Shown piece by piece: positions 1 through 48,177 of a DNA stretch of 48,177 bases (the stretch's first letter is position 1; the number at the start of each line of letters is the position of its first letter). Source of the stretch: Runella sp. (GTDB lineage Bacteria > Bacteroidota > Bacteroidia > Cytophagales > Spirosomataceae); assembly GCF_027484545.1 (NCBI RefSeq), contig NZ_JAIXST010000050.1, forward strand, positions 1 through 48,177, read 5' to 3'. Below the pieces are notes generated by a model. That model was not told the DNA's origin. It saw only the letters and a list, made by a program, of their open reading frames with translations, and did no database searches. The translations under genes and the position numbers were made by a program.

Positions 1-61
1 AGGTGTTCTGTTGTAGCTCCTTTAACAACATTAATTGTTCTTTTTCTAAGATTAATTCCAT
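1..61 (-). CDS. N-terminal end of an unidentified protein (truncated by window edge)
   Basis: Reading leftward from an ATG at 61, an open frame gives a plausible start, MELILEKEQLMLLKELQQNT, and then runs off the window. The peptide is a charged, leucine-rich helix. It would lie 40 bp downstream of the phosphatase gene on the same strand, so the two could be co-transcribed. Twenty residues are too few to name a family; an overlapping frame is also open, so the frame choice is an inference. Confidence 0.35.
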   Translation of the reverse strand, partial: MELILEKEQLMLLKELQQNT

Positions 62-100
62 ACCATACTAACGAAATCATACTCCCACTTTATTGCAAAC

Positions 101-1075
101 CTAATTTAGTTCAGTATAACCGGTTGACGCTTCTTTTAGTACCCAAGCCATAATCCCTTCTTTCAGCGCAAACGTTGAGCAGCGAATTTGTCTAATATTC
201 AGACTTTTCAGTACATGAGCAATTAGTACAGCGGCAGGCACAATCATATCTACCCGAAGTTCAATCATACCGGGAATCGTCATCCGTTCGTCGTGATTGA
301 GAGAAGTGAAAAGTTCGTAGGCACGATAAAATTCTTCCAAAGGATAGTTAAAATCGGTTTTCTCAGGGTCGGGTAAATGACCGAGTCGGTGCATATAATC
401 CATATCTACCAACGTATCAAATGAACCCGATGAACCGACGAGGGTTTGCGGTGCGTATTGGTGAGCCGCATTGACAAGTGGCAGTAACTGTTCCTGAAAG
501 TAATTATTCATTCGTTGAATAGCCGAAGAAGAAATAGGGTCGGTATGAAGAAATTTTTCCAGTAATCGCTGCCCGCCGATTTCAAAACTTTGCTTCCAAA
601 AAATACGGGTAGCGTGGCAAATGATAAATTCAACGCTTCCGCCGCCAATATCCATGATAAGCGAAGGGACCGTCCCCAAATTCAAGGCCCGACGCACTCC
701 TTCATAAATCAGTTCGGCTTCGCGGTCTCCTGAAATAATTTCTATTACAATTCCCATCTCCTTTTCAATCGTTTTGCAAAACTCCGTTCCGTTTTTGGCA
801 TTTCTTATAGCACTGGTACCGAGTGCTATACTATTTTCCAAAGGAACCCTTTGTTCATCTATTTGCTGACGAAAGAAGTGAAGGACTTTTAAGGCGCGTT
901 CAATGGCTTCTTCCGTAATAATTCCCTGATTAATCCCTGCCATAGCGATTTTGGCAGGGATTTGTTCTTTCACCAACGTGCGAATTGTATCGCTTTGTTT
1001 TTCAATAATTAACAAATGAAATGTATTGCTCCCGAGGTCAATAATGGCGTATCTACTGTTTATTGGCTTTTGCAT
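101..1075 (-). CDS. ppx: Ppx/GppA family exopolyphosphatase / pppGpp phosphatase
   Basis: This 324-residue cytoplasmic protein belongs to the ASKHA-fold Ppx/GppA phosphatases, which release phosphate from polyphosphate or convert pppGpp to ppGpp. Visible signatures are the first phosphate-binding loop near the start (AIIDLGSNTFHLLI, residues 10-23), a second loop at about residue 140 (LIMDIGGGSVEFI), and the GSSGSFDTL loop near residue 217. It has the short, two-domain length usual in Bacteroidota and lacks the C-terminal HD domain of longer enterobacterial Ppx. It is transcribed away from rpsU, with which it shares an upstream region of about 110 bp. Family is secure; polyphosphate versus pppGpp preference cannot be read from sequence. 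Confidence 0.9.
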   Translation of the reverse strand: MQKPINSRYAIIDLGSNTFHLLIIEKQSDTIRTLVKEQIPAKIAMAGINQGIITEEAIERALKVLHFFRQQIDEQRVPLENSIALGTSAIRNAKNGTEFCKTIEKEMGIVIEIISGDREAELIYEGVRRALNLGTVPSLIMDIGGGSVEFIICHATRIFWKQSFEIGGQRLLEKFLHTDPISSSAIQRMNNYFQEQLLPLVNAAHQYAPQTLVGSSGSFDTLVDMDYMHRLGHLPDPEKTDFNYPLEEFYRAYELFTSLNHDERMTIPGMIELRVDMIVPAAVLIAHVLKSLNIRQIRCSTFALKEGIMAWVLKEASTGYTELN

Positions 1076-1118
1076 GAAAGGCGGAAATGAATAAGCTGAA
1101 AGAAAAGTGCAAATAAAG

Positions 1119-1149
1119 TTGATTTTTTAAAAGCAGACCGTTATTTTTG
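1119..1149 (+). promoter_or_regulatory. Bacteroidota-type sigma promoter of rpsU
   Basis: TTG at 1119-1121 is followed after 20 bp by TATTTTTG at 1142-1149, matching the Bacteroidota -33 (TTG) and -7 (TAnnTTTG) consensus. A transcript would begin near 1156, about 30 bp before rpsU. No Shine-Dalgarno sequence precedes the ATG; the leader is A-rich, as is normal in this phylum. Confidence 0.7.
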
Positions 1150-1188
1150 CAGTCCGTTTTGTAAAAAAGATAAAAACACTAAAAAAAT

Positions 1189-1383
1189 ATGCTGCTCATC
1201 CAGATTAAAGAAAACGAATCAATTGACAAGGCGCTAAAGCGTTTCAAGAAAAAATTTGAAAAAACCGGAGTTTTAAAAGAATTGCGTTCGCGTTCGGCTT
1301 TTGAGAAAAAATCAGTGAAACGTCGTCAACAAGTGATTCATGCATCTTACGTACAGAAGATGCGCGAGAACGACGTAATTTAA
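1189..1383 (+). CDS. rpsU: 30S ribosomal protein S21 (bS21)
   Basis: This 64-residue, very basic protein is the small-subunit protein bS21, which contacts the 16S rRNA 3' end near the anti-Shine-Dalgarno region. Family features are the start MLLIQIKENESIDKALKRF, the KFEKTGVLKELRSRSAFEKK core and a run of basic residues (SVKRRQQ). The length is standard for Bacteroidota. It is a single-gene unit, with a consensus promoter just upstream and a strong hairpin terminator 29 bp after the stop. Identification is essentially certain. Confidence 0.97.
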   Translation: MLLIQIKENESIDKALKRFKKKFEKTGVLKELRSRSAFEKKSVKRRQQVIHASYVQKMRENDVI

Positions 1384-1412
1384 GACGACTTCCCTTTCAA
1401 GATATATTTTAA

Positions 1413-1441
1413 GGCACTGCAATTCGTTGCAGTGCCTTTTT
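1413..1441 (+). terminator. Rho-independent terminator after rpsU
   Basis: A perfect 10-bp stem, GGCACTGCAA / TTGCAGTGCC, closed by a TTCG tetraloop and followed by five T residues. It lies between the convergent rpsU and YCII genes. The base preceding the stem on the opposite strand is less T-rich, so it serves rpsU best. Confidence 0.92.
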
Positions 1442-1447
1442 CTGCTT

Positions 1448-1735
1448 CTAAACAGCGGCCTGTCGAAAGGGCTTTGCATCTATCTTTTCCCATACCTTGC
1501 CCGTGACATAAGGGTCGTTTTGAAGCCATTGATTCATTTGGTCTTCTTCTTCGAAATCAACGACCATCATGGAGCCAATCATCTTTCCTTCGGGACTTAA
1601 CAGTGCGCCACCCATTACAAAGTTACCGTTGGCTTTCAGTACTTTGGCACCCTCCAAATGGTTGGCACGAACCGACATTCTACGCTCCAACGCATCAGCG
1701 TCGGTATAATCGTAAGCATGAATCACAAATAACAT
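1448..1735 (-). CDS. YCII-related domain protein
   Basis: This 95-residue cytoplasmic protein has the ferredoxin-like YCII fold. It starts MLFVIHAYDYTDADALERR, and the conserved histidine (His6) sits on strand one as expected for the putative His-Asp active pair. The middle (GGALLSPEGKMIGSMMVVDF) and the DPYVTGKVW-type end are typical of the family. A longer frame reaching position 1831 exists, but its extra 32 residues (mostly LTFT repeats) come from a degenerate T/C-rich repeat, so I start at the ATG at 1735. YCII proteins are related to muconolactone isomerase-like and dehydrochlorinase domains; the substrate here is unknown. Confidence 0.8.
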   Translation of the reverse strand: MLFVIHAYDYTDADALERRMSVRANHLEGAKVLKANGNFVMGGALLSPEGKMIGSMMVVDFEEEDQMNQWLQNDPYVTGKVWEKIDAKPFRQAAV

Positions 1736-1738
1736 AAA

Positions 1739-1797
1739 TTGAAGTGTAAAGGTTAAAGTAAATGAAAGTGTAAAGGTAAGAAGCGAAAATTGAACCG
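1739..1797. repeat. Degenerate short tandem repeat upstream of the YCII gene
   Basis: On the + strand, variants of GTGTAAAGGT and AAGTAAATGAAAGTGTAAAGG recur about every 10-15 bp. Read on the minus strand it is a T/C-rich tract of ACTTTACACTTTCA-like units ending directly before the YCII start codon. Similar degenerate tracts occur before gldD and before the DEAD-box helicase gene. Confidence 0.6.
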
Positions 1798-1844
1798 CTT
1801 GCTTTTTTAATGCCCTTGTCTTCACGGACAAGCTACGTAGTTCA

Positions 1845-1893
1845 AATAAAAAAGGTTAGAAAATAAGGTTTTACCCGTTACTTTCTAACCTTT
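1845..1893 (-). terminator. Rho-independent terminator of ftsH
   Basis: Reading leftward from the ftsH stop, AAAGGTTAGAAA (1893-1882) pairs with TTTCTAACCTTT (1862-1851) around a roughly 19-base loop, followed by a T-rich tail. It sits 20 bp after the ftsH stop codon. Confidence 0.8.
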
Positions 1894-1912
1894 ACTTATG
1901 GAATGCTATTCT

Positions 1913-3928
1913 TTATTTTGCCTCTTCAGAAGCTTCTTCTTTCACTTCTACCTTGGCTGGTTTTGCCTCTTCTTTGGATGCACCGTTGGTGTTGTTCATA
2001 AACTCCTGATAAGCCGTTTCTCTTTCAAAAGGTCTTTTGCCAATCAAGCGTTCCAAATCACTTTGGAATAGAATTTCTTTCAACAACAACTCTTTTGCGA
2101 TTACTTCCAGAGCTTCTTTATGTTTAGAAAGCAATTCTACACAACGAACGTAGGCCAGCTCAATGATTTTCCGTACTTCTTCGTCAATCATTCGAGCCGT
2201 TTCTTCCGAGTAAGGCTTATTGAAAGAATATTCCGATTGTTTGGAGTCGTAGTACGACATGTTTCCAATCTTATCGTTCATACCGTACACGGTTACCATA
2301 CTGTGGGCCAATTTGGTCACTCGTTCCAAATCACTCAAGGCACCAGTAGAGACTTTACCAAAAACAACGTCTTCTGCCGCACGTCCTCCTAAAGTCATGC
2401 ACATTTCGTCCAAGAGCTGCTCAGAACGGTACAGATACTGCTCACGGGGGAGATACTGGGCATAGCCTAAAGCGGTCATTCCACGCGGTACAATTGTAAC
2501 TTTTACCAATGGATCGGCGTGTTCCAAAAACCAACCGGCTACTGCGTGACCTGCCTCGTGGTAGGCTACAATTTTCTTCTCATCCGGAGAAATAATCTTA
2601 TTTTTCTTTTCCAAACCACCAATTACACGGTCCATTGCATCTTGGAAGTCCTGCATGGTTACTTCCTCACGGTCACGGCGAGCAGCAATAAGAGCTGCTT
2701 CATTACAAACGTTGGCAATTTCAGCACCGGCAAAACCGGGGGTCTGAGCGGCGAGCTTTTTCGGGTCAACGTCAGTACCTAATTTAATAGGTTTCAAGTG
2801 CACTTTAAAAATGGCTTCACGGCCTATAATATCCGGTTTGTCCACTGAAATCTGACGGTCAAAACGACCCGGGCGGAGTAAGGCTGAATCCAATACATCG
2901 GGGCGGTTGGTAGCTGCCATGATGATAATTCCTGAATCAGTAGCAAAACCGTCCATTTCTACCAGCAAGGAGTTCAGCGTATTTTCTCGCTCGTCGTTAG
3001 CTCCGGGCATTCCGCTGCGTCCACGTGAACGACCAACGGCGTCAATTTCGTCAATGAATATAATACAAGGTGCTTTTTCTTTGGCTTGCTTAAATAAATC
3101 ACGTACCCGAGCAGCACCTACCCCTACAAACATTTCAACAAAGTCTGAACCAGAAAGGGAGAAAAACGGCACACCCGCTTCACCTGCTACCGCTTTGGCA
3201 ATAAGAGTTTTGCCCGTACCTGGAGGGCCTACCAATAGAGCGCCTTTCGGAATTTTTGCGCCTAATTTGGTGAATTTGGTCGGGCTTTTGAGATAATCAA
3301 CGATTTCCATGATTTCCTCTTTGGCCTCTTCCAAACCGGCTACATCGCTAAAAGTAATTTTGACTTTATTTTCGGCATCAAACAGCGTAGCCTTTGAGCG
3401 ACCTATGTTGAAGATTTGACCTCCGGGGCCACCACCACCGGTCATCCTGCCCAACAGGAAGTACATAGCTAAAATCATAATGATTAAAAAGCCCCACGTA
3501 CTCAGGAAGCCTGTCCAGTCACTACGGCGATCAAAATCATAATCTATCGAATCGCTGTCAGGTTTAAGTTTCTGGAAATCATCTAAAAACTTATCGGCAG
3601 AAGTAATCTCAAACTGAAATTGGGCTCCGGCGTTGCCAAAATAAGGCTTGTCAGCAAACAGTGCGCGGTACTTAGGGTCTTCCAATGCTTTTGCGGTTAG
3701 CGTAACCTCTACAAATTCATTGTTGACGATAACTATATTTTGCACCTCATGTGCCTGCACCATTTTCTCAAATTTCTTTTGGGTAATGGGTCGTACTGCC
3801 GTATTACGACTAAAAAAAGTGATTCCCAAAATTGCTAATACCAACGCCGCGATGATCCACCCTTGGTAGCCGGTACGGCGTGGATTTCGGTTGTTGGAAT
3901 TAAGCGGATTTCCATTGTTTTCGGACAT
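1913..3928 (-). CDS. ftsH: ATP-dependent zinc metalloprotease FtsH
   Basis: FtsH is the membrane-anchored hexameric AAA+ protease that extracts and degrades misfolded membrane proteins and short-lived regulators. This copy has 671 residues. Membrane segments lie at about 23-40 and 138-161, with a periplasmic domain between. The AAA module shows Walker A GPPGTGKT (234-241), Walker [10 protein letters not shown] (288-296) and the second region of homology around 338-358 ([20 protein letters not shown]). The M41 zinc site is HEAGH (457-461), with the third ligand likely Asp533. The tail after about 640 is acidic and Lys/Glu-rich, as is common in Bacteroidota. It lies 158 bp downstream of rsfS in the same direction, and a terminator follows. 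Confidence 0.97.
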
Positions 3929-4086
3929 GATTATTTTTCAATTTAATTATTGGATTCTGTGGTCATCGGTTAAAATCTGTATCCAATGCTTGGGTGGTTG
4001 TATCAGCATCTGTTTATTGAAAAACAAAACCAATTAATACCCGGGCCGATAACAGAACCAACACTATTTTTTTGGGTAATGTTCAA

Positions 4087-4470
4087 TCAGGCAAATTCTT
4101 CCTCGACATAAGTCAATTTGGCATCTCCCCAGAGTTGTTCGAGTCCGTAGTATTCGCGGCGGTCTTTCTTGAAAACGTGGACTACAACGTCTACATAGTC
4201 AATTAAAATCCATTCTTTGGCTTCTTTCCCTTCGCGTTGCCATGGGTGTTCGGAGATAAGCTTGTACACTTCGGCCTCCACGGAGTCGGCAATGGCGTCG
4301 ATTTGGGTATCGGAGTTACCTGTACAGATGACGAAGAAATCGGTAATTGCGTTTTTTATTTCGCGCAGGTCCATTACTACCACATCCATTGCCTTTTTTT
4401 CCTGCATTCCTTTTACTACTAATTGGCACAGTTGTTCTGAAGATATAGCGATTGATTTGCGTTGTTTCAT
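4087..4470 (-). CDS. rsfS: Ribosomal silencing factor RsfS
   Basis: RsfS (DUF143/Iojap family) binds uL14 on the large subunit and blocks subunit joining when nutrients are short. The protein has the standard length, 127 residues. Family hallmarks are DVVVMDLREIKNAITDFFVI (about 29-48), the CTGNSDTQIDAIADSVE helix, the W-x-REGKEAKEWILIDYVDVVVHVF segment, and YYGLEQLWGDA near the C-terminus. It is upstream of ftsH on the same strand, a common Bacteroidota arrangement, and is divergent from birA with only 38 bp between the start codons. Confidence 0.95.
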   Translation of the reverse strand: MKQRKSIAISSEQLCQLVVKGMQEKKAMDVVVMDLREIKNAITDFFVICTGNSDTQIDAIADSVEAEVYKLISEHPWQREGKEAKEWILIDYVDVVVHVFKKDRREYYGLEQLWGDAKLTYVEEEFA

Positions 4471-4508
4471 GCGTAAGTTTTAAATTGCATCCTTAAAATT
4501 AAGAAATA

Positions 4509-5267
4509 TTGTACAAAAGTAAGTCCGGAACCCTTTTTATTGGGAAAAAACTGATTTATCTGCCAACTTGTCAGTCCACTAACGACGAAGCGGCTGATTT
4601 GTTGCGTCTTGGCAAAGGCCTGGAAGGCACAGTTGTCATAACTGACTATCAGTCCGCAGGACGAGGACAACGAGGCAATCAATGGTTGGCACAGGCAGGC
4701 GAAAACTTTACTCTGTCGCTTATTCTGCGTCCGAATTTTCTTACAGCTGTCCAACAATTCCATCTCAATATAGCTGTTTCCGTTGGAATATACGAATTTT
4801 TTGCCTCATTTTTGAATGAACACCTGAAAATAAAATGGCCGAATGATCTTTTTTTCGGTGACCAAAAATTGGGAGGTGTTTTGATTGAAAATACCATTCA
4901 ACGAGGTCGAATAGAGAGTTCAGTAATCGGAATGGGTTTGAATATCAATCAGATGGAGTTTGAGCATCCGCGAGCTACTTCATTGAGGAGGCTAATGTCA
5001 AAGACTTTTTCATTGGAAGAACTGTTGCCAGACTTATTGGCTTTGCTCGAAAAAAATTATCTTTTGCTTCGTAACGGACATTATGGACTGCTTAAAACCC
5101 GTTATTTACAAAATCTTTTTCGTTATCAGGAAAAATATGTTTTTGCCCGCAACGATGTACCTTTTGAGGGAATGATTATAGGAGTATCAGAAGCGGGACT
5201 TTTGGCAGTACAAATTGAAAATCGTTTAGAATATTTTGATTTTAAGGAAATTAGTTATGGATTTTGA
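4509..5267 (+). CDS. birA: Biotin--[acetyl-CoA-carboxylase] ligase (class I BirA)
   Basis: This cytoplasmic enzyme forms biotinyl-5'-AMP and transfers biotin to the carrier lysine of biotin-dependent carboxylases. The 252-residue protein contains the biotin/ATP loop GRGQRG (51-56), KWPND (109-113) and KLGGVLIE (120-127), followed by a small C-terminal SH3-like domain. It lacks an N-terminal helix-turn-helix, so it is a ligase only and not a biotin repressor. An in-frame stop at 4500-4502 leaves TTG at 4509 as the only usual start codon, giving MYKSKSGTLFIGKKLIYLPT. Its last codons overlap the gldD ATG by 11 bp. Confidence 0.95.
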   Translation: MYKSKSGTLFIGKKLIYLPTCQSTNDEAADLLRLGKGLEGTVVITDYQSAGRGQRGNQWLAQAGENFTLSLILRPNFLTAVQQFHLNIAVSVGIYEFFASFLNEHLKIKWPNDLFFGDQKLGGVLIENTIQRGRIESSVIGMGLNINQMEFEHPRATSLRRLMSKTFSLEELLPDLLALLEKNYLLLRNGHYGLLKTRYLQNLFRYQEKYVFARNDVPFEGMIIGVSEAGLLAVQIENRLEYFDFKEISYGF

Positions 5268-6003
5268 ATTAGAAGTCAGAAGTCAGAAATCAGTAGTGAA
5301 AAGTTGGGACTTAGAGGTAAGAAGTCGGAGGTATGAAGTCGGGAGTCAGATTCTACTGCCTGCCGTGCGATGGGTCGCTGCCTACTATAAACAGCTAACA
5401 GTAAACCGTAAACCACAAACTGTTTACTTTCTCCTGTTTACTTTCTCCTGTCTCCTGTTTACAGCCTGCTCTTCAACTGAACCCGATTATTTCCCCAAAC
5501 CCAAAGGGTATCCGCGTATGGATTTGCCACCTCAGGAATACCAAACTATGAAAGATGTGCATCCATATTCATTTGAATATTCAAAAAGTGCCGTGCTTTT
5601 GCCTGATACGTTCAGCAAATCGGAACCCCATTGGATTTTTGTGGCGTATCCTTCCTTAAAAGCCAGTATTCAATTGACTTATAAGCCTGTACAGAATAAT
5701 CCACAACGCCTTTCGGGGTTTATTAATGATGCCTACAAATTAGCGGGAAAACATCAGGTTCGGGCCACGGGGATTCGTGAACAGGTAATTAAAACCAAGT
5801 CTGGACGGACGGTGGTATTATTTGAGTTAGCGGGCGATGTTCCCAGTTATATTCAGTTTTTTACGACCGATACTACTACCCATTATCTGCGGGGAGCACT
5901 TTATTTTACAGTAGCCGATAAGCAGGACTCACTTCAGCCTGCCATCAATTACCTCAGAAAGGATGTAATGCACATGCTAAATACTCTGAAATGGAAGAAA
6001 TAA
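5257..6003 (+). CDS. gldD: Gliding motility lipoprotein GldD
   Basis: GldD is an outer-membrane-associated lipoprotein needed for gliding and linked to the type IX secretion apparatus of Bacteroidota. The family part begins after the lipobox LLFTAC, then PDYFPKPKGYPRMDLP, HPYSFEYSKSAVLLPD and, near the end, INYLRKDVMHMLNTLKW. The lipoprotein cysteine is about 71 residues from the ATG at 5257, far beyond a normal signal peptide. The intervening sequence is encoded by degenerate intergenic repeat (VRSQKS..., LEVRSRR...), and even the hydrophobic core (YFLLFTFSCLLF) comes from a CTGTTTACTTTC-type repeat. A GTG at 5365 would give a more usual signal of about 35 residues. The mature part is confident; the start is not. 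Confidence 0.85.
   Translation: MDFELEVRSQKSVVKSWDLEVRSRRYEVGSQILLPAVRWVAAYYKQLTVNRKPQTVYFLLFTFSCLLFTACSSTEPDYFPKPKGYPRMDLPPQEYQTMKDVHPYSFEYSKSAVLLPDTFSKSEPHWIFVAYPSLKASIQLTYKPVQNNPQRLSGFINDAYKLAGKHQVRATGIREQVIKTKSGRTVVLFELAGDVPSYIQFFTTDTTTHYLRGALYFTVADKQDSLQPAINYLRKDVMHMLNTLKWKK
5268..5458 (+). repeat. Degenerate AGAAGTCAGA / CTGTTTACTTTC repeat inside the gldD 5' region
   Basis: The tract opens with AGAAGTCAGAAGTCAGAAAT and diverging copies (GAAGTCGGAGGTATGAAGTC), continues with AACAGTAAACCGTAAACCAC and ends with three CTGTTTACTTTCTCCTG-like units. It resembles non-coding short tandem repeats rather than protein-coding sequence, yet it is in frame with gldD and supplies its export signal. 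Confidence 0.65.
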
Positions 6004-6040
6004 GCCTCGGTTAACGTTTTAACTAAGGTTAAAAAATGTG

Positions 6041-6736
6041 TTAAAATAGCTTCGTCAGCAAGCTGTAACCCATGAGTTTGTCTTTGCGGTAAGTCTCTGT
6101 TTTAATATCCCAAAGTACTTCGGGCACACGGTAGCTAACCGTCTGAAAATCAAAAGAAAGGTTGATGACAGTCTTATTGCTGATGGTCATATCAGACGTC
6201 ACTTTGTAGACATTAAAGGTGCCTGCGGGTACGGTCAGACTTTCCTGCCCCACTACTTTGCGGCTTTTTAGCGTCATTCCATAGGATATGTTCATGCCGC
6301 CGCCCATGGTGCCCTGACCATTCAGGGATGCATCTTTGAGCGTGGAACCCACCGTATAAATATCGCTGTAAATGAGGTCATTGGAAGTAAACGTCATTTG
6401 GGCATCTTTGAGCATAGGATTTTCCTGGCTTGCCATCATTGCCGTCATATCTATCATCAGTTCGTTGCCTTTGCAGCGGCATTGGTAGCTATTGGTCATT
6501 TGAGGTTTGTCTTTTGCATCAAAGGATTGTAGTTCCATTTTCATAACGGTGGCTCCGTTGTCGTTGGTTACTTCTTTGATGGTATATAAAATCTTACCAG
6601 TTGGTTTGTCTTTGGCGTTGTAATTGGTCATTTCAAAGCCCATTCCTGATTTGACGTTGACACCCATACACTTTTGAGCTTGGATGTAGGTACTCAAAAG
6701 TGAGAGTACGAATAAAAAGGAAATAAACCGTTTCAT
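6041..6736 (-). CDS. Exported protein of unknown function (TapB/DUF3108-like)
   Basis: The protein has 231 residues, with a signal peptide MKRFISFLFVLSLLSTYIQA cleaved before QKCMG. The mature part is a beta-rich domain with repeated strands (KILYTIKEVTNDNGATVMKM, SYGMTLKSRKVVGQESLTVP, AGTFNVYKVTSDMTI). The alternation and the phrase 'VPAGTFNVYKV' recall the DUF3108/TapB-like family of periplasmic or outer-membrane-linked proteins, but no catalytic motif is visible. I start at the ATG at 6736, because upstream residues in the longer frame precede the signal peptide. It ends 37 bp from the convergent gldD stop and lies 39 bp downstream of the prenyltransferase gene on the same strand, so the two are probably one unit. 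Function is not assignable. Confidence 0.7.
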   Translation of the reverse strand: MKRFISFLFVLSLLSTYIQAQKCMGVNVKSGMGFEMTNYNAKDKPTGKILYTIKEVTNDNGATVMKMELQSFDAKDKPQMTNSYQCRCKGNELMIDMTAMMASQENPMLKDAQMTFTSNDLIYSDIYTVGSTLKDASLNGQGTMGGGMNISYGMTLKSRKVVGQESLTVPAGTFNVYKVTSDMTISNKTVINLSFDFQTVSYRVPEVLWDIKTETYRKDKLMGYSLLTKLF

Positions 6737-6775
6737 AGAAGAGTAAAATTTAGAGTAAGCGAAAAAAATCAACAA

Positions 6776-7651
6776 TTAATATACGAGTAAAATCATGCTC
6801 ATCATCCCGACCAGCATGATAATTTTACATAAACTACTTAACGCTCCAAATTCCCGTTTGGTATCAGCATAAACTAAACGATATACCAACCAACTAATCA
6901 ACCCTAATAGTGCGAAAAAAAGCCAAGCCAATTGAGGGTTTTGTAGCCAGTGAGCTGCTAAAAATAAAGCTGGAATAAACAGCATAATCAATGCGTACAA
7001 AAATAATTTAGTACGGGGAATTCCCCACACAATGGGTAATGTACGACAACCGTGAGAGGCGTCGCCGCGTACATCTTCCATGTCTTTGATGATTTCTCGA
7101 ATGAGCGAAATGCCAAAAGCAAACAAGGCATATAAACTTACCAATTCACGATTTTGAGGAAAATAAACGGCTAAAATAATAAGTGATAATGCTGTCAGTA
7201 GCGAAACGATAACATTACCAACAAAAGGCCTTTTTTTGAAAAATGAAGCATACAGCCACAGTAAAGTAACCGATAAAACGCTCACCAGAAATACCCATTT
7301 GCTCACATAAAGCCCAATGACACAGCCCAAAACATTAAAAACTTGGTGGGTGGTCATGGCGACACGGCGCTTGAGATACCTGCCGATAATGACGCGGTCA
7401 GGTTTGTTAATGAGGTCAATTTTTACATCAAAGTAATCATTGATAACATATCCCGCCGCCGCGATAAGTACGGTAGAGAGGGTAATTAAAAAAAGGGTGT
7501 TTTCTCCTAAAATTAACTTCCATTCGCTGACAGGGCCTATCAAAAAAATCCGTGTCATATATTGCGTTAAGGCAATCATGAGCAGGTTAGGCCAGCGGAT
7601 GAGTCGCAAAAATCCTAAGACAATGTCTGGTATGGTAAGGCGTCGTTTCAA
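6776..7651 (-). CDS. UbiA-family prenyltransferase (GGGP synthase-like)
   Basis: This 291-residue integral membrane protein has about eight predicted helices and belongs to the UbiA prenyltransferases. Both aspartate-rich motifs that bind Mg-diphosphate are present: NDYFDVKIDLINKPDR (71-86) and IIKDMEDVRGD (187-197). The second motif has the D-x2-D form seen in the Bacteroidota enzymes annotated as geranylgeranylglycerol-phosphate geranylgeranyltransferase-like; in other bacteria relatives act on menaquinone or tocopherol precursors. The substrate cannot be decided here. It is divergent from bshA, with 160 bp between the starts. Confidence 0.85.
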   Translation of the reverse strand: MKRRLTIPDIVLGFLRLIRWPNLLMIALTQYMTRIFLIGPVSEWKLILGENTLFLITLSTVLIAAAGYVINDYFDVKIDLINKPDRVIIGRYLKRRVAMTTHQVFNVLGCVIGLYVSKWVFLVSVLSVTLLWLYASFFKKRPFVGNVIVSLLTALSLIILAVYFPQNRELVSLYALFAFGISLIREIIKDMEDVRGDASHGCRTLPIVWGIPRTKLFLYALIMLFIPALFLAAHWLQNPQLAWLFFALLGLISWLVYRLVYADTKREFGALSSLCKIIMLVGMMSMILLVY

Positions 7652-7811
7652 TACAATGAGTTTGTTTGGGATAGACCTAAGTTATATGCAAAGCAAAGGA
7701 TATTTTGGTTGCGTTTCGGGAGTTCACAAAATCTTTACACACAATACGGAGAAAAAGTAGGATTTTTTTTGTTGTCATTGAAAATCTGTCCATTTAACTC
7801 TCCATTTGCGA

Positions 7812-8972
7812 ATGAAAATAGGTATTGTTTGTTATCCTACGTTTGGTGGTAGTGGCGTTGTCGCTACTGAATTGGGCAAAGCCCTCGCCGCCGTTGGCCA
7901 TAAAGTACACTTTATCACTTACTCTCAGCCCACTCGTTTGGATTTTTTCAGCGATAATATTTATTACCACGAAGTTCATATTCCTAATTATCCACTATTT
8001 CAATATGCCCCTTACGAATCGGCCCTGTCGAGTTCGATGGTCAATGTGGTTAAAAATGAAAAATTAGACTTACTTCATGTCCATTACGCCATTCCGCACG
8101 CGTCAGCCGCTTATCTGGCCAAACAAATTTTACAATCGCAGGGAATTCATATTCCGATTATAACTACTCTTCACGGTACAGATATTACGTTGGTTGGCAA
8201 AGACCGTTCGTACGAACCGGTCATTACTTTCAGTATCAATCAGTCGGACGGTGTAACTTCCGTATCGGAGTTTCTGAAAAAAGCGACATATGATTATTTC
8301 CCAATAGCGAAAGAAATTGAGGTGATTCCGAATTTCATAGATTTAAGCCGTTTCAAGAAACAAAAGAAAGACCATTTCAAACTGGCGATTTGTCCCAATG
8401 GAGAAAAATTACTCGTTCATACTTCCAATTTCCGTAAAGTAAAACGTATTCAAGATATTGTTTTGATGTTCAACAAAGTCAAAAATCTCATTCCGAGCAA
8501 ACTTTTGTTGGTAGGAGATGGCCCGGAGCGCAACGAAATCGAAAATATGTGCCGCGATTTGGATTTGATGCAGTGTGTTCGTTTTTTGGGTAACTTGGAC
8601 GCGATTGAAGAAGTATTGTCGGTAGCAGATTTGTTTGTCATGCCTTCCGAGACCGAAAGTTTTGGATTGGCGGCTTTGGAAGCGATGGCCTGCGAAGTTC
8701 CGCTGATTACCTCCAACGCCGGCGGTTTGCCTGAATTGAATATTCAAGGCGTTACCGGTTTTATGAGTAATGTAGGTGATATTGATGACATGGTAAAAAA
8801 TGCCGTATATATTCTTCAGGATGAAAATCTGTCGCGTTTCAAAGAAAACGCATTGGCAAGAGCGAAGGAATTTGATTTAGCCAATATTTTACCGCAGTAC
8901 GAGTCTTTTTACGAACGCGTTGTCGCCGAAAGTCAGGAATCTTTGGAAAGAGAGCTGAAAGTGGTAGGATAA
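7812..8972 (+). CDS. bshA: N-acetyl-alpha-D-glucosaminyl L-malate synthase BshA
   Basis: BshA is the GT4 glycosyltransferase that joins UDP-GlcNAc to L-malate, the first step of bacillithiol synthesis. The 386-residue protein starts MKIGIVCYPTFGGSGVVATE, a BshA signature, and has HVHYAIPHA, TTLHGTDITLVGKD and the GT4 nucleotide-sugar motif PSETESFGLAALEAMACEVP followed by SNAGGLPE. A TTG two codons upstream could also initiate, but ATG at 7812 matches the family start. Other bacillithiol genes (bshB, bshC) are not in the window, which is normal for scattered Bacteroidota bsh genes. It runs co-directionally into a 5'-nucleotidase pair after 24 bp. Confidence 0.93.
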   Translation: MKIGIVCYPTFGGSGVVATELGKALAAVGHKVHFITYSQPTRLDFFSDNIYYHEVHIPNYPLFQYAPYESALSSSMVNVVKNEKLDLLHVHYAIPHASAAYLAKQILQSQGIHIPIITTLHGTDITLVGKDRSYEPVITFSINQSDGVTSVSEFLKKATYDYFPIAKEIEVIPNFIDLSRFKKQKKDHFKLAICPNGEKLLVHTSNFRKVKRIQDIVLMFNKVKNLIPSKLLLVGDGPERNEIENMCRDLDLMQCVRFLGNLDAIEEVLSVADLFVMPSETESFGLAALEAMACEVPLITSNAGGLPELNIQGVTGFMSNVGDIDDMVKNAVYILQDENLSRFKENALARAKEFDLANILPQYESFYERVVAESQESLERELKVVG

Positions 8973-8996
8973 AGAGTTAAAAACAAACTGAAAACG

Positions 8997-9755
8997 ATGA
9001 GAAAAATTTTATATTCGATAGCGCTGATTGCCCTTTCCCTTTCTTCCTGTACCCATTATTTTATCAGTAAACCCGGCACCTTGCGACTCGTAACGGTAAG
9101 TGATACCGTTTCTGCACCCGTAAGTGCCCTTTCCCAACAGATTGCTTCCTATCTCAAACCGTATCGTGACAGCCTGGATGCTCAGATGAATACTGTGCTG
9201 GTAAAGTCGCCGCGTAGGTTAAGCAAAGGAATACCCGAGTCGGAATTAGGGAATTTGATGGCGGATATTATGCGGGAAATGGGTCAGGAACGTTACGGTA
9301 AACCCGTGGACGTAGCGATTACTAATAACGGCGGAATTCGGACAGATTTTCCTGCCGGGAATATCACAATGGGCAACGTATTTGAAGTGATGCCTTTTGA
9401 TAATGAGCTGGTAGCCATTACCCTTTCGGGAGAAACTATGAAAAAAGTCATCGATTATTTGGCGCAGCGCAAAGAGCCGCAATCGGGTTTGAAACTGGTA
9501 ATTGACAAAGCTTCGAACAAACCAACCGAAGTACTCATTGGCGGAAAGCCGTTGGATTTGCAAGGCACGTATACGCTCATTACCAGCGATTACATGGCCA
9601 TAAGCAGTGACATGGCAGCCATTGTAAAAGACAATAAAGGCTTCCAAATCCTTCGTTACCTGATGCGCGATTCCATTGCTGATTACCTGCGTCGCAAAGG
9701 GCAACAAAATCAGGAAATTGCTCCTAAAAAAGACGGTCGGACTGTCGTACACTAA
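8997..9755 (+). CDS. 5'-nucleotidase C-terminal-domain lipoprotein
   Basis: The 252-residue protein has a lipoprotein signal, MRKILYSIALIALSLSSC, with Cys18 as the acylation site. The rest is the C-terminal substrate-recognition domain of UshA-type 5'-nucleotidases, shown by the ELGNLMAD helix and the nucleoside-binding loop NNGGIRTD (110-117), then the EVMPFDNELV and TSDYMA segments. It has no metallophosphatase domain of its own; that domain is the separate gene 104 bp downstream. Together the two would rebuild a periplasmic nucleotidase that releases phosphate and nucleoside. The order, C-domain gene first, is opposite to the domain order of the fused enzyme. Confidence 0.88.
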   Translation: MRKILYSIALIALSLSSCTHYFISKPGTLRLVTVSDTVSAPVSALSQQIASYLKPYRDSLDAQMNTVLVKSPRRLSKGIPESELGNLMADIMREMGQERYGKPVDVAITNNGGIRTDFPAGNITMGNVFEVMPFDNELVAITLSGETMKKVIDYLAQRKEPQSGLKLVIDKASNKPTEVLIGGKPLDLQGTYTLITSDYMAISSDMAAIVKDNKGFQILRYLMRDSIADYLRRKGQQNQEIAPKKDGRTVVH

Positions 9756-9859
9756 GAAACTTTTACAGGATTTTAAACCCGGTTTTGGCGTAACGCATAG
9801 CCGCCTTATAATTCAATACTATCGAACACAAGCAGACCCTTTCAGGGTGACAAACTAAG

Positions 9860-10780
9860 ATGCAAAGAAGACTATTTCTCAAAAATATAATGGGTGTAAG
9901 CGGCGCAGTAGCACTGGGACAATGGCCGCTGGAAAGCTGGGCAGAGACCAATGCTACGAGCCTAAAAATCACCATTCTCCATACCAACGATCAACACAGC
10001 CGTTTGGAGCCGTTTCCAAAAACGGACCGATTGGCAGGGCGCGGCGGCGTGGTGAATAGAGCACGAATTTTAACTAAAATCAGGTCGGAAGAGCCCAATA
10101 TCCTGCTTTTTGACGCGGGTGATATTTTTCAGGGAACTCCCTATTTTAATTTCTACAAAGGCCGTCCTGAAATTGAATTGATGACCCAAATGGGCTACGA
10201 TGCCGTTACGATGGGAAACCACGATTTCGACGGGGGGATTGATTTGTACGTAAAACAAATCAAAGACTATGCTAAATTTCCGGTGTTAGTGGCCAACTAT
10301 GACTTTACCAATACCGCCATGCAGGGATTGGGGCAGCCGTACAAGATTTTTAACATACACGGCGTGAAAATTGGTGTATTTGGATTGGGCATTAACCCAC
10401 AGGGACTCATCCCCGAAAAGCTGTTTGGCGGAATCAAATACCTTGATCCGATTAAAGTAGCCAACGAAACGGCTGCTTTTCTGCGCAATGAGAAAAAATG
10501 CACCTTAGTCGTCTGCCTTTCTCACTTGGGCTACAAAATGACCGGCGACGAAGTCTCAGATTTGATCATGGCACCTCAGACCAAAGACATTGATTTGATC
10601 ATCGGAGGACACACTCATACGTTTTTGGACACCCCTACGGTATTGAAAAATCAAGCTGGAAAGCAGATTCTGGTCAATCAGGCCGGTTGGGGCGGAGCAA
10701 GTCTCGGACGTTTAGATTTTACCTTTGACCGTGTTTCGAAGCAAGTATATTACGCAAGTCAGGCGGTGTCCGTTCAGTAA
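9860..10780 (+). CDS. 5'-nucleotidase N-terminal metallophosphatase (Tat-exported)
   Basis: This 306-residue calcineurin-like phosphoesterase corresponds to the catalytic half of UshA. Metal ligands are visible in HTNDQHS (41-47), DAGD (85-88), GNHDFDGG (119-126), SHLG near 221 and GGHTHTFL near 248. The N-terminus MQRRLFLKNIMGVSGAVAL carries an RRLFLK twin-arginine motif and an Ala-rich h-region ending in SWA, so export folded through Tat is likely. It is paired with the preceding C-domain lipoprotein. A strong hairpin follows the stop. Confidence 0.9.
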   Translation: MQRRLFLKNIMGVSGAVALGQWPLESWAETNATSLKITILHTNDQHSRLEPFPKTDRLAGRGGVVNRARILTKIRSEEPNILLFDAGDIFQGTPYFNFYKGRPEIELMTQMGYDAVTMGNHDFDGGIDLYVKQIKDYAKFPVLVANYDFTNTAMQGLGQPYKIFNIHGVKIGVFGLGINPQGLIPEKLFGGIKYLDPIKVANETAAFLRNEKKCTLVVCLSHLGYKMTGDEVSDLIMAPQTKDIDLIIGGHTHTFLDTPTVLKNQAGKQILVNQAGWGGASLGRLDFTFDRVSKQVYYASQAVSVQ

Positions 10781-10802
10781 ATTGTCAACTGTTGAAATGA
10801 TT

Positions 10803-10852
10803 TTTAAATGCTCTTTTTTAGGGAAATTTTTTTCTAAAAAAGAGCATTTAAA
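10803..10852 (+). terminator. Long hairpin terminator after the nucleotidase pair
   Basis: A perfect 19-bp stem: TTTAAATGCTCTTTTTTAG (10803-10821) pairs with CTAAAAAAGAGCATTTAAA (10834-10852) around a 12-base loop. The following bases are GTTGTTTT, so it should stop transcription rightward before the arginine deiminase gene. Confidence 0.75.
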
Positions 10853-10997
10853 GTTGTTTTGATTCATTGATTATTTATTTTGAGTCAAAATTGTATTTTG
10901 CGAAAAACAAAAATAAACCTTCATCATTATCTGTATCCATTGCTTTCCACTCAGCGTTTTGAATAGCGATTGACAGATATTAACTACCGATTTTTTT

Positions 10998-12443
10998 ATG
11001 AATCCTGAAAATCAGTTTAAAGTCTCTTCAGAAGTTGGTACACTTCGCAAACTCCTCATTCACAGTCCTGACCGAGGATTGGGGAAAGTAGTTCCTTCCA
11101 AAGCGCAGGACTGGCTGTTTGAAGACATTGTGCATTTGGATACCATGCGCCGCGAGGAATACGATTATTACGTTAAGATTTTACTGTATTTTCTTGACCC
11201 TGAGAAAATTAAAGGAAAACTAAAAGACATTGATGCGGATACGTCCCGTGCTTTTTATAAACCCGACAGCCCTACGTATTTCAACTCTGATAAAGTGATT
11301 GATATTCAAAAGCTTTTGGCGGAGATTTTGGAAGATGATTCGGTACGTACCAAATTGATTGCGTCTATTTGTGCGGTAGAAAGATGTTCGTTCAAAATTC
11401 AGCAAAAATTGAAAGAATATCATTCGGTAGAATTAGCCAAAATCCTGATTTCGGGCTCGTTGCCTGATAAACACATGATTTTTGCGCCGTTGCCTAATTT
11501 TATCTTTACGCGAGACATTGGAATTGTCATCAATGACTATGTTTTGCTCAATAAGCCTGCCAAAACAGCGCGTACCCGTGAGTCGCTTTTGACCCAATAC
11601 ATTTTCTTTTACCACCCAAAATTTGAACAACAGCGCAACAACATCATCGAAATTCCCGACAACGAACACCATTTTTTGTTGACGGACGATGAACTGAAAA
11701 GTGATTATCACCGCTCTACGCTCGAAGGCGGAGATGTGATGATGGTGGCGCCGCGCCACTTGTTGATTGGGTGCAGCGAGCGCACCACGCTTTACGCCGC
11801 ACAACAGGTAATGAAAGTGTTGTTTGAGCGAAATGTAGTGGATACCATTACGGTGGTGAAAATTCCCAAAAAGCGCGATTATATGCACATTGATACGGTT
11901 TTTACGCAGGTAAAACGCAATATGTGGGTACTGTTGGGTTCCATTGCAAGGCAGGGTGACGAAGCAAAAAAACGTGATGTGCTGCATTTTTTTGCCCCCA
12001 AAGAAGACCCCGACCGCCTGCAAATCATGCAGTTTAATAAAGGTTGGGAAAACAAACCTACCGAAATCGAGAACTTGGAAGACTTGCTGACCGACATCAG
12101 CAAAAACGACTTGGGTTGCAGTGACCCGGTGCAGTTTATTTATTCGGGAAACAATGAATTTCCGTTTGGTGCCCGCGAGCAATGGACGGATTCCTGCAAC
12201 TTATTGGCGCTGAAAGATGGAGTGGTAATAGGTTATGACCGCAATGATAAAACCTTAGAAGCGTTCCGTACGGCAGGTTTTCGGACAATTCGCGCCAAAG
12301 ATTTGTTGGATGAATTTGAGGCAGGAATTTCATCACCCGATACGCTTACGAATACGTTTATTATGTTGCCTTCGGCTGAGCTTTCACGGGCACGAGGAGG
12401 TTCTCACTGCATGAGTCTGCCTATTTTCCGTGACAGTTTTTAG
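10998..12443 (+). CDS. Arginine deiminase family protein
   Basis: The guanidino-group-modifying fold is clear, and the predicted reaction is L-arginine to L-citrulline plus ammonia in the cytoplasm. Key motifs are FTRD (170-173), LEGGD (242-246), the catalytic HIDT (297-300) and the nucleophile in GGSHCMSLPIF (Cys471). At 481 residues it is longer than classical ArcA (about 410); it carries an all-helical insertion around 55-155 (EEYDYYVKILLYFLDPEK onward), as in the Bacteroidota subfamily. The product is probably passed to CtlX, whose gene starts 103 bp downstream. No ornithine carbamoyltransferase or carbamate kinase gene is nearby, so the classical ADI operon is absent. Confidence 0.9.
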   Translation: MNPENQFKVSSEVGTLRKLLIHSPDRGLGKVVPSKAQDWLFEDIVHLDTMRREEYDYYVKILLYFLDPEKIKGKLKDIDADTSRAFYKPDSPTYFNSDKVIDIQKLLAEILEDDSVRTKLIASICAVERCSFKIQQKLKEYHSVELAKILISGSLPDKHMIFAPLPNFIFTRDIGIVINDYVLLNKPAKTARTRESLLTQYIFFYHPKFEQQRNNIIEIPDNEHHFLLTDDELKSDYHRSTLEGGDVMMVAPRHLLIGCSERTTLYAAQQVMKVLFERNVVDTITVVKIPKKRDYMHIDTVFTQVKRNMWVLLGSIARQGDEAKKRDVLHFFAPKEDPDRLQIMQFNKGWENKPTEIENLEDLLTDISKNDLGCSDPVQFIYSGNNEFPFGAREQWTDSCNLLALKDGVVIGYDRNDKTLEAFRTAGFRTIRAKDLLDEFEAGISSPDTLTNTFIMLPSAELSRARGGSHCMSLPIFRDSF

Positions 12444-12546
12444 TTTTAATTCCTTAGTTTTATCATTAACTTTAGGGTAAAATCAGTTTGAAGTTTCTAA
12501 TATGTTTTCCTAATAAATCAGTAAAAAAGTGGAAATAACGCATAAA

Positions 12547-13476
12547 ATGCAGCCGCAGGCTACGTCGCATATTTTGATGATTCGTCCGGTGCGATTTGGT
12601 TTCAATGAAGAAACAGCAGAAAGCAATGCCTTTCAGGATGCGGAAATAGCTGCTAAGACCAAAGACGTGGCTCAAGAAGACGCTTTGGAACAATTTGACA
12701 ACATGGTAGCGCATCTCAAAGCTGCCGGTGTGGATGTGATGGTCTATGAAGATACGGAAGAGCCTCACACGCCGGATTCTATATTTCCGAATAATTGGAT
12801 TTCTTTTCACCAAAGCGGTAAGATTGTTTTGTATCCGATGCAGGCAGTCAATCGCCGGTTGGAGCGTCGGATGGATATTATTGAAGATCTCAAGAGTAAT
12901 TTTCAGGTGGAGCAAATCATTGATTTGACACACTTTGAAAAGGAAGGAAACTACTTGGAAGGCACAGGCAGTATGGTGCTCGACCGTCGTTATAAAATTG
13001 CTTATGCCTGTTTGTCGCCTCGTACCAATGCCGAGGTATTGGACGCTTTTGTTGAAGCTACGGGTTATAAAGTAGTGAAGTTTAATGCGACTGATGCCGC
13101 CGGAAAAGACGTGTATCACACCAATGTGGTGATGTGCATGGGAGACTCTTTTGCCGTGGTGTGTTTGCAATCCATCAATGACCTCGACGAGCGATTGATG
13201 GTGCGTGACGAACTCGAAAAAACGGGCAAGCAAGTCATTGAAATCACGTTGGAACAAATGAATAGTTTTGCGGGTAATATGCTGTTGGTCAATAACAAAC
13301 GCGGTGAAAAACTATTGGTTATGTCCACGCAGGCGTTTGAATCACTTACCCATAAACAGCGCGACGAAATCGACGACTACGCAGCATTGGTACACTTCGA
13401 TTTGTCGATTATTGAAGGCAACGGCGGCGGCTCGGCACGCTGCATGATGGCCGAAGTCCATTTGCCTGAGAAATAA
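12547..13476 (+). CDS. ctlX: Citrulline utilization hydrolase CtlX
   Basis: This 309-residue guanidino-modifying hydrolase is of the CtlX/citrulline ureidase type. It should cleave citrulline to ornithine, CO2 and ammonia. Motifs are the start ATSHILMIRPVRFGFNEETA, the PDSIFPNNW loop, LEGTGSMVLDR (about 141-151), DVYHTNVVM and the terminal nucleophile GGGSARCMMAE (Cys299). A GTG at 12529 would add six residues, but the ATG at 12547 fits the family start. Being directly after arginine deiminase, it would complete conversion of arginine to ornithine with release of nitrogen and without making carbamoyl phosphate or ATP. Confidence 0.9.
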   Translation: MQPQATSHILMIRPVRFGFNEETAESNAFQDAEIAAKTKDVAQEDALEQFDNMVAHLKAAGVDVMVYEDTEEPHTPDSIFPNNWISFHQSGKIVLYPMQAVNRRLERRMDIIEDLKSNFQVEQIIDLTHFEKEGNYLEGTGSMVLDRRYKIAYACLSPRTNAEVLDAFVEATGYKVVKFNATDAAGKDVYHTNVVMCMGDSFAVVCLQSINDLDERLMVRDELEKTGKQVIEITLEQMNSFAGNMLLVNNKRGEKLLVMSTQAFESLTHKQRDEIDDYAALVHFDLSIIEGNGGGSARCMMAEVHLPEK

Positions 13477-13482
13477 GTAAGT

Positions 13483-13520
13483 AGTCCACAGTTTACAGTC
13501 CACAGTTGGCAGTCCACATT
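13483..13520. repeat. Short tandem repeat between ctlX and the helicase gene
   Basis: Two 14-bp units, AGTCCACAGTTTAC and AGTCCACAGTTGGC, are followed by a partial AGTCCACATT. The composition resembles the AACAGTAAACC / CTGTTTAC tract before gldD. It lies in the 78-bp gap between the genes. Confidence 0.65.
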
Positions 13521-13554
13521 AAATACTGCACCCCTATATTTTACACTTTCCAGT

Positions 13555-14883
13555 ATGACTTTTGACGAATTAAATCTGAATAAATCACTTTTAAATGCCT
13601 TAGACGACTTAGGCTACACCACCCCCACCACCATTCAGCAAAAGGTGTTTTCGGTGGTGATGTCTGGCAAAGACGTCTACGGAATCGCCCAAACGGGTAC
13701 GGGAAAAACCCTCGCTTATCTTTTGCCCTGTTTGCGCCAATTTCAATTCTCAAAAGAGAAGATTCCTCAATTGGTTATCATTGTACCCACGCGTGAATTG
13801 GTGGTTCAGGTCGTAGAATCGGCTAAAAAACTGACCAAGTACATGAATTTACTGGTTGTTGGGGTGTATGGAGGTGTCAACCTAAAACCGCAGGTGGCCG
13901 AAGTGTCAAATGGGGTAGATATTTTGGTGGCTACGCCGGGACGTTTGGTTGATTTGTTGGCGAGTGGAGTGGTAAAGCCCAAAGCCATAAAAAAATTCGT
14001 TATTGACGAAGCGGATGAAATGCTGAATCTGGGTTTTCGGGCGCAGCTGAAACTCATTTTGGATACGTTGCCCGTTAAACGGCAGAACCTGCTATTCTCG
14101 GCTACCATTACCGATGAAGTGGAGGAGTTAATGCAAACCTACTTTAACCACCCCGTAAAAGTAGAAGCCACGCCCGCAGGTACTCCGTTGGAAAATATTT
14201 ACCAAATGGCCTATGACGTTCCTAATTTTAATACAAAAGTAAACTTATTAGAGCTTTTGCTGGGACACGACCCCGACATGGTCAAAGTACTGGTTTTTGT
14301 CGCTACCAAGCACTTAGCTGATTTAGTGTATGAACAATTGGGCCGTGAGTTTGGCGAACAATTGGGTGTTATTCACTCTAATAAAGCCCAAACGCAGCGT
14401 TTTGAAGCCGTCAACCGATTTGAAAGCGGGGAATGTCGGGTTCTGATTGCCACCGATATTATTGCCCGGGGATTGGATGTGGTAGAGGTGTCGCACGTTA
14501 TCAATTTCGATATGCCCGAACATCCCGAAACTTATATTCACCGCATTGGAAGAACAGGACGCGTGGATAAAAAAGGAATTGCCATCAGTTTTATTACAGA
14601 AAATGAAAAAGAGCAACAGGAAGCGATTGAAAACCTGATGCAACAACCCATTCCAGTACGGCCTTTGCCCAAACATCTAGAAATTTCGGATGAACTCATC
14701 AGCGAAGAAATTCCGAGAAGCTACCTGAAAATTCCCGAAGTAAAAATCATCAAAAGTGAGACCTTCGGCGGAGCGTTTCACGTAAAATCTGAAAAGAATC
14801 AAAAAGTCAATGTTCGGCGCAATCACGCCGAAGAAATGATGAAAAAGTACGGAAAGCCTATTCGGAAATCAAGGAAGAAATAG
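13555..14883 (+). CDS. DEAD-box ATP-dependent RNA helicase (RhlE-like)
   Basis: The 442-residue cytoplasmic helicase has all core motifs: Q-motif PTTIQQKVF (24-32), Walker A AQTGTGKT (45-52), PTRELV (78-83), TPGR (127-130), DEAD (151-154), SAT (182-184), ATDIIARGLD (299-308) and HRIGRTGR (329-336). The C-terminal tail is short and very basic (RRNHAEEMMKKYGK to RKSRKK), typical of RNA-binding extensions in Bacteroidota paralogues. Its likely role is rRNA or mRNA remodelling, for example in ribosome assembly or cold adaptation. The specific paralogue cannot be named. Confidence 0.94.
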   Translation: MTFDELNLNKSLLNALDDLGYTTPTTIQQKVFSVVMSGKDVYGIAQTGTGKTLAYLLPCLRQFQFSKEKIPQLVIIVPTRELVVQVVESAKKLTKYMNLLVVGVYGGVNLKPQVAEVSNGVDILVATPGRLVDLLASGVVKPKAIKKFVIDEADEMLNLGFRAQLKLILDTLPVKRQNLLFSATITDEVEELMQTYFNHPVKVEATPAGTPLENIYQMAYDVPNFNTKVNLLELLLGHDPDMVKVLVFVATKHLADLVYEQLGREFGEQLGVIHSNKAQTQRFEAVNRFESGECRVLIATDIIARGLDVVEVSHVINFDMPEHPETYIHRIGRTGRVDKKGIAISFITENEKEQQEAIENLMQQPIPVRPLPKHLEISDELISEEIPRSYLKIPEVKIIKSETFGGAFHVKSEKNQKVNVRRNHAEEMMKKYGKPIRKSRKK

Positions 14884-14952
14884 CGAGTTCTTAGTGTGCA
14901 GAAATTGGGAAAATCAGAAGTTTAAAAGCGGTAAATTAAATGAGTAACTTTA

Positions 14953-15792
14953 CTAAAGCAATTCAATTTTTTCTTTGGGCAAACCTGTCATTTCAATTAT
15001 AAACTCAATTTCCATTCCTTTCTGTTTTAATTTTTTAGCCACCGATATAATGCCTTCGTCGAAAGCGGTTTCAATGACGCCTTTGAGGTCTCGGTAAGTT
15101 TTTAAACTGTTTTCGTAACTGTCTAATTCAGCTTGTCCAAATTTTGCAAGTTCTGCTTTTTCAAAGGCTTTTGTGAAAATTTCGTCTGTAAAAATGGATG
15201 GTATTGTTTGGAAATCTTCCAAATATTTAATGAAAAATAACCACTTGTCCAATCTCGTATTTAATTCATTTTCTGTCTGCTTGAAATTGAGCATTTCAAG
15301 ATAAATGTACGTTAATTTGTCATAAAAAACCTTGCCATTGTGGTTTTTGAGTTTAATGGTATGTACTACTCCACTCTGTTCAGGCTCATTTTTGTAATCT
15401 TCAAAAGTGAAATCCAAAATACCGATACAATAAACGGCCTTTAGATTATACCGAGGGGTCGGACCCTTCCATTCCCCTTTTTCGGCCTGTTCTCTTATTG
15501 GAAAAGTTGAATAGTAGATGGTTCTTTCTTTAAAATAATTTTGCTTAGCTTTCTGAAGTTCAACTATGAATTTCTCGCCAATTTCATTCTCATAATAAAT
15601 CTCATAAATAGCTTTTCTGTCAGTATCCGTTTGCCCAAGTTGTTCTAAATTCTTAAAAGTTAAATCAATGATTTTGTTAGATTGAGGCAACAGGGCATTT
15701 AAAAAGTCAATCAATAGGGGCTTACTTGCTTCTTCTCCAAAGATTTTTTTGAATCCAAAGTCTGTAAAAGGGTTTATGTATTTTGCCTTCAT
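14953..15792 (-). CDS. Rpn-family PD-(D/E)XK nuclease / recombination-promoting protein
   Basis: The 279-residue protein starts MKAKYINPFTDFGFKKIFGE, the classic opening of the Rpn/PD-(D/E)XK 'putative transposase' family. Probable active-site residues are Asp58 and the E-x-Q pair in FIVELQKA (Glu78, Gln80). The C-terminus ends with the recurrent IIEMTGLPKEKIELL motif. Rpn proteins cleave DNA and can promote RecA-independent recombination; several relatives act in phage defence. No inverted repeats or partner gene flank it, so I do not call it an insertion sequence. It is flanked by unrelated genes on the opposite strand and is probably a solitary acquisition. Confidence 0.85.
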   Translation of the reverse strand: MKAKYINPFTDFGFKKIFGEEASKPLLIDFLNALLPQSNKIIDLTFKNLEQLGQTDTDRKAIYEIYYENEIGEKFIVELQKAKQNYFKERTIYYSTFPIREQAEKGEWKGPTPRYNLKAVYCIGILDFTFEDYKNEPEQSGVVHTIKLKNHNGKVFYDKLTYIYLEMLNFKQTENELNTRLDKWLFFIKYLEDFQTIPSIFTDEIFTKAFEKAELAKFGQAELDSYENSLKTYRDLKGVIETAFDEGIISVAKKLKQKGMEIEFIIEMTGLPKEKIELL

Positions 15793-15928
15793 TTCAAATG
15801 CCTCCTATGTATGTTATTGGCAAATTTACACATCTTTTTCGAGGTTTGGTAGGTTTAACAAATTGATTAAGGTCTTGTTGCCTTGTTCTTAAACAAGTAT
15901 ATAGGCGCAAAAAATGACTTCCTTACAA

Positions 15929-15957
15929 AATGGCATTGTGTCTAAATCAATGCCATT
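15929..15957 (+). promoter_or_regulatory. Leader hairpin before the cytochrome/propeller gene
   Basis: AATGGCATTG (15929-15938) pairs perfectly with CAATGCCATT (15948-15957), giving a 10-bp stem and 9-base loop that ends 17 bp before the ATG at 15975. No T-run follows, so it is not a simple terminator. It could be an operator or an RNA leader structure. Confidence 0.4.
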
Positions 15958-15974
15958 CAGAACGTTTGCATTCT

Positions 15975-18305
15975 ATGAAAGTCGGTTTATTCAATGTGAT
16001 TATATCGGTGGCTGTGGTTGCCTTTTTTACCGCAAGCCACCTTCCCAAAGAAGAAGCAAAGCAACGTCCGCTTGATGTGTGGGCATTCCGCTCGGTGTTG
16101 GACAAAAAGCCTCGAATGCTCACGTTGGCCTTAAATTCTGACTTTTACGCGGCTTACGATTTAGCTCATTGCAAACTCTACAAAGTGTGGAAAGGCGGCG
16201 TGTCTATGGAAGGCGCGGCCTACACCGACAAAAAAGAAATTCAACCTACTTCCTGGGGGACAGCCTATTTTTCGGATAGCCTTCAATCCTTCCAATGGAG
16301 TGCGCAACTGAACGGTCAGGAAGTTTTTTCTCGCATCATGCATCGGGGATATACCTTCAAAAACAATCAAATTTACCTGAAATATGCGCTTTTTTTAACT
16401 ACAAAAGACACAATTTTCATTGAAGAACGACCCGAGTTTGTGCAAGATAAAACGGGCAAGCCGGGATTAGAGCGCCTTTTTAAAACGTCAAACGTACCGA
16501 ATGGCGTATCCATTTTCTTAAAATCAGCAGGTACAATCCTTTCATTGAACGCCAATACAACGACCAATAATACAACTTACTTTGAACCGCTTCCCGAGCA
16601 ATTTCCACCTAAACCCACCGTAAAATTTGTTCATGCCGGCAGGGCGTCGATGGAAAAAAGCGATTGTTTTACCTGTCACAAGATAGAAGAAAATGAAGTG
16701 GGGCCCGCGTTTCAGCGGATTGCTCAACGCTACCCCAATGATAAAAAATCGGTAGAATATTTGGTCACCAAAATCAGGGATGGAGGAACGGGTGTGTGGG
16801 GGACGGGCGTAATGAATTCGCACGCCTTACTGCCGGACAGTGCGTTAAGAACCATCGTCGGTTATATTTTTACCCTCAAACCCAAAGCAACCATCGTAGC
16901 TACCCCTGCCGTTTCCACTAAAAAAACACAGGCTGTTCCGCGAGTGAATAAGCCCGGTTTTGGAATGGCGCTTCAAGGCGTTCATCCGAGTTATGACCTG
17001 AGTACATTGCATTCCAAAAATTTCAAACCGCGCGTAGCGGCCATGGCTTTTTTGCCCGATGGGCGCTTGTTGGTCACGACTTGGGACAAAGTGGGCGGTG
17101 TCTATGTGTTGGATGGCGTAACCACGGGCGATAGCAGTAAAATCAAGATAAAACGCATTGCATCGGGTTTGGCCGAGCCGCTCGGCATCGAAGTGGTAAA
17201 CGGTGAAATTTATGTGTTACAAAAGCAGGAACTCACCAAACTCGTTGATGTAGACGGAGATGAACTCATTGATGAATACCAAGTGGTGTGCAATAGTTGG
17301 GGCGTAACGGCTGATTTTCACGAGTTTGCTTTTGGGTTGGTCCACAAAGACAATCATTTTTACGTCACTCTTTCGATGGCGATGCGCCTCAAACCCGATG
17401 AAAAACAACTGCCTGACCGTGGTCGAACTCTGAAAATCAGCAAAGACGGCAGTTTTGAATCCGTTAATTATGGATTGCGTACACCAAACGGTATTGGATT
17501 GGGTGTGGATAATGAACTATTTGTGACTGACAATCAGGGGCAATGGCTGCCGGGGAATAAATTCATTCACGTTAAAAAAGGCGACTACCACGGCATGGCT
17601 TGGGGATGGCTCAGTGACGAAGCAGCCCCTCCGATGGCACTACCCGCTATTTGGTTACCCGAAGACGAAATTGGAAACTCCCCTTCTGAGCCGGTGTTGG
17701 TGCACGAAGGTCCTTACAAAGGCCAAATGTTGCACGGAGACGTGACCCACGGCGGAATTCAGCGCGATTTTTTGGAAAAAATCAACGGCGAATACCAAGG
17801 CGCGGTTTTTCGGTTTTCGCAGGGATTTGAGGCAGGAATCAATCGGATGCGCTGGGGAACTGACGGGGCATTGTACTTGGGTGAAGTCGGAATGGAAGGC
17901 GGTGGATGGAGTTGGAAAGAACGCCTCAGCGGCCTGCAACGGTTGAAATACAACGGAAAATCGACGTTTGAAATGTTGGCGGTACGTGCTCAACCTCACG
18001 GTTTTGAGATAGAATTTACTGAACCGCTGAAAATAGGAAAAAGCCTTCAGCCTTCTGATTTTTTGGTGCAGCAATGGTGGTATAATGCTACGAAAAACTA
18101 CGGCGGCCCTAAAATGGATTTGGAGCAAATGGAAATCACTCAAATACAAGTGTCCAAAGACCGAACAAAGGTGTATCTGGAAATCCCGAACCTGAAAGAG
18201 AAACACGTCGTTTATTTCCGTTTGCCGGATAATCTCAAAAGCAACAGAGGCCAGTCGCTGTGGTCGTCGGAAACTTGGTATACGTTGAATGCAATTCCCA
18301 ATTAA
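15975..18305 (+). CDS. Exported c-type cytochrome fused to a beta-propeller (sugar dehydrogenase-like)
   Basis: This 776-residue protein has an N-terminal membrane/signal segment (VGLFNVIISVAVVAFF). A beta-rich region covers about 35-215, followed by a mono-heme cytochrome c domain with CFTCH (231-235) and a candidate distal methionine in GTGVMNSHALLPDS (Met280). From about 345 on there is a quinoprotein/soluble-glucose-dehydrogenase-like beta-propeller, with phrases such as AAMAFLPDGRLLVTTWDKVG, YGLRTPNGIGLG and FSQGFEAGINRMRWGTDGALYLGEVG. It probably oxidises a sugar or sugar derivative in the periplasm and passes electrons to the heme. The start at 15975 is preferred over an ATG at 15930, which lies within a hairpin. 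It is followed after 25 bp by a Tat-exported enolase-superfamily enzyme. Confidence 0.85.
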   Translation: MKVGLFNVIISVAVVAFFTASHLPKEEAKQRPLDVWAFRSVLDKKPRMLTLALNSDFYAAYDLAHCKLYKVWKGGVSMEGAAYTDKKEIQPTSWGTAYFSDSLQSFQWSAQLNGQEVFSRIMHRGYTFKNNQIYLKYALFLTTKDTIFIEERPEFVQDKTGKPGLERLFKTSNVPNGVSIFLKSAGTILSLNANTTTNNTTYFEPLPEQFPPKPTVKFVHAGRASMEKSDCFTCHKIEENEVGPAFQRIAQRYPNDKKSVEYLVTKIRDGGTGVWGTGVMNSHALLPDSALRTIVGYIFTLKPKATIVATPAVSTKKTQAVPRVNKPGFGMALQGVHPSYDLSTLHSKNFKPRVAAMAFLPDGRLLVTTWDKVGGVYVLDGVTTGDSSKIKIKRIASGLAEPLGIEVVNGEIYVLQKQELTKLVDVDGDELIDEYQVVCNSWGVTADFHEFAFGLVHKDNHFYVTLSMAMRLKPDEKQLPDRGRTLKISKDGSFESVNYGLRTPNGIGLGVDNELFVTDNQGQWLPGNKFIHVKKGDYHGMAWGWLSDEAAPPMALPAIWLPEDEIGNSPSEPVLVHEGPYKGQMLHGDVTHGGIQRDFLEKINGEYQGAVFRFSQGFEAGINRMRWGTDGALYLGEVGMEGGGWSWKERLSGLQRLKYNGKSTFEMLAVRAQPHGFEIEFTEPLKIGKSLQPSDFLVQQWWYNATKNYGGPKMDLEQMEITQIQVSKDRTKVYLEIPNLKEKHVVYFRLPDNLKSNRGQSLWSSETWYTLNAIPN

Positions 18306-18330
18306 TCTACCTCTTTATCAAAAATTAGTC

Positions 18331-19692
18331 ATGAATCGAAGAGAATTTGTCCAATATACGGGTTCAGCAATGGCGCTGGGCATGACCGAATTATCCTTTA
18401 TGGAAAAAAAAGAGAATCCCATTCGCATCAAAAACGTGGATGCCAATTTTGAACGCGAGCCCCTTAACGCGTATCGTTTCAAAGGTGGTGCCATTACCGA
18501 CAGTTGGCAAGCGGTAGCTATGCTGGAATCCGAATCAGGCGTAAGAAAGGTAGGATTGGGAACGCAGGGCGTGCTTTGGTCGGATGCGAGAGTGGCCGCA
18601 GGGCATTCCGAAAGCGCAGGTAATGCCCTCATGTACGCCATGAGCGAACGAGGGTTGCAACTGATAAAGGGAAATTCATTTACGAATCCGGTCCAACTGT
18701 TGGATGCTGTTTTGCCCGAAGTCCTGAATTACGGAAGAAAGATTACGGGGATTACTGATTTGCGTAAAACCTTTGCCCTCAATTCGTTGGTGTGCGTAGA
18801 CAACGCGGCTTGGCTGCTTTATGCCCACGAAAACAAAATGAATACGTTTGATGAAATGATTCCTGCCGCCTACCGTCCTGGATTGTCGTACCGCCACGAG
18901 AAGGTAGCGAGTATTCCATCGTTTAGCGTAGGAACGACTGCCGAACGCATCAAAACCGCCGCCGATGAAGGATATTTTATCATGAAACTCAAAACGGGCG
19001 CGGCAGGGACGCAGAAAGAAATGCTCGAAAAAGACATTGCCTTTTTGACAACTTTGCACAAGACCATCGGGCATTACGAAACGCCCTACACCAAGAGCGG
19101 AAAAATTCCCTATTACTTTGACGCCAACGGCCGTTATGAACAAAAAGATACAATGCTGCGCTTTTTAGACCATGCCAAAAAAATCGGCGCTTTTGAACAA
19201 ATAGCGGTGATTGAAGAGCCGTTTCAAGAAAGCAACGAGGTTTACGTGGGGGATATGGGCGTACGAGTGGCCGCCGACGAAAGCGCCCATACTGTAGAAG
19301 ACGCCGCCCGACGGATAGAGCAGGGATATTCGGCCATTGCCGTGAAAGCCATTGCTAAAACCCTGAGTATGACGATGAAAATCGTTCAGTATGCCTATGA
19401 AAAGAAAGTCCCCTGCTTTTGCGCGGACCTGACGGTCAACCCAATTTTGGTTGATTGGAATAAATCGGTGGCAGCTCGCTTGTCTCCTTTTCCCAATATG
19501 TCGATTGGATTACAGGAAACCAACGGGCATCAGTACTATAAGAATTGGGACAGACTCATGTCCTACCACCCCAAAGAAGGAGCAACGTGGACCAAAACAC
19601 AAAAGGGAGTGTATCCTACGGACGCCACGTTTTATGCCCAAAGTGCCGGGATTTTGGAGCCTTCGGCGCATTATGAGGATTTGTTTCGATAA
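18331..19692 (+). CDS. Mandelate racemase/muconate lactonizing enzyme family protein (Tat-exported)
   Basis: The 453-residue protein is an enolase-superfamily member. The N-terminus MNRREFVQYTGSAMALGM carries a twin-arginine motif. The catalytic architecture is visible: the base K-x-K in FIMKLKTG (Lys219/Lys221), metal ligands Asp264 (YFDANGRY), Glu295/296 (VIEEPF) and Asp316/Glu317 (AADESAH), and a C-terminal Lys339 (IAVKAIAKT). A pair of catalytic lysines suggests epimerase, dehydratase or racemase chemistry rather than the mandelate-racemase His-Asp dyad. It follows the cytochrome/propeller gene closely, so an oxidised sugar acid is a reasonable but unproven substrate. A bidirectional terminator overlaps its stop codon. 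Confidence 0.85.
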   Translation: MNRREFVQYTGSAMALGMTELSFMEKKENPIRIKNVDANFEREPLNAYRFKGGAITDSWQAVAMLESESGVRKVGLGTQGVLWSDARVAAGHSESAGNALMYAMSERGLQLIKGNSFTNPVQLLDAVLPEVLNYGRKITGITDLRKTFALNSLVCVDNAAWLLYAHENKMNTFDEMIPAAYRPGLSYRHEKVASIPSFSVGTTAERIKTAADEGYFIMKLKTGAAGTQKEMLEKDIAFLTTLHKTIGHYETPYTKSGKIPYYFDANGRYEQKDTMLRFLDHAKKIGAFEQIAVIEEPFQESNEVYVGDMGVRVAADESAHTVEDAARRIEQGYSAIAVKAIAKTLSMTMKIVQYAYEKKVPCFCADLTVNPILVDWNKSVAARLSPFPNMSIGLQETNGHQYYKNWDRLMSYHPKEGATWTKTQKGVYPTDATFYAQSAGILEPSAHYEDLFR

Positions 19693-19737
19693 ACCTATGA
19701 GGTCTGATAAACGATGATTTTCGGACCTCATAGGTTT
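19691..19737. terminator. Bidirectional hairpin between convergent genes
   Basis: AAACCTATGAGGTC (19691-19704) pairs perfectly with GACCTCATAGGTTT (19724-19737). The stem begins in the stop codon of the preceding gene and ends 3 bp before the stop of the convergent NagX-like gene. T-runs are weak, but position and perfect symmetry support shared termination. Confidence 0.7.
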
Positions 19738-19740
19738 GGT

Positions 19741-20862
19741 TCAAAATTTTACAAAAATCTTGTGGCGATACATCACGTATAAAACCAACCAAACGAGCGC
19801 TAAACCTCCTAAGGCATTAAATACTTCGTGCCATTTTTCGGGTAAATGATTATACAGTCCCGCAAAGAGCAGTTGGGAAGACTTACCAAAATCTACAAAA
19901 CGGCAAAGCAGATAAATGACCAAGGAATTCATGCCGATGACCTTAAAGAAAAAAGCCCAACGGGTATATTTTTTCACGTCAATGACCCAATAGAAAAGCA
20001 CCACCAACAGGCAGGACATTCCGGCAGTAACCAATATAAACGAGCTGGACCACAGGTGTTTATTGAGCGGAAACCCAAGCGACCAAAGCAAACCCACCAC
20101 GATTCCAACGATTCCCATTAATGCCAATTGCGATAGTTTTTTGTTGACCGGCAGTCTTTTCTGTAACAAATCTCCCGCCAAACAGCCAAAAATAGTTAAA
20201 CACGTGGCCGAAAGCTGAGTCGTCATGGCCAGTTCGTCGTAAGTGGTTTGCTTCAAACGCCCGGGCATAAAATTGCGGTCGAGCCAGCCTACCAAATTCC
20301 CTTCAAAGGTAAGGTCGCCGGCGCTGAAGCCGGGAGCAGGGATGAGCATCAACGCGGCAAAGTACAAAATAAGAATTCCCGCCGCGATGAACAGCATTTG
20401 TTTCCACGAAAAATTCATATAAAGCAAAGCGGCAATAAATGTGGCAATGCCGATTCGTCCCAGTACGGTTCCGTAACGAATGTGGGCCGGGTCAAAAATA
20501 TCGAGCGGAGCGTTTTTGTCTAAAATGCCAAAAAAGAAAAGAATCAGCATCCGCTTAAACACCTTTTTAGCCAAATCTGCTTTAGAAATACCTTTGGCCA
20601 AGCCGCTTCGCAAGCTAAAAGACAGCGAAGTGCCGGCCATAAACAGAAACAAAGGGAAGATAAAATCGTAGAAAGTAAAGCCGTTCCAATCGGGATGATG
20701 AAACTGCGCCGCCACGGCATCAATAAAGGCGATGTTGGTTTTGCCTCCCATCACGGAAAGGAAAGCGCCGCCGCCCGAAATCATGAGCATATCAAAACCG
20801 CGAAGTGCATCGAGCGAAGCCAAGCGACCTTGAGAGGCGCCTGATTGAAAAGTGGTTTTCAT
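19741..20862 (-). CDS. DUF5009 / NagX-like acyltransferase-type membrane protein
   Basis: The 373-residue inner-membrane protein has about ten hydrophobic segments. It starts with RLASLDALRGFDMLMISGGG, the signature of the COG4299 family, related to human heparan-alpha-glucosaminide N-acetyltransferase (HGSNAT) and the Xanthomonas GlcNAc-cluster protein NagX. Other markers are FTFYDFIFPLFLFMAGTSLS (about 62-81), RYGTVLGRIGI and FKVIGMNSLVIYLLCRF near the end. The proposed role is transmembrane acetylation or transport of amino sugars. Its neighbour in the same direction is a sialidase-fold protein, which fits amino-sugar or glycan metabolism. The exact reaction is inferred. Confidence 0.85.
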   Translation of the reverse strand: MKTTFQSGASQGRLASLDALRGFDMLMISGGGAFLSVMGGKTNIAFIDAVAAQFHHPDWNGFTFYDFIFPLFLFMAGTSLSFSLRSGLAKGISKADLAKKVFKRMLILFFFGILDKNAPLDIFDPAHIRYGTVLGRIGIATFIAALLYMNFSWKQMLFIAAGILILYFAALMLIPAPGFSAGDLTFEGNLVGWLDRNFMPGRLKQTTYDELAMTTQLSATCLTIFGCLAGDLLQKRLPVNKKLSQLALMGIVGIVVGLLWSLGFPLNKHLWSSSFILVTAGMSCLLVVLFYWVIDVKKYTRWAFFFKVIGMNSLVIYLLCRFVDFGKSSQLLFAGLYNHLPEKWHEVFNALGGLALVWLVLYVMYRHKIFVKF

Positions 20863-20919
20863 TTTTTAGGTTGTAATTAATAAGAAATTTTAAGTGATAT
20901 CGTCTTTGTTTTTTTATAA

Positions 20920-20989
20920 CACAGAGTTACGCAGAGTTTAAAAAATTACGGAGTTTCACTGAGTTTTATGCTCTCTGTGTAACTCTGTG
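20920..20989. repeat. Imperfect inverted repeat of the CACAGAGTTACGCAGAG type
   Basis: CACAGAGTTACGCAGAG (20920-20936) faces CTCTGTGTAACTCTGTG (20973-20989); as RNA it forms a 17-bp stem with one G-U pair. Related words (CACTGAGTTTTATG, GCACTCTGTG) fill the loop and the flank. It is in the 239-bp gap between two co-directional genes and looks like a dispersed intergenic repeat of the kind common in Cytophagales. Confidence 0.6.
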
Positions 20990-21101
20990 AAGCACTCTGT
21001 GATACCGCAACGGCGGACCGTTCTGTATTCCTAAAAATACTGTTAATACTAAGTTTAGGTCTATTGCTATTTCAAGTACGGGGTTTACATGTTACTACTT
21101 T

Positions 21102-22277
21102 TTACTCCAAAATCGGTATTTTCCTGAATTTCCTGATTCGGTGAAACGTCAGGTAATTGGCGTCGTGGTTGTTGTGAGCGCCACCCACGCCGTCGTCGTA
21201 AGCGGTGCGGGAGAGAAAAACAATATTTTTCCCTTCAAACAGCCAATCCACGTACTGAAAACCGTGTTTGATGGGTTCGGGATGTTGCAATACAATGCGT
21301 CGCAGGTCCCATTTCAGCAGGTTTTTGGAACTGAAAAGTGCCTGCGTATTTCGCAAACTCGCGGGATTTTTACCCGCATTGGCTGCTTTGACCTCCTGCG
21401 GAATATAGTTAGAAAGGGTCCAGTACAGTTTGGATTTGGGGTCATAGCGAATCGTGAATTTTTTGCTCCCTCCTGGAAAAGGCACAAATCCCGTGGCAGG
21501 GTCGAAAGTGGCGGATTTTCCATCGGGACTGATGTGTACAAAAGCGGCCTTTTCTTCCAACGTCGATTTGTCGTCCACCCGCAAAATATCGACTAATTGC
21601 CCTTCGGGAGTGACCACGGCGTTTCCTTCAATCCACGCGCCGAAATTCCCGCCCAACAACGTAGAATCAAACGGCAACACATTGCTGTGGGTCCAGTTGG
21701 CAGCTTTCATCAGGTCGGCTTCCAACGGGATAGACATCATAAAAGCGCCGTAGCGCTTGCCCCATTTTTTGATGGGCCCCATGGCATCTTCCATGGCTCG
21801 CCACAATCGCCCGTTGTGTTCGATGAGCGGCACGGGGGCGCAGTGGTATTCACCCGCCAAAAGCAATCCAGTTTCGCCGTTGGTGGGTTCGGTCCAGGTA
21901 ACGCCGTTGTCCGCAGATTTTCGGATGATGGTGTTGCCGTGGTGTTTGCTTGTGCCGAGAAAATACAGTCCATTCCGATGCACAAAGAGTTTAGACCAAA
22001 ATTGCCCGTTGATTTCAGAAATTTGAACCCACGTTTTGCCCTTATCGGAAGAGCGATAAATGCGCGAAACGGGGTGTTCAAATTCACTGGATTTAGGGCC
22101 AAACAAATCATGTGAGGCCAGGTAATCACCATTTTGTAAAATGCAGAGACTCGGCGAACCAATGTACAATCCCGACGAAGCCGGACTGTACGCCACCACC
22201 GCACCCGGCACCTGCGCCACGGCAATTGTCCCAACGATTCCTATCCATAACCAACTCAGCAAAAGACGCTTTTTCAT
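21102..22277 (-). CDS. Exported BNR/sialidase-fold protein
   Basis: The 391-residue protein has a signal peptide (MKKRLLLSWLWIGIVGTIAVA, cleaved before QVPGA). The rest is a six-bladed sialidase-like propeller. Asp-boxes are visible at YRSSDKGKTW (about 69-78) and KSADNGVTW (about 124-132), with typical blade phrases such as SPSLCILQNGDYLASHDLFG. The classic sialidase FRIP motif and an obvious arginine triad are not apparent, so hydrolysis of sialic acid is uncertain; it may act on another glycoside or only bind glycans. It is downstream of nothing on its strand and precedes the NagX-like gene by 239 bp. Confidence 0.8.
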   Translation of the reverse strand: MKKRLLLSWLWIGIVGTIAVAQVPGAVVAYSPASSGLYIGSPSLCILQNGDYLASHDLFGPKSSEFEHPVSRIYRSSDKGKTWVQISEINGQFWSKLFVHRNGLYFLGTSKHHGNTIIRKSADNGVTWTEPTNGETGLLLAGEYHCAPVPLIEHNGRLWRAMEDAMGPIKKWGKRYGAFMMSIPLEADLMKAANWTHSNVLPFDSTLLGGNFGAWIEGNAVVTPEGQLVDILRVDDKSTLEEKAAFVHISPDGKSATFDPATGFVPFPGGSKKFTIRYDPKSKLYWTLSNYIPQEVKAANAGKNPASLRNTQALFSSKNLLKWDLRRIVLQHPEPIKHGFQYVDWLFEGKNIVFLSRTAYDDGVGGAHNNHDANYLTFHRIRKFRKIPILE

Positions 22278-22498
22278 TCTTTTAACACGTTTGAACTAAC
22301 AAACCATAAAAGCGCAGAGGGGGGTAAAAATACCGGGAGGAAGGGAGGTATAAATATGAAAGGTGAGGTGAAATGGGATTGGGCAATAAAGAAACTGAAA
22401 ATGGGTAATGGTGATTATGGTATTAGAGAGAAAGGAACACGGCCTGTTTTGTATTTTCAGTAATTTTGAGGCAAAGGTTGGATGTAACGATACACAGA
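22278..22498. other. Gene-poor leader: upstream region shared with the cytosine methyltransferase gene
   Basis: Only a doubtful 35-codon frame (22356-22463) is present. From about 22449 the sequence GTATTTTCAGTAATTTTGAG, followed by GGATGTAACGATACACAGAATG, repeats the region upstream of the intact methyltransferase (24328-24400). The duplication therefore includes a 5' flank, presumably with the promoter. Confidence 0.6.
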
Positions 22499-22569
22499 AT
22501 GGGTAAAGAAAAGAAGTACAGTATAGTTTCCATGTTTTCCGGGAGCGGAGGGTTAGATCTGGTTTTTTT
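22499..22569 (+). pseudogene. Truncated 5' copy of the C5-cytosine methyltransferase gene
   Basis: The first 71 bases match 24398-24468 nearly base for base and encode MGKEKKYSIVSMFSGSGGLD, the N-terminus plus SAM-binding motif I. Similarity stops at 22570, exactly where direct repeat A begins, and the frame then runs into unrelated sequence to a stop at 22678. Motifs IV to X are absent, so it cannot be an active enzyme. It is either a duplication broken by insertion of the repeat or the scar of a recombination event. Confidence 0.88.
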
Positions 22570-22653
22570 CTCCGTAGCAACGGTCCGACCCGATACTTTT
22601 TTAGAAAACACCACTCACCGCAGCGGCGGCCCGCCTCTACCTACCACAGATAA
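22570..22653 (+). repeat. Direct repeat A, copy 1
   Basis: The sequence starts CTCCGTAGCAACGGTCCGAC. It matches 23391-23474 in 76 of 84 positions, the first 46 being identical; weaker similarity continues for about 30 bp more. The two copies bracket the PIN toxin-antitoxin genes in the same orientation. Confidence 0.9.
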
Positions 22654-22692
22654 AGGCGCTCTCTATGCTGCTGTATAGCATGGTGCCGCCCA

Positions 22693-23103
22693 CTACACAC
22701 GTAAGATTTCTAAAAATTGGTTGGCGTTACAAATAGTAACTTTTGGAAAAAGGGTAGTTTTGAGGACATTAAAATGATTGTCGTGCGTAACAATAAAATC
22801 GGCGTTGGAAGCAATGGCACAGTCTACAAACTTGTTGTCGTCCGGGTCGATTTTTATCAAATCAAAGGCAAAATATCGTGTGATAAGGCGCGTATTGGGG
22901 GCATTTTCAATGGTTTCAAGTACAAGATTACTCAATGCAAGACCGGAGAAGCGTGTCAAAATTTCGGCGTATTCATCAAGAATGTCGGTGGTAACGCAAA
23001 GTGTATATTTGTTTTCCAAAAACGCCTTAAAAATAAGATGATAAGGTGAGCGGTCGGATACACAAACCAACAAAACATTGGTGTCTAAAACAACATGGGT
23101 CAT
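22693..23103 (-). CDS. PIN-domain toxin (COG1569 family)
   Basis: The 136-residue protein is a PIN-family ribonuclease of the 'putative toxin-antitoxin system toxin component' type. Acidic metal-binding residues sit at the expected places: Asp7 in VVLDTNVLL, Glu44 or Glu47 in ILDEYAEIL, and Asp88 to Asp94 in PDDNKFVDCAIASNADFIVTHD. Like VapC toxins it probably cleaves RNA in the cytoplasm, but the target is unknown. Its ATG overlaps the stop of the upstream partner gene by 4 bp (ATGA), which indicates translational coupling. Confidence 0.9.
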   Translation of the reverse strand: MTHVVLDTNVLLVCVSDRSPYHLIFKAFLENKYTLCVTTDILDEYAEILTRFSGLALSNLVLETIENAPNTRLITRYFAFDLIKIDPDDNKFVDCAIASNADFIVTHDNHFNVLKTTLFPKVTICNANQFLEILRV

Positions 23104-23318
23104 TTCTTGTAAGGAGTACGGAGATTGGCTGATAGCAGGGTTTCTACTGTATCACTGTTCCATTGTTGTTCGTCCCATATTTTGTTAGCTTCTTGAATGG
23201 CTTTTTGTCCAAAATAATTGGTAATGAGTTGCTTGATAGCTATCCAATCGGCCTCATCAACGGGTCGCGAAAACATCTGTAAGAGCTCCAATTGCGGAGT
23301 AGTAAGTGGCGAAGACAT
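23100..23318 (-). CDS. Probable antitoxin partner of the PIN toxin
   Basis: This 72-residue, mainly helical protein (LELLQMFSRPVDEADWIAIK, then TNYFGQKAIQEANKIWDE) has no recognisable DNA-binding motif. It is placed immediately upstream of the PIN gene with a 4-bp overlap. Short proteins ending in this 'EANKIWDEQQW...LL..NLRTP' pattern are commonly paired with COG1569 PIN toxins in Bacteroidota. I infer an antitoxin role from context and size. No operator palindrome is obvious in front of it. Confidence 0.75.
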   Translation of the reverse strand: MSSPLTTPQLELLQMFSRPVDEADWIAIKQLITNYFGQKAIQEANKIWDEQQWNSDTVETLLSANLRTPYKK

Positions 23319-23390
23319 CGTTTAAAATAATTAGATGTATAAAACAAAATTAACGCATAATTCTAAAAAAACAAATCAATGCCTCAAATC

Positions 23391-23474
23391 CTCCGTAGCA
23401 ACGGTCCGACCCGATACTTTTTTAGAAAACACCACTAACCGCAGCAGCGGCCCCGCTCTATCTACTTCAGGTAA
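23391..23474 (+). repeat. Direct repeat A, copy 2
   Basis: Second copy of the 84-bp element, in the same orientation, starting 72 bp upstream of the antitoxin start codon. A GC-rich block, CCGCAGCAGCGGCCCCGC, lies in its 3' half and can fold on itself. Confidence 0.9.
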
Positions 23475-23652
23475 GGGTAAGGTCTACGTATGGTGCTGTA
23501 TGGGATAGTACTATTGGCTATTGTGGGAGCGGCGGTATCAAAAGTATTTTTCTCTTTAAAAAAGATAAAAAATAATTGCCTCACTGAAATTTTATTTCAG
23601 TGCTGGACTGTAGTTTTATATCAATGTTTCTTGTTTAAAAAGCAAATAGGCT
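23475..23652. other. Intergenic remainder with a small hairpin
   Basis: No convincing gene. An 8-bp stem, CACTGAAA / TTTCAGTG (23582-23589 and 23595-23602), has no T-run. A short frame giving MVLYGIVLLAIVGAAVSKVF is hydrophobic, but it starts inside repeat A similarity and is not supported otherwise. Confidence 0.4.
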
Positions 23653-24111
23653 ATGAAATATATAATCCTCACTTTCTTCGTTTCTTTTTGCCATTTGGCT
23701 CTTTGCCAAAAAAATGCGCCTAAAATCGATTCCATACCTAAGATGAAATTTTCTATAAATGATATGGGTGATTATCCTGTCGTTCATAAGACCTCAATTA
23801 ACTCTTTTAGCAATAATTCTAACAATTCTCAATGGGTCTTCGCGCCAAATATGAACCAAGTAAATTTAGCAACAGGGTTACAACTGTTTTTTATTGATAA
23901 TCAATTGGAAATGGATAGCCAAACAGTGATGGACTTATTAGAATCTAATTCTGGAATTGAAAAAGCAATGTATTTTATAAATGATAAAGGAGAATTTTAT
24001 AACCCATCGGGTATAGATGAAGAGTTTCAATTTGCCATTAAGCAAGAAATACGGCGCTCAAAAATTAAAGTCGGTTCAGTATTAATTATAAAAACAAATA
24101 GTAAAGAATAA
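23653..24111 (+). CDS. Small secreted protein of unknown function
   Basis: The 152-residue protein starts with a clear signal peptide, MKYIILTFFVSFCHLALC, followed by Q-K-N-A-P. The mature part is polar and Ser/Asn-rich (SINSFSNNSNNSQWVFAPNM) and then has a compact alpha/beta portion (SQTVMDLLESNSGIEKAMYF). No family is recognised. It is A/T-rich and isolated between repeat A and repeat B, so it may be accessory DNA rather than core. Confidence 0.6.
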   Translation: MKYIILTFFVSFCHLALCQKNAPKIDSIPKMKFSINDMGDYPVVHKTSINSFSNNSNNSQWVFAPNMNQVNLATGLQLFFIDNQLEMDSQTVMDLLESNSGIEKAMYFINDKGEFYNPSGIDEEFQFAIKQEIRRSKIKVGSVLIIKTNSKE

Positions 24112-24205
24112 TCGAATTCAGAAACATTCAGGCCTGCCTTTCGAAAAATCAAAAATATCACTTGCAACCTATTTTTCAAGGCATTGGGCAGTAGAGCAGC
24201 ATTCG

Positions 24206-24263
24206 TTTTAAGGGAATTTTAGCACTGAATTTATAGCCCGATTTGGAAGAGCAATTTTTCAAC
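24206..24263 (+). repeat. Direct repeat B, copy 1
   Basis: Two conserved blocks, TTTTAAGGGAATTTTAGCAC (24206 on) and GCCCGATTTGG...GCAATTTTTCAAC (24236-24263), recur after the methyltransferase at 25401-25460 with the same spacing. The 8 bases between the blocks are not conserved. Confidence 0.75.
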
Positions 24264-24397
24264 TGGACAATGTAGTGACCTGTAAAATTAGCAGGATAGG
24301 GTACTAAAGGGAATAGAACACTGCTCGTATAGTATTTTCAGTAATTTTGAGGCAATTAAATGCGGAAAGACGTTCATATTGGATGTAACAATAGATA

Positions 24398-25387
24398 ATG
24401 GGTAAAGAGAAGAAGTACCGTGTAGTTTCCATGTTTTCCGGAAGCGGAGGGTTAGATTTGGGTTTTTTGGCAACCAACCGTGCAGAAATAGTGTTGGCAA
24501 ATGACATCAATAAATACGCCTGTGAATCGTATGCTAAAAATATTGGAAATCATATTCTTTGTCAGGATATAAGAGAACTAAAAAATATGCCCCAGGCAGA
24601 TATAGTAATAGGAGGACCGCCTTGCCAGGGCTTTTCCACTGCCAATCCCAACAGGTCGTTTGATGATCCGCGAAACTGGCTTTTTAAAGAGTATGCCCGC
24701 ATTTTATCGGAATCCAATCCCACTATTTTCGTTATGGAAAATGTATCAGGGATGGTTACTCTGGAAAAGGGGGCTGTCCTTACAATGATTTTGCAAGAAC
24801 TTGAACATCAGGGATATAAGGTACAATACAAGATATTGAATGCGAAGGATTACGAAACAGCCCAAAGCAGAAGAAGAACGATCATTGTTGGAACAAAAAA
24901 AAACGTAACTTCTACCTATGACTATCCGCCGCCGGTGGTCAATCCGCCTTTGTTTGGACGATATAAAACGGTAGGTGACGTGCTGTTGAATAAACCCATA
25001 AATGGCAATAACTATAATCATGACATTGCAAAACTTTCTACTCTCAATGAGAATAGGATAAAATACATACCTCAAGGCGGTTCTATGAAAGACTGCCCAG
25101 TGGAATTACAAAATAACTCGGATTTAAAAAGAGCAATGAGAAGATTACATCTCAATGAGGTAAGTCCAACGATTGTCCACAATAACAATGACCATTACTA
25201 TCACCCAACCGAACACCGAAGAGTAACAATACGCGAAATGGCAAGAATACAGGGCTATCCTGATGATTATATTTTTTATGGGCCTAAAAGCGAGCAATCA
25301 AGACAGGTAGGTAACAGCGTGCCTGTCCCCTTTGCCTTTCATATCGCAACAAGCGTAATCAACTATTTGGATGAGACAGGGAAATAG
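24398..25387 (+). CDS. DNA (cytosine-5-)-methyltransferase, solitary
   Basis: The 329-residue enzyme transfers methyl groups from SAM to C5 of cytosine in a specific DNA site. Motif I is FSGSGGLDLGF (13-23), motif IV is GGPPCQGFS with catalytic Cys76, motif VI is ENVSG (114-118), motif VIII is QSRRR (156-160), and motifs IX-X include REMARIQGYPDD and QVGNSVPV near the end. The target-recognition region (about 190-260) is short. No restriction endonuclease or Vsr gene adjoins it. It is therefore an orphan methylase or the surviving half of a type II system. A 5' fragment of a near-identical gene lies about 1.9 kb upstream, and direct repeats B flank it. Confidence 0.95.
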   Translation: MGKEKKYRVVSMFSGSGGLDLGFLATNRAEIVLANDINKYACESYAKNIGNHILCQDIRELKNMPQADIVIGGPPCQGFSTANPNRSFDDPRNWLFKEYARILSESNPTIFVMENVSGMVTLEKGAVLTMILQELEHQGYKVQYKILNAKDYETAQSRRRTIIVGTKKNVTSTYDYPPPVVNPPLFGRYKTVGDVLLNKPINGNNYNHDIAKLSTLNENRIKYIPQGGSMKDCPVELQNNSDLKRAMRRLHLNEVSPTIVHNNNDHYYHPTEHRRVTIREMARIQGYPDDYIFYGPKSEQSRQVGNSVPVPFAFHIATSVINYLDETGK

Positions 25388-25400
25388 TCACTCAAGGCTT

Positions 25401-25460
25401 TTTTAAAGGAAATTTAGTACTGCCTCCCTGGCCCGATTTGGGGAAAGCAATTTTTCAAAC
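25401..25460 (+). repeat. Direct repeat B, copy 2
   Basis: TTTTAAAGGAAATTTAGTAC followed by GCCCGATTTGGGGAAAGC and ATTTTTCAAAC, matching the copy in front of the methyltransferase. It begins 13 bp after that gene's stop codon. Confidence 0.75.
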
Positions 25461-25544
25461 AGAGGGAAGACCATTCACCGCAATAAAATCATGGGGCCGT
25501 TGCCCCCCTCCTCATTTGTATAGTTATTTTTTCTTCAAATCCTC

Positions 25545-25552
25545 TACTTTTG
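25545..25552 (+). promoter_or_regulatory. Likely -7 promoter element for the M28 peptidase
   Basis: TACTTTTG matches the Bacteroidota TAnnTTTG element and lies 31 bp before the GTG start. No well-spaced -33 TTG is present, so only the -7 half is supported. Confidence 0.5.
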
Positions 25553-25583
25553 CAGTTGGATACCTACGCTCAAAACTTCCCAA

Positions 25584-27224
25584 GTGAAAAAACTGCTACT
25601 GCTTTTACTCCTGCCTTTCTTTGTTCATTCCCAGAAAGTTATCAACCGAAAGTTGCTGAAATCGTTGAATAAAATAGATTCCAACCAAATCAGAGCACAC
25701 GTTCAATTTTTAGCAGATGATAAGTTGAAAGGACGGTTGCCGGGACAGGAAGGGTATCAAATGGCGGTGGATTATGTGAGCGGTCAATTCAAATCCATGG
25801 GGTTGATTCCCGCAGACGAAGGAGGCGGATATACGCAGAAAGTGATTTTGAGAAAATCCATTCTGAAAAAAGACGCCTTGTCTCTTCGCATGAATTTGAA
25901 AAACGGAGAGACGAAAACCTTGGAATATGGCTCTGAGTATTTGATTTTTCCGCATCCCGAAAAGACTTCGGTTGATATTTCAGCGCCGATGGTGTTTGTA
26001 GGTGCCGGGTTTGACCGTCCCGAAATGGGCTTCAACGATTATGCCAACGTGGATGTAAAAGGTAAAATCGTGGTGGTGATGAAAAAAGTACCGGACAGTC
26101 TCGCCGCCAATGTAAAACTGCACCTCAATTATGCCGCTACGACGCAGGAATACGCCATAAAACACGGAGCGATTGGAATTTTGACCTGCAATTATATGAC
26201 GACCACGACGCAGTTTAAGGCTCAGGCCAACACCATGACTTCTACCGGACAAAATGCTTCGATGGACGACCATGGAAAAGTGGTTGGGTCGATAACGCAC
26301 CGAGGATTGCCTCTGCAAATTTCCGGTTCCATCTCCATCAAAATGCTGAGTGACTTGATGAAGGCCGAAGGACTGGATTTTGAAAAAATTGGGGATAAAA
26401 TGGATAAGGGAGAAAACGTGAGTGCCTACCTTTCTTCCACTCTTCAAGCAAGCTATGGTACTCAGCATGAAGATATTATAAGTTACAATTTGATAGGAAA
26501 AATTGAAGGAAGCGATGCCGAATTGAAAAATGAATACGTGGTTCATACGGCTCATTTAGACCATTTGGGAATCGGGAAAGCAGTGGAAGGGGATTCAATT
26601 TATAATGGTGCCCACGACAATGCGTCGGGGGTAGCGTGTGCCTTGGAAATGGCTCGAATGTACACCCGTTTGGAGAGAAAGCCGAAGCGCTCGGTATTGT
26701 TTGTCATCGTAACGGCCGAAGAAATGGGGCTTTTGGGATCGGCTTATTTTGCCGCGAATCCCACGGTTCCCAAGTCAGCGTTGGTTGCGGATGTCAATAC
26801 CGATATGCCCACAATTATCGCTCCGTTGGAGTCGGTTTCGCCATTGGGAGCCGAGCACAGCAGTCTTCAGGAAGTGGTGAATCAGGCAACCAAAGCCTTG
26901 AAATTGGACGTGGAGCCCGACTTAGAGCCCAAAGAAGGACGTTTTGTGAGAAGCGATCAATACAGTTTTGTTCGGGCGGGCATTCCGGCGTTGCATATCA
27001 AATACGGCAGTAAAACCTCGTTGCCCAATTTCAATTTGTTGGAATCGGTCAAAAAATGGCGTGAAGCCACCTACCATAAGCCTGCGGATAACTTCAGCGG
27101 AGGCACTTTTTATTGGTCGGCCGGTCGAAAATATGCGCAACTCAATTTTTTAATTGGCTATTTAATTGCTCAAAATCCCCAACGTCCCACTTGGAAAAAG
27201 GGTGATTTTTTTGAAGTGAAATAA
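25584..27224 (+). CDS. Exported M28-family zinc aminopeptidase with PA-type insertion
   Basis: The 546-residue protein has an N-terminal signal peptide (MKKLLLLLLLPFFVHS). The middle region (about 130-250) is a protease-associated domain, as in bacterial M28 peptidases (KGKIVVVMKKVPDSLAANVK, AIKHGAIGILT). The di-zinc site is HLDHLG (324-329), NGAHDNASG (341-349, Asp345), TAEEMGLLGS (Glu379/380) and DVNTDMP (Asp407), with a C-terminal histidine expected near IPALHIKYG. It likely trims peptides in the periplasm or outside the cell. Translation starts at GTG (25584); there is no in-frame ATG before the signal peptide. Confidence 0.92.
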   Translation: MKKLLLLLLLPFFVHSQKVINRKLLKSLNKIDSNQIRAHVQFLADDKLKGRLPGQEGYQMAVDYVSGQFKSMGLIPADEGGGYTQKVILRKSILKKDALSLRMNLKNGETKTLEYGSEYLIFPHPEKTSVDISAPMVFVGAGFDRPEMGFNDYANVDVKGKIVVVMKKVPDSLAANVKLHLNYAATTQEYAIKHGAIGILTCNYMTTTTQFKAQANTMTSTGQNASMDDHGKVVGSITHRGLPLQISGSISIKMLSDLMKAEGLDFEKIGDKMDKGENVSAYLSSTLQASYGTQHEDIISYNLIGKIEGSDAELKNEYVVHTAHLDHLGIGKAVEGDSIYNGAHDNASGVACALEMARMYTRLERKPKRSVLFVIVTAEEMGLLGSAYFAANPTVPKSALVADVNTDMPTIIAPLESVSPLGAEHSSLQEVVNQATKALKLDVEPDLEPKEGRFVRSDQYSFVRAGIPALHIKYGSKTSLPNFNLLESVKKWREATYHKPADNFSGGTFYWSAGRKYAQLNFLIGYLIAQNPQRPTWKKGDFFEVK

Positions 27225-27325
27225 GGTTTTTGAACCTTGTACTTTTTTAACATTTTTTAGAATTTAAAAATCAATATTTTCTTCAAAAAGGCGTTGTTAG
27301 TGTAAACTTATCCACTTTCAACGCC

Positions 27326-28501
27326 ATGAAACACACTTTTACATTCGTCTTCTTTGTATTTGCTATCAGCTCCTTCAGTCAAACAGAAAAAGGTAATTCA
27401 TTTATTTCAGGGAATATTTCAACGGGATATTCTGTTAATGCCTACCCAAAAGCAGCATTAACGAAATCCAATTACTTCTCATTTTCGACAGGAGTTTCGT
27501 ATGGAAAGTTTGTAAAAGATAACATTGTTTGGCGTAACTCTTTATACGGAGGGTTTGATCGTATTTTTAATCAGACAAACGATGGTTCGCAGGTAACTGC
27601 AACCATACTCCCCACAACCGTTTCACTCAGTTCGGTAGGGCTCTATTATTTTGGAAAAGACCGCTGGAGGGGTTTTGTAGGCGGAGGAATAAATTTCAAT
27701 GGGAATTTTAACAAAACAAAAAATACGAGAACGGAGAGTTCTTTTCCGTATGATTATACCCAAAAACGGTCAAATTTTACAATAAAGCCTCTTTTTGAAG
27801 TGGGTGCTCTGTATTTTTTCAATAAACATCTGGCGTTAGAAGTATCGACGATTACTAATTCATTTCCCATCAATACTGCTTCGTTTTATGCAGGTTTAAT
27901 CTATTGGATTAAACCTACTTCTTTTGAAATAGAGCCCAAAGAGCTAACGGCTTTAAAAAAAGGAGGTTGGGTGCTTGGGGGAGGTTTTGATATAAATGGG
28001 TCTTTATTTAAAAATACGAATCCGAATTATTCAAATACTGCACAGGATACTGAAAATGAAGGGTCAGTTAATGTTCAAATCGGAAAATTTGTAAAAGACA
28101 GAACAAGGGTAGGGGTGTATTTAGGTTATTCCACCCGTAAGGGTATCAACACGTATAACAATGGTCAGAAAAATGAAAATTACTTCACTAATTACACTAT
28201 AGGTCTTTATTCGAGAAAGTACCTTGTGCCGGCTCGCTTTACTCCTTATATCGGGTTTCAGTTGAATTATGGCAGAGCCGAGTCCAAACAAATCGTCAAC
28301 AATTCAAACACGGGTTTTTCACAGAGCAATAACTATAGCTTAGGACCGAGTCTTGGATTAGCTTATATCATCAGCAATCATTTTTTGGTGGAAGCTCAAC
28401 TTGCTGAACTTAATTTGACGCATACGGCGGAATCAAAAACATGGGGTGCCAATTTAAACGGAGCCCTTCGGTCTAACTTTAGTTTGTTATACGTATTTTA
28501 A
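27326..28501 (+). CDS. Predicted outer-membrane beta-barrel protein with internal duplication
   Basis: The 391-residue protein has a signal peptide (MKHTFTFVFFVFAISSFS) and alternating amphipathic strands rich in aromatic and glycine residues. It ends in LLYVF, a C-terminal aromatic residue as in barrel proteins. The two halves are similar: GKFVKDNIVWRNSLYGGFDR (about 61-80) and GKFVKDRTRVGVYLGYSTRK (about 253-272), each preceded by a strand with a GxS/GxF pattern. It looks like two repeats of an OmpW-like or porin-family unit. No family can be named. It ends 5 bp before the convergent aminotransferase stop. Confidence 0.72.
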   Translation: MKHTFTFVFFVFAISSFSQTEKGNSFISGNISTGYSVNAYPKAALTKSNYFSFSTGVSYGKFVKDNIVWRNSLYGGFDRIFNQTNDGSQVTATILPTTVSLSSVGLYYFGKDRWRGFVGGGINFNGNFNKTKNTRTESSFPYDYTQKRSNFTIKPLFEVGALYFFNKHLALEVSTITNSFPINTASFYAGLIYWIKPTSFEIEPKELTALKKGGWVLGGGFDINGSLFKNTNPNYSNTAQDTENEGSVNVQIGKFVKDRTRVGVYLGYSTRKGINTYNNGQKNENYFTNYTIGLYSRKYLVPARFTPYIGFQLNYGRAESKQIVNNSNTGFSQSNNYSLGPSLGLAYIISNHFLVEAQLAELNLTHTAESKTWGANLNGALRSNFSLLYVF

Positions 28502-28506
28502 TAACA

Positions 28507-29763
28507 TTACGCCAATTCCTTCAACGCCTTCACAAACGTATCCAATTCCTCGGTAGTGGTAAATAAATGCGGGGTCACGCGTACGCCGTGGACGTTGGCG
28601 TAGTCAATAGCGACGGTCCAGATTTTGTACTTGTCCATGAGGGTTTTGGCAAGGTCGGCGGGTTTGAGTTTGGTGACACCCACGTTGGCGATGGCTCCGT
28701 GGCGTTTGGGGTCGGCAGGTGTATTGACCACAATGCCCGGATGGTTTCTGACCTGTGCCGTCCAGTAGCTTTGCAGATAGCGAAGACGCGCTTCTTTGCG
28801 TTGAATGCCGATTTTTTGGTGGAACTTGATGGCATCCGCCAACGCTAAGTCCGTGTGAACGGGGTGTGTGCCCGTATGGTTCAACTTGCGAATATCATCG
28901 TCAGGATGGCCTGTTTCACCTATTAATGGCCAAATTTGCTTGGTTTTGTCTTTTTTGACGTACAACAAACCCGCACCCAACGGACACCCCAACCATTTGT
29001 GCAAGCTGCTTCCGTAATAATCGCAGTGCAGGTCAGGAATCTTAAAATCAAAATGACCTACGGCGTGGGCACCATCTACCATAACTTCCACTCCTTTGGC
29101 ATGAGCCATGTCGGCGATTTTTTGCACTGGCAAAATATGCCCCGTCACGTTGATGATATGACACACCATCAACAGTCGTGTTTTGGGCGTAATGGCTTGC
29201 GCGTACAGTTCCACAATTTCCTCGTCCGATGTGGGATGATTGGGGATGGAAATGATTTTATTGACAATTCCGTAGCGACGCGCCTGCTGTTTGAACATAT
29301 CCACCATGGCACCGTAATCCTGCATGGCCATGATGGCTTCATCACCCGCTTTCCAGTCCATTCCCGAAATGATGGTATCCAATGACTCGGTGGTATTTCG
29401 GGTAATGACCACTTCTTCGTGCGACGCTCCGACCAATTCCGCCAATTGTTTCCGTACCTCCAATTTATCATCAAACTGCCGCGTTCGCATGTAGTATGAC
29501 GAAATGGGATTAATGTCACGAATGTGCTGAATAAAGGATTCCAACACCTCATTGGATGCCAATACATAATAGCCGTTTTCGAGATGAATAAAATCCTTCG
29601 TTACCGTAAATCCTTTGCGTAATTCTGACCAAAATGCCTCGTTTTGAGCTACTTCCTCGGGTGTTTGTGAGGTGATGGAAGGAAGCAGCGAATCTAAGTT
29701 TATGTTTGGTATCGTGGCCAGTCCGGTCAGTGATTGGAGAAATTGACGTTTGTTGAGAAGCAT
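28507..29763 (-). CDS. Class-V aminotransferase-fold PLP enzyme (isopenicillin-N-epimerase-like)
   Basis: The 418-residue protein has the fold-type I PLP core. The Schiff-base lysine is in YYGSSLHKWLGCPLGAGLLY, and the PLP-stacking and aspartate residues are in MVDGAHAVGHF. TRNTTESLDTIISG (about 124-137) is the phosphate-contact region. The sequence belongs to the CsdB/isopenicillin-N-epimerase-like class-V branch, not the classical cysteine desulfurases, since no catalytic-cysteine loop is obvious. A 24-residue N-terminus (NKRQFLQSLTGLATIPNINL) looks like a Tat-type export signal, unusual for a PLP enzyme; the function is open. Confidence 0.86.
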   Translation of the reverse strand: MLLNKRQFLQSLTGLATIPNINLDSLLPSITSQTPEEVAQNEAFWSELRKGFTVTKDFIHLENGYYVLASNEVLESFIQHIRDINPISSYYMRTRQFDDKLEVRKQLAELVGASHEEVVITRNTTESLDTIISGMDWKAGDEAIMAMQDYGAMVDMFKQQARRYGIVNKIISIPNHPTSDEEIVELYAQAITPKTRLLMVCHIINVTGHILPVQKIADMAHAKGVEVMVDGAHAVGHFDFKIPDLHCDYYGSSLHKWLGCPLGAGLLYVKKDKTKQIWPLIGETGHPDDDIRKLNHTGTHPVHTDLALADAIKFHQKIGIQRKEARLRYLQSYWTAQVRNHPGIVVNTPADPKRHGAIANVGVTKLKPADLAKTLMDKYKIWTVAIDYANVHGVRVTPHLFTTTEELDTFVKALKELA

Positions 29764-29860
29764 AAGGAGGTAAGGAATTGGTTGATGAAAGAGTCGGCAG
29801 TAAAAATAGAAAAATAAGGCGAAATTAGGTACGTCAACCCCAAAACCACCCTAAAATAAC

Positions 29861-29911
29861 AAAAAAACGGGCGACGTTCATGGGTAAAGTTCCCATTCCT
29901 GTCGCCCGTTT
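29861..29911 (-). terminator. Rho-independent terminator of the fasciclin gene
   Basis: Reading leftward, AAACGGGCGAC (29911-29901) pairs with GTCGCCCGTTT (29875-29865) and is followed by a run of seven T residues. The 11-bp GC-rich stem is the strongest terminator in this part of the window and lies 28 bp after the fasciclin stop. Confidence 0.9.
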
Positions 29912-29938
29912 GTGTCGGTTTGTTTGATTAGTCCCTGA

Positions 29939-30457
29939 TTACTTTGGCAATAACACCGAATCAATCACGTGAATAACGCCGTTGCTGCCTTTCAAATCAG
30001 TAGCTGTCACGATTGCCTTTGCACCTTTTTCGTCGGTCAAAATCACTTTTCCACCTTCAATCGAAGCAGTTAATTTACCGCCCGCTACGGTTGTCAATAC
30101 AACTTTCCCCATGCCTCCTTTGATGGCGGCTAACACTTTGGTGGCATCCAAATTTCCGGCTACTACGTGGTAAGTAAGAATACCCGCCAGTTTTGCCTTA
30201 TTTTCAGGCTTCAGCAACGTTTCTACCGTACCAGCGGGCAATTTCGCAAATGCTGCGTTGGTAGGTGCAAATACGGTAAAGGGGCCTGTTCCTTTTAGAG
30301 TTGTTACCAAATCAGCGGCTTTTACGGCGGCTACCAACGTGGTATGGTCAGCTGAACCGATGGCAATGTCAACCACGTCTTTTTTGTCCTGCGCCATGGC
30401 ACTTACGGCAACTAAGCTTACTGCAAAAGCGAAAATGGTGTTTTTGATGAATTTCAT
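29939..30457 (-). CDS. Exported fasciclin (FAS1) domain protein
   Basis: The 172-residue protein has a signal peptide (MKFIKNTIFAFAVSLVAVSAMA, then QDKKD) and one FAS1 domain. Family hallmarks are TLVAAVKAADLVTTLKGTGP, FTVFAPTNAAFAKLPAG, ILTYHVVAG and the terminal SNGVIHVIDSVLLPK. Such proteins are secreted adhesins or stress-induced cell-surface proteins in bacteria. It is monocistronic, with its own terminator and an inverted-repeat site in front. Confidence 0.93.
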   Translation of the reverse strand: MKFIKNTIFAFAVSLVAVSAMAQDKKDVVDIAIGSADHTTLVAAVKAADLVTTLKGTGPFTVFAPTNAAFAKLPAGTVETLLKPENKAKLAGILTYHVVAGNLDATKVLAAIKGGMGKVVLTTVAGGKLTASIEGGKVILTDEKGAKAIVTATDLKGSNGVIHVIDSVLLPK

Positions 30458-30480
30458 TTTTTGGTTTTTTAGTTTTGTTG

Positions 30481-30500
30481 ATAGTATAAAATGATACTAT
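30481..30500. promoter_or_regulatory. Palindrome upstream of the fasciclin gene
   Basis: ATAGTAT (30481-30487) and ATACTAT (30494-30500) form a perfect 7-bp inverted repeat separated by 6 bp, 24-43 bp upstream of the fasciclin ATG. Size and spacing fit an operator for a dimeric regulator, but it is A/T-rich and could be chance. Confidence 0.35.
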
Positions 30501-30683
30501 GTTTGATGAACAGGTTGTTTGCGCAATTGTTTTGTTCAGTTTTCTTAGCGCAAGAATTAAAAGCAGTAATTGAGTCACCCGGAATCTATATCGGTCGGCA
30601 AAAAGTAGGTCTCAATTCTCCCGATGCAGATATGATAGAAATCATTTATAAAGTCCTATCAAAAAAATATCTTTAAAAAAGAT

Positions 30684-30691
30684 TACTTTTG
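30684..30691 (+). promoter_or_regulatory. Possible -7 element before the metal-efflux operon
   Basis: TACTTTTG matches TAnnTTTG, only 4 bp before the GTG at 30696 and 10 bp before the ATG at 30702. A transcript from here would be nearly leaderless, so the match may be fortuitous, or translation may begin at the ATG. Confidence 0.4.
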
Positions 30692-30695
30692 CCCC

Positions 30696-31082
30696 GTGAA
30701 AATGTTTGTTTCAAGACTTTTGTTGATTATTTACCTGTTTTCAGCCACTGAGTTCAGTCAGTTGTTGAAGCTGCCGGTACTTGTTATTCATTTTCAGGAA
30801 CATCAGCAAAAGAACCCTTCCCTTTCGTTTTTTCAATTCCTCCATCATCACTACGCCATCAATCACGCAGACGACGGCGATACCGAAAGAGACAGTCAAC
30901 TTCCTTTTCGTTCGCACGACAATTGCAGTTCGTTTCAATTTCCTTTTTACTTCTTTCTGAGTTTTACGCCTTTATCACTAAGCGTCACCCTTCTCCCCGA
31001 AGAAAAACCTTCGTGTTATTCTGACGCTAATATTCTTGCGGCTCATCTTTCGGCTGTTTGGCAGCCCCCCCGAACCCTTTAA
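30696..31082 (+). CDS. Small exported protein of the metal-efflux operon
   Basis: The 128-residue protein has an N-terminal hydrophobic segment (SRLLLIIYLFSATEF) and then QLLKLPVLVIHFQEHQQKNP, SFFQFLHHHYAIN, a His/Asp-rich stretch (HHHYAINHADDGDTERDSQL) and LPFRSHDNCSS. Proteins with the same LLKLPVL..HF.EH...LSF..FL..HY layout regularly precede CusA/CzcA-type pumps in Bacteroidota. The His/Asp residues suggest metal binding, which is an inference. Start may be GTG at 30696 or ATG at 30702. The RND gene starts 86 bp downstream. Confidence 0.7.
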   Translation: MKMFVSRLLLIIYLFSATEFSQLLKLPVLVIHFQEHQQKNPSLSFFQFLHHHYAINHADDGDTERDSQLPFRSHDNCSSFQFPFYFFLSFTPLSLSVTLLPEEKPSCYSDANILAAHLSAVWQPPRTL

Positions 31083-31168
31083 TGGAACTTTTTTGAGCGG
31101 GCTATCCGCATTGTATCCTTCATCGGTTTCGATGAGGGTGTTCTATTGTTTCATTAAATACCATTTTC

Positions 31169-34100
31169 ATGTTAAATTCAATCATTGAGTTTTCCGTCAG
31201 GAATAAACTCATCATTGGGCTATTTGTCATTGCCCTCCTCGGCTACGGTACTTACGAAGTTACCAAACTCCCCATTGACGCCGTTCCCGACATTACCAAC
31301 AATCAGGTTCAGGTTATAACCATTGCTCCGTCTTTTGGGGCTACCGATATTGAACGTCTCATTACGTTTCCCATTGAGCAGGCCAACAGCAACATATCGG
31401 GAATGCACGAAATCCGTAGTTTTTCCAGATTTGGGTTGTCGCTCGTTACCATCGTTTTTGACGACGCAACTGATATTTACTGGGCACGCCAACAAGTAGC
31501 CGAGCGTTTGCAAAAAGTACAATCCGTTATTCCTCAAGGGGTTGGTGTACCTGAATTGGGCCCCGTTACGACGGGTTTGGGCGAAATTTACCAATACGTG
31601 GTACGCCCCAAAAACGGCTACGAAGGCAAATACAACGAAACCGACCTTCGTACCATTCAGGATTGGATTGTACGTCGGCAATTGTTGGGCGTAAAGGGCG
31701 TGGCCGAAGTCAGCAGTTTTGGTGGGAAACTCAAACAGTATTCCATCGAAGTGGACCCCGCAAAATTGCAGGCCAATAACATCACCATCAACGACGTTTT
31801 CAAAGCCCTCGAAAACAACAACCAAAACACGGGTGGCTCGTACATCGAAAAAGCTTCCACCGTTTTGTACATTAGAAGCGAAGGCTTGGTGGGTGGCATG
31901 GACGATATCAAAAACATTTCCATCAAAAGCTTCAGCGGTGGCACGCCCCTGTTTATTGGCGATGTAGCCGACGTAAAAATCGGTTTTGCCACTCGTTTTG
32001 GGGCCATGACCTACAACGACCAAGGCGAAGTAGCGGGTGCGGTGGTGATGATGTTGAAAGGCGCCAACAGCAGCGAGGTGATTAAAGTAGTGAAAGAGCG
32101 CATCGCCCAAATTCAGAAAACCCTGCCCGAAGGCGTAATCATCGAACCGTTTTTGGACAGAACCAAAATGGTGAACAACGCCATTGGCACCGTAGAAAAA
32201 AACCTCTTGGAAGGGGCGTTGATTGTCATTTTTGTGTTGGTGCTGTTTCTGGGAAATTTCCGAGCAGGACTTCTGGTGGCGTCGGTGATTCCGTTGGCGA
32301 TGTTGTTTGCCATTATTATGATGAACCTCTTCGGCGTCAGCGGCAATTTGATGAGCTTGGGGGCGCTGGATTTTGGGTTGATTGTGGATGGGGCCGTAAT
32401 TATTGTCGAAGCCGTCATGCACCAACTCTCTCACAATAAGAAATTTAGCGGCATTGCGCAGCTCAGTCAGCCGCAGATGGATGCCGAGGTAAATCAATCA
32501 GCGGGCAAGATGATGAATAGCGCTGTGTTTGGTCAAATCATCATTTTAGTGGTGTATCTGCCCATTTTTACCCTGCAAGGTATTGAAGGAAAAATGTTTA
32601 AGCCCATGGCGCAGACGGTGGCGTTTGCGTTGTTGGGGGCGTTTATCCTGTCGCTGACCTACATTCCAATGATGAGTGCGGTGTTTTTGAGCAAGAAAAT
32701 CAAACATGACCTCAACTTCTCGGACCGACTCATGGCCAAGGTAGAAAATGCCTATCAAATTGCGCTGAATAAAGTCGTTGGTTTTCCCAAAACGGTCTTA
32801 ATCGCTACCATTTCCCTTTTTGTTTTTGCGATTTTTGTGTTTTCAACTTTGGGCGGTGAGTTCATTCCTGCCCTCGAAGAAGGCGATTTTGCAGTGGACA
32901 CGCGAGTGCTGACGGGCAGTAACTTAACGACTACCATTGCCAATACCCAAAAAGCGGCTCATATTCTTAAAAGTCGTTTTCCCGAAGTAGAAAAAGTGGT
33001 GACCAAAATAGGCAGCGGCGAAGTTCCGACCGACCCCATGCCCATGGAAGCCAGCGATATGATGGTGATTTTGAAGGACAAAAGCGAATGGACTTCGGCA
33101 AAAACCTTTAACGAATTGGCCGAAAAAATGGGAACGGCCTTGGCCGAAATCCCTGGCGTAACGGCTGGTTTTCAGTATCCCGTTCAGATGCGTTTCAACG
33201 AACTGATGACGGGCGCACGACAAGACGTAGTTTGTAAGATTTTTGGGGAAGATTTAGACACCTTGGCGGCTTACGCCCATAAACTGGGCGGACTCATCAA
33301 CACCGTGGAAGGGGCAAAAAACCTGTACGTAGAGGCGGTATCGGGAATGCCGCAAATCATTATTAAGTACAACAGAAATACCATTGCCCAATACAATCTC
33401 AACATCGCCGACATCAATCGGGTAGTCAATACGGCTTTTGCCGGACAAAGCAGCGGAATGGTTTTTGAAGGTGAAAAACGCTTTGATTTGGTGGTGCGCC
33501 TCGGCGGTGAGCAAAAAAAGGACGTGACCGCCGTTCAAAACCTGCTGATTCCTACGCCACAAGGCACGCAAATTCCGCTGTATCAATTGGCCGACGTTCA
33601 AATCAAGGAAGGCCCCAATCAAATTCAGCGCGAAGATGCCAAACGCCGAATTGTGGTGGGTTTCAACGTTCGTGGCCGCGATGTGCAAACCATTGTCACC
33701 GAACTACAAGCCAAAGTAGATAAGCAAATTCGCTTTCCTGCGGGCTATTACGTGACCTACGGCGGGGCATTTGAAAACCTCAACGCCGCCAAAGAACGCC
33801 TGATGATTGCCGTACCTGTGTCGTTGATATTGATATTTTTATTGCTCTTTTTTGCCTTCAATTCGGTCAAACAGGGCTTGCTGATTTACTCGGCCATTCC
33901 GCTGTCGGCCATTGGCGGCATTTTGTTTTTGGCGATGCGCGGAATGCCGTTCAGCATCAGCGCAGGGGTGGGATTTATTGCGTTGTTTGGCGTAGCGGTG
34001 CTGAACGGTATTGTACTGATTGCAGAGTTTAACCGTCTCAAAGCAAGCGGATTAGATGATACAAAAAGCATTGTTCTGAACGGTACCAAAGTACGCCTTC

Positions 34101-35509
34101 GCCCCGTTTTGATGACGGCTTTTGTAGCATCCCTCGGCTTTTTACCCATGGCCATCAGCAACGGCGCAGGGGCCGAAGTGCAGCGTCCGTTAGCCACGGT
34201 CGTCATTGGCGGGCTGTTAATTGCTACTTTTCTGACCTTGTTTGTACTGCCCGTTTTGTACATGGTTTTTGAAAAAGTAAGCATTAAACCTATTAAAAAA
34301 ACAGCCGCAAGTATTGTTTTACTTTTAGGTTTTTGGGGCAATCATGCCCAAGCCCAAATGCCCATTACCTTGCAGGCCGCCATTGATACAGCCCTGAAAA
34401 ACAACCTGTTGGTGAAAAATGAAAAACTGATTTCGACTTACCAACAGGAGTTGATAAAAACGGCAAAGAATTTGCCGCAGGCCAATGCCACCGCCGAGAT
34501 TGGGCAAATCAACAGCGCGTACGTGGACTCAAAAATCGGTATTGGGCAGGCGTTCAGTTTTCCGAAAGTTTATAGCACCCAAAAAAATCTGTTGAACGAA
34601 GAATGGAAACGAAGCCTTTTGGCGGTGAACGTACGGGAAGTTTTATTGAAAAAACAAGTAACGCAGGTTTTTTACGGCTTGCTATATCTACAACAAAAGC
34701 GGCAATTACTGCAATTTGCCGACACGCTTTACACCGATTTTTTCAAAAGGGCCGAATTGCGTTTGTCGAAAGGTGAAAGCAATGTGCTGGAAAAAGCCAC
34801 TGCCGAAACCCAGTTGGGACAAATTACGACGCAATTGAATCAGCTTTTGCAGGATATTGACATGATGCAGTTGCAGTTTCAGTTGTTGCTCAATTCGTCC
34901 ACCACCTTTAGCCCTTCTGCCAACAACTTCAAACTCGCAAGAACGGCCACTGAGATGTCGTTAAACGAGCACCCGTTTATGCAATTGCTAAAACAACAGC
35001 AGTTCATTGCGGCGGCCTCTGTTGAGGTTGAAAAAGCACGATTGCTTCCCAATCTTTCTGTGATGTACAACAACGGCAGTATTCGGGGCGTGGGTGCGGA
35101 CAATAAAACCTATTCGGGAACCCACCGATTCCAGTCGGTGCAGTTGGGCGTTGGGATTCCTATTTTTACGGCCGCTCAAAAAGCCCAAATCAACAGCGCC
35201 AAAGTGCTTCAACTCGTGGCCGAAAGCAATTATTCGGTGGGTTTACAATCATTGGATATTGAGTATAAAACGGCTCAAAATCAGTACGATAAATTCGCCC
35301 AAACGGTCGCTTATTTTGAAAATACGGCCCTGGCCAACGCCCGTTTGATTACGACCACGGCCAACCAACAGTTGTTTGCGGGAAATATCAATTACCTCGA
35401 ATGGGTGCAATTGGTAAACCAAGCCACCACTGTGAGAAACGACTACGTAGAAGCCGTTCGGAACCTGAATGAGGCCGTTATTCAACTCAATTATTTCAAC
35501 AATAAATAG
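31169..35509 (+). CDS. CusA/CzcA-type heavy-metal RND pump fused to a TolC-like domain
   Basis: This is a 1446-residue fusion. Residues 1-1040 are a 12-helix HME-RND inner-membrane pump: it starts MLNSIIEFSVRNKLIIGLFV, has PIDAVPDITNNQVQV, the RND motif GALDFGLIVDGAVIIVE (398-414, with Asp401 and Asp407) and the long periplasmic loops. After a hydrophobic, signal-like linker (about 1040-1062), residues 1064-1446 form a TolC/OEP outer-membrane factor (ITLQAAIDTALKNN, two coiled-coil repeats, ending LNEAVIQLNYFNNK). The pump exports divalent or monovalent metal ions; the metal is not decided by sequence. A lipoprotein adaptor gene follows after 9 bp, completing the tripartite system. Confidence 0.95.
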   Translation: MLNSIIEFSVRNKLIIGLFVIALLGYGTYEVTKLPIDAVPDITNNQVQVITIAPSFGATDIERLITFPIEQANSNISGMHEIRSFSRFGLSLVTIVFDDATDIYWARQQVAERLQKVQSVIPQGVGVPELGPVTTGLGEIYQYVVRPKNGYEGKYNETDLRTIQDWIVRRQLLGVKGVAEVSSFGGKLKQYSIEVDPAKLQANNITINDVFKALENNNQNTGGSYIEKASTVLYIRSEGLVGGMDDIKNISIKSFSGGTPLFIGDVADVKIGFATRFGAMTYNDQGEVAGAVVMMLKGANSSEVIKVVKERIAQIQKTLPEGVIIEPFLDRTKMVNNAIGTVEKNLLEGALIVIFVLVLFLGNFRAGLLVASVIPLAMLFAIIMMNLFGVSGNLMSLGALDFGLIVDGAVIIVEAVMHQLSHNKKFSGIAQLSQPQMDAEVNQSAGKMMNSAVFGQIIILVVYLPIFTLQGIEGKMFKPMAQTVAFALLGAFILSLTYIPMMSAVFLSKKIKHDLNFSDRLMAKVENAYQIALNKVVGFPKTVLIATISLFVFAIFVFSTLGGEFIPALEEGDFAVDTRVLTGSNLTTTIANTQKAAHILKSRFPEVEKVVTKIGSGEVPTDPMPMEASDMMVILKDKSEWTSAKTFNELAEKMGTALAEIPGVTAGFQYPVQMRFNELMTGARQDVVCKIFGEDLDTLAAYAHKLGGLINTVEGAKNLYVEAVSGMPQIIIKYNRNTIAQYNLNIADINRVVNTAFAGQSSGMVFEGEKRFDLVVRLGGEQKKDVTAVQNLLIPTPQGTQIPLYQLADVQIKEGPNQIQREDAKRRIVVGFNVRGRDVQTIVTELQAKVDKQIRFPAGYYVTYGGAFENLNAAKERLMIAVPVSLILIFLLLFFAFNSVKQGLLIYSAIPLSAIGGILFLAMRGMPFSISAGVGFIALFGVAVLNGIVLIAEFNRLKASGLDDTKSIVLNGTKVRLRPVLMTAFVASLGFLPMAISNGAGAEVQRPLATVVIGGLLIATFLTLFVLPVLYMVFEKVSIKPIKKTAASIVLLLGFWGNHAQAQMPITLQAAIDTALKNNLLVKNEKLISTYQQELIKTAKNLPQANATAEIGQINSAYVDSKIGIGQAFSFPKVYSTQKNLLNEEWKRSLLAVNVREVLLKKQVTQVFYGLLYLQQKRQLLQFADTLYTDFFKRAELRLSKGESNVLEKATAETQLGQITTQLNQLLQDIDMMQLQFQLLLNSSTTFSPSANNFKLARTATEMSLNEHPFMQLLKQQQFIAAASVEVEKARLLPNLSVMYNNGSIRGVGADNKTYSGTHRFQSVQLGVGIPIFTAAQKAQINSAKVLQLVAESNYSVGLQSLDIEYKTAQNQYDKFAQTVAYFENTALANARLITTTANQQLFAGNINYLEWVQLVNQATTVRNDYVEAVRNLNEAVIQLNYFNNK

Positions 35510-35518
35510 ACAATCACC

Positions 35519-36646
35519 ATGAAAAATACATTCATATTCATCACAATTCTTGGACTATTGACCGCCTGCGGAAGCAAAACGACCGAAGAACAAACGGCGA
35601 CTGCGCCATCCAACAAAAACGCTGTAAAACTCACCGAAATTCAAATCAAAAACGCGGGAATCGTGACGGGAAGTTTAGAGCAAAAACAAATCTCGTCGGT
35701 GCTGAAAGTCAATGGGAAAATAGAAGTACCACCCCAAAACGTGGTTTCCATCAGTGTGCCGATGGGCGGTTATTTGAAAAATACGGGCTTGTTGGTAGGC
35801 ATGAACGTACGTAAAGGGCAATTGTTGGCCGTGATTGAAGACCAGCAGTACATTCAGTTGCAGCAGGATTATTTGACGGCCAAATCAAAAATCAATTTCT
35901 TAGAAAACGAGTACCTGCGCCAAAAAGACCTCAACCAAAGCAAAGCCAGTAGCGACAAGGTCTATCAACAATCAGAAGCGGAATTTAGAGGGCAGCGGGT
36001 ATTGTTGAGTGCGTTGGCCGAAAAACTAAAATTGGCAGGCATCAATCCAACGAAATTGACCGAAGACAATATTTCTCGCACTGTTAGTATTTATTCACCC
36101 ATCAGCGGTTACGTGTCCAAAATCAACAGCAACATCGGCAAGTACGTCTCACCCACCGAAGTGATGTTTGAACTCATCAATCCGACCGATATTCACCTGG
36201 CGTTAAAGGTGTTTGAAAAAGACGTGGATAAGCTGTTTATCGGGCAAAAGATATTGACTTTTACCAATAATCGTCCCGATAAGAAATATGTTTCGGAAGT
36301 GATTATGATTGGCAAAGACCTCACTGCCGACCGTGTGAGCGAAGTGCAGTGCCATTTCAAAAATTACGACAAAGCCCTTATTCCAGGCACGTACATGAAC
36401 GCCGAAGTAGAAGTCAAAAACAGCAGCGCGTATGTATTGCCCGAAGACGCCATTGTGCGCTACGAAGGCAAACACTATGCTTTTATCAAGAAAGCCGCCA
36501 ATGAATTTGAGATGAAAGAAGTGCAAATTGGCAACACCGAAAACGGTTTTACTGAAATTCTTAATCCTGACAAGACCACTCAAAACTTTGTGGTAAAAGG
36601 GGCGTATGCGTTGTTGATGAGTCTTAAAAACAAGTCGGAGGAGTAG
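35519..36646 (+). CDS. RND efflux membrane-fusion lipoprotein (CusB/CzcB-like)
   Basis: This 375-residue periplasmic adaptor has a lipoprotein signal, MKNTFIFITILGLLTAC (Cys17). It contains the lipoyl half-motif VPMGGYLKNTGLLVGMNVRK, a long alpha-helical hairpin (about 115-175) with QQDYLTAKSKINFLENEYLR, the second half YSPISGYVSKINSNIGKYVS, and beta-barrel and membrane-proximal domains. It links the RND pump to the TolC part encoded by the previous gene. The N-terminal region lacks the metal-binding methionines of E. coli CusB, so another metal than copper is possible. Confidence 0.93.
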   Translation: MKNTFIFITILGLLTACGSKTTEEQTATAPSNKNAVKLTEIQIKNAGIVTGSLEQKQISSVLKVNGKIEVPPQNVVSISVPMGGYLKNTGLLVGMNVRKGQLLAVIEDQQYIQLQQDYLTAKSKINFLENEYLRQKDLNQSKASSDKVYQQSEAEFRGQRVLLSALAEKLKLAGINPTKLTEDNISRTVSIYSPISGYVSKINSNIGKYVSPTEVMFELINPTDIHLALKVFEKDVDKLFIGQKILTFTNNRPDKKYVSEVIMIGKDLTADRVSEVQCHFKNYDKALIPGTYMNAEVEVKNSSAYVLPEDAIVRYEGKHYAFIKKAANEFEMKEVQIGNTENGFTEILNPDKTTQNFVVKGAYALLMSLKNKSEE

Positions 36647-36660
36647 TGGAATCCGTCATC

Positions 36661-36735
36661 ATTTAGTTGGGGTTTACGCCTAATTGAGCAAACTCCAACT
36701 AAATTTTATTGATCACCCCACCCTTTTGGGGCTTT
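36661..36735 (+). terminator. Two hairpins after the efflux operon
   Basis: ATTTAGTTGG (36661-36670) pairs with CCAACTAAAT (36695-36704) followed by TTTATT. A second short stem, CCCC...GGGG, ends in GGGGCTTTTTT (36717-36738). Either could terminate the pump operon. Confidence 0.7.
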
Positions 36736-36863
36736 TTTCATCTTGTACTGGATGGAAGGATTATGAACCATATTAATTCCAAAACCCTAATGTTTACACT
36801 AAAAAAAAGACGCTCCAAATAGATGATATGCTACCATGATTTACCACTAAACCTCACAGTATT

Positions 36864-37424
36864 TTGCCGGAAAGTCAGCTCATAAAAGCCTGTTTGCGAG
36901 GAGAAGCGTTAGCGTATGAACGCCTTTATCAACAATATGCCCCCAAAATGATGGTGGTATGTAAGCGGTATGTGAATGATTATGAAGATGCCAAAGACCT
37001 TTTACAGGAAGGGTTTATGAAAGTTTTTCAGGAGCTGCACCGCTTTCGCAATGAAGGTTCGTTTGAGGGTTGGGTACGACGAATCATGGTCAATGTGTCA
37101 TTAGAGCATTACAAAAAAGTTGTCAAACCTGGCCATCAGTTGGACGACATTTCGCTGCTGACCGACCATTTTCAACCCATTGCTGACCAAGATATCGAAA
37201 GCCACCTTTCAGCAGAGGAATTGTTACTTTTAGTACAAACCCTACCACCAGCATATCGCATGGTGTTCAACCTGTATGTTTTTGAAGGATTCAAACACCA
37301 CGAAATCGCTAAGCAGCTGGGTATTGGCGAAGGGACTTCCAAGTCCAACCTACAGGATGCGCGTCGGCTACTACAAAAGAAGATATTGATCATGAACAAA
37401 GAAGCTAAAACCCGTTCGATATGA
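36864..37424 (+). CDS. ECF-type RNA polymerase sigma-70 factor
   Basis: The 186-residue protein has a sigma-2 region (YERLYQQYAPKMMVVCKRYV, then DAKDLLQEGFMKVFQELHRF) and a sigma-4 helix-turn-helix (LPPAYRMVFNLYVFEGFKHH, then EIAKQLGIGEGTSKSNL). It has the ECF layout without sigma-1 or sigma-3. TTG at 36864 is the start: an in-frame stop lies at 36837 and no ATG intervenes. Its stop overlaps the ATG of the next gene by 4 bp, so the two are translationally coupled, as for sigma/anti-sigma pairs. Confidence 0.92.
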   Translation: MPESQLIKACLRGEALAYERLYQQYAPKMMVVCKRYVNDYEDAKDLLQEGFMKVFQELHRFRNEGSFEGWVRRIMVNVSLEHYKKVVKPGHQLDDISLLTDHFQPIADQDIESHLSAEELLLLVQTLPPAYRMVFNLYVFEGFKHHEIAKQLGIGEGTSKSNLQDARRLLQKKILIMNKEAKTRSI

Positions 37425-39013
37425 GCGAGCAAAAACCACACAAAATAGACGAGACTTTTCGTTCGATGATTGAACGGATGTCGTTCGAGCCACCCCCGGC
37501 CAATTTGGATGGAATGAGAGCCAATGCGCTCCAATTACACCTTGGTAGACTGCGAGCAGAAAATGGCTGGCTTAAAGCGGCTCTGGGCATAGCCATGCTA
37601 CTGTTGGGAGGTAGCGGGTATGTATTGCTGAAAGGGGAGGCCCCCCCACGGCAGGAATCGGTAGCTCAGCAGATCATAAAAGTCAAAGAAACCGACACCG
37701 TTTATATTACCCGAACGGAGCGGGTTTATATTCGAGTACCTATTCCTGAATCCATCAACGACGGGTCTGATTTTGCTCAGGACAATACGAAAGCCATTGA
37801 TAGTCAATCTAAAAACAATAAAACCTCCCCGAATGAAGAAACAATTACTTTAAGTGAAAGTTATCGAAGTACCGCAAACCCCAAAAGCGGAATTTCTAAA
37901 AATACTCCATACGATTCAAAAGATATTGTTGAAAATAATCGGTCCGGCAACCGTAAGCGCAGCATTACCACTAATCAATCCTTCGGTCAAAATTCAAATC
38001 GCCGAAAACAGACCGGTAATGTTGAATCCAACAGTCAAAATATGGCTAAAAACCAAGCTCTGGCTGAAAACATCGTGCCACCGACAGCCGACCTAAAACA
38101 TACGCCCGAGGCGTTGATGGGCGCAGAAAATAACTTACTGAATCTTGCTTTTTTAGAGCCGTTGAATTACTCAATTGTGCCGCATCTGAACATTCCAAAG
38201 ATTCACGGTATACTTAAAAATCAGTCAGCTGCAAAACTTAAAAAAACTCATCAGCCTTTCAGCAAGAGACTTTCAGTGTCTGTGTATTTTTCTCCCGAGT
38301 TAAATAGCCTGCGTCTTAGACGGGATGAAATTGACGCCTTTGAGTATGGTCATGAAAAAATTACAGAGACCCAAGTGGCGGGTTTTCGGGTTGGGATAAA
38401 ACTATCGGGCAAACTGAGTTTGTTAACGGGTATGGAATACCAAACAATCCGCTTTGAACATGCGGGACTCAGTAAGGAAACCCTGATTGCGCAAGACGTA
38501 AACGGTAAACCCACATTCTTAAAAAAAACGGTGTTTGGTATGGCGCAAATCCCTGGAGATTTTTACACGTCCAATCCGATGGTAGGCAGCCGTGTTGTTA
38601 TTGAAGGAGACGAAGATAATTTCGTGCAGCATTTGCGAATTCCCATGGCGCTTCAGTATGATTTTTACAGCCGAAAACTGCCATGGCGGCTCCAACAAAA
38701 AAACATGGGTTTAAAACTCTACACCCTTGTGGGCGGCTATTGGGCTATCCCCACCAAACAGCAAATGAAAGCAGAGATTTACGAGCCCGACGGTCACGAT
38801 TTTTACAGCACTCTCACCCATTTTCAAAACACAAAACCGTATTTTGGATTCAACGCAGGGGTAGGCGCAGAAATACGTTATGGCCGGCATTGGCAGGTGT
38901 TTGGAGAGCCTTACTATCAAGCTGGAATTACCAGCATGGTTCAAAATTTGCCCCTCCGAACGTTTGTTGACGGATTTGGTTGCCGTTTTGGTGTCAAATT
39001 TCAGTTAAAATAA
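37421..39013 (+). CDS. Sigma-coupled single-span protein with barrel-like C-terminus
   Basis: The 530-residue protein has a short cytoplasmic N-terminus (about 1-48: HKIDETFRSMIERMSFEPPP), one membrane helix (about 50-70: WLKAALGIAMLLLGGSGYVL), a long Ser/Asn-rich disordered periplasmic linker (about 75-265), and a C-terminal region with beta-barrel-like strands (RLSVSVYFSPELN, ETQVAGFRVGIKLSGKLSLL, FGFNAGVGAEIRYGRHWQVF) ending in an aromatic-rich strand. Position and coupling with the ECF gene suggest an anti-sigma or sensor role, with the N-terminus touching the sigma factor. No standard anti-sigma zinc motif is seen. The function is inferred only. Confidence 0.65.
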   Translation: MSEQKPHKIDETFRSMIERMSFEPPPANLDGMRANALQLHLGRLRAENGWLKAALGIAMLLLGGSGYVLLKGEAPPRQESVAQQIIKVKETDTVYITRTERVYIRVPIPESINDGSDFAQDNTKAIDSQSKNNKTSPNEETITLSESYRSTANPKSGISKNTPYDSKDIVENNRSGNRKRSITTNQSFGQNSNRRKQTGNVESNSQNMAKNQALAENIVPPTADLKHTPEALMGAENNLLNLAFLEPLNYSIVPHLNIPKIHGILKNQSAAKLKKTHQPFSKRLSVSVYFSPELNSLRLRRDEIDAFEYGHEKITETQVAGFRVGIKLSGKLSLLTGMEYQTIRFEHAGLSKETLIAQDVNGKPTFLKKTVFGMAQIPGDFYTSNPMVGSRVVIEGDEDNFVQHLRIPMALQYDFYSRKLPWRLQQKNMGLKLYTLVGGYWAIPTKQQMKAEIYEPDGHDFYSTLTHFQNTKPYFGFNAGVGAEIRYGRHWQVFGEPYYQAGITSMVQNLPLRTFVDGFGCRFGVKFQLK

Positions 39014-39035
39014 CAACAGGTTTCCAGTGTTTGAA

Positions 39036-39067
39036 AGTGTCGGGCGACCATGTCCGGCACTTTTTTT
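39036..39067 (+). terminator. Terminator after the sigma operon
   Basis: AGTGTCGG (39036-39043) pairs with CCGGCACT (39054-39061) with one G-U pair, followed by seven T residues overlapping the stem end (39061-39067). It lies 22 bp past the stop. Confidence 0.8.
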
Positions 39068-39076
39068 GTCGCCTTG

Positions 39077-39222
39077 GGCATGCTACCGGGCGGCGTTCCG
39101 CACAGACTTGGACAGTCGAGTACTTCGACGCCGACGGCAGCCCGGTAGATGCCTATCTAATCACGGCTAAGGTAGACTCTCCCAAAATAGTGTTAGGAGA
39201 CGCTCAGGTACTACCAATCTAA
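39077..39222 (+). other. GC-rich inverted repeat overlapping an open but unplaced reading frame
   Basis: GGCATGCTACCGGGC (39077-39091) faces GCCCGGTAGATGCC (39140-39153), a 14-bp stem with one bulge, continued by GGCG/CGCC. The stretch is visibly richer in G and C than its surroundings. A frame without start codon reads WTVEYFDADGSPVDAYLITA and ends at a stop at 39222. It may be the remnant of a foreign gene or a structured element; I recognise neither. Confidence 0.45.
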
Positions 39223-39244
39223 GTACCCCATTTCCTACAATTAC

Positions 39245-39314
39245 AACCTGTTTGCTCACTTGCTAACAGGTTCAGACAATTTTAGGGCTTTGTTACCAAC
39301 TACCCTATTTTTTT
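39245..39314 (+). terminator. Hairpins upstream of the defence operon
   Basis: AACCTGTT/AACAGGTT (39245-39252 and 39265-39272) forms an 8-bp stem. TAGGG/CCCTA (39283-39287 and 39303-39307), followed by seven T residues, has terminator form. They isolate the operon from upstream transcription; its own promoter should lie within the last 33 bp before the ATG, but no clear TAnnTTTG is seen. Confidence 0.5.
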
Positions 39315-39346
39315 ATCTTAATTTGTGGACATTCTAAAGTACGGTT

Positions 39347-42300
39347 ATGTCCACCAAATTTTTTACCAACGAAACCGATAATACCCTCCTGCAAAAAATT
39401 GAAGGGGTTTTTCAATACAAAAACGTTCACTTTTTTGATGCCCTCGTAGGTTACTTTCGGGCTTCGGGCTATTTCAGAATACGCCCTTTCATTGAGAAAG
39501 CCCAAGAAATCCGCATTTTAGTAGGTATCAATATTGATGTTTTGGTGCTCGAAGCCCAGAAAAACGGAGTCATTTTTGAGGCAGACGCCCACCTGTCGCA
39601 AGAACAGTTTTTTGAGTCTTTAAAAGAAAACATCCAACAGGCCACCTACTCCAAAACCATTGAGGAGGGAATGCTGCAGTTTATCAGCGATTTGGCCACG
39701 GGTAAACTGCAAATTAGGGTACACCCCAAGCAAAATATCCACGCCAAAATCTACATTTTCAGAGAACAAACCAAGCACAGCCACGGCTACGGGTCAGTCA
39801 TTACGGGGTCGAGCAACCTTACCGATTCAGGCCTCCAACGCAACTTTGAATTTAATGTCGAACTACGCGACGATACTGATATTGCCTTTGCCACCGACAC
39901 CTTTGAAAAACTCTGGGTTGAAGGTGTACCCGTCAGCGAAGCGTTTGTGGATAAACTCAAACAACAAACCTACCTCAACGATACCTTCACCCCTTACGAG
40001 GTTTACCTGAAATTTTTGATTGAATATTTCGGCAAAAGCATTGACTTTGACCCCAATTCCATCAGCGATTTGCCCAAGGGCTTTAAGCGCCTTTCTTACC
40101 AGATTGATGCGGTCAACGATGGCTTCAATAAAATGGATAAACACGGAGGTTTTTTCCTTTCGGATGTGGTCGGATTAGGTAAAACGGTCGTCGCTACCCT
40201 CATTGCCAAAAAGTTTTACTTCAAAAATGGCTTCCCCGACCACCGCTCTCGTACGTTGATTGTGGTACCACCCGCCCTCAAAGGCAACTGGGAAGAAACC
40301 CTCGAAAAATTTGGTTTTGAAAGTTACGAAATCGTAACCAACGGCAGCCTGCACAAAGTACGCAATCCCGAAAAATATGATTTGGTGATTGTGGACGAGG
40401 CCCACAAGTTTCGGTCGGATGCTTCTACGGCCTACAACGACCTGCAAAAGATTTGTAAATCGCCTGCCCGCAGGGTATTGCCTGATGGCTCAAAAACCCA
40501 AAAGAAAGTAATGCTCGTTTCAGCTACGCCACTCAACAATCGCCCAGAAGACGTAGCGAGTTTGGTGTATTTGTTTCAAGATAGCAAAGATTCTACCCTC
40601 GAAGTGGGAAACTTGCAGCACTTCTTCCGCCAACAAATTGACGCTTATCGCAAGGCTAAAAACGAGACTGATTTGACCAAAACGCTGGCCGAAGTAAAAC
40701 GCATTTATACCGAAATCCGTAACAAAGTCATCGAACCCCTGACCGTTCGACGGACGCGTACCGACTTGCAGATTCACGACCAGTATTCATTAGATTTAGC
40801 AGCACAAGGCATTCGCTTCCCTGATGTCAAAGGGCCAGAGAAGATTTTTTATCAGTTAGACCCGCAGCTTGAAAGCCTCTACGACAAAACCATTTGGCTG
40901 TTGACTCACCCCACTTTGGGACTTACCTACAACCGCTATCGGGCCATTGGTTTTCTAAAACCAGCCAAAAAGCAGAAGTATAAAAAGGCCGACATGATTG
41001 CCACGCAGTTGGCCAAAATCATGAAAACCATGCTCGTCAAACGCATTGACAGTAGCTTTCATGCTTTCAAGGCGTCATTGGGACGGTTTTTGCAGGCCAA
41101 TCAAGCCATGATTACCATGTTTGAGCAAGGCCGTATTTTTATTGCCCCCAACCTCCCCGTGAGCGAGTACATCAACGACGGCAAAGAAGACGAACTATTA
41201 GATTTGGTATTGGAACGGCAACTCGACGACCCCACCATCGAAATTTGCGCCCCCGATGATTTTGAAGTAGGTTTTGAAAGCGGCCTCCAACAAGACCAAG
41301 AAATATTAACCCAATTGGTCATGCTTTGGGAGGGAATTGGCGACAAAGACCCCAAGCTCGACACCTTTGTTGAGTACCTCAAAAATCGCTTGTTTACCGA
41401 CATCAACCACGAAAAAAAGTTGGTCGTATTCTCTGAAAGCAAAGAGACCACCGACTATTTGGCCAAGAAATTGCCCCAATTTATTGAAGAAAAAATCTTG
41501 ACCGTGGACAGCCACACCCGCAAAGACCGTATGCCCATTATTCGGGAAAATTTCGACGCCAATTTCTCGGGTATCAAACGCAATGATTACCAGATGGTTA
41601 TATCTACCGAAGTACTGGCAGAGGGGGTAAACCTACACCGTGCCAACGTCATCGTCAATTATGATACGCCCTGGAATTCCACCCGACTCATGCAGCGCAT
41701 CGGGCGGGTCAATCGCATTGGGTCGGTGGCCAAAGAAGTACACGTCTTTAACTTTTTCCCAACGGCGCAGGTGGACAACGACATTGAGCTACAGAAAAAA
41801 GCCCTGATGAAATTGCAAGCCTTCCACGCAGCCTTGGGTGAAGATAGTCAAATTTACAGCCCCGACGAAACCCCCGAAACTTTCGGGCTTTTTGACAAAG
41901 ACCCCGACGAAGAAAAAGATGAGAAGTTGGAATACTTGATGAAAATCAGAGAATTGAAAGAAAAAGACCCCGACTATTTCCGTAAGATTCAACAAATGCC
42001 GCTGCGGGCAAGGGTAGGCCGCAAAGACAAAACCCAACGCAATGAAACCATCAGCTTCATCAGAAACCACAAGCGCGATGCCTTTTTTTATGTGAAGACC
42101 AACGGAGAAGTGCTACCCCTCTCTTTTTTGGAAGCCGTCAAGAAATTTCAAGCCACCGAGTCTGAAAAAGCTATCCCATTGCACCCCACCCACCACGAAC
42201 AGGTACAAACTGCCATCGGGCAGTTTCAGGCGGATATTGAGCGGGAAGCAAGCCCCGAACACAAAATAGACATTACCCCTGGCCCCAACGAAAAGAAGGC

Positions 42301-42601
42301 CCAAGACTACCTCAACGGCTTTTTGAACGTCCCGCACTTGGGCCCAGACGAAAAAACCTTGCTCCTTTTGGCCAAAGAAGCCCTGCAAAAAGGCTGGTAC
42401 CAAAACCTACAACGCGACATCAATAAATTGCAAAAAAACCAGAAAACAGCCAAATTGAAACTGTCGGTTTTGCTGGACGAGTTGCTCAAAATCTTGAATA
42501 GTTATAACTTACAGACCCGCCAAAACCCCGTAGCCAAAACCAAAGCCACCCCCAAAGACCTTATCCCCAAAATCATCATTTCTGAAAGTTTCAACGCATG
42601 A
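39347..42601 (+). CDS. SNF2-like helicase with N-terminal phospholipase-D nuclease domain
   Basis: The 1084-residue protein combines two modules. Residues 1-200 are a PLD-like nuclease domain with one HKD half-site: HAKIYIF (132-138) and GSSNLTDSGL (154-163). The helicase follows: Walker A SDVVGLGKT (272-280), VPPALKGNWEETL (307-319), DEAH (350-353), SATPLNN and the C-terminal motifs STEVLAEGVNLHRANVIV and RLMQRIGRVNRIGS (about 780-793). Helicases of this superfamily-2 branch translocate on DNA in restriction and defence systems such as DISARM (DrmD). A PLD domain at the N-terminus suggests nicking or cutting coupled to translocation. Its last 4 bp overlap the next gene (ATGA). Phage defence is inferred from context. 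Confidence 0.9.
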   Translation: MSTKFFTNETDNTLLQKIEGVFQYKNVHFFDALVGYFRASGYFRIRPFIEKAQEIRILVGINIDVLVLEAQKNGVIFEADAHLSQEQFFESLKENIQQATYSKTIEEGMLQFISDLATGKLQIRVHPKQNIHAKIYIFREQTKHSHGYGSVITGSSNLTDSGLQRNFEFNVELRDDTDIAFATDTFEKLWVEGVPVSEAFVDKLKQQTYLNDTFTPYEVYLKFLIEYFGKSIDFDPNSISDLPKGFKRLSYQIDAVNDGFNKMDKHGGFFLSDVVGLGKTVVATLIAKKFYFKNGFPDHRSRTLIVVPPALKGNWEETLEKFGFESYEIVTNGSLHKVRNPEKYDLVIVDEAHKFRSDASTAYNDLQKICKSPARRVLPDGSKTQKKVMLVSATPLNNRPEDVASLVYLFQDSKDSTLEVGNLQHFFRQQIDAYRKAKNETDLTKTLAEVKRIYTEIRNKVIEPLTVRRTRTDLQIHDQYSLDLAAQGIRFPDVKGPEKIFYQLDPQLESLYDKTIWLLTHPTLGLTYNRYRAIGFLKPAKKQKYKKADMIATQLAKIMKTMLVKRIDSSFHAFKASLGRFLQANQAMITMFEQGRIFIAPNLPVSEYINDGKEDELLDLVLERQLDDPTIEICAPDDFEVGFESGLQQDQEILTQLVMLWEGIGDKDPKLDTFVEYLKNRLFTDINHEKKLVVFSESKETTDYLAKKLPQFIEEKILTVDSHTRKDRMPIIRENFDANFSGIKRNDYQMVISTEVLAEGVNLHRANVIVNYDTPWNSTRLMQRIGRVNRIGSVAKEVHVFNFFPTAQVDNDIELQKKALMKLQAFHAALGEDSQIYSPDETPETFGLFDKDPDEEKDEKLEYLMKIRELKEKDPDYFRKIQQMPLRARVGRKDKTQRNETISFIRNHKRDAFFYVKTNGEVLPLSFLEAVKKFQATESEKAIPLHPTHHEQVQTAIGQFQADIEREASPEHKIDITPGPNEKKAQDYLNGFLNVPHLGPDEKTLLLLAKEALQKGWYQNLQRDINKLQKNQKTAKLKLSVLLDELLKILNSYNLQTRQNPVAKTKATPKDLIPKIIISESFNA
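42569..42600 (+). repeat. Direct repeat C, copy 1 (3' end of helicase gene)
   Basis: The 32 bases beginning AAAATCATCATTTCTGAAAG encode the helicase C-terminus KIIISESFNA and the start of the next ATG. They match 44351-44382 in 27 of 32 positions. Confidence 0.85.
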
Positions 42602-44256
42602 CCCCCGAATCACAACATATTGATTACAAAAGCATTCGTATCATACAGAAAGGCGAGAGCGGTTTCAAAGACTTGGCACAAGCGGCTGTTTGTTTTGCCA
42701 ATGCGCAAGGCGGCAAACTCGTTATTGGCATTGAAGATGTGAATAAGATGCCACCGAGTGAACAAACCATCAACGTAGAAGACATCAACAAAACCCTTAC
42801 CCGAATTCGCTCTCTTTCTTTTAATGTGGGTTTAACCGCCAGCGATGTGTTGACACATCCCAACGGAGGGCAGTATTTTGAACTTACTATTTTACCGTCT
42901 TCTAAAACCATTGCCACCACCAACGATGGCAAAATTTACCTGCGAGTAGGTGACCAATGCCACGCGGCCCGTAGCGAAGACCTCGTAAGGATAGCCGCCG
43001 AAAAAGATGCTTTTCAGTGGGAATTGCAATTGCGAAACGTTTGGTTAAATGACATTCCTGCCCAACATCTGACAAAATTTGCCAACGAGATTAGACAGTC
43101 GCCAAGGGTAAAGGAGAGCATAAAACAAAGAAGTGATGTCGAAATTGCCGAGCATTATAACCTCATCAACAGCGAGCAACTAACAAACTTGGGCATTTTG
43201 TGGCTTGGCAATGCTTCCCAACGCAGCCGATTGGCGTATCCACTCACGATACAGTATTTGGTTTACAATGACTTAGAGGAGAAAGTCCGTAAATTAGATT
43301 GGCACGATTACGCCCTCAACCCCAAAGAACTATTACAAGAAATCGAAAAAGAAGCCATCGAACTTACCTATTACCATGAGTTCCAAGACGGACTTTTCCA
43401 GCGCAAACCCATTCGATTTTATGACGAACGGGTCATCAGAGAGCTACTCATCAATGCCTTTGCGCACAAAAGCTACACCATATCAGGCGATATTTTTATC
43501 AGTGTTTATGTGGATAGACTGGAAATTAAAAACCCAGGCGGGCTATTGATGGGTATTTCCAAAGATAACATTCTGCACAAAACCGCCCGACGGAATCCTC
43601 ATCTCATCAAAATCTTTCACGACCTCAACCTGATGGAAGGAGAAGGCTCAGGCTTTGATTTACTGTATGAAATCAGCAGCCGTAATGCCAAACCCTTTCC
43701 TATCGTTGAAGCCGACTTTGACAGTGTCAACGTGGTGCAGGAATCTAAAATCCTGGACGAATCAAGCATTGCGCTACTCGAATACGTATCGAATCACTAT
43801 CAACTATCGCAACGTGAGTTTATCGCATTGGGTATCGTGTCGAGATGGCAAAAAGTCTTGACTACTCAACTCTACAAGCAGCTACAATTGCCAGAAGAAG
43901 AACGCCTTAGAAGTTACGTAAGTCGCTTAACCGAACAAGGTTTGCTCATCAGCCGTGGCCTTAAAAAAGGTACTGAATACCTCATCAACCCACAATTGGT
44001 GGCCAATGCCCGACTCAATGTCAAAGCCAGCCTGAAAGTCATAGAACCGCACCGCCTCAAAGCCCTGATCATTGAAGAATTACGCCTCAGGCCCCAAAGC
44101 AGCATCGAAGATATTCATCAACGCTTTGAAGAAATTGACCGCAAGGATATTCAAAAAGCCGTGTATAAATTAGTAGAAGAGGGCGAATTAGAATATTCAG
44201 GAGGTAAAACGTATCGTAAATACGAACTGGCAAAAAAAAAAAGAAATAAAAAATAA
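42598..44256 (+). CDS. AlbA_2/Schlafen-type ATP-binding protein with winged-helix tail
   Basis: The 552-residue protein has an N-terminal AlbA_2 (Schlafen-like) domain, residues about 5-125 (GFKDLAQAAVCFANAQGGKL, then VIGIED). A GHKL-type ATPase domain of the RecG-C/HATPase_c_4 type spans about 275-370 (VIRELLINAFAHKSYTISGD, LEIKNPGGLLMGISKDN, NLMEGEGSGFDLLYE). Two or three winged-helix units fill the C-terminus (EERLRSYVSRLTEQGLLISR, KDIQKAVYKLVEEGELEYSG), and the last residues are lysine-rich. Such proteins are often annotated as transcriptional regulators or RNA/DNA-binding ATPases; several accompany defence systems. It is translationally coupled to the helicase and is bounded by copies of repeat C. 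Confidence 0.88.
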   Translation: MTPESQHIDYKSIRIIQKGESGFKDLAQAAVCFANAQGGKLVIGIEDVNKMPPSEQTINVEDINKTLTRIRSLSFNVGLTASDVLTHPNGGQYFELTILPSSKTIATTNDGKIYLRVGDQCHAARSEDLVRIAAEKDAFQWELQLRNVWLNDIPAQHLTKFANEIRQSPRVKESIKQRSDVEIAEHYNLINSEQLTNLGILWLGNASQRSRLAYPLTIQYLVYNDLEEKVRKLDWHDYALNPKELLQEIEKEAIELTYYHEFQDGLFQRKPIRFYDERVIRELLINAFAHKSYTISGDIFISVYVDRLEIKNPGGLLMGISKDNILHKTARRNPHLIKIFHDLNLMEGEGSGFDLLYEISSRNAKPFPIVEADFDSVNVVQESKILDESSIALLEYVSNHYQLSQREFIALGIVSRWQKVLTTQLYKQLQLPEEERLRSYVSRLTEQGLLISRGLKKGTEYLINPQLVANARLNVKASLKVIEPHRLKALIIEELRLRPQSSIEDIHQRFEEIDRKDIQKAVYKLVEEGELEYSGGKTYRKYELAKKKRNKK

Positions 44257-44502
44257 ATGAAAAAGAAAAAGATTCAAATAGTTGATTTTTAAATAGTTAA
44301 TTATTTTTATTTCTTTTTTGTAACATAAAAAAATGAAAAGAAAATAGTCTAAAATAACCATCTCTGAAAGTTTTGACGCATGGATATAACACGAGCTTGC
44401 TTGACAATACCCGCACAACCGCTACTTTCAGAGAAAATCTAATTATGCAACAGCCTGTTGCACAATTACAAGACAACGATTAACGAATTGACAGAAATAC
44501 CC
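44257..44502. other. A/T-rich intergenic gap with remnant of a helicase gene end
   Basis: Positions 44257-44350 are extremely A/T-rich (ATTTTTAAATAG, TTATTTTTATTTC). At 44351-44382 the helicase 3' end recurs (encoding KITISESFDAW). A 20-codon frame from ATG 44380 ends at 44442 without recognisable product. The methylase gene could also start at TTG 44458. No other gene or RNA is seen. Confidence 0.6.
44351..44382 (+). repeat. Direct repeat C, copy 2
   Basis: The 32 bases beginning AAAATAACCATCTCTGAAAG would encode KITISESFDA then ATG, mirroring the helicase-gene terminus at 42569-42600. The five differences are mostly silent or conservative (Ile/Thr, Asn/Asp), as expected of a diverged homologous gene end rather than chance. 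Confidence 0.85.
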
Positions 44503-47500
44503 ATGACCGAAAAAGAACTCAAAGAAAAACTTCACGAGCCATATCGCCTCCACACTTGGCAGGAGATCGTTCGTCATATATTCAAAAACCCAACCCTCTT
44601 TACCACCGAGGCGGCTTTGCCATTGTTTGAAAATGTGGAGTATGTGCAAAAAGCTTTTCAGTTTGGTACAGTATCACTGCACGACGACCGACAATTAGCC
44701 CTGATTGATGTCAAACTAAGCAGCAACAAAGTCATCTCAAAAAATAGGGTTCAGCTTCGTGAACTTATCGCCAAGTATGTAGATGGAGGCAAGTTTCAGG
44801 GCATTTTGGCTTTATTTCATTCTGCTGATACCACCCAACAAGATTACCGACTCACTTTCATTGCCAAAAGTAGCTCGTTTAATGAGGAGGGTGAGTTTGT
44901 AACCAAACAAACCTACCCAAAGCGTTATACCTATATTTTAGGCCAAAATGAGTCCTGTACCACCGCTGCCCAACGACTCACCAAATACTTAGGCGACAAC
45001 AATCGGGCGGCATTGAAAGATGTCATTGAGGCATTCTCGGTTGAGAAACTCTCCAATGACTTTTTTGCCGAATACAAGTACAACTACGAAAAAAAGTTTT
45101 TGGCTCACCTTATGCCGCTCAAAAACACCGTTTTCGAGGGCAACGACAAAGCCGTGAGAGACTTTTGCAAACGCTTGCTTGGGCGTATTGTGTTCCTGTA
45201 TTTTGTTCAGAAAAAACGCTGGTTGGGGGCTACCGTTGGCCAAGACCACTGGGAGGGCGATACCAATTTTTTGCTCTCGCTTTTCAAGGAAGTACAGGCA
45301 CAAGACCAAACATCCGCGTTTTATTCGCATTGGCTTTCAAAGCTGTTTTTTGAGACGCTCAATACCAAACGAGAAGGGGATTTATTCAGGATGCCAACGG
45401 GCAAGCAAGTGAAAGTGCCGTATCTCAACGGGGGGCTTTTTTATGGTAAAAAAGAGCCTGAGGCGTCCCTCATCTCGTTTCCTGCCCACTTTTTCCATCA
45501 AAATGATGATAAAAAAGCCGATAAACCCAACGAAAGAGGGCTTTTCGACTTTATGAATAGCTTCAACTTTACGATTTATGAAGACAGTCCCGAAGACCAG
45601 ACTGTGGCCGTTGACCCTGAAATGCTCGGACACATCTTTGAAAACTTGCTCGAAGAAAACCGTGAAAAAGGTGCGATTTACACCCCAAAAGACAACGTAC
45701 ATTTCATGTGTCAGCAAAGCCTGATTCATTACCTAAATGTACACCTCAATCCCAAGAACAACCCTACCATTGAAAGCCAAATCAGGCAAGTAGTGGTGCA
45801 GAAAAATATCAACAATATTCCAGAAGATTTACTAATTGACATTGACAATAGGCTCGAAAAAATCAAAATCTGCGACCCTGCCATTGGCTCGGGCGCATTT
45901 CCGATGGGACTGCTGCAGGAGATTTTTGCCATCAAAGAAATTATTTATTTTGCCCGAGGCTTCAAAAGCTACTCGTCGGCCAAGGTCAAAGAAAATATCA
46001 TCCAGAAATCTATTTATGGCGTGGATTTGGACGCAGGTGCCGTGGACATTGCCCGCTTGCGCTTTTGGTTGTCGTTGATTGTGGACGAAGAAAAACCCCG
46101 CGCCTTGCCCAACCTCGACTACAAAATCGTAGAAGGCGACTCGCTTGTGCCCAAGTTTGAAAACCAGATTGTAGAAATTGAATGGAACAAATCACATACC
46201 ACCAGTAATCAATTTCTCTTGGAGGGCATTCGGGACTCACTCAGAAAAGTGGTAGAGAAACAGCGTGCGTTTTTTAGCCTCAACGACGACGACACCCAGC
46301 CGCACCCCACCAAAGAAGCGCTGCAACAAGAGATTAGAGACATAAAGATTGATTTGCTGATTAATCAACTGGCATTGAGCCAATTAGAGGCCAGTGCTAC
46401 CAATGTATCGCAAGGGGGATTATTTGCTTTGCCCAAATCGAAAGCCGAGCAAAAAGCCGAAGAAGACCTCCGCCAACGTACCGCAGGCTATGAAGAGTTG
46501 ATTGTTAAATTGCGAGCATTGAAGCAAAACCCAGAAATGCCTTTGCGATTCTTTGATTGGAAACTCACCTTTGCCGAAATCCTCAACGAACAAGTGACCG
46601 ACGAAAAAGGCTTCGATATTGTCATTGCCAATCCGCCTTATATGCGGGTGCAGGGCATACAGGCCAACTTGACCGACGAGAAAAAATACATCGAAACCGA
46701 AAAAGATTACCGCGAGATTACGACGGGGGCGTATGAATTTGCCAACCTGTTTTTTGTGATGACCGTCAAGAAACTGTCCAAAGAAAACGGCAGCAATTGC
46801 TTTATTTTTCCCCACAAATTCTTCAATTCTGATAGTTCTGCTCCCTTCCGTAGTTTTTTACGGAAAGGCATGTACATTGACAAAATTGCCCATTTTGGAG
46901 CCAATCGGGTCTTTAACGATGCCGATACCTACGTTTGCATTGCTTTTTTTTCCAAAAAAGCCAATGCAGGTTTTAAACTCCAAAAATTTGCCCACCGAAC
47001 CAATTTTATCCCACACCTCAACGACGAATCTCGCTACGAATTTATCAGCTACGAAACCCTCGACCGCGCCGCCAAAGCCTACGGAGGCAACCAGTGGATA
47101 TTTTTCAGAACCGCCGAAGAATACCAAATCTTTGAAAAGATATATCAACATTCGAGTAAAATAGAGGAAGTATTTGAAGATATATTTCAAGGAATTGCCA
47201 CCAGCAACGACAATCTATTTTTGATTGAGGTGGAACGAGAAGATGAGGGATATTTATACGGCAAAAACAAACTCAGTGACCGAGTGTGGCAAGTAGAAAA
47301 GGCGTTTTTTAAGCCCATGCTGCGCGGGCGCGATGTACAACGCTACGCCCCTTTACACACCGATAATTACGTCTTTTTTCCGTATCAGGTACAAAACAAA
47401 AAAGCTGCGGTAGTACCCCTCAAAACCTTTGAGGACAATTATCCCTATACGTTCCAATACATCATGGAGCAAGAAGCCATTTTTAAAGCGCGAGAAAGCG

Positions 47501-48174
47501 GGAAAGCGGCCAAAATGTCCCATTGGTACGAGTATATTTATCCCAAAAACCTTGTCAAGTTTGAGCAGCCTAAGCTTTCCAGCATGGAAATCTGCACCAC
47601 CCACCCCAACGTGACGTTCAATGAAGGTAATTTTTATCATAATACAAAAGTGTATAGTTGGGTCAAAAAAGAAAATATTTCAGCGAGTTACGAATACCTT
47701 TTGGCCATTGCCAACAGTGCTGTACTATGGTGGTTTTTGAAAAACACGGGCGATACCCTTCAAGGCGATGCAAGAACACTTAAAACCAATTATCTCAACC
47801 CATTTCCCATCCCCTTGGCCGTCAGTACGCACTACCAAGAAGCCATTGCGCACTTGGTAAAATACGTCATCTACCTCACCGATACGGCACACCCTCAGGT
47901 TCACCCGAGCATTGGCAATGGTGCCGTGGCTCAATACCTGCGGCAGGTCATAGACGGCTGTGTGTTTGAGTTGTATTTTGGCGAAGAAATGAAAGCCAAG
48001 CGCATTGACATCTTGCCGTTTGTCGCTACCGAAATCAAGCCCTATGACGGGCAGCCGCAAACCATTTTGCAGGTATATCAGCAGTGGCAACGGCCCGATA
48101 GCCAAGTTAGGAATCGCCTCAAACTCATGGCCATCGAAAGCCCTCATACCATAGCCCACATTCTGAATGTATGA
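44503..48174 (+). CDS. Eco57I-class N6-adenine methylase / possible restriction-modification protein
   Basis: The 1223-residue protein has an N-terminal region of about 400 residues, then an N6-adenine methylase core: SAM motif ICDPAIGSGAFPMGLLQE (about 455-472), YGVDLDAGAVDIARLR, and catalytic NPPY (about 710-713, in IVIANPPYMRV). A TaqI-like specificity region follows, including PMLRGRDVQRYAPLH (about 935-949). The family is Eco57I/type IIG/ISP or BREX PglX-like. The N-terminus holds DD-x7-DVK (about 61-71), a possible PD-(D/E)XK trace, not proven. ATG at 44503 is preferred over TTG at 44458, because MTEKELKEKLHEPYRLHTWQ has a natural start. It is the modifying component of the operon and follows the ATPase after 246 bp. 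Confidence 0.9.
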   Translation: MTEKELKEKLHEPYRLHTWQEIVRHIFKNPTLFTTEAALPLFENVEYVQKAFQFGTVSLHDDRQLALIDVKLSSNKVISKNRVQLRELIAKYVDGGKFQGILALFHSADTTQQDYRLTFIAKSSSFNEEGEFVTKQTYPKRYTYILGQNESCTTAAQRLTKYLGDNNRAALKDVIEAFSVEKLSNDFFAEYKYNYEKKFLAHLMPLKNTVFEGNDKAVRDFCKRLLGRIVFLYFVQKKRWLGATVGQDHWEGDTNFLLSLFKEVQAQDQTSAFYSHWLSKLFFETLNTKREGDLFRMPTGKQVKVPYLNGGLFYGKKEPEASLISFPAHFFHQNDDKKADKPNERGLFDFMNSFNFTIYEDSPEDQTVAVDPEMLGHIFENLLEENREKGAIYTPKDNVHFMCQQSLIHYLNVHLNPKNNPTIESQIRQVVVQKNINNIPEDLLIDIDNRLEKIKICDPAIGSGAFPMGLLQEIFAIKEIIYFARGFKSYSSAKVKENIIQKSIYGVDLDAGAVDIARLRFWLSLIVDEEKPRALPNLDYKIVEGDSLVPKFENQIVEIEWNKSHTTSNQFLLEGIRDSLRKVVEKQRAFFSLNDDDTQPHPTKEALQQEIRDIKIDLLINQLALSQLEASATNVSQGGLFALPKSKAEQKAEEDLRQRTAGYEELIVKLRALKQNPEMPLRFFDWKLTFAEILNEQVTDEKGFDIVIANPPYMRVQGIQANLTDEKKYIETEKDYREITTGAYEFANLFFVMTVKKLSKENGSNCFIFPHKFFNSDSSAPFRSFLRKGMYIDKIAHFGANRVFNDADTYVCIAFFSKKANAGFKLQKFAHRTNFIPHLNDESRYEFISYETLDRAAKAYGGNQWIFFRTAEEYQIFEKIYQHSSKIEEVFEDIFQGIATSNDNLFLIEVEREDEGYLYGKNKLSDRVWQVEKAFFKPMLRGRDVQRYAPLHTDNYVFFPYQVQNKKAAVVPLKTFEDNYPYTFQYIMEQEAIFKARESGKAAKMSHWYEYIYPKNLVKFEQPKLSSMEICTTHPNVTFNEGNFYHNTKVYSWVKKENISASYEYLLAIANSAVLWWFLKNTGDTLQGDARTLKTNYLNPFPIPLAVSTHYQEAIAHLVKYVIYLTDTAHPQVHPSIGNGAVAQYLRQVIDGCVFELYFGEEMKAKRIDILPFVATEIKPYDGQPQTILQVYQQWQRPDSQVRNRLKLMAIESPHTIAHILNV

Positions 48175-48177
48175 AAA
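48171..48177 (+). CDS. Possible start of the next operon gene (cut by window edge)
   Basis: ATGAAAA overlaps the methylase stop as ATGA (TGA at 48172-48174), exactly the coupling seen between the helicase and ATPase genes. Only two codons are visible, so this is a positional guess. Confidence 0.3.

Follow-up and report, generated by a model that had tools for sequence, protein, structure and literature searches.

The conserved unit of this defence-type locus is, judged by gene linkage across phyla, a pair of genes: an HKD-SNF2 helicase (HEL) and, downstream on the same strand, a TaqI/CamA-type adenine methylase (MT). A three-gene set proposed earlier is too narrow. The locus lies at the end of the window, by which we mean the whole 48,177-nucleotide stretch analysed, contig C117 of a Runella sp. 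genome. We think it probable that HEL and MT are the core of a two-subunit, ATP-dependent restriction-modification system, Type III- or BREX-like, that is carried with backup functions in an acquired defence island, and we infer restriction as its activity. Features are given below in window coordinates or in those of a second contig of the genome, C158.

39009..39069, + strand: 61-bp element, upstream direct-repeat copy, with a terminator-like hairpin seen by eye
39347..42601, + strand: HEL, HKD(PLD)-SNF2/RapA-type SF2 helicase, 1084 aa (Pfam PLDc_2, SNF2-rel_dom, Helicase_C)
42598..44256, + strand: Schlafen/AlbA_2 and GHKL protein, 552 aa (Pfam SLFN_AlbA_2 4.6e-12, HATPase_c_4 2e-16)
44503..48174, + strand: MT, N6-adenine methyltransferase of TaqI/CamA/BrxX-like type whose target-recognition domain (TRD) is C-terminal, 1223 aa
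44503..44982, + strand: N-terminal alpha/beta domain of MT, residues 1–160
46894..48174, + strand: MT residues 798–1223, mostly target-recognition region, with a 94.7% identical second copy at the end of C158
48171..48177, + strand: predicted start of a fourth gene, ATGAAAA, whose ATG (48171–48173) overlaps the MT stop
C158:9128-9188, minus strand: second copy of the 61-bp element, 89% identity; the island lies between the copies
C158 9380-10006 and 10016-11170, minus strand: ABC ATPase in two pieces divided by one in-frame stop

A reading of the letters alone (the sequence-only reading) had described three large co-directional genes for a nuclease-helicase, a Schlafen/AlbA-type protein and an N6-adenine methylase. 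All three are in place and full length. The ATGA by which the first two were said to overlap is borne out by a Schlafen/AlbA start at 42598 and a helicase stop at 42601, and the reported fusion of a PLD domain to the helicase by PLDc_2 and SNF2-rel_dom in one chain. The HKD/PLD nuclease domain of HEL is N-terminal (residues ~87–190), with HxK at 132–134, GSSN at 154–157 and N166/E168; the helicase motifs lie at G276–T280, DEAH 350–353, SAT 392–394 and 783–790. When the window protein was aligned with 17 of the 18 loci L033–L050 (L039, in which HEL is split, was left out), the positions checked were conserved in 18/18 apart from A133, A352 and S392 (16/18 each) and the variable residues 139–142. 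The best PADLOC match of HEL is C3a139 'HKD+Snf2' (146 bits), followed by DrmD (130 bits), and PbeA matches weakly (75 bits). With the Runella genome itself counted, HEL is present in 30/150 family genomes at E<=1e-30 (25 reach E<=1e-100) and in 32/395 phylum genomes at E<=1e-80; by these searches its occurrence is far beyond chance.

The open frame of MT runs from a TTG at 44458, but its first ATG, at 44503, aligns with the starts of relatives; the stop occupies 48172–48174. Pfam identifies Eco57I (2.4e-30), TaqI_C (4e-10) and N6_Mtase, and DPA-x-GSG and NPPY motifs are found in 30/30 aligned MTs (the window protein and 29 chosen others). Among PDB profiles MT matches CamA (7lni, 1.2e-62), and its structure model is close to CamA (TM by target 0.79), M.BseCI, BrxX and MmeI.

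The window ends with C117 (48177 bp), 3 bp past the MT stop. Three congeners with empty insertion sites show that the other flank of the island is C158, on which the island resumes with a second, interrupted copy of the MT specificity region and the ABC ATPase gene. Inspection beyond position 48177, as suggested in the sequence-only reading, thus added these two elements and no DUF1998 protein. A genome search with window positions 39000–39075 found the full 61-bp element at two places and a partial match on C158 (80%, E 0.04). The window match in genomes G050 and G063 extends up to and including 39067. As for the C158 copy, it aligns in G031 (72%) immediately behind the same gene, and in G063 (75%) where the window copy does. 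Because these alignments place both copies at the same spot, the empty site apparently holds one copy of the element. By this comparison of sites, the island is an acquired one, inserted at a single site in the Runella genome. No exact overlap between the ends of C117 and C158 is found up to 199 bases.

The C158 specificity copy carries an in-frame TAA and may be tandem or allelic. It differs from the window copy at 32 synonymous and 22 other codons (one stop and one gap among the latter), with non-synonymous differences bunched at 884–899, 1047–1049, 1092–1095 and 1109–1110. At both edges, the alignment of the two copies shows about 60 bases of full identity. Both ABC pieces match our own ABC profile. 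As assembled, the core and the Schlafen gene of this genome are intact and its ABC copy is interrupted.

We took a census of 94 loci, many of them from MAGs, with duplicates L072, L098, L124 and L136 left out. MT lies within 2.5 kb downstream of HEL in 88/90 loci that leave 300 bp or more of room, including all 18 loci of a first set (18/18) that is part of this census. A phylum-wide sample gave 27/31, and in three of the four misses the contig ran on for <800 bp; at least four loci of this sample repeat earlier ones, to judge from their contig sizes and order of genes (L162=L036, L169=L140, L171=L139, L168=L126). The gene after HEL in L192 is a different one, of 1098 aa, and the 6.8 kb downstream of HEL in L094 contain no match to MT. 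The AlbA/GHKL gene stands between HEL and MT in 9/94 loci, eight recognised by our own profile and L071 by Pfam. Because MT is linked to HEL this tightly while AlbA is seldom present, the three genes are not a unit. The co-occurrence that the sequence-only reading proposed to map therefore holds for HEL and MT and fails for AlbA; the idea of a distinct methylation-guided restriction system survives in that the locus is recurrent and separated from DISARM and BREX by gene content, but not as a three-gene set.

The Schlafen/AlbA protein has identities of 91% and 96% in two congeners and of 80% in one further family genome, and the MT frame is short in the three Schlafen-bearing loci nearest the window (945, 1045 and 1037 aa vs 1223). 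Elsewhere nothing or only a short stretch separates HEL and MT, or the slot is occupied by DUF1016/YhcG, RhuM, KilA-N, ORF6N, NYN, PIN, Uma2 or other families. Going by slot contents, AlbA counts among a number of cargo genes that can be exchanged, and cargo also follows MT; the Schlafen/AlbA-GHKL protein is predicted to be an RNase-type backup. The partners of the pair also exchange. HEL and MT are 97% vs 37% identical between L042 and L121, and 91% vs 41% between the window and L033; over 75 pairs of proteins (the window and the 74 of 94 loci passing length cut-offs) the rank correlation of HEL with TRD is 0.02. On these identities the two lineages are decoupled, MT being exchanged while HEL stays.

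In a subset of loci, TRD copies in reverse orientation occur together with inverted repeats and a gene for a serine invertase. The invertase lies beside MT in 11 loci (L033, L043, L050, L127, L140, L142, L147, L149, L174, L177 and Prevotella nigrescens L199) and is present in 8/94 census loci. Inversion of repeat-bounded segments keeps MT open for 14/14 repeat pairs in 8 loci and for 2/2 in L199, where the longest frame was kept over the crossover points tried. L033 has an invertase, but no reversed TRD ORF and no inverted repeat spanning MT were found there. The L199 segment that has its ends inside the repeats is matched at 100% identity by two 2,697-bp database records of P. nigrescens DSM 13386; from this match the two 'plasmids' look like assembly by-products of the switch. 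A similar case may be Pin17FIII of P. intermedia 17F. According to the available portion of PMC5608340, the strain has three m6A motifs, the cloned methylase gives GGYGAB and two further motifs are unexplained; the methylase gene (chr II 22231-25584) adjoins an opposite-strand gene (25608-26525), a SNF2/RAD54 helicase lies upstream, and both 17F genes are filed as Type IIG. By our count from that portion the genes encode 1117 aa (methylase) and 305 aa (reversed gene), a layout that is the same as in L043, L050, L147 and L177. On gene sizes, orientation and helicase, the 17F locus may belong to the HEL-MT family, and TRD inversion may explain its unassigned motifs.

Literature searches, outside subscription papers, REBASE and DefenseFinder, listed no evident prior description of the HEL-MT pair as a system or of its TRD inversion; a 2020 survey of ABC ATPases may include related operons. 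MT resembles BREX PglX/BrxX in architecture, and switching of pglX specificity by recombination has been reported for BREX. A single PglZ is encoded in the genome, on C320 and outside the operon, which sets the locus apart from BREX. In Type III enzymes, Mod and Res are distinct subunits, restriction depends on both and on two inverted sites, and the nuclease is of PD-(D/E)XK type. By analogy, MT and HEL would act like Type III Mod and Res, as a recognising methylase and a separate SF2 helicase-nuclease using an asymmetric site, but they differ in having an HKD nuclease, an SNF2-type motor and a TaqI/CamA-type methylase. BR Type 2 systems, as described in the accessible parts of PMC12839542 and PMC8565338, have an N-terminal HKD fused to a SWI2/SNF2 helicase, as in HEL, and an N6 methylase; they are centred on DUF499, with DUF3780 in 98% of taxa, and in at least 1017 taxa Schlafen-kinase-wHTH genes are reported near core loci of BREX/BR. 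DUF499 (PF04465) has 0 matches in the Runella genome, which distinguishes the locus from BR and Hma. Hma (helicase-methylase-ATPase) was rejected as a candidate: its ATPase is the DUF499 protein and its methylase is predicted to be m5C. No DUF1998 (DrmB-type), PglZ or DUF499 protein is linked to the island.

CxC-ABC/DndE (PbeABCD) systems also join an ABC ATPase, and at times methylases, to an HKD-SF2 helicase (PMC10853773, in part), but were ruled out, the ABC family here being without a conserved CxC hook: seven of eight proteins scanned have no CxC or CxxC, and the eighth has one unconserved CHC. The ABC proteins are closer to RloC/PrrC. In the available text of PMC2610378 and PMC3710099 these have a C-terminal R-x3-E...H triad, with an E–H spacing of 36–52 in RloC. 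R-x3-E, N and H are invariant in 20/20 aligned proteins (20 of 24 ABC ORFs, the two Runella pieces standing outside the alignment), and a Rad50-like ABC head, the order of the triad and linkage to restriction-modification are shared. Unlike RloC as described there, this family is without the zinc hook CxxC and has a wider E-to-H spacing (58–68, 109 in one protein), and a HEPN fold is putative; the 50 fold matches listed include no HEPN protein, all being SMC/Rad50-type or related heads. By this likeness the RloC-like ATPase may be a backup that attacks RNA.

The rival that we take most seriously, though it is unlikely, is a Type IIG enzyme with an accessory helicase, in which the N-terminal nuclease of MT itself cuts and HEL helps or is a separate gene. 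MT has a TaqI-type methylase and TRD in one chain, its best PADLOC profile is REase_MTase_IIG (2e-77), and Pin17FIII was named as Type IIG in the portion of PMC5608340 cited above. The alpha/beta domain in the MT model, for which no solved structure was matched by sequence with residues 1–160, appears nuclease-like in our reading and has D61, D69 and K71 in the window protein. These candidate residues vary among MTs, however (D61 24/30, E69 23/30 plus 2 with D, K71 8/30). In HEL, by contrast, the HKD residues do not vary (18/18), and HEL is linked to MT in 88/90 loci. That HEL, AlbA, MT and ABC form one obligate four-part machine, with loci lacking AlbA or ABC being different or decayed, is very unlikely. 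The tight gene overlaps in the window would fit it, as would the arrangement HEL-SLFN-MT-ABC shared by L070 of Spirosoma arboris and L200 of Prevotella sp. oral taxon 299, where divergent SLFN proteins occupy the same slot; yet AlbA is infrequent, the slot holds unrelated families, and ABC lies within 300 bp in 26/65 loci having 2 kb of room. These estimates are not exclusive, and a four-part machine can coexist with the explanation that we prefer.

Less credible still is a reduced or rearranged DISARM class 1 or ARMADA system using YprA-family proteins encoded elsewhere. From the available text of PMC12458937, DUF1998 is part of YprA-family proteins and ARMADA couples a BrxHII/RapA-like helicase with a PglX-like methylase; an SNF2/RapA helicase with a PglX-like methylase is likewise what DISARM class 1 and ARMADA share with our locus. 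DrmD is the second PADLOC match of HEL, DrmMI matches MT (1.3e-30), and one DUF1998 (MZB) protein is encoded in the genome, on C134, a contig that begins inside the gene. Against this, the nuclease is fused to HEL, DUF1998 is absent from C117 and C158, and by this proxy no YprA-type protein is linked. A tblastn search of 129 loci with the DUF1998 protein gave nothing at E<=1e-3, a weak test with one truncated query; the genes after it on C134 are not defence genes by eye, the other side lying beyond the contig end. DISARM class 1 unites drmA and drmB with drmD, drmMI and drmC. No large ORF is left over near the island on C117 or C158 as a candidate DrmA, in keeping with the earlier statement that drmA and drmB are absent. 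The PADLOC search recommended in the sequence-only reading gave 'HKD+Snf2' and Type IIG profiles as best matches, and the distinction from DISARM was upheld by NCBIfam DISARM_DrmD (NF038317), against which HEL scores 150.3 bits with a cut-off of 610. We give the lowest probability to a mainly epigenetic, phasevarion-type switch, in which MT alters host expression and HEL has another role on DNA. Invertases adjoin some MTs, and phase-variable methylases are known to affect expression (PMC11868660, in part), but an invertase profile had zero matches in the 200 ORFs of the window and C158, few census loci have one, the HKD residues do not vary, and restriction-type neighbours occur, such as McrBC in three loci.

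In the two-subunit restriction core that we favour, MT would recognise a short asymmetric site in the host's DNA and mark it on one strand. When unmarked DNA enters, site-bound MT would recruit HEL, which would travel along the DNA using ATP until two HEL chains paired to cut, two being needed because each chain has one HKD motif. Such pairing, like that in Type III, would call for either a second site or a second motor converging on the first, and host DNA just after replication, its new strand still unmarked, would thereby escape cutting. Once the core was inhibited, the Schlafen/AlbA-GHKL protein and the RloC-like ABC ATPase would attack RNA.

With its two genes, the pair offers a test case for restriction by helicase and methylase that dispenses with the larger machinery of DISARM, ARMADA or BREX, and its decoupling raises the question of how one motor recognises so many methylases. 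The slot architecture (Schlafen, DUF1016, RhuM, KilA-N and RloC-like ABC) amounts to natural swaps of possible guard genes round one core, and invertible TRDs open the unassigned motifs of published methylomes to testing and draw attention to the deposited 'plasmids'. We see an even chance that these loci represent an unnamed, widespread class of ATP-dependent restriction, with one HKD-SNF2 motor, interchangeable MTs and, in some loci, an invertase-driven TRD switch that changes self-mark and target and explains the 17F motifs and the 'plasmids'. If so, a cell lineage would change its self-mark and its restriction target together by one DNA inversion.

The three large co-directional genes that the sequence-only reading had proposed as a defence operon are all intact ORFs on one strand of C117, the 48,177-bp contig of a 7.1-Mb draft genome that makes up the whole window. 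By Pfam they are:

39347–42601, HEL: PLD/HKD domain and SNF2-type helicase
42598–44256, second (Schlafen) protein: SLFN_AlbA_2 and HATPase_c_4
ATG at 44503, stop ending at 48174, MT: Eco57I/TaqI_C methylase

Among PADLOC profiles HEL matched 'HKD+Snf2' C3a139 best (146 bits) and DrmD next (130), while MT matched Type IIG best (2e-77), with weaker matches to DrmMI (1.3e-30) and PglX (1.8e-19); an NCBIfam profile search of the window proteins gave none at or above cut-off. The 246-bp gap between the Schlafen gene and the MT start codon (44257–44502) appears A+T-rich by eye, and a separate, putative promoter there is possible.

In the bacterial family, HEL is followed by MT in 18/18 loci with room to judge. 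An AlbA gene lies between them in three of these, and an ABC ATPase of ~620 aa is encoded downstream of MT in eight, two of which have an intervening gene. Scanning the GTDB species genomes with a pattern returned at least 481 HEL relatives, of which the best 80 were retained; these were picked by similarity and are hence a non-random sample. Together with the family loci, and minus four duplicates, they make 94 distinct loci. Record titles for these best 80 of at least 481 include Bacteroidetes groups, Verrucomicrobia, cyanobacteria, Pelagibacteraceae and other Proteobacteria, Acidobacteriota, Neomarinimicrobiota, Cloacimonadota, Dojkabacteria and others, many of them MAGs. In a profile census of the 90 loci with at least 300 bp after HEL, MT begins within 300 bp in 59 and within 2.5 kb in 88; it lies 4.9 kb away in L104, and none was seen after HEL in L094. 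Of 395 genomes sampled evenly across the phylum, 32 contain HEL, window genome counted (E≤1e-80), and MT follows in 27 of the 31 other loci. Three loci with no MT seen (L187, L190, L191) have <800 bp of contig remaining, and in L192 another gene, of 1098 aa, takes its place. Where 2 kb of room was available, 26/65 loci have an ABC gene no more than 300 bp from MT, and 29 have one anywhere. The finding is real, and what recurs is a core of two genes, HEL and MT, to which the other parts are optional. The components belong to known kinds, relatives sit in databases under partial names, and the function predicted from sequence is restriction.

The island continues on another contig, C158, which ends in a second copy of MT residues 798–1223 (94.7% DNA identity, with an in-frame TAA) that represents either a tandem or an alternative form of the target-recognition domain (TRD). 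An ABC ATPase ORF follows, overlapping the MT stop by ATGA, and the window's final bases, ATGAAAA, are the same ABC start. This ORF carries a single in-frame stop after codon 384, and both pieces hit an ABC profile made from relatives. In three congeners (G031, G050, G063), homologs of window 36864–39013 and of five C158 genes adjoin each other, without the operon, so C117 and C158 are the two flanks of one site at which the operon inserted. A 61-bp element, with two full copies in the genome, lies at both island edges (89% identical), and the empty site apparently has a single copy (72–75% identity). Outside the repeat, C158 encodes rubrerythrin-like (220 aa) and DUF2231-like (161 aa, below cut-off) proteins; neither gene has a match in the empty-site stretches of the congeners, and a search of the remaining 12 genomes of the genus at E≤1e-20 gave no homolog for the former. 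Towards the far end of C158, adjoining a GMC oxidoreductase gene, a 222-aa PLDc_2 ORF (L065:589–1257, minus strand) matches HEL weakly and by eye resembles the start of a helicase on C73. The genome holds further, distantly related pairs of SNF2 helicase and long methylase:

C73 (L154:1328–8900): helicase, 1142 aa (229 bits against PADLOC C3a139), and methylase, 1334 aa
C272 (L153:234–5283): helicase end, 319 aa, and methylase, 1327 aa

It also has parts of other defence systems, given a single DUF1998 (MZB) protein, truncated where its contig begins (C134:166–384), and a single PglZ protein (C320:10698–11285).

The slot between HEL and MT is too small for a sizeable gene in 59/90 loci. SLFN_AlbA_2 proteins occupy it in 9/94, very divergent in L071, L073, L078, L082 and L143, and also, very divergent, in the additional locus L200. 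DUF1016/YhcG proteins do so in 8/94 by profile, with Pfam agreeing for L036 and L048. Other fillers, from the subset of slots scanned, were assigned by Pfam:

RhuM: L076, L144
KilA-N: L080, L088, L135, L137
ORF6N: L092
NYN: L128, L182
PIN: L111
Uma2: L118
DUF3800: L181
23S intervening-sequence protein: L121

Similar cargo has been described for RM loci, with PrrC/RloC beside RhuM-like or Fic/Doc-like genes (PMC3710099) and Schlafen-kinase-wHTH genes near BREX and BR systems (PMC12839542). In L090, L092 and L096, McrB-like AAA and McrC genes follow MT, so that a modified-cytosine-type system adjoins the adenine-methylase system.

HKD and helicase residues of HEL are invariant in 18/18 aligned sequences, with A133, A352 and S392 in 16. 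Catalytic motifs of MT are invariant in 30/30, while its N-terminal nuclease-like residues vary, and both the sequence and the model of MT resemble CamA, M.BseCI and BrxX. This pattern makes it more likely that MT recognises and marks the DNA and that HEL cuts it. Cutting would need two HEL chains, half-marked DNA would be spared, and the Schlafen and ABC proteins would act as backups. In aligned ABC proteins R428, E432, N491 and H495 (L070 numbering) are invariant, in a helical region past the ATPase. The triad order is that of RloC/PrrC, in which a Ser before the His is also frequent, as in 15/20 ABC proteins here, but the residue spacing here is wider (PMC2610378).

Across 75 near-full-length HEL–MT pairs, counting the window's, the identity of HEL shows a weak correlation with that of the MT core (Spearman 0.22) and none with that of the TRD (0.02, p 0.32). 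HEL and MT core identities are 97% and 37% for L042/L121, 97% and 36% for L121/L122, 87% and 33% for L105/L127, and 91% and 41% for the window and L033, whose Schlafen proteins are 91% identical. Both are alike in other pairs (L040/L105, 98/98; L111/L115, 92/88), and the reverse case, MT core >75% with HEL <60%, occurs in two. Judged by these identities, motor and methylase are decoupled. In the three Schlafen-bearing loci nearest the window MT ORFs are short (L033, 945 aa; L034, 1045; L039, 1037), so their methylases may have been damaged or may end differently.

By profile, 8/94 loci encode a serine recombinase no more than 2.5 kb downstream of MT (for L033 Pfam agrees, as it does for the additional locus L199), and in six of the eight a partial MT in reverse orientation lies in between; the phylum sample adds L174 and L177. 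Inverted repeats join the TRD region to the reversed copy (256 bp, 100% in L050; 321 bp, 95% in L177), are weaker in the remaining loci with them, and were not found in L033. With crossover placed at repeat mid-points, in-silico inversion kept MT open for 14/14 repeat pairs in 8 loci other than L174 and L177, and the swapped ends are 34–52% identical; one of the eight, L039, has no invertase found. Invertase and ABC were not found in one and the same locus (0/8 versus 29/57, Fisher p 0.007), reflecting either competition for one position or incompatibility of a switching methylase with a guard; both sit in the place after MT. Because neither the window nor C158 matches the invertase profile, the switch is not demonstrated for the window strain. 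Repeats of ~60 bp, inverted, bound the whole HEL–MT–reverse TRD–invertase unit in L174 (2800–2860 with 11228–11169, 80%) and L149 (176–234 with 9661–9603, 88%), as if the unit itself had moved or flipped.

In Prevotella nigrescens NZ_CP082843.1 (L199), a distant HEL relative (31% identity) and MT share the locus with a 'master DNA invertase Mpi' and two partial MT genes in reverse orientation, and both possible inversions yield an open MT (best 1054 and 1109 aa, versus 1112). For another strain, P. nigrescens DSM 13386, two records of 2,697 bp were deposited as plasmids (NZ_CP133467.1 and NZ_CP133468.1); both are 100% identical to the between-repeat segment of L199 and so are probably not plasmids. 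They have 2,676 bp in common and 21 bp extra each, on one side; going by the deposited records, they are most simply explained by an assembler that encountered more than one arrangement of this segment. As published, P. intermedia 17F has an SNF2/RAD54 helicase upstream of a 3,354-bp methylase gene, which adjoins a 918-bp gene on the opposite strand; its m6A motifs are GGNYAG, CCNYAG and GGYGAB, of which the methylase, once cloned, produced just GGYGAB, and homologs occur in Rikenella microfusus, which likewise has three unassigned motifs (PMC5608340). We infer, with the 17F locus known by description, that TRD inversion would account for the motifs of both organisms.
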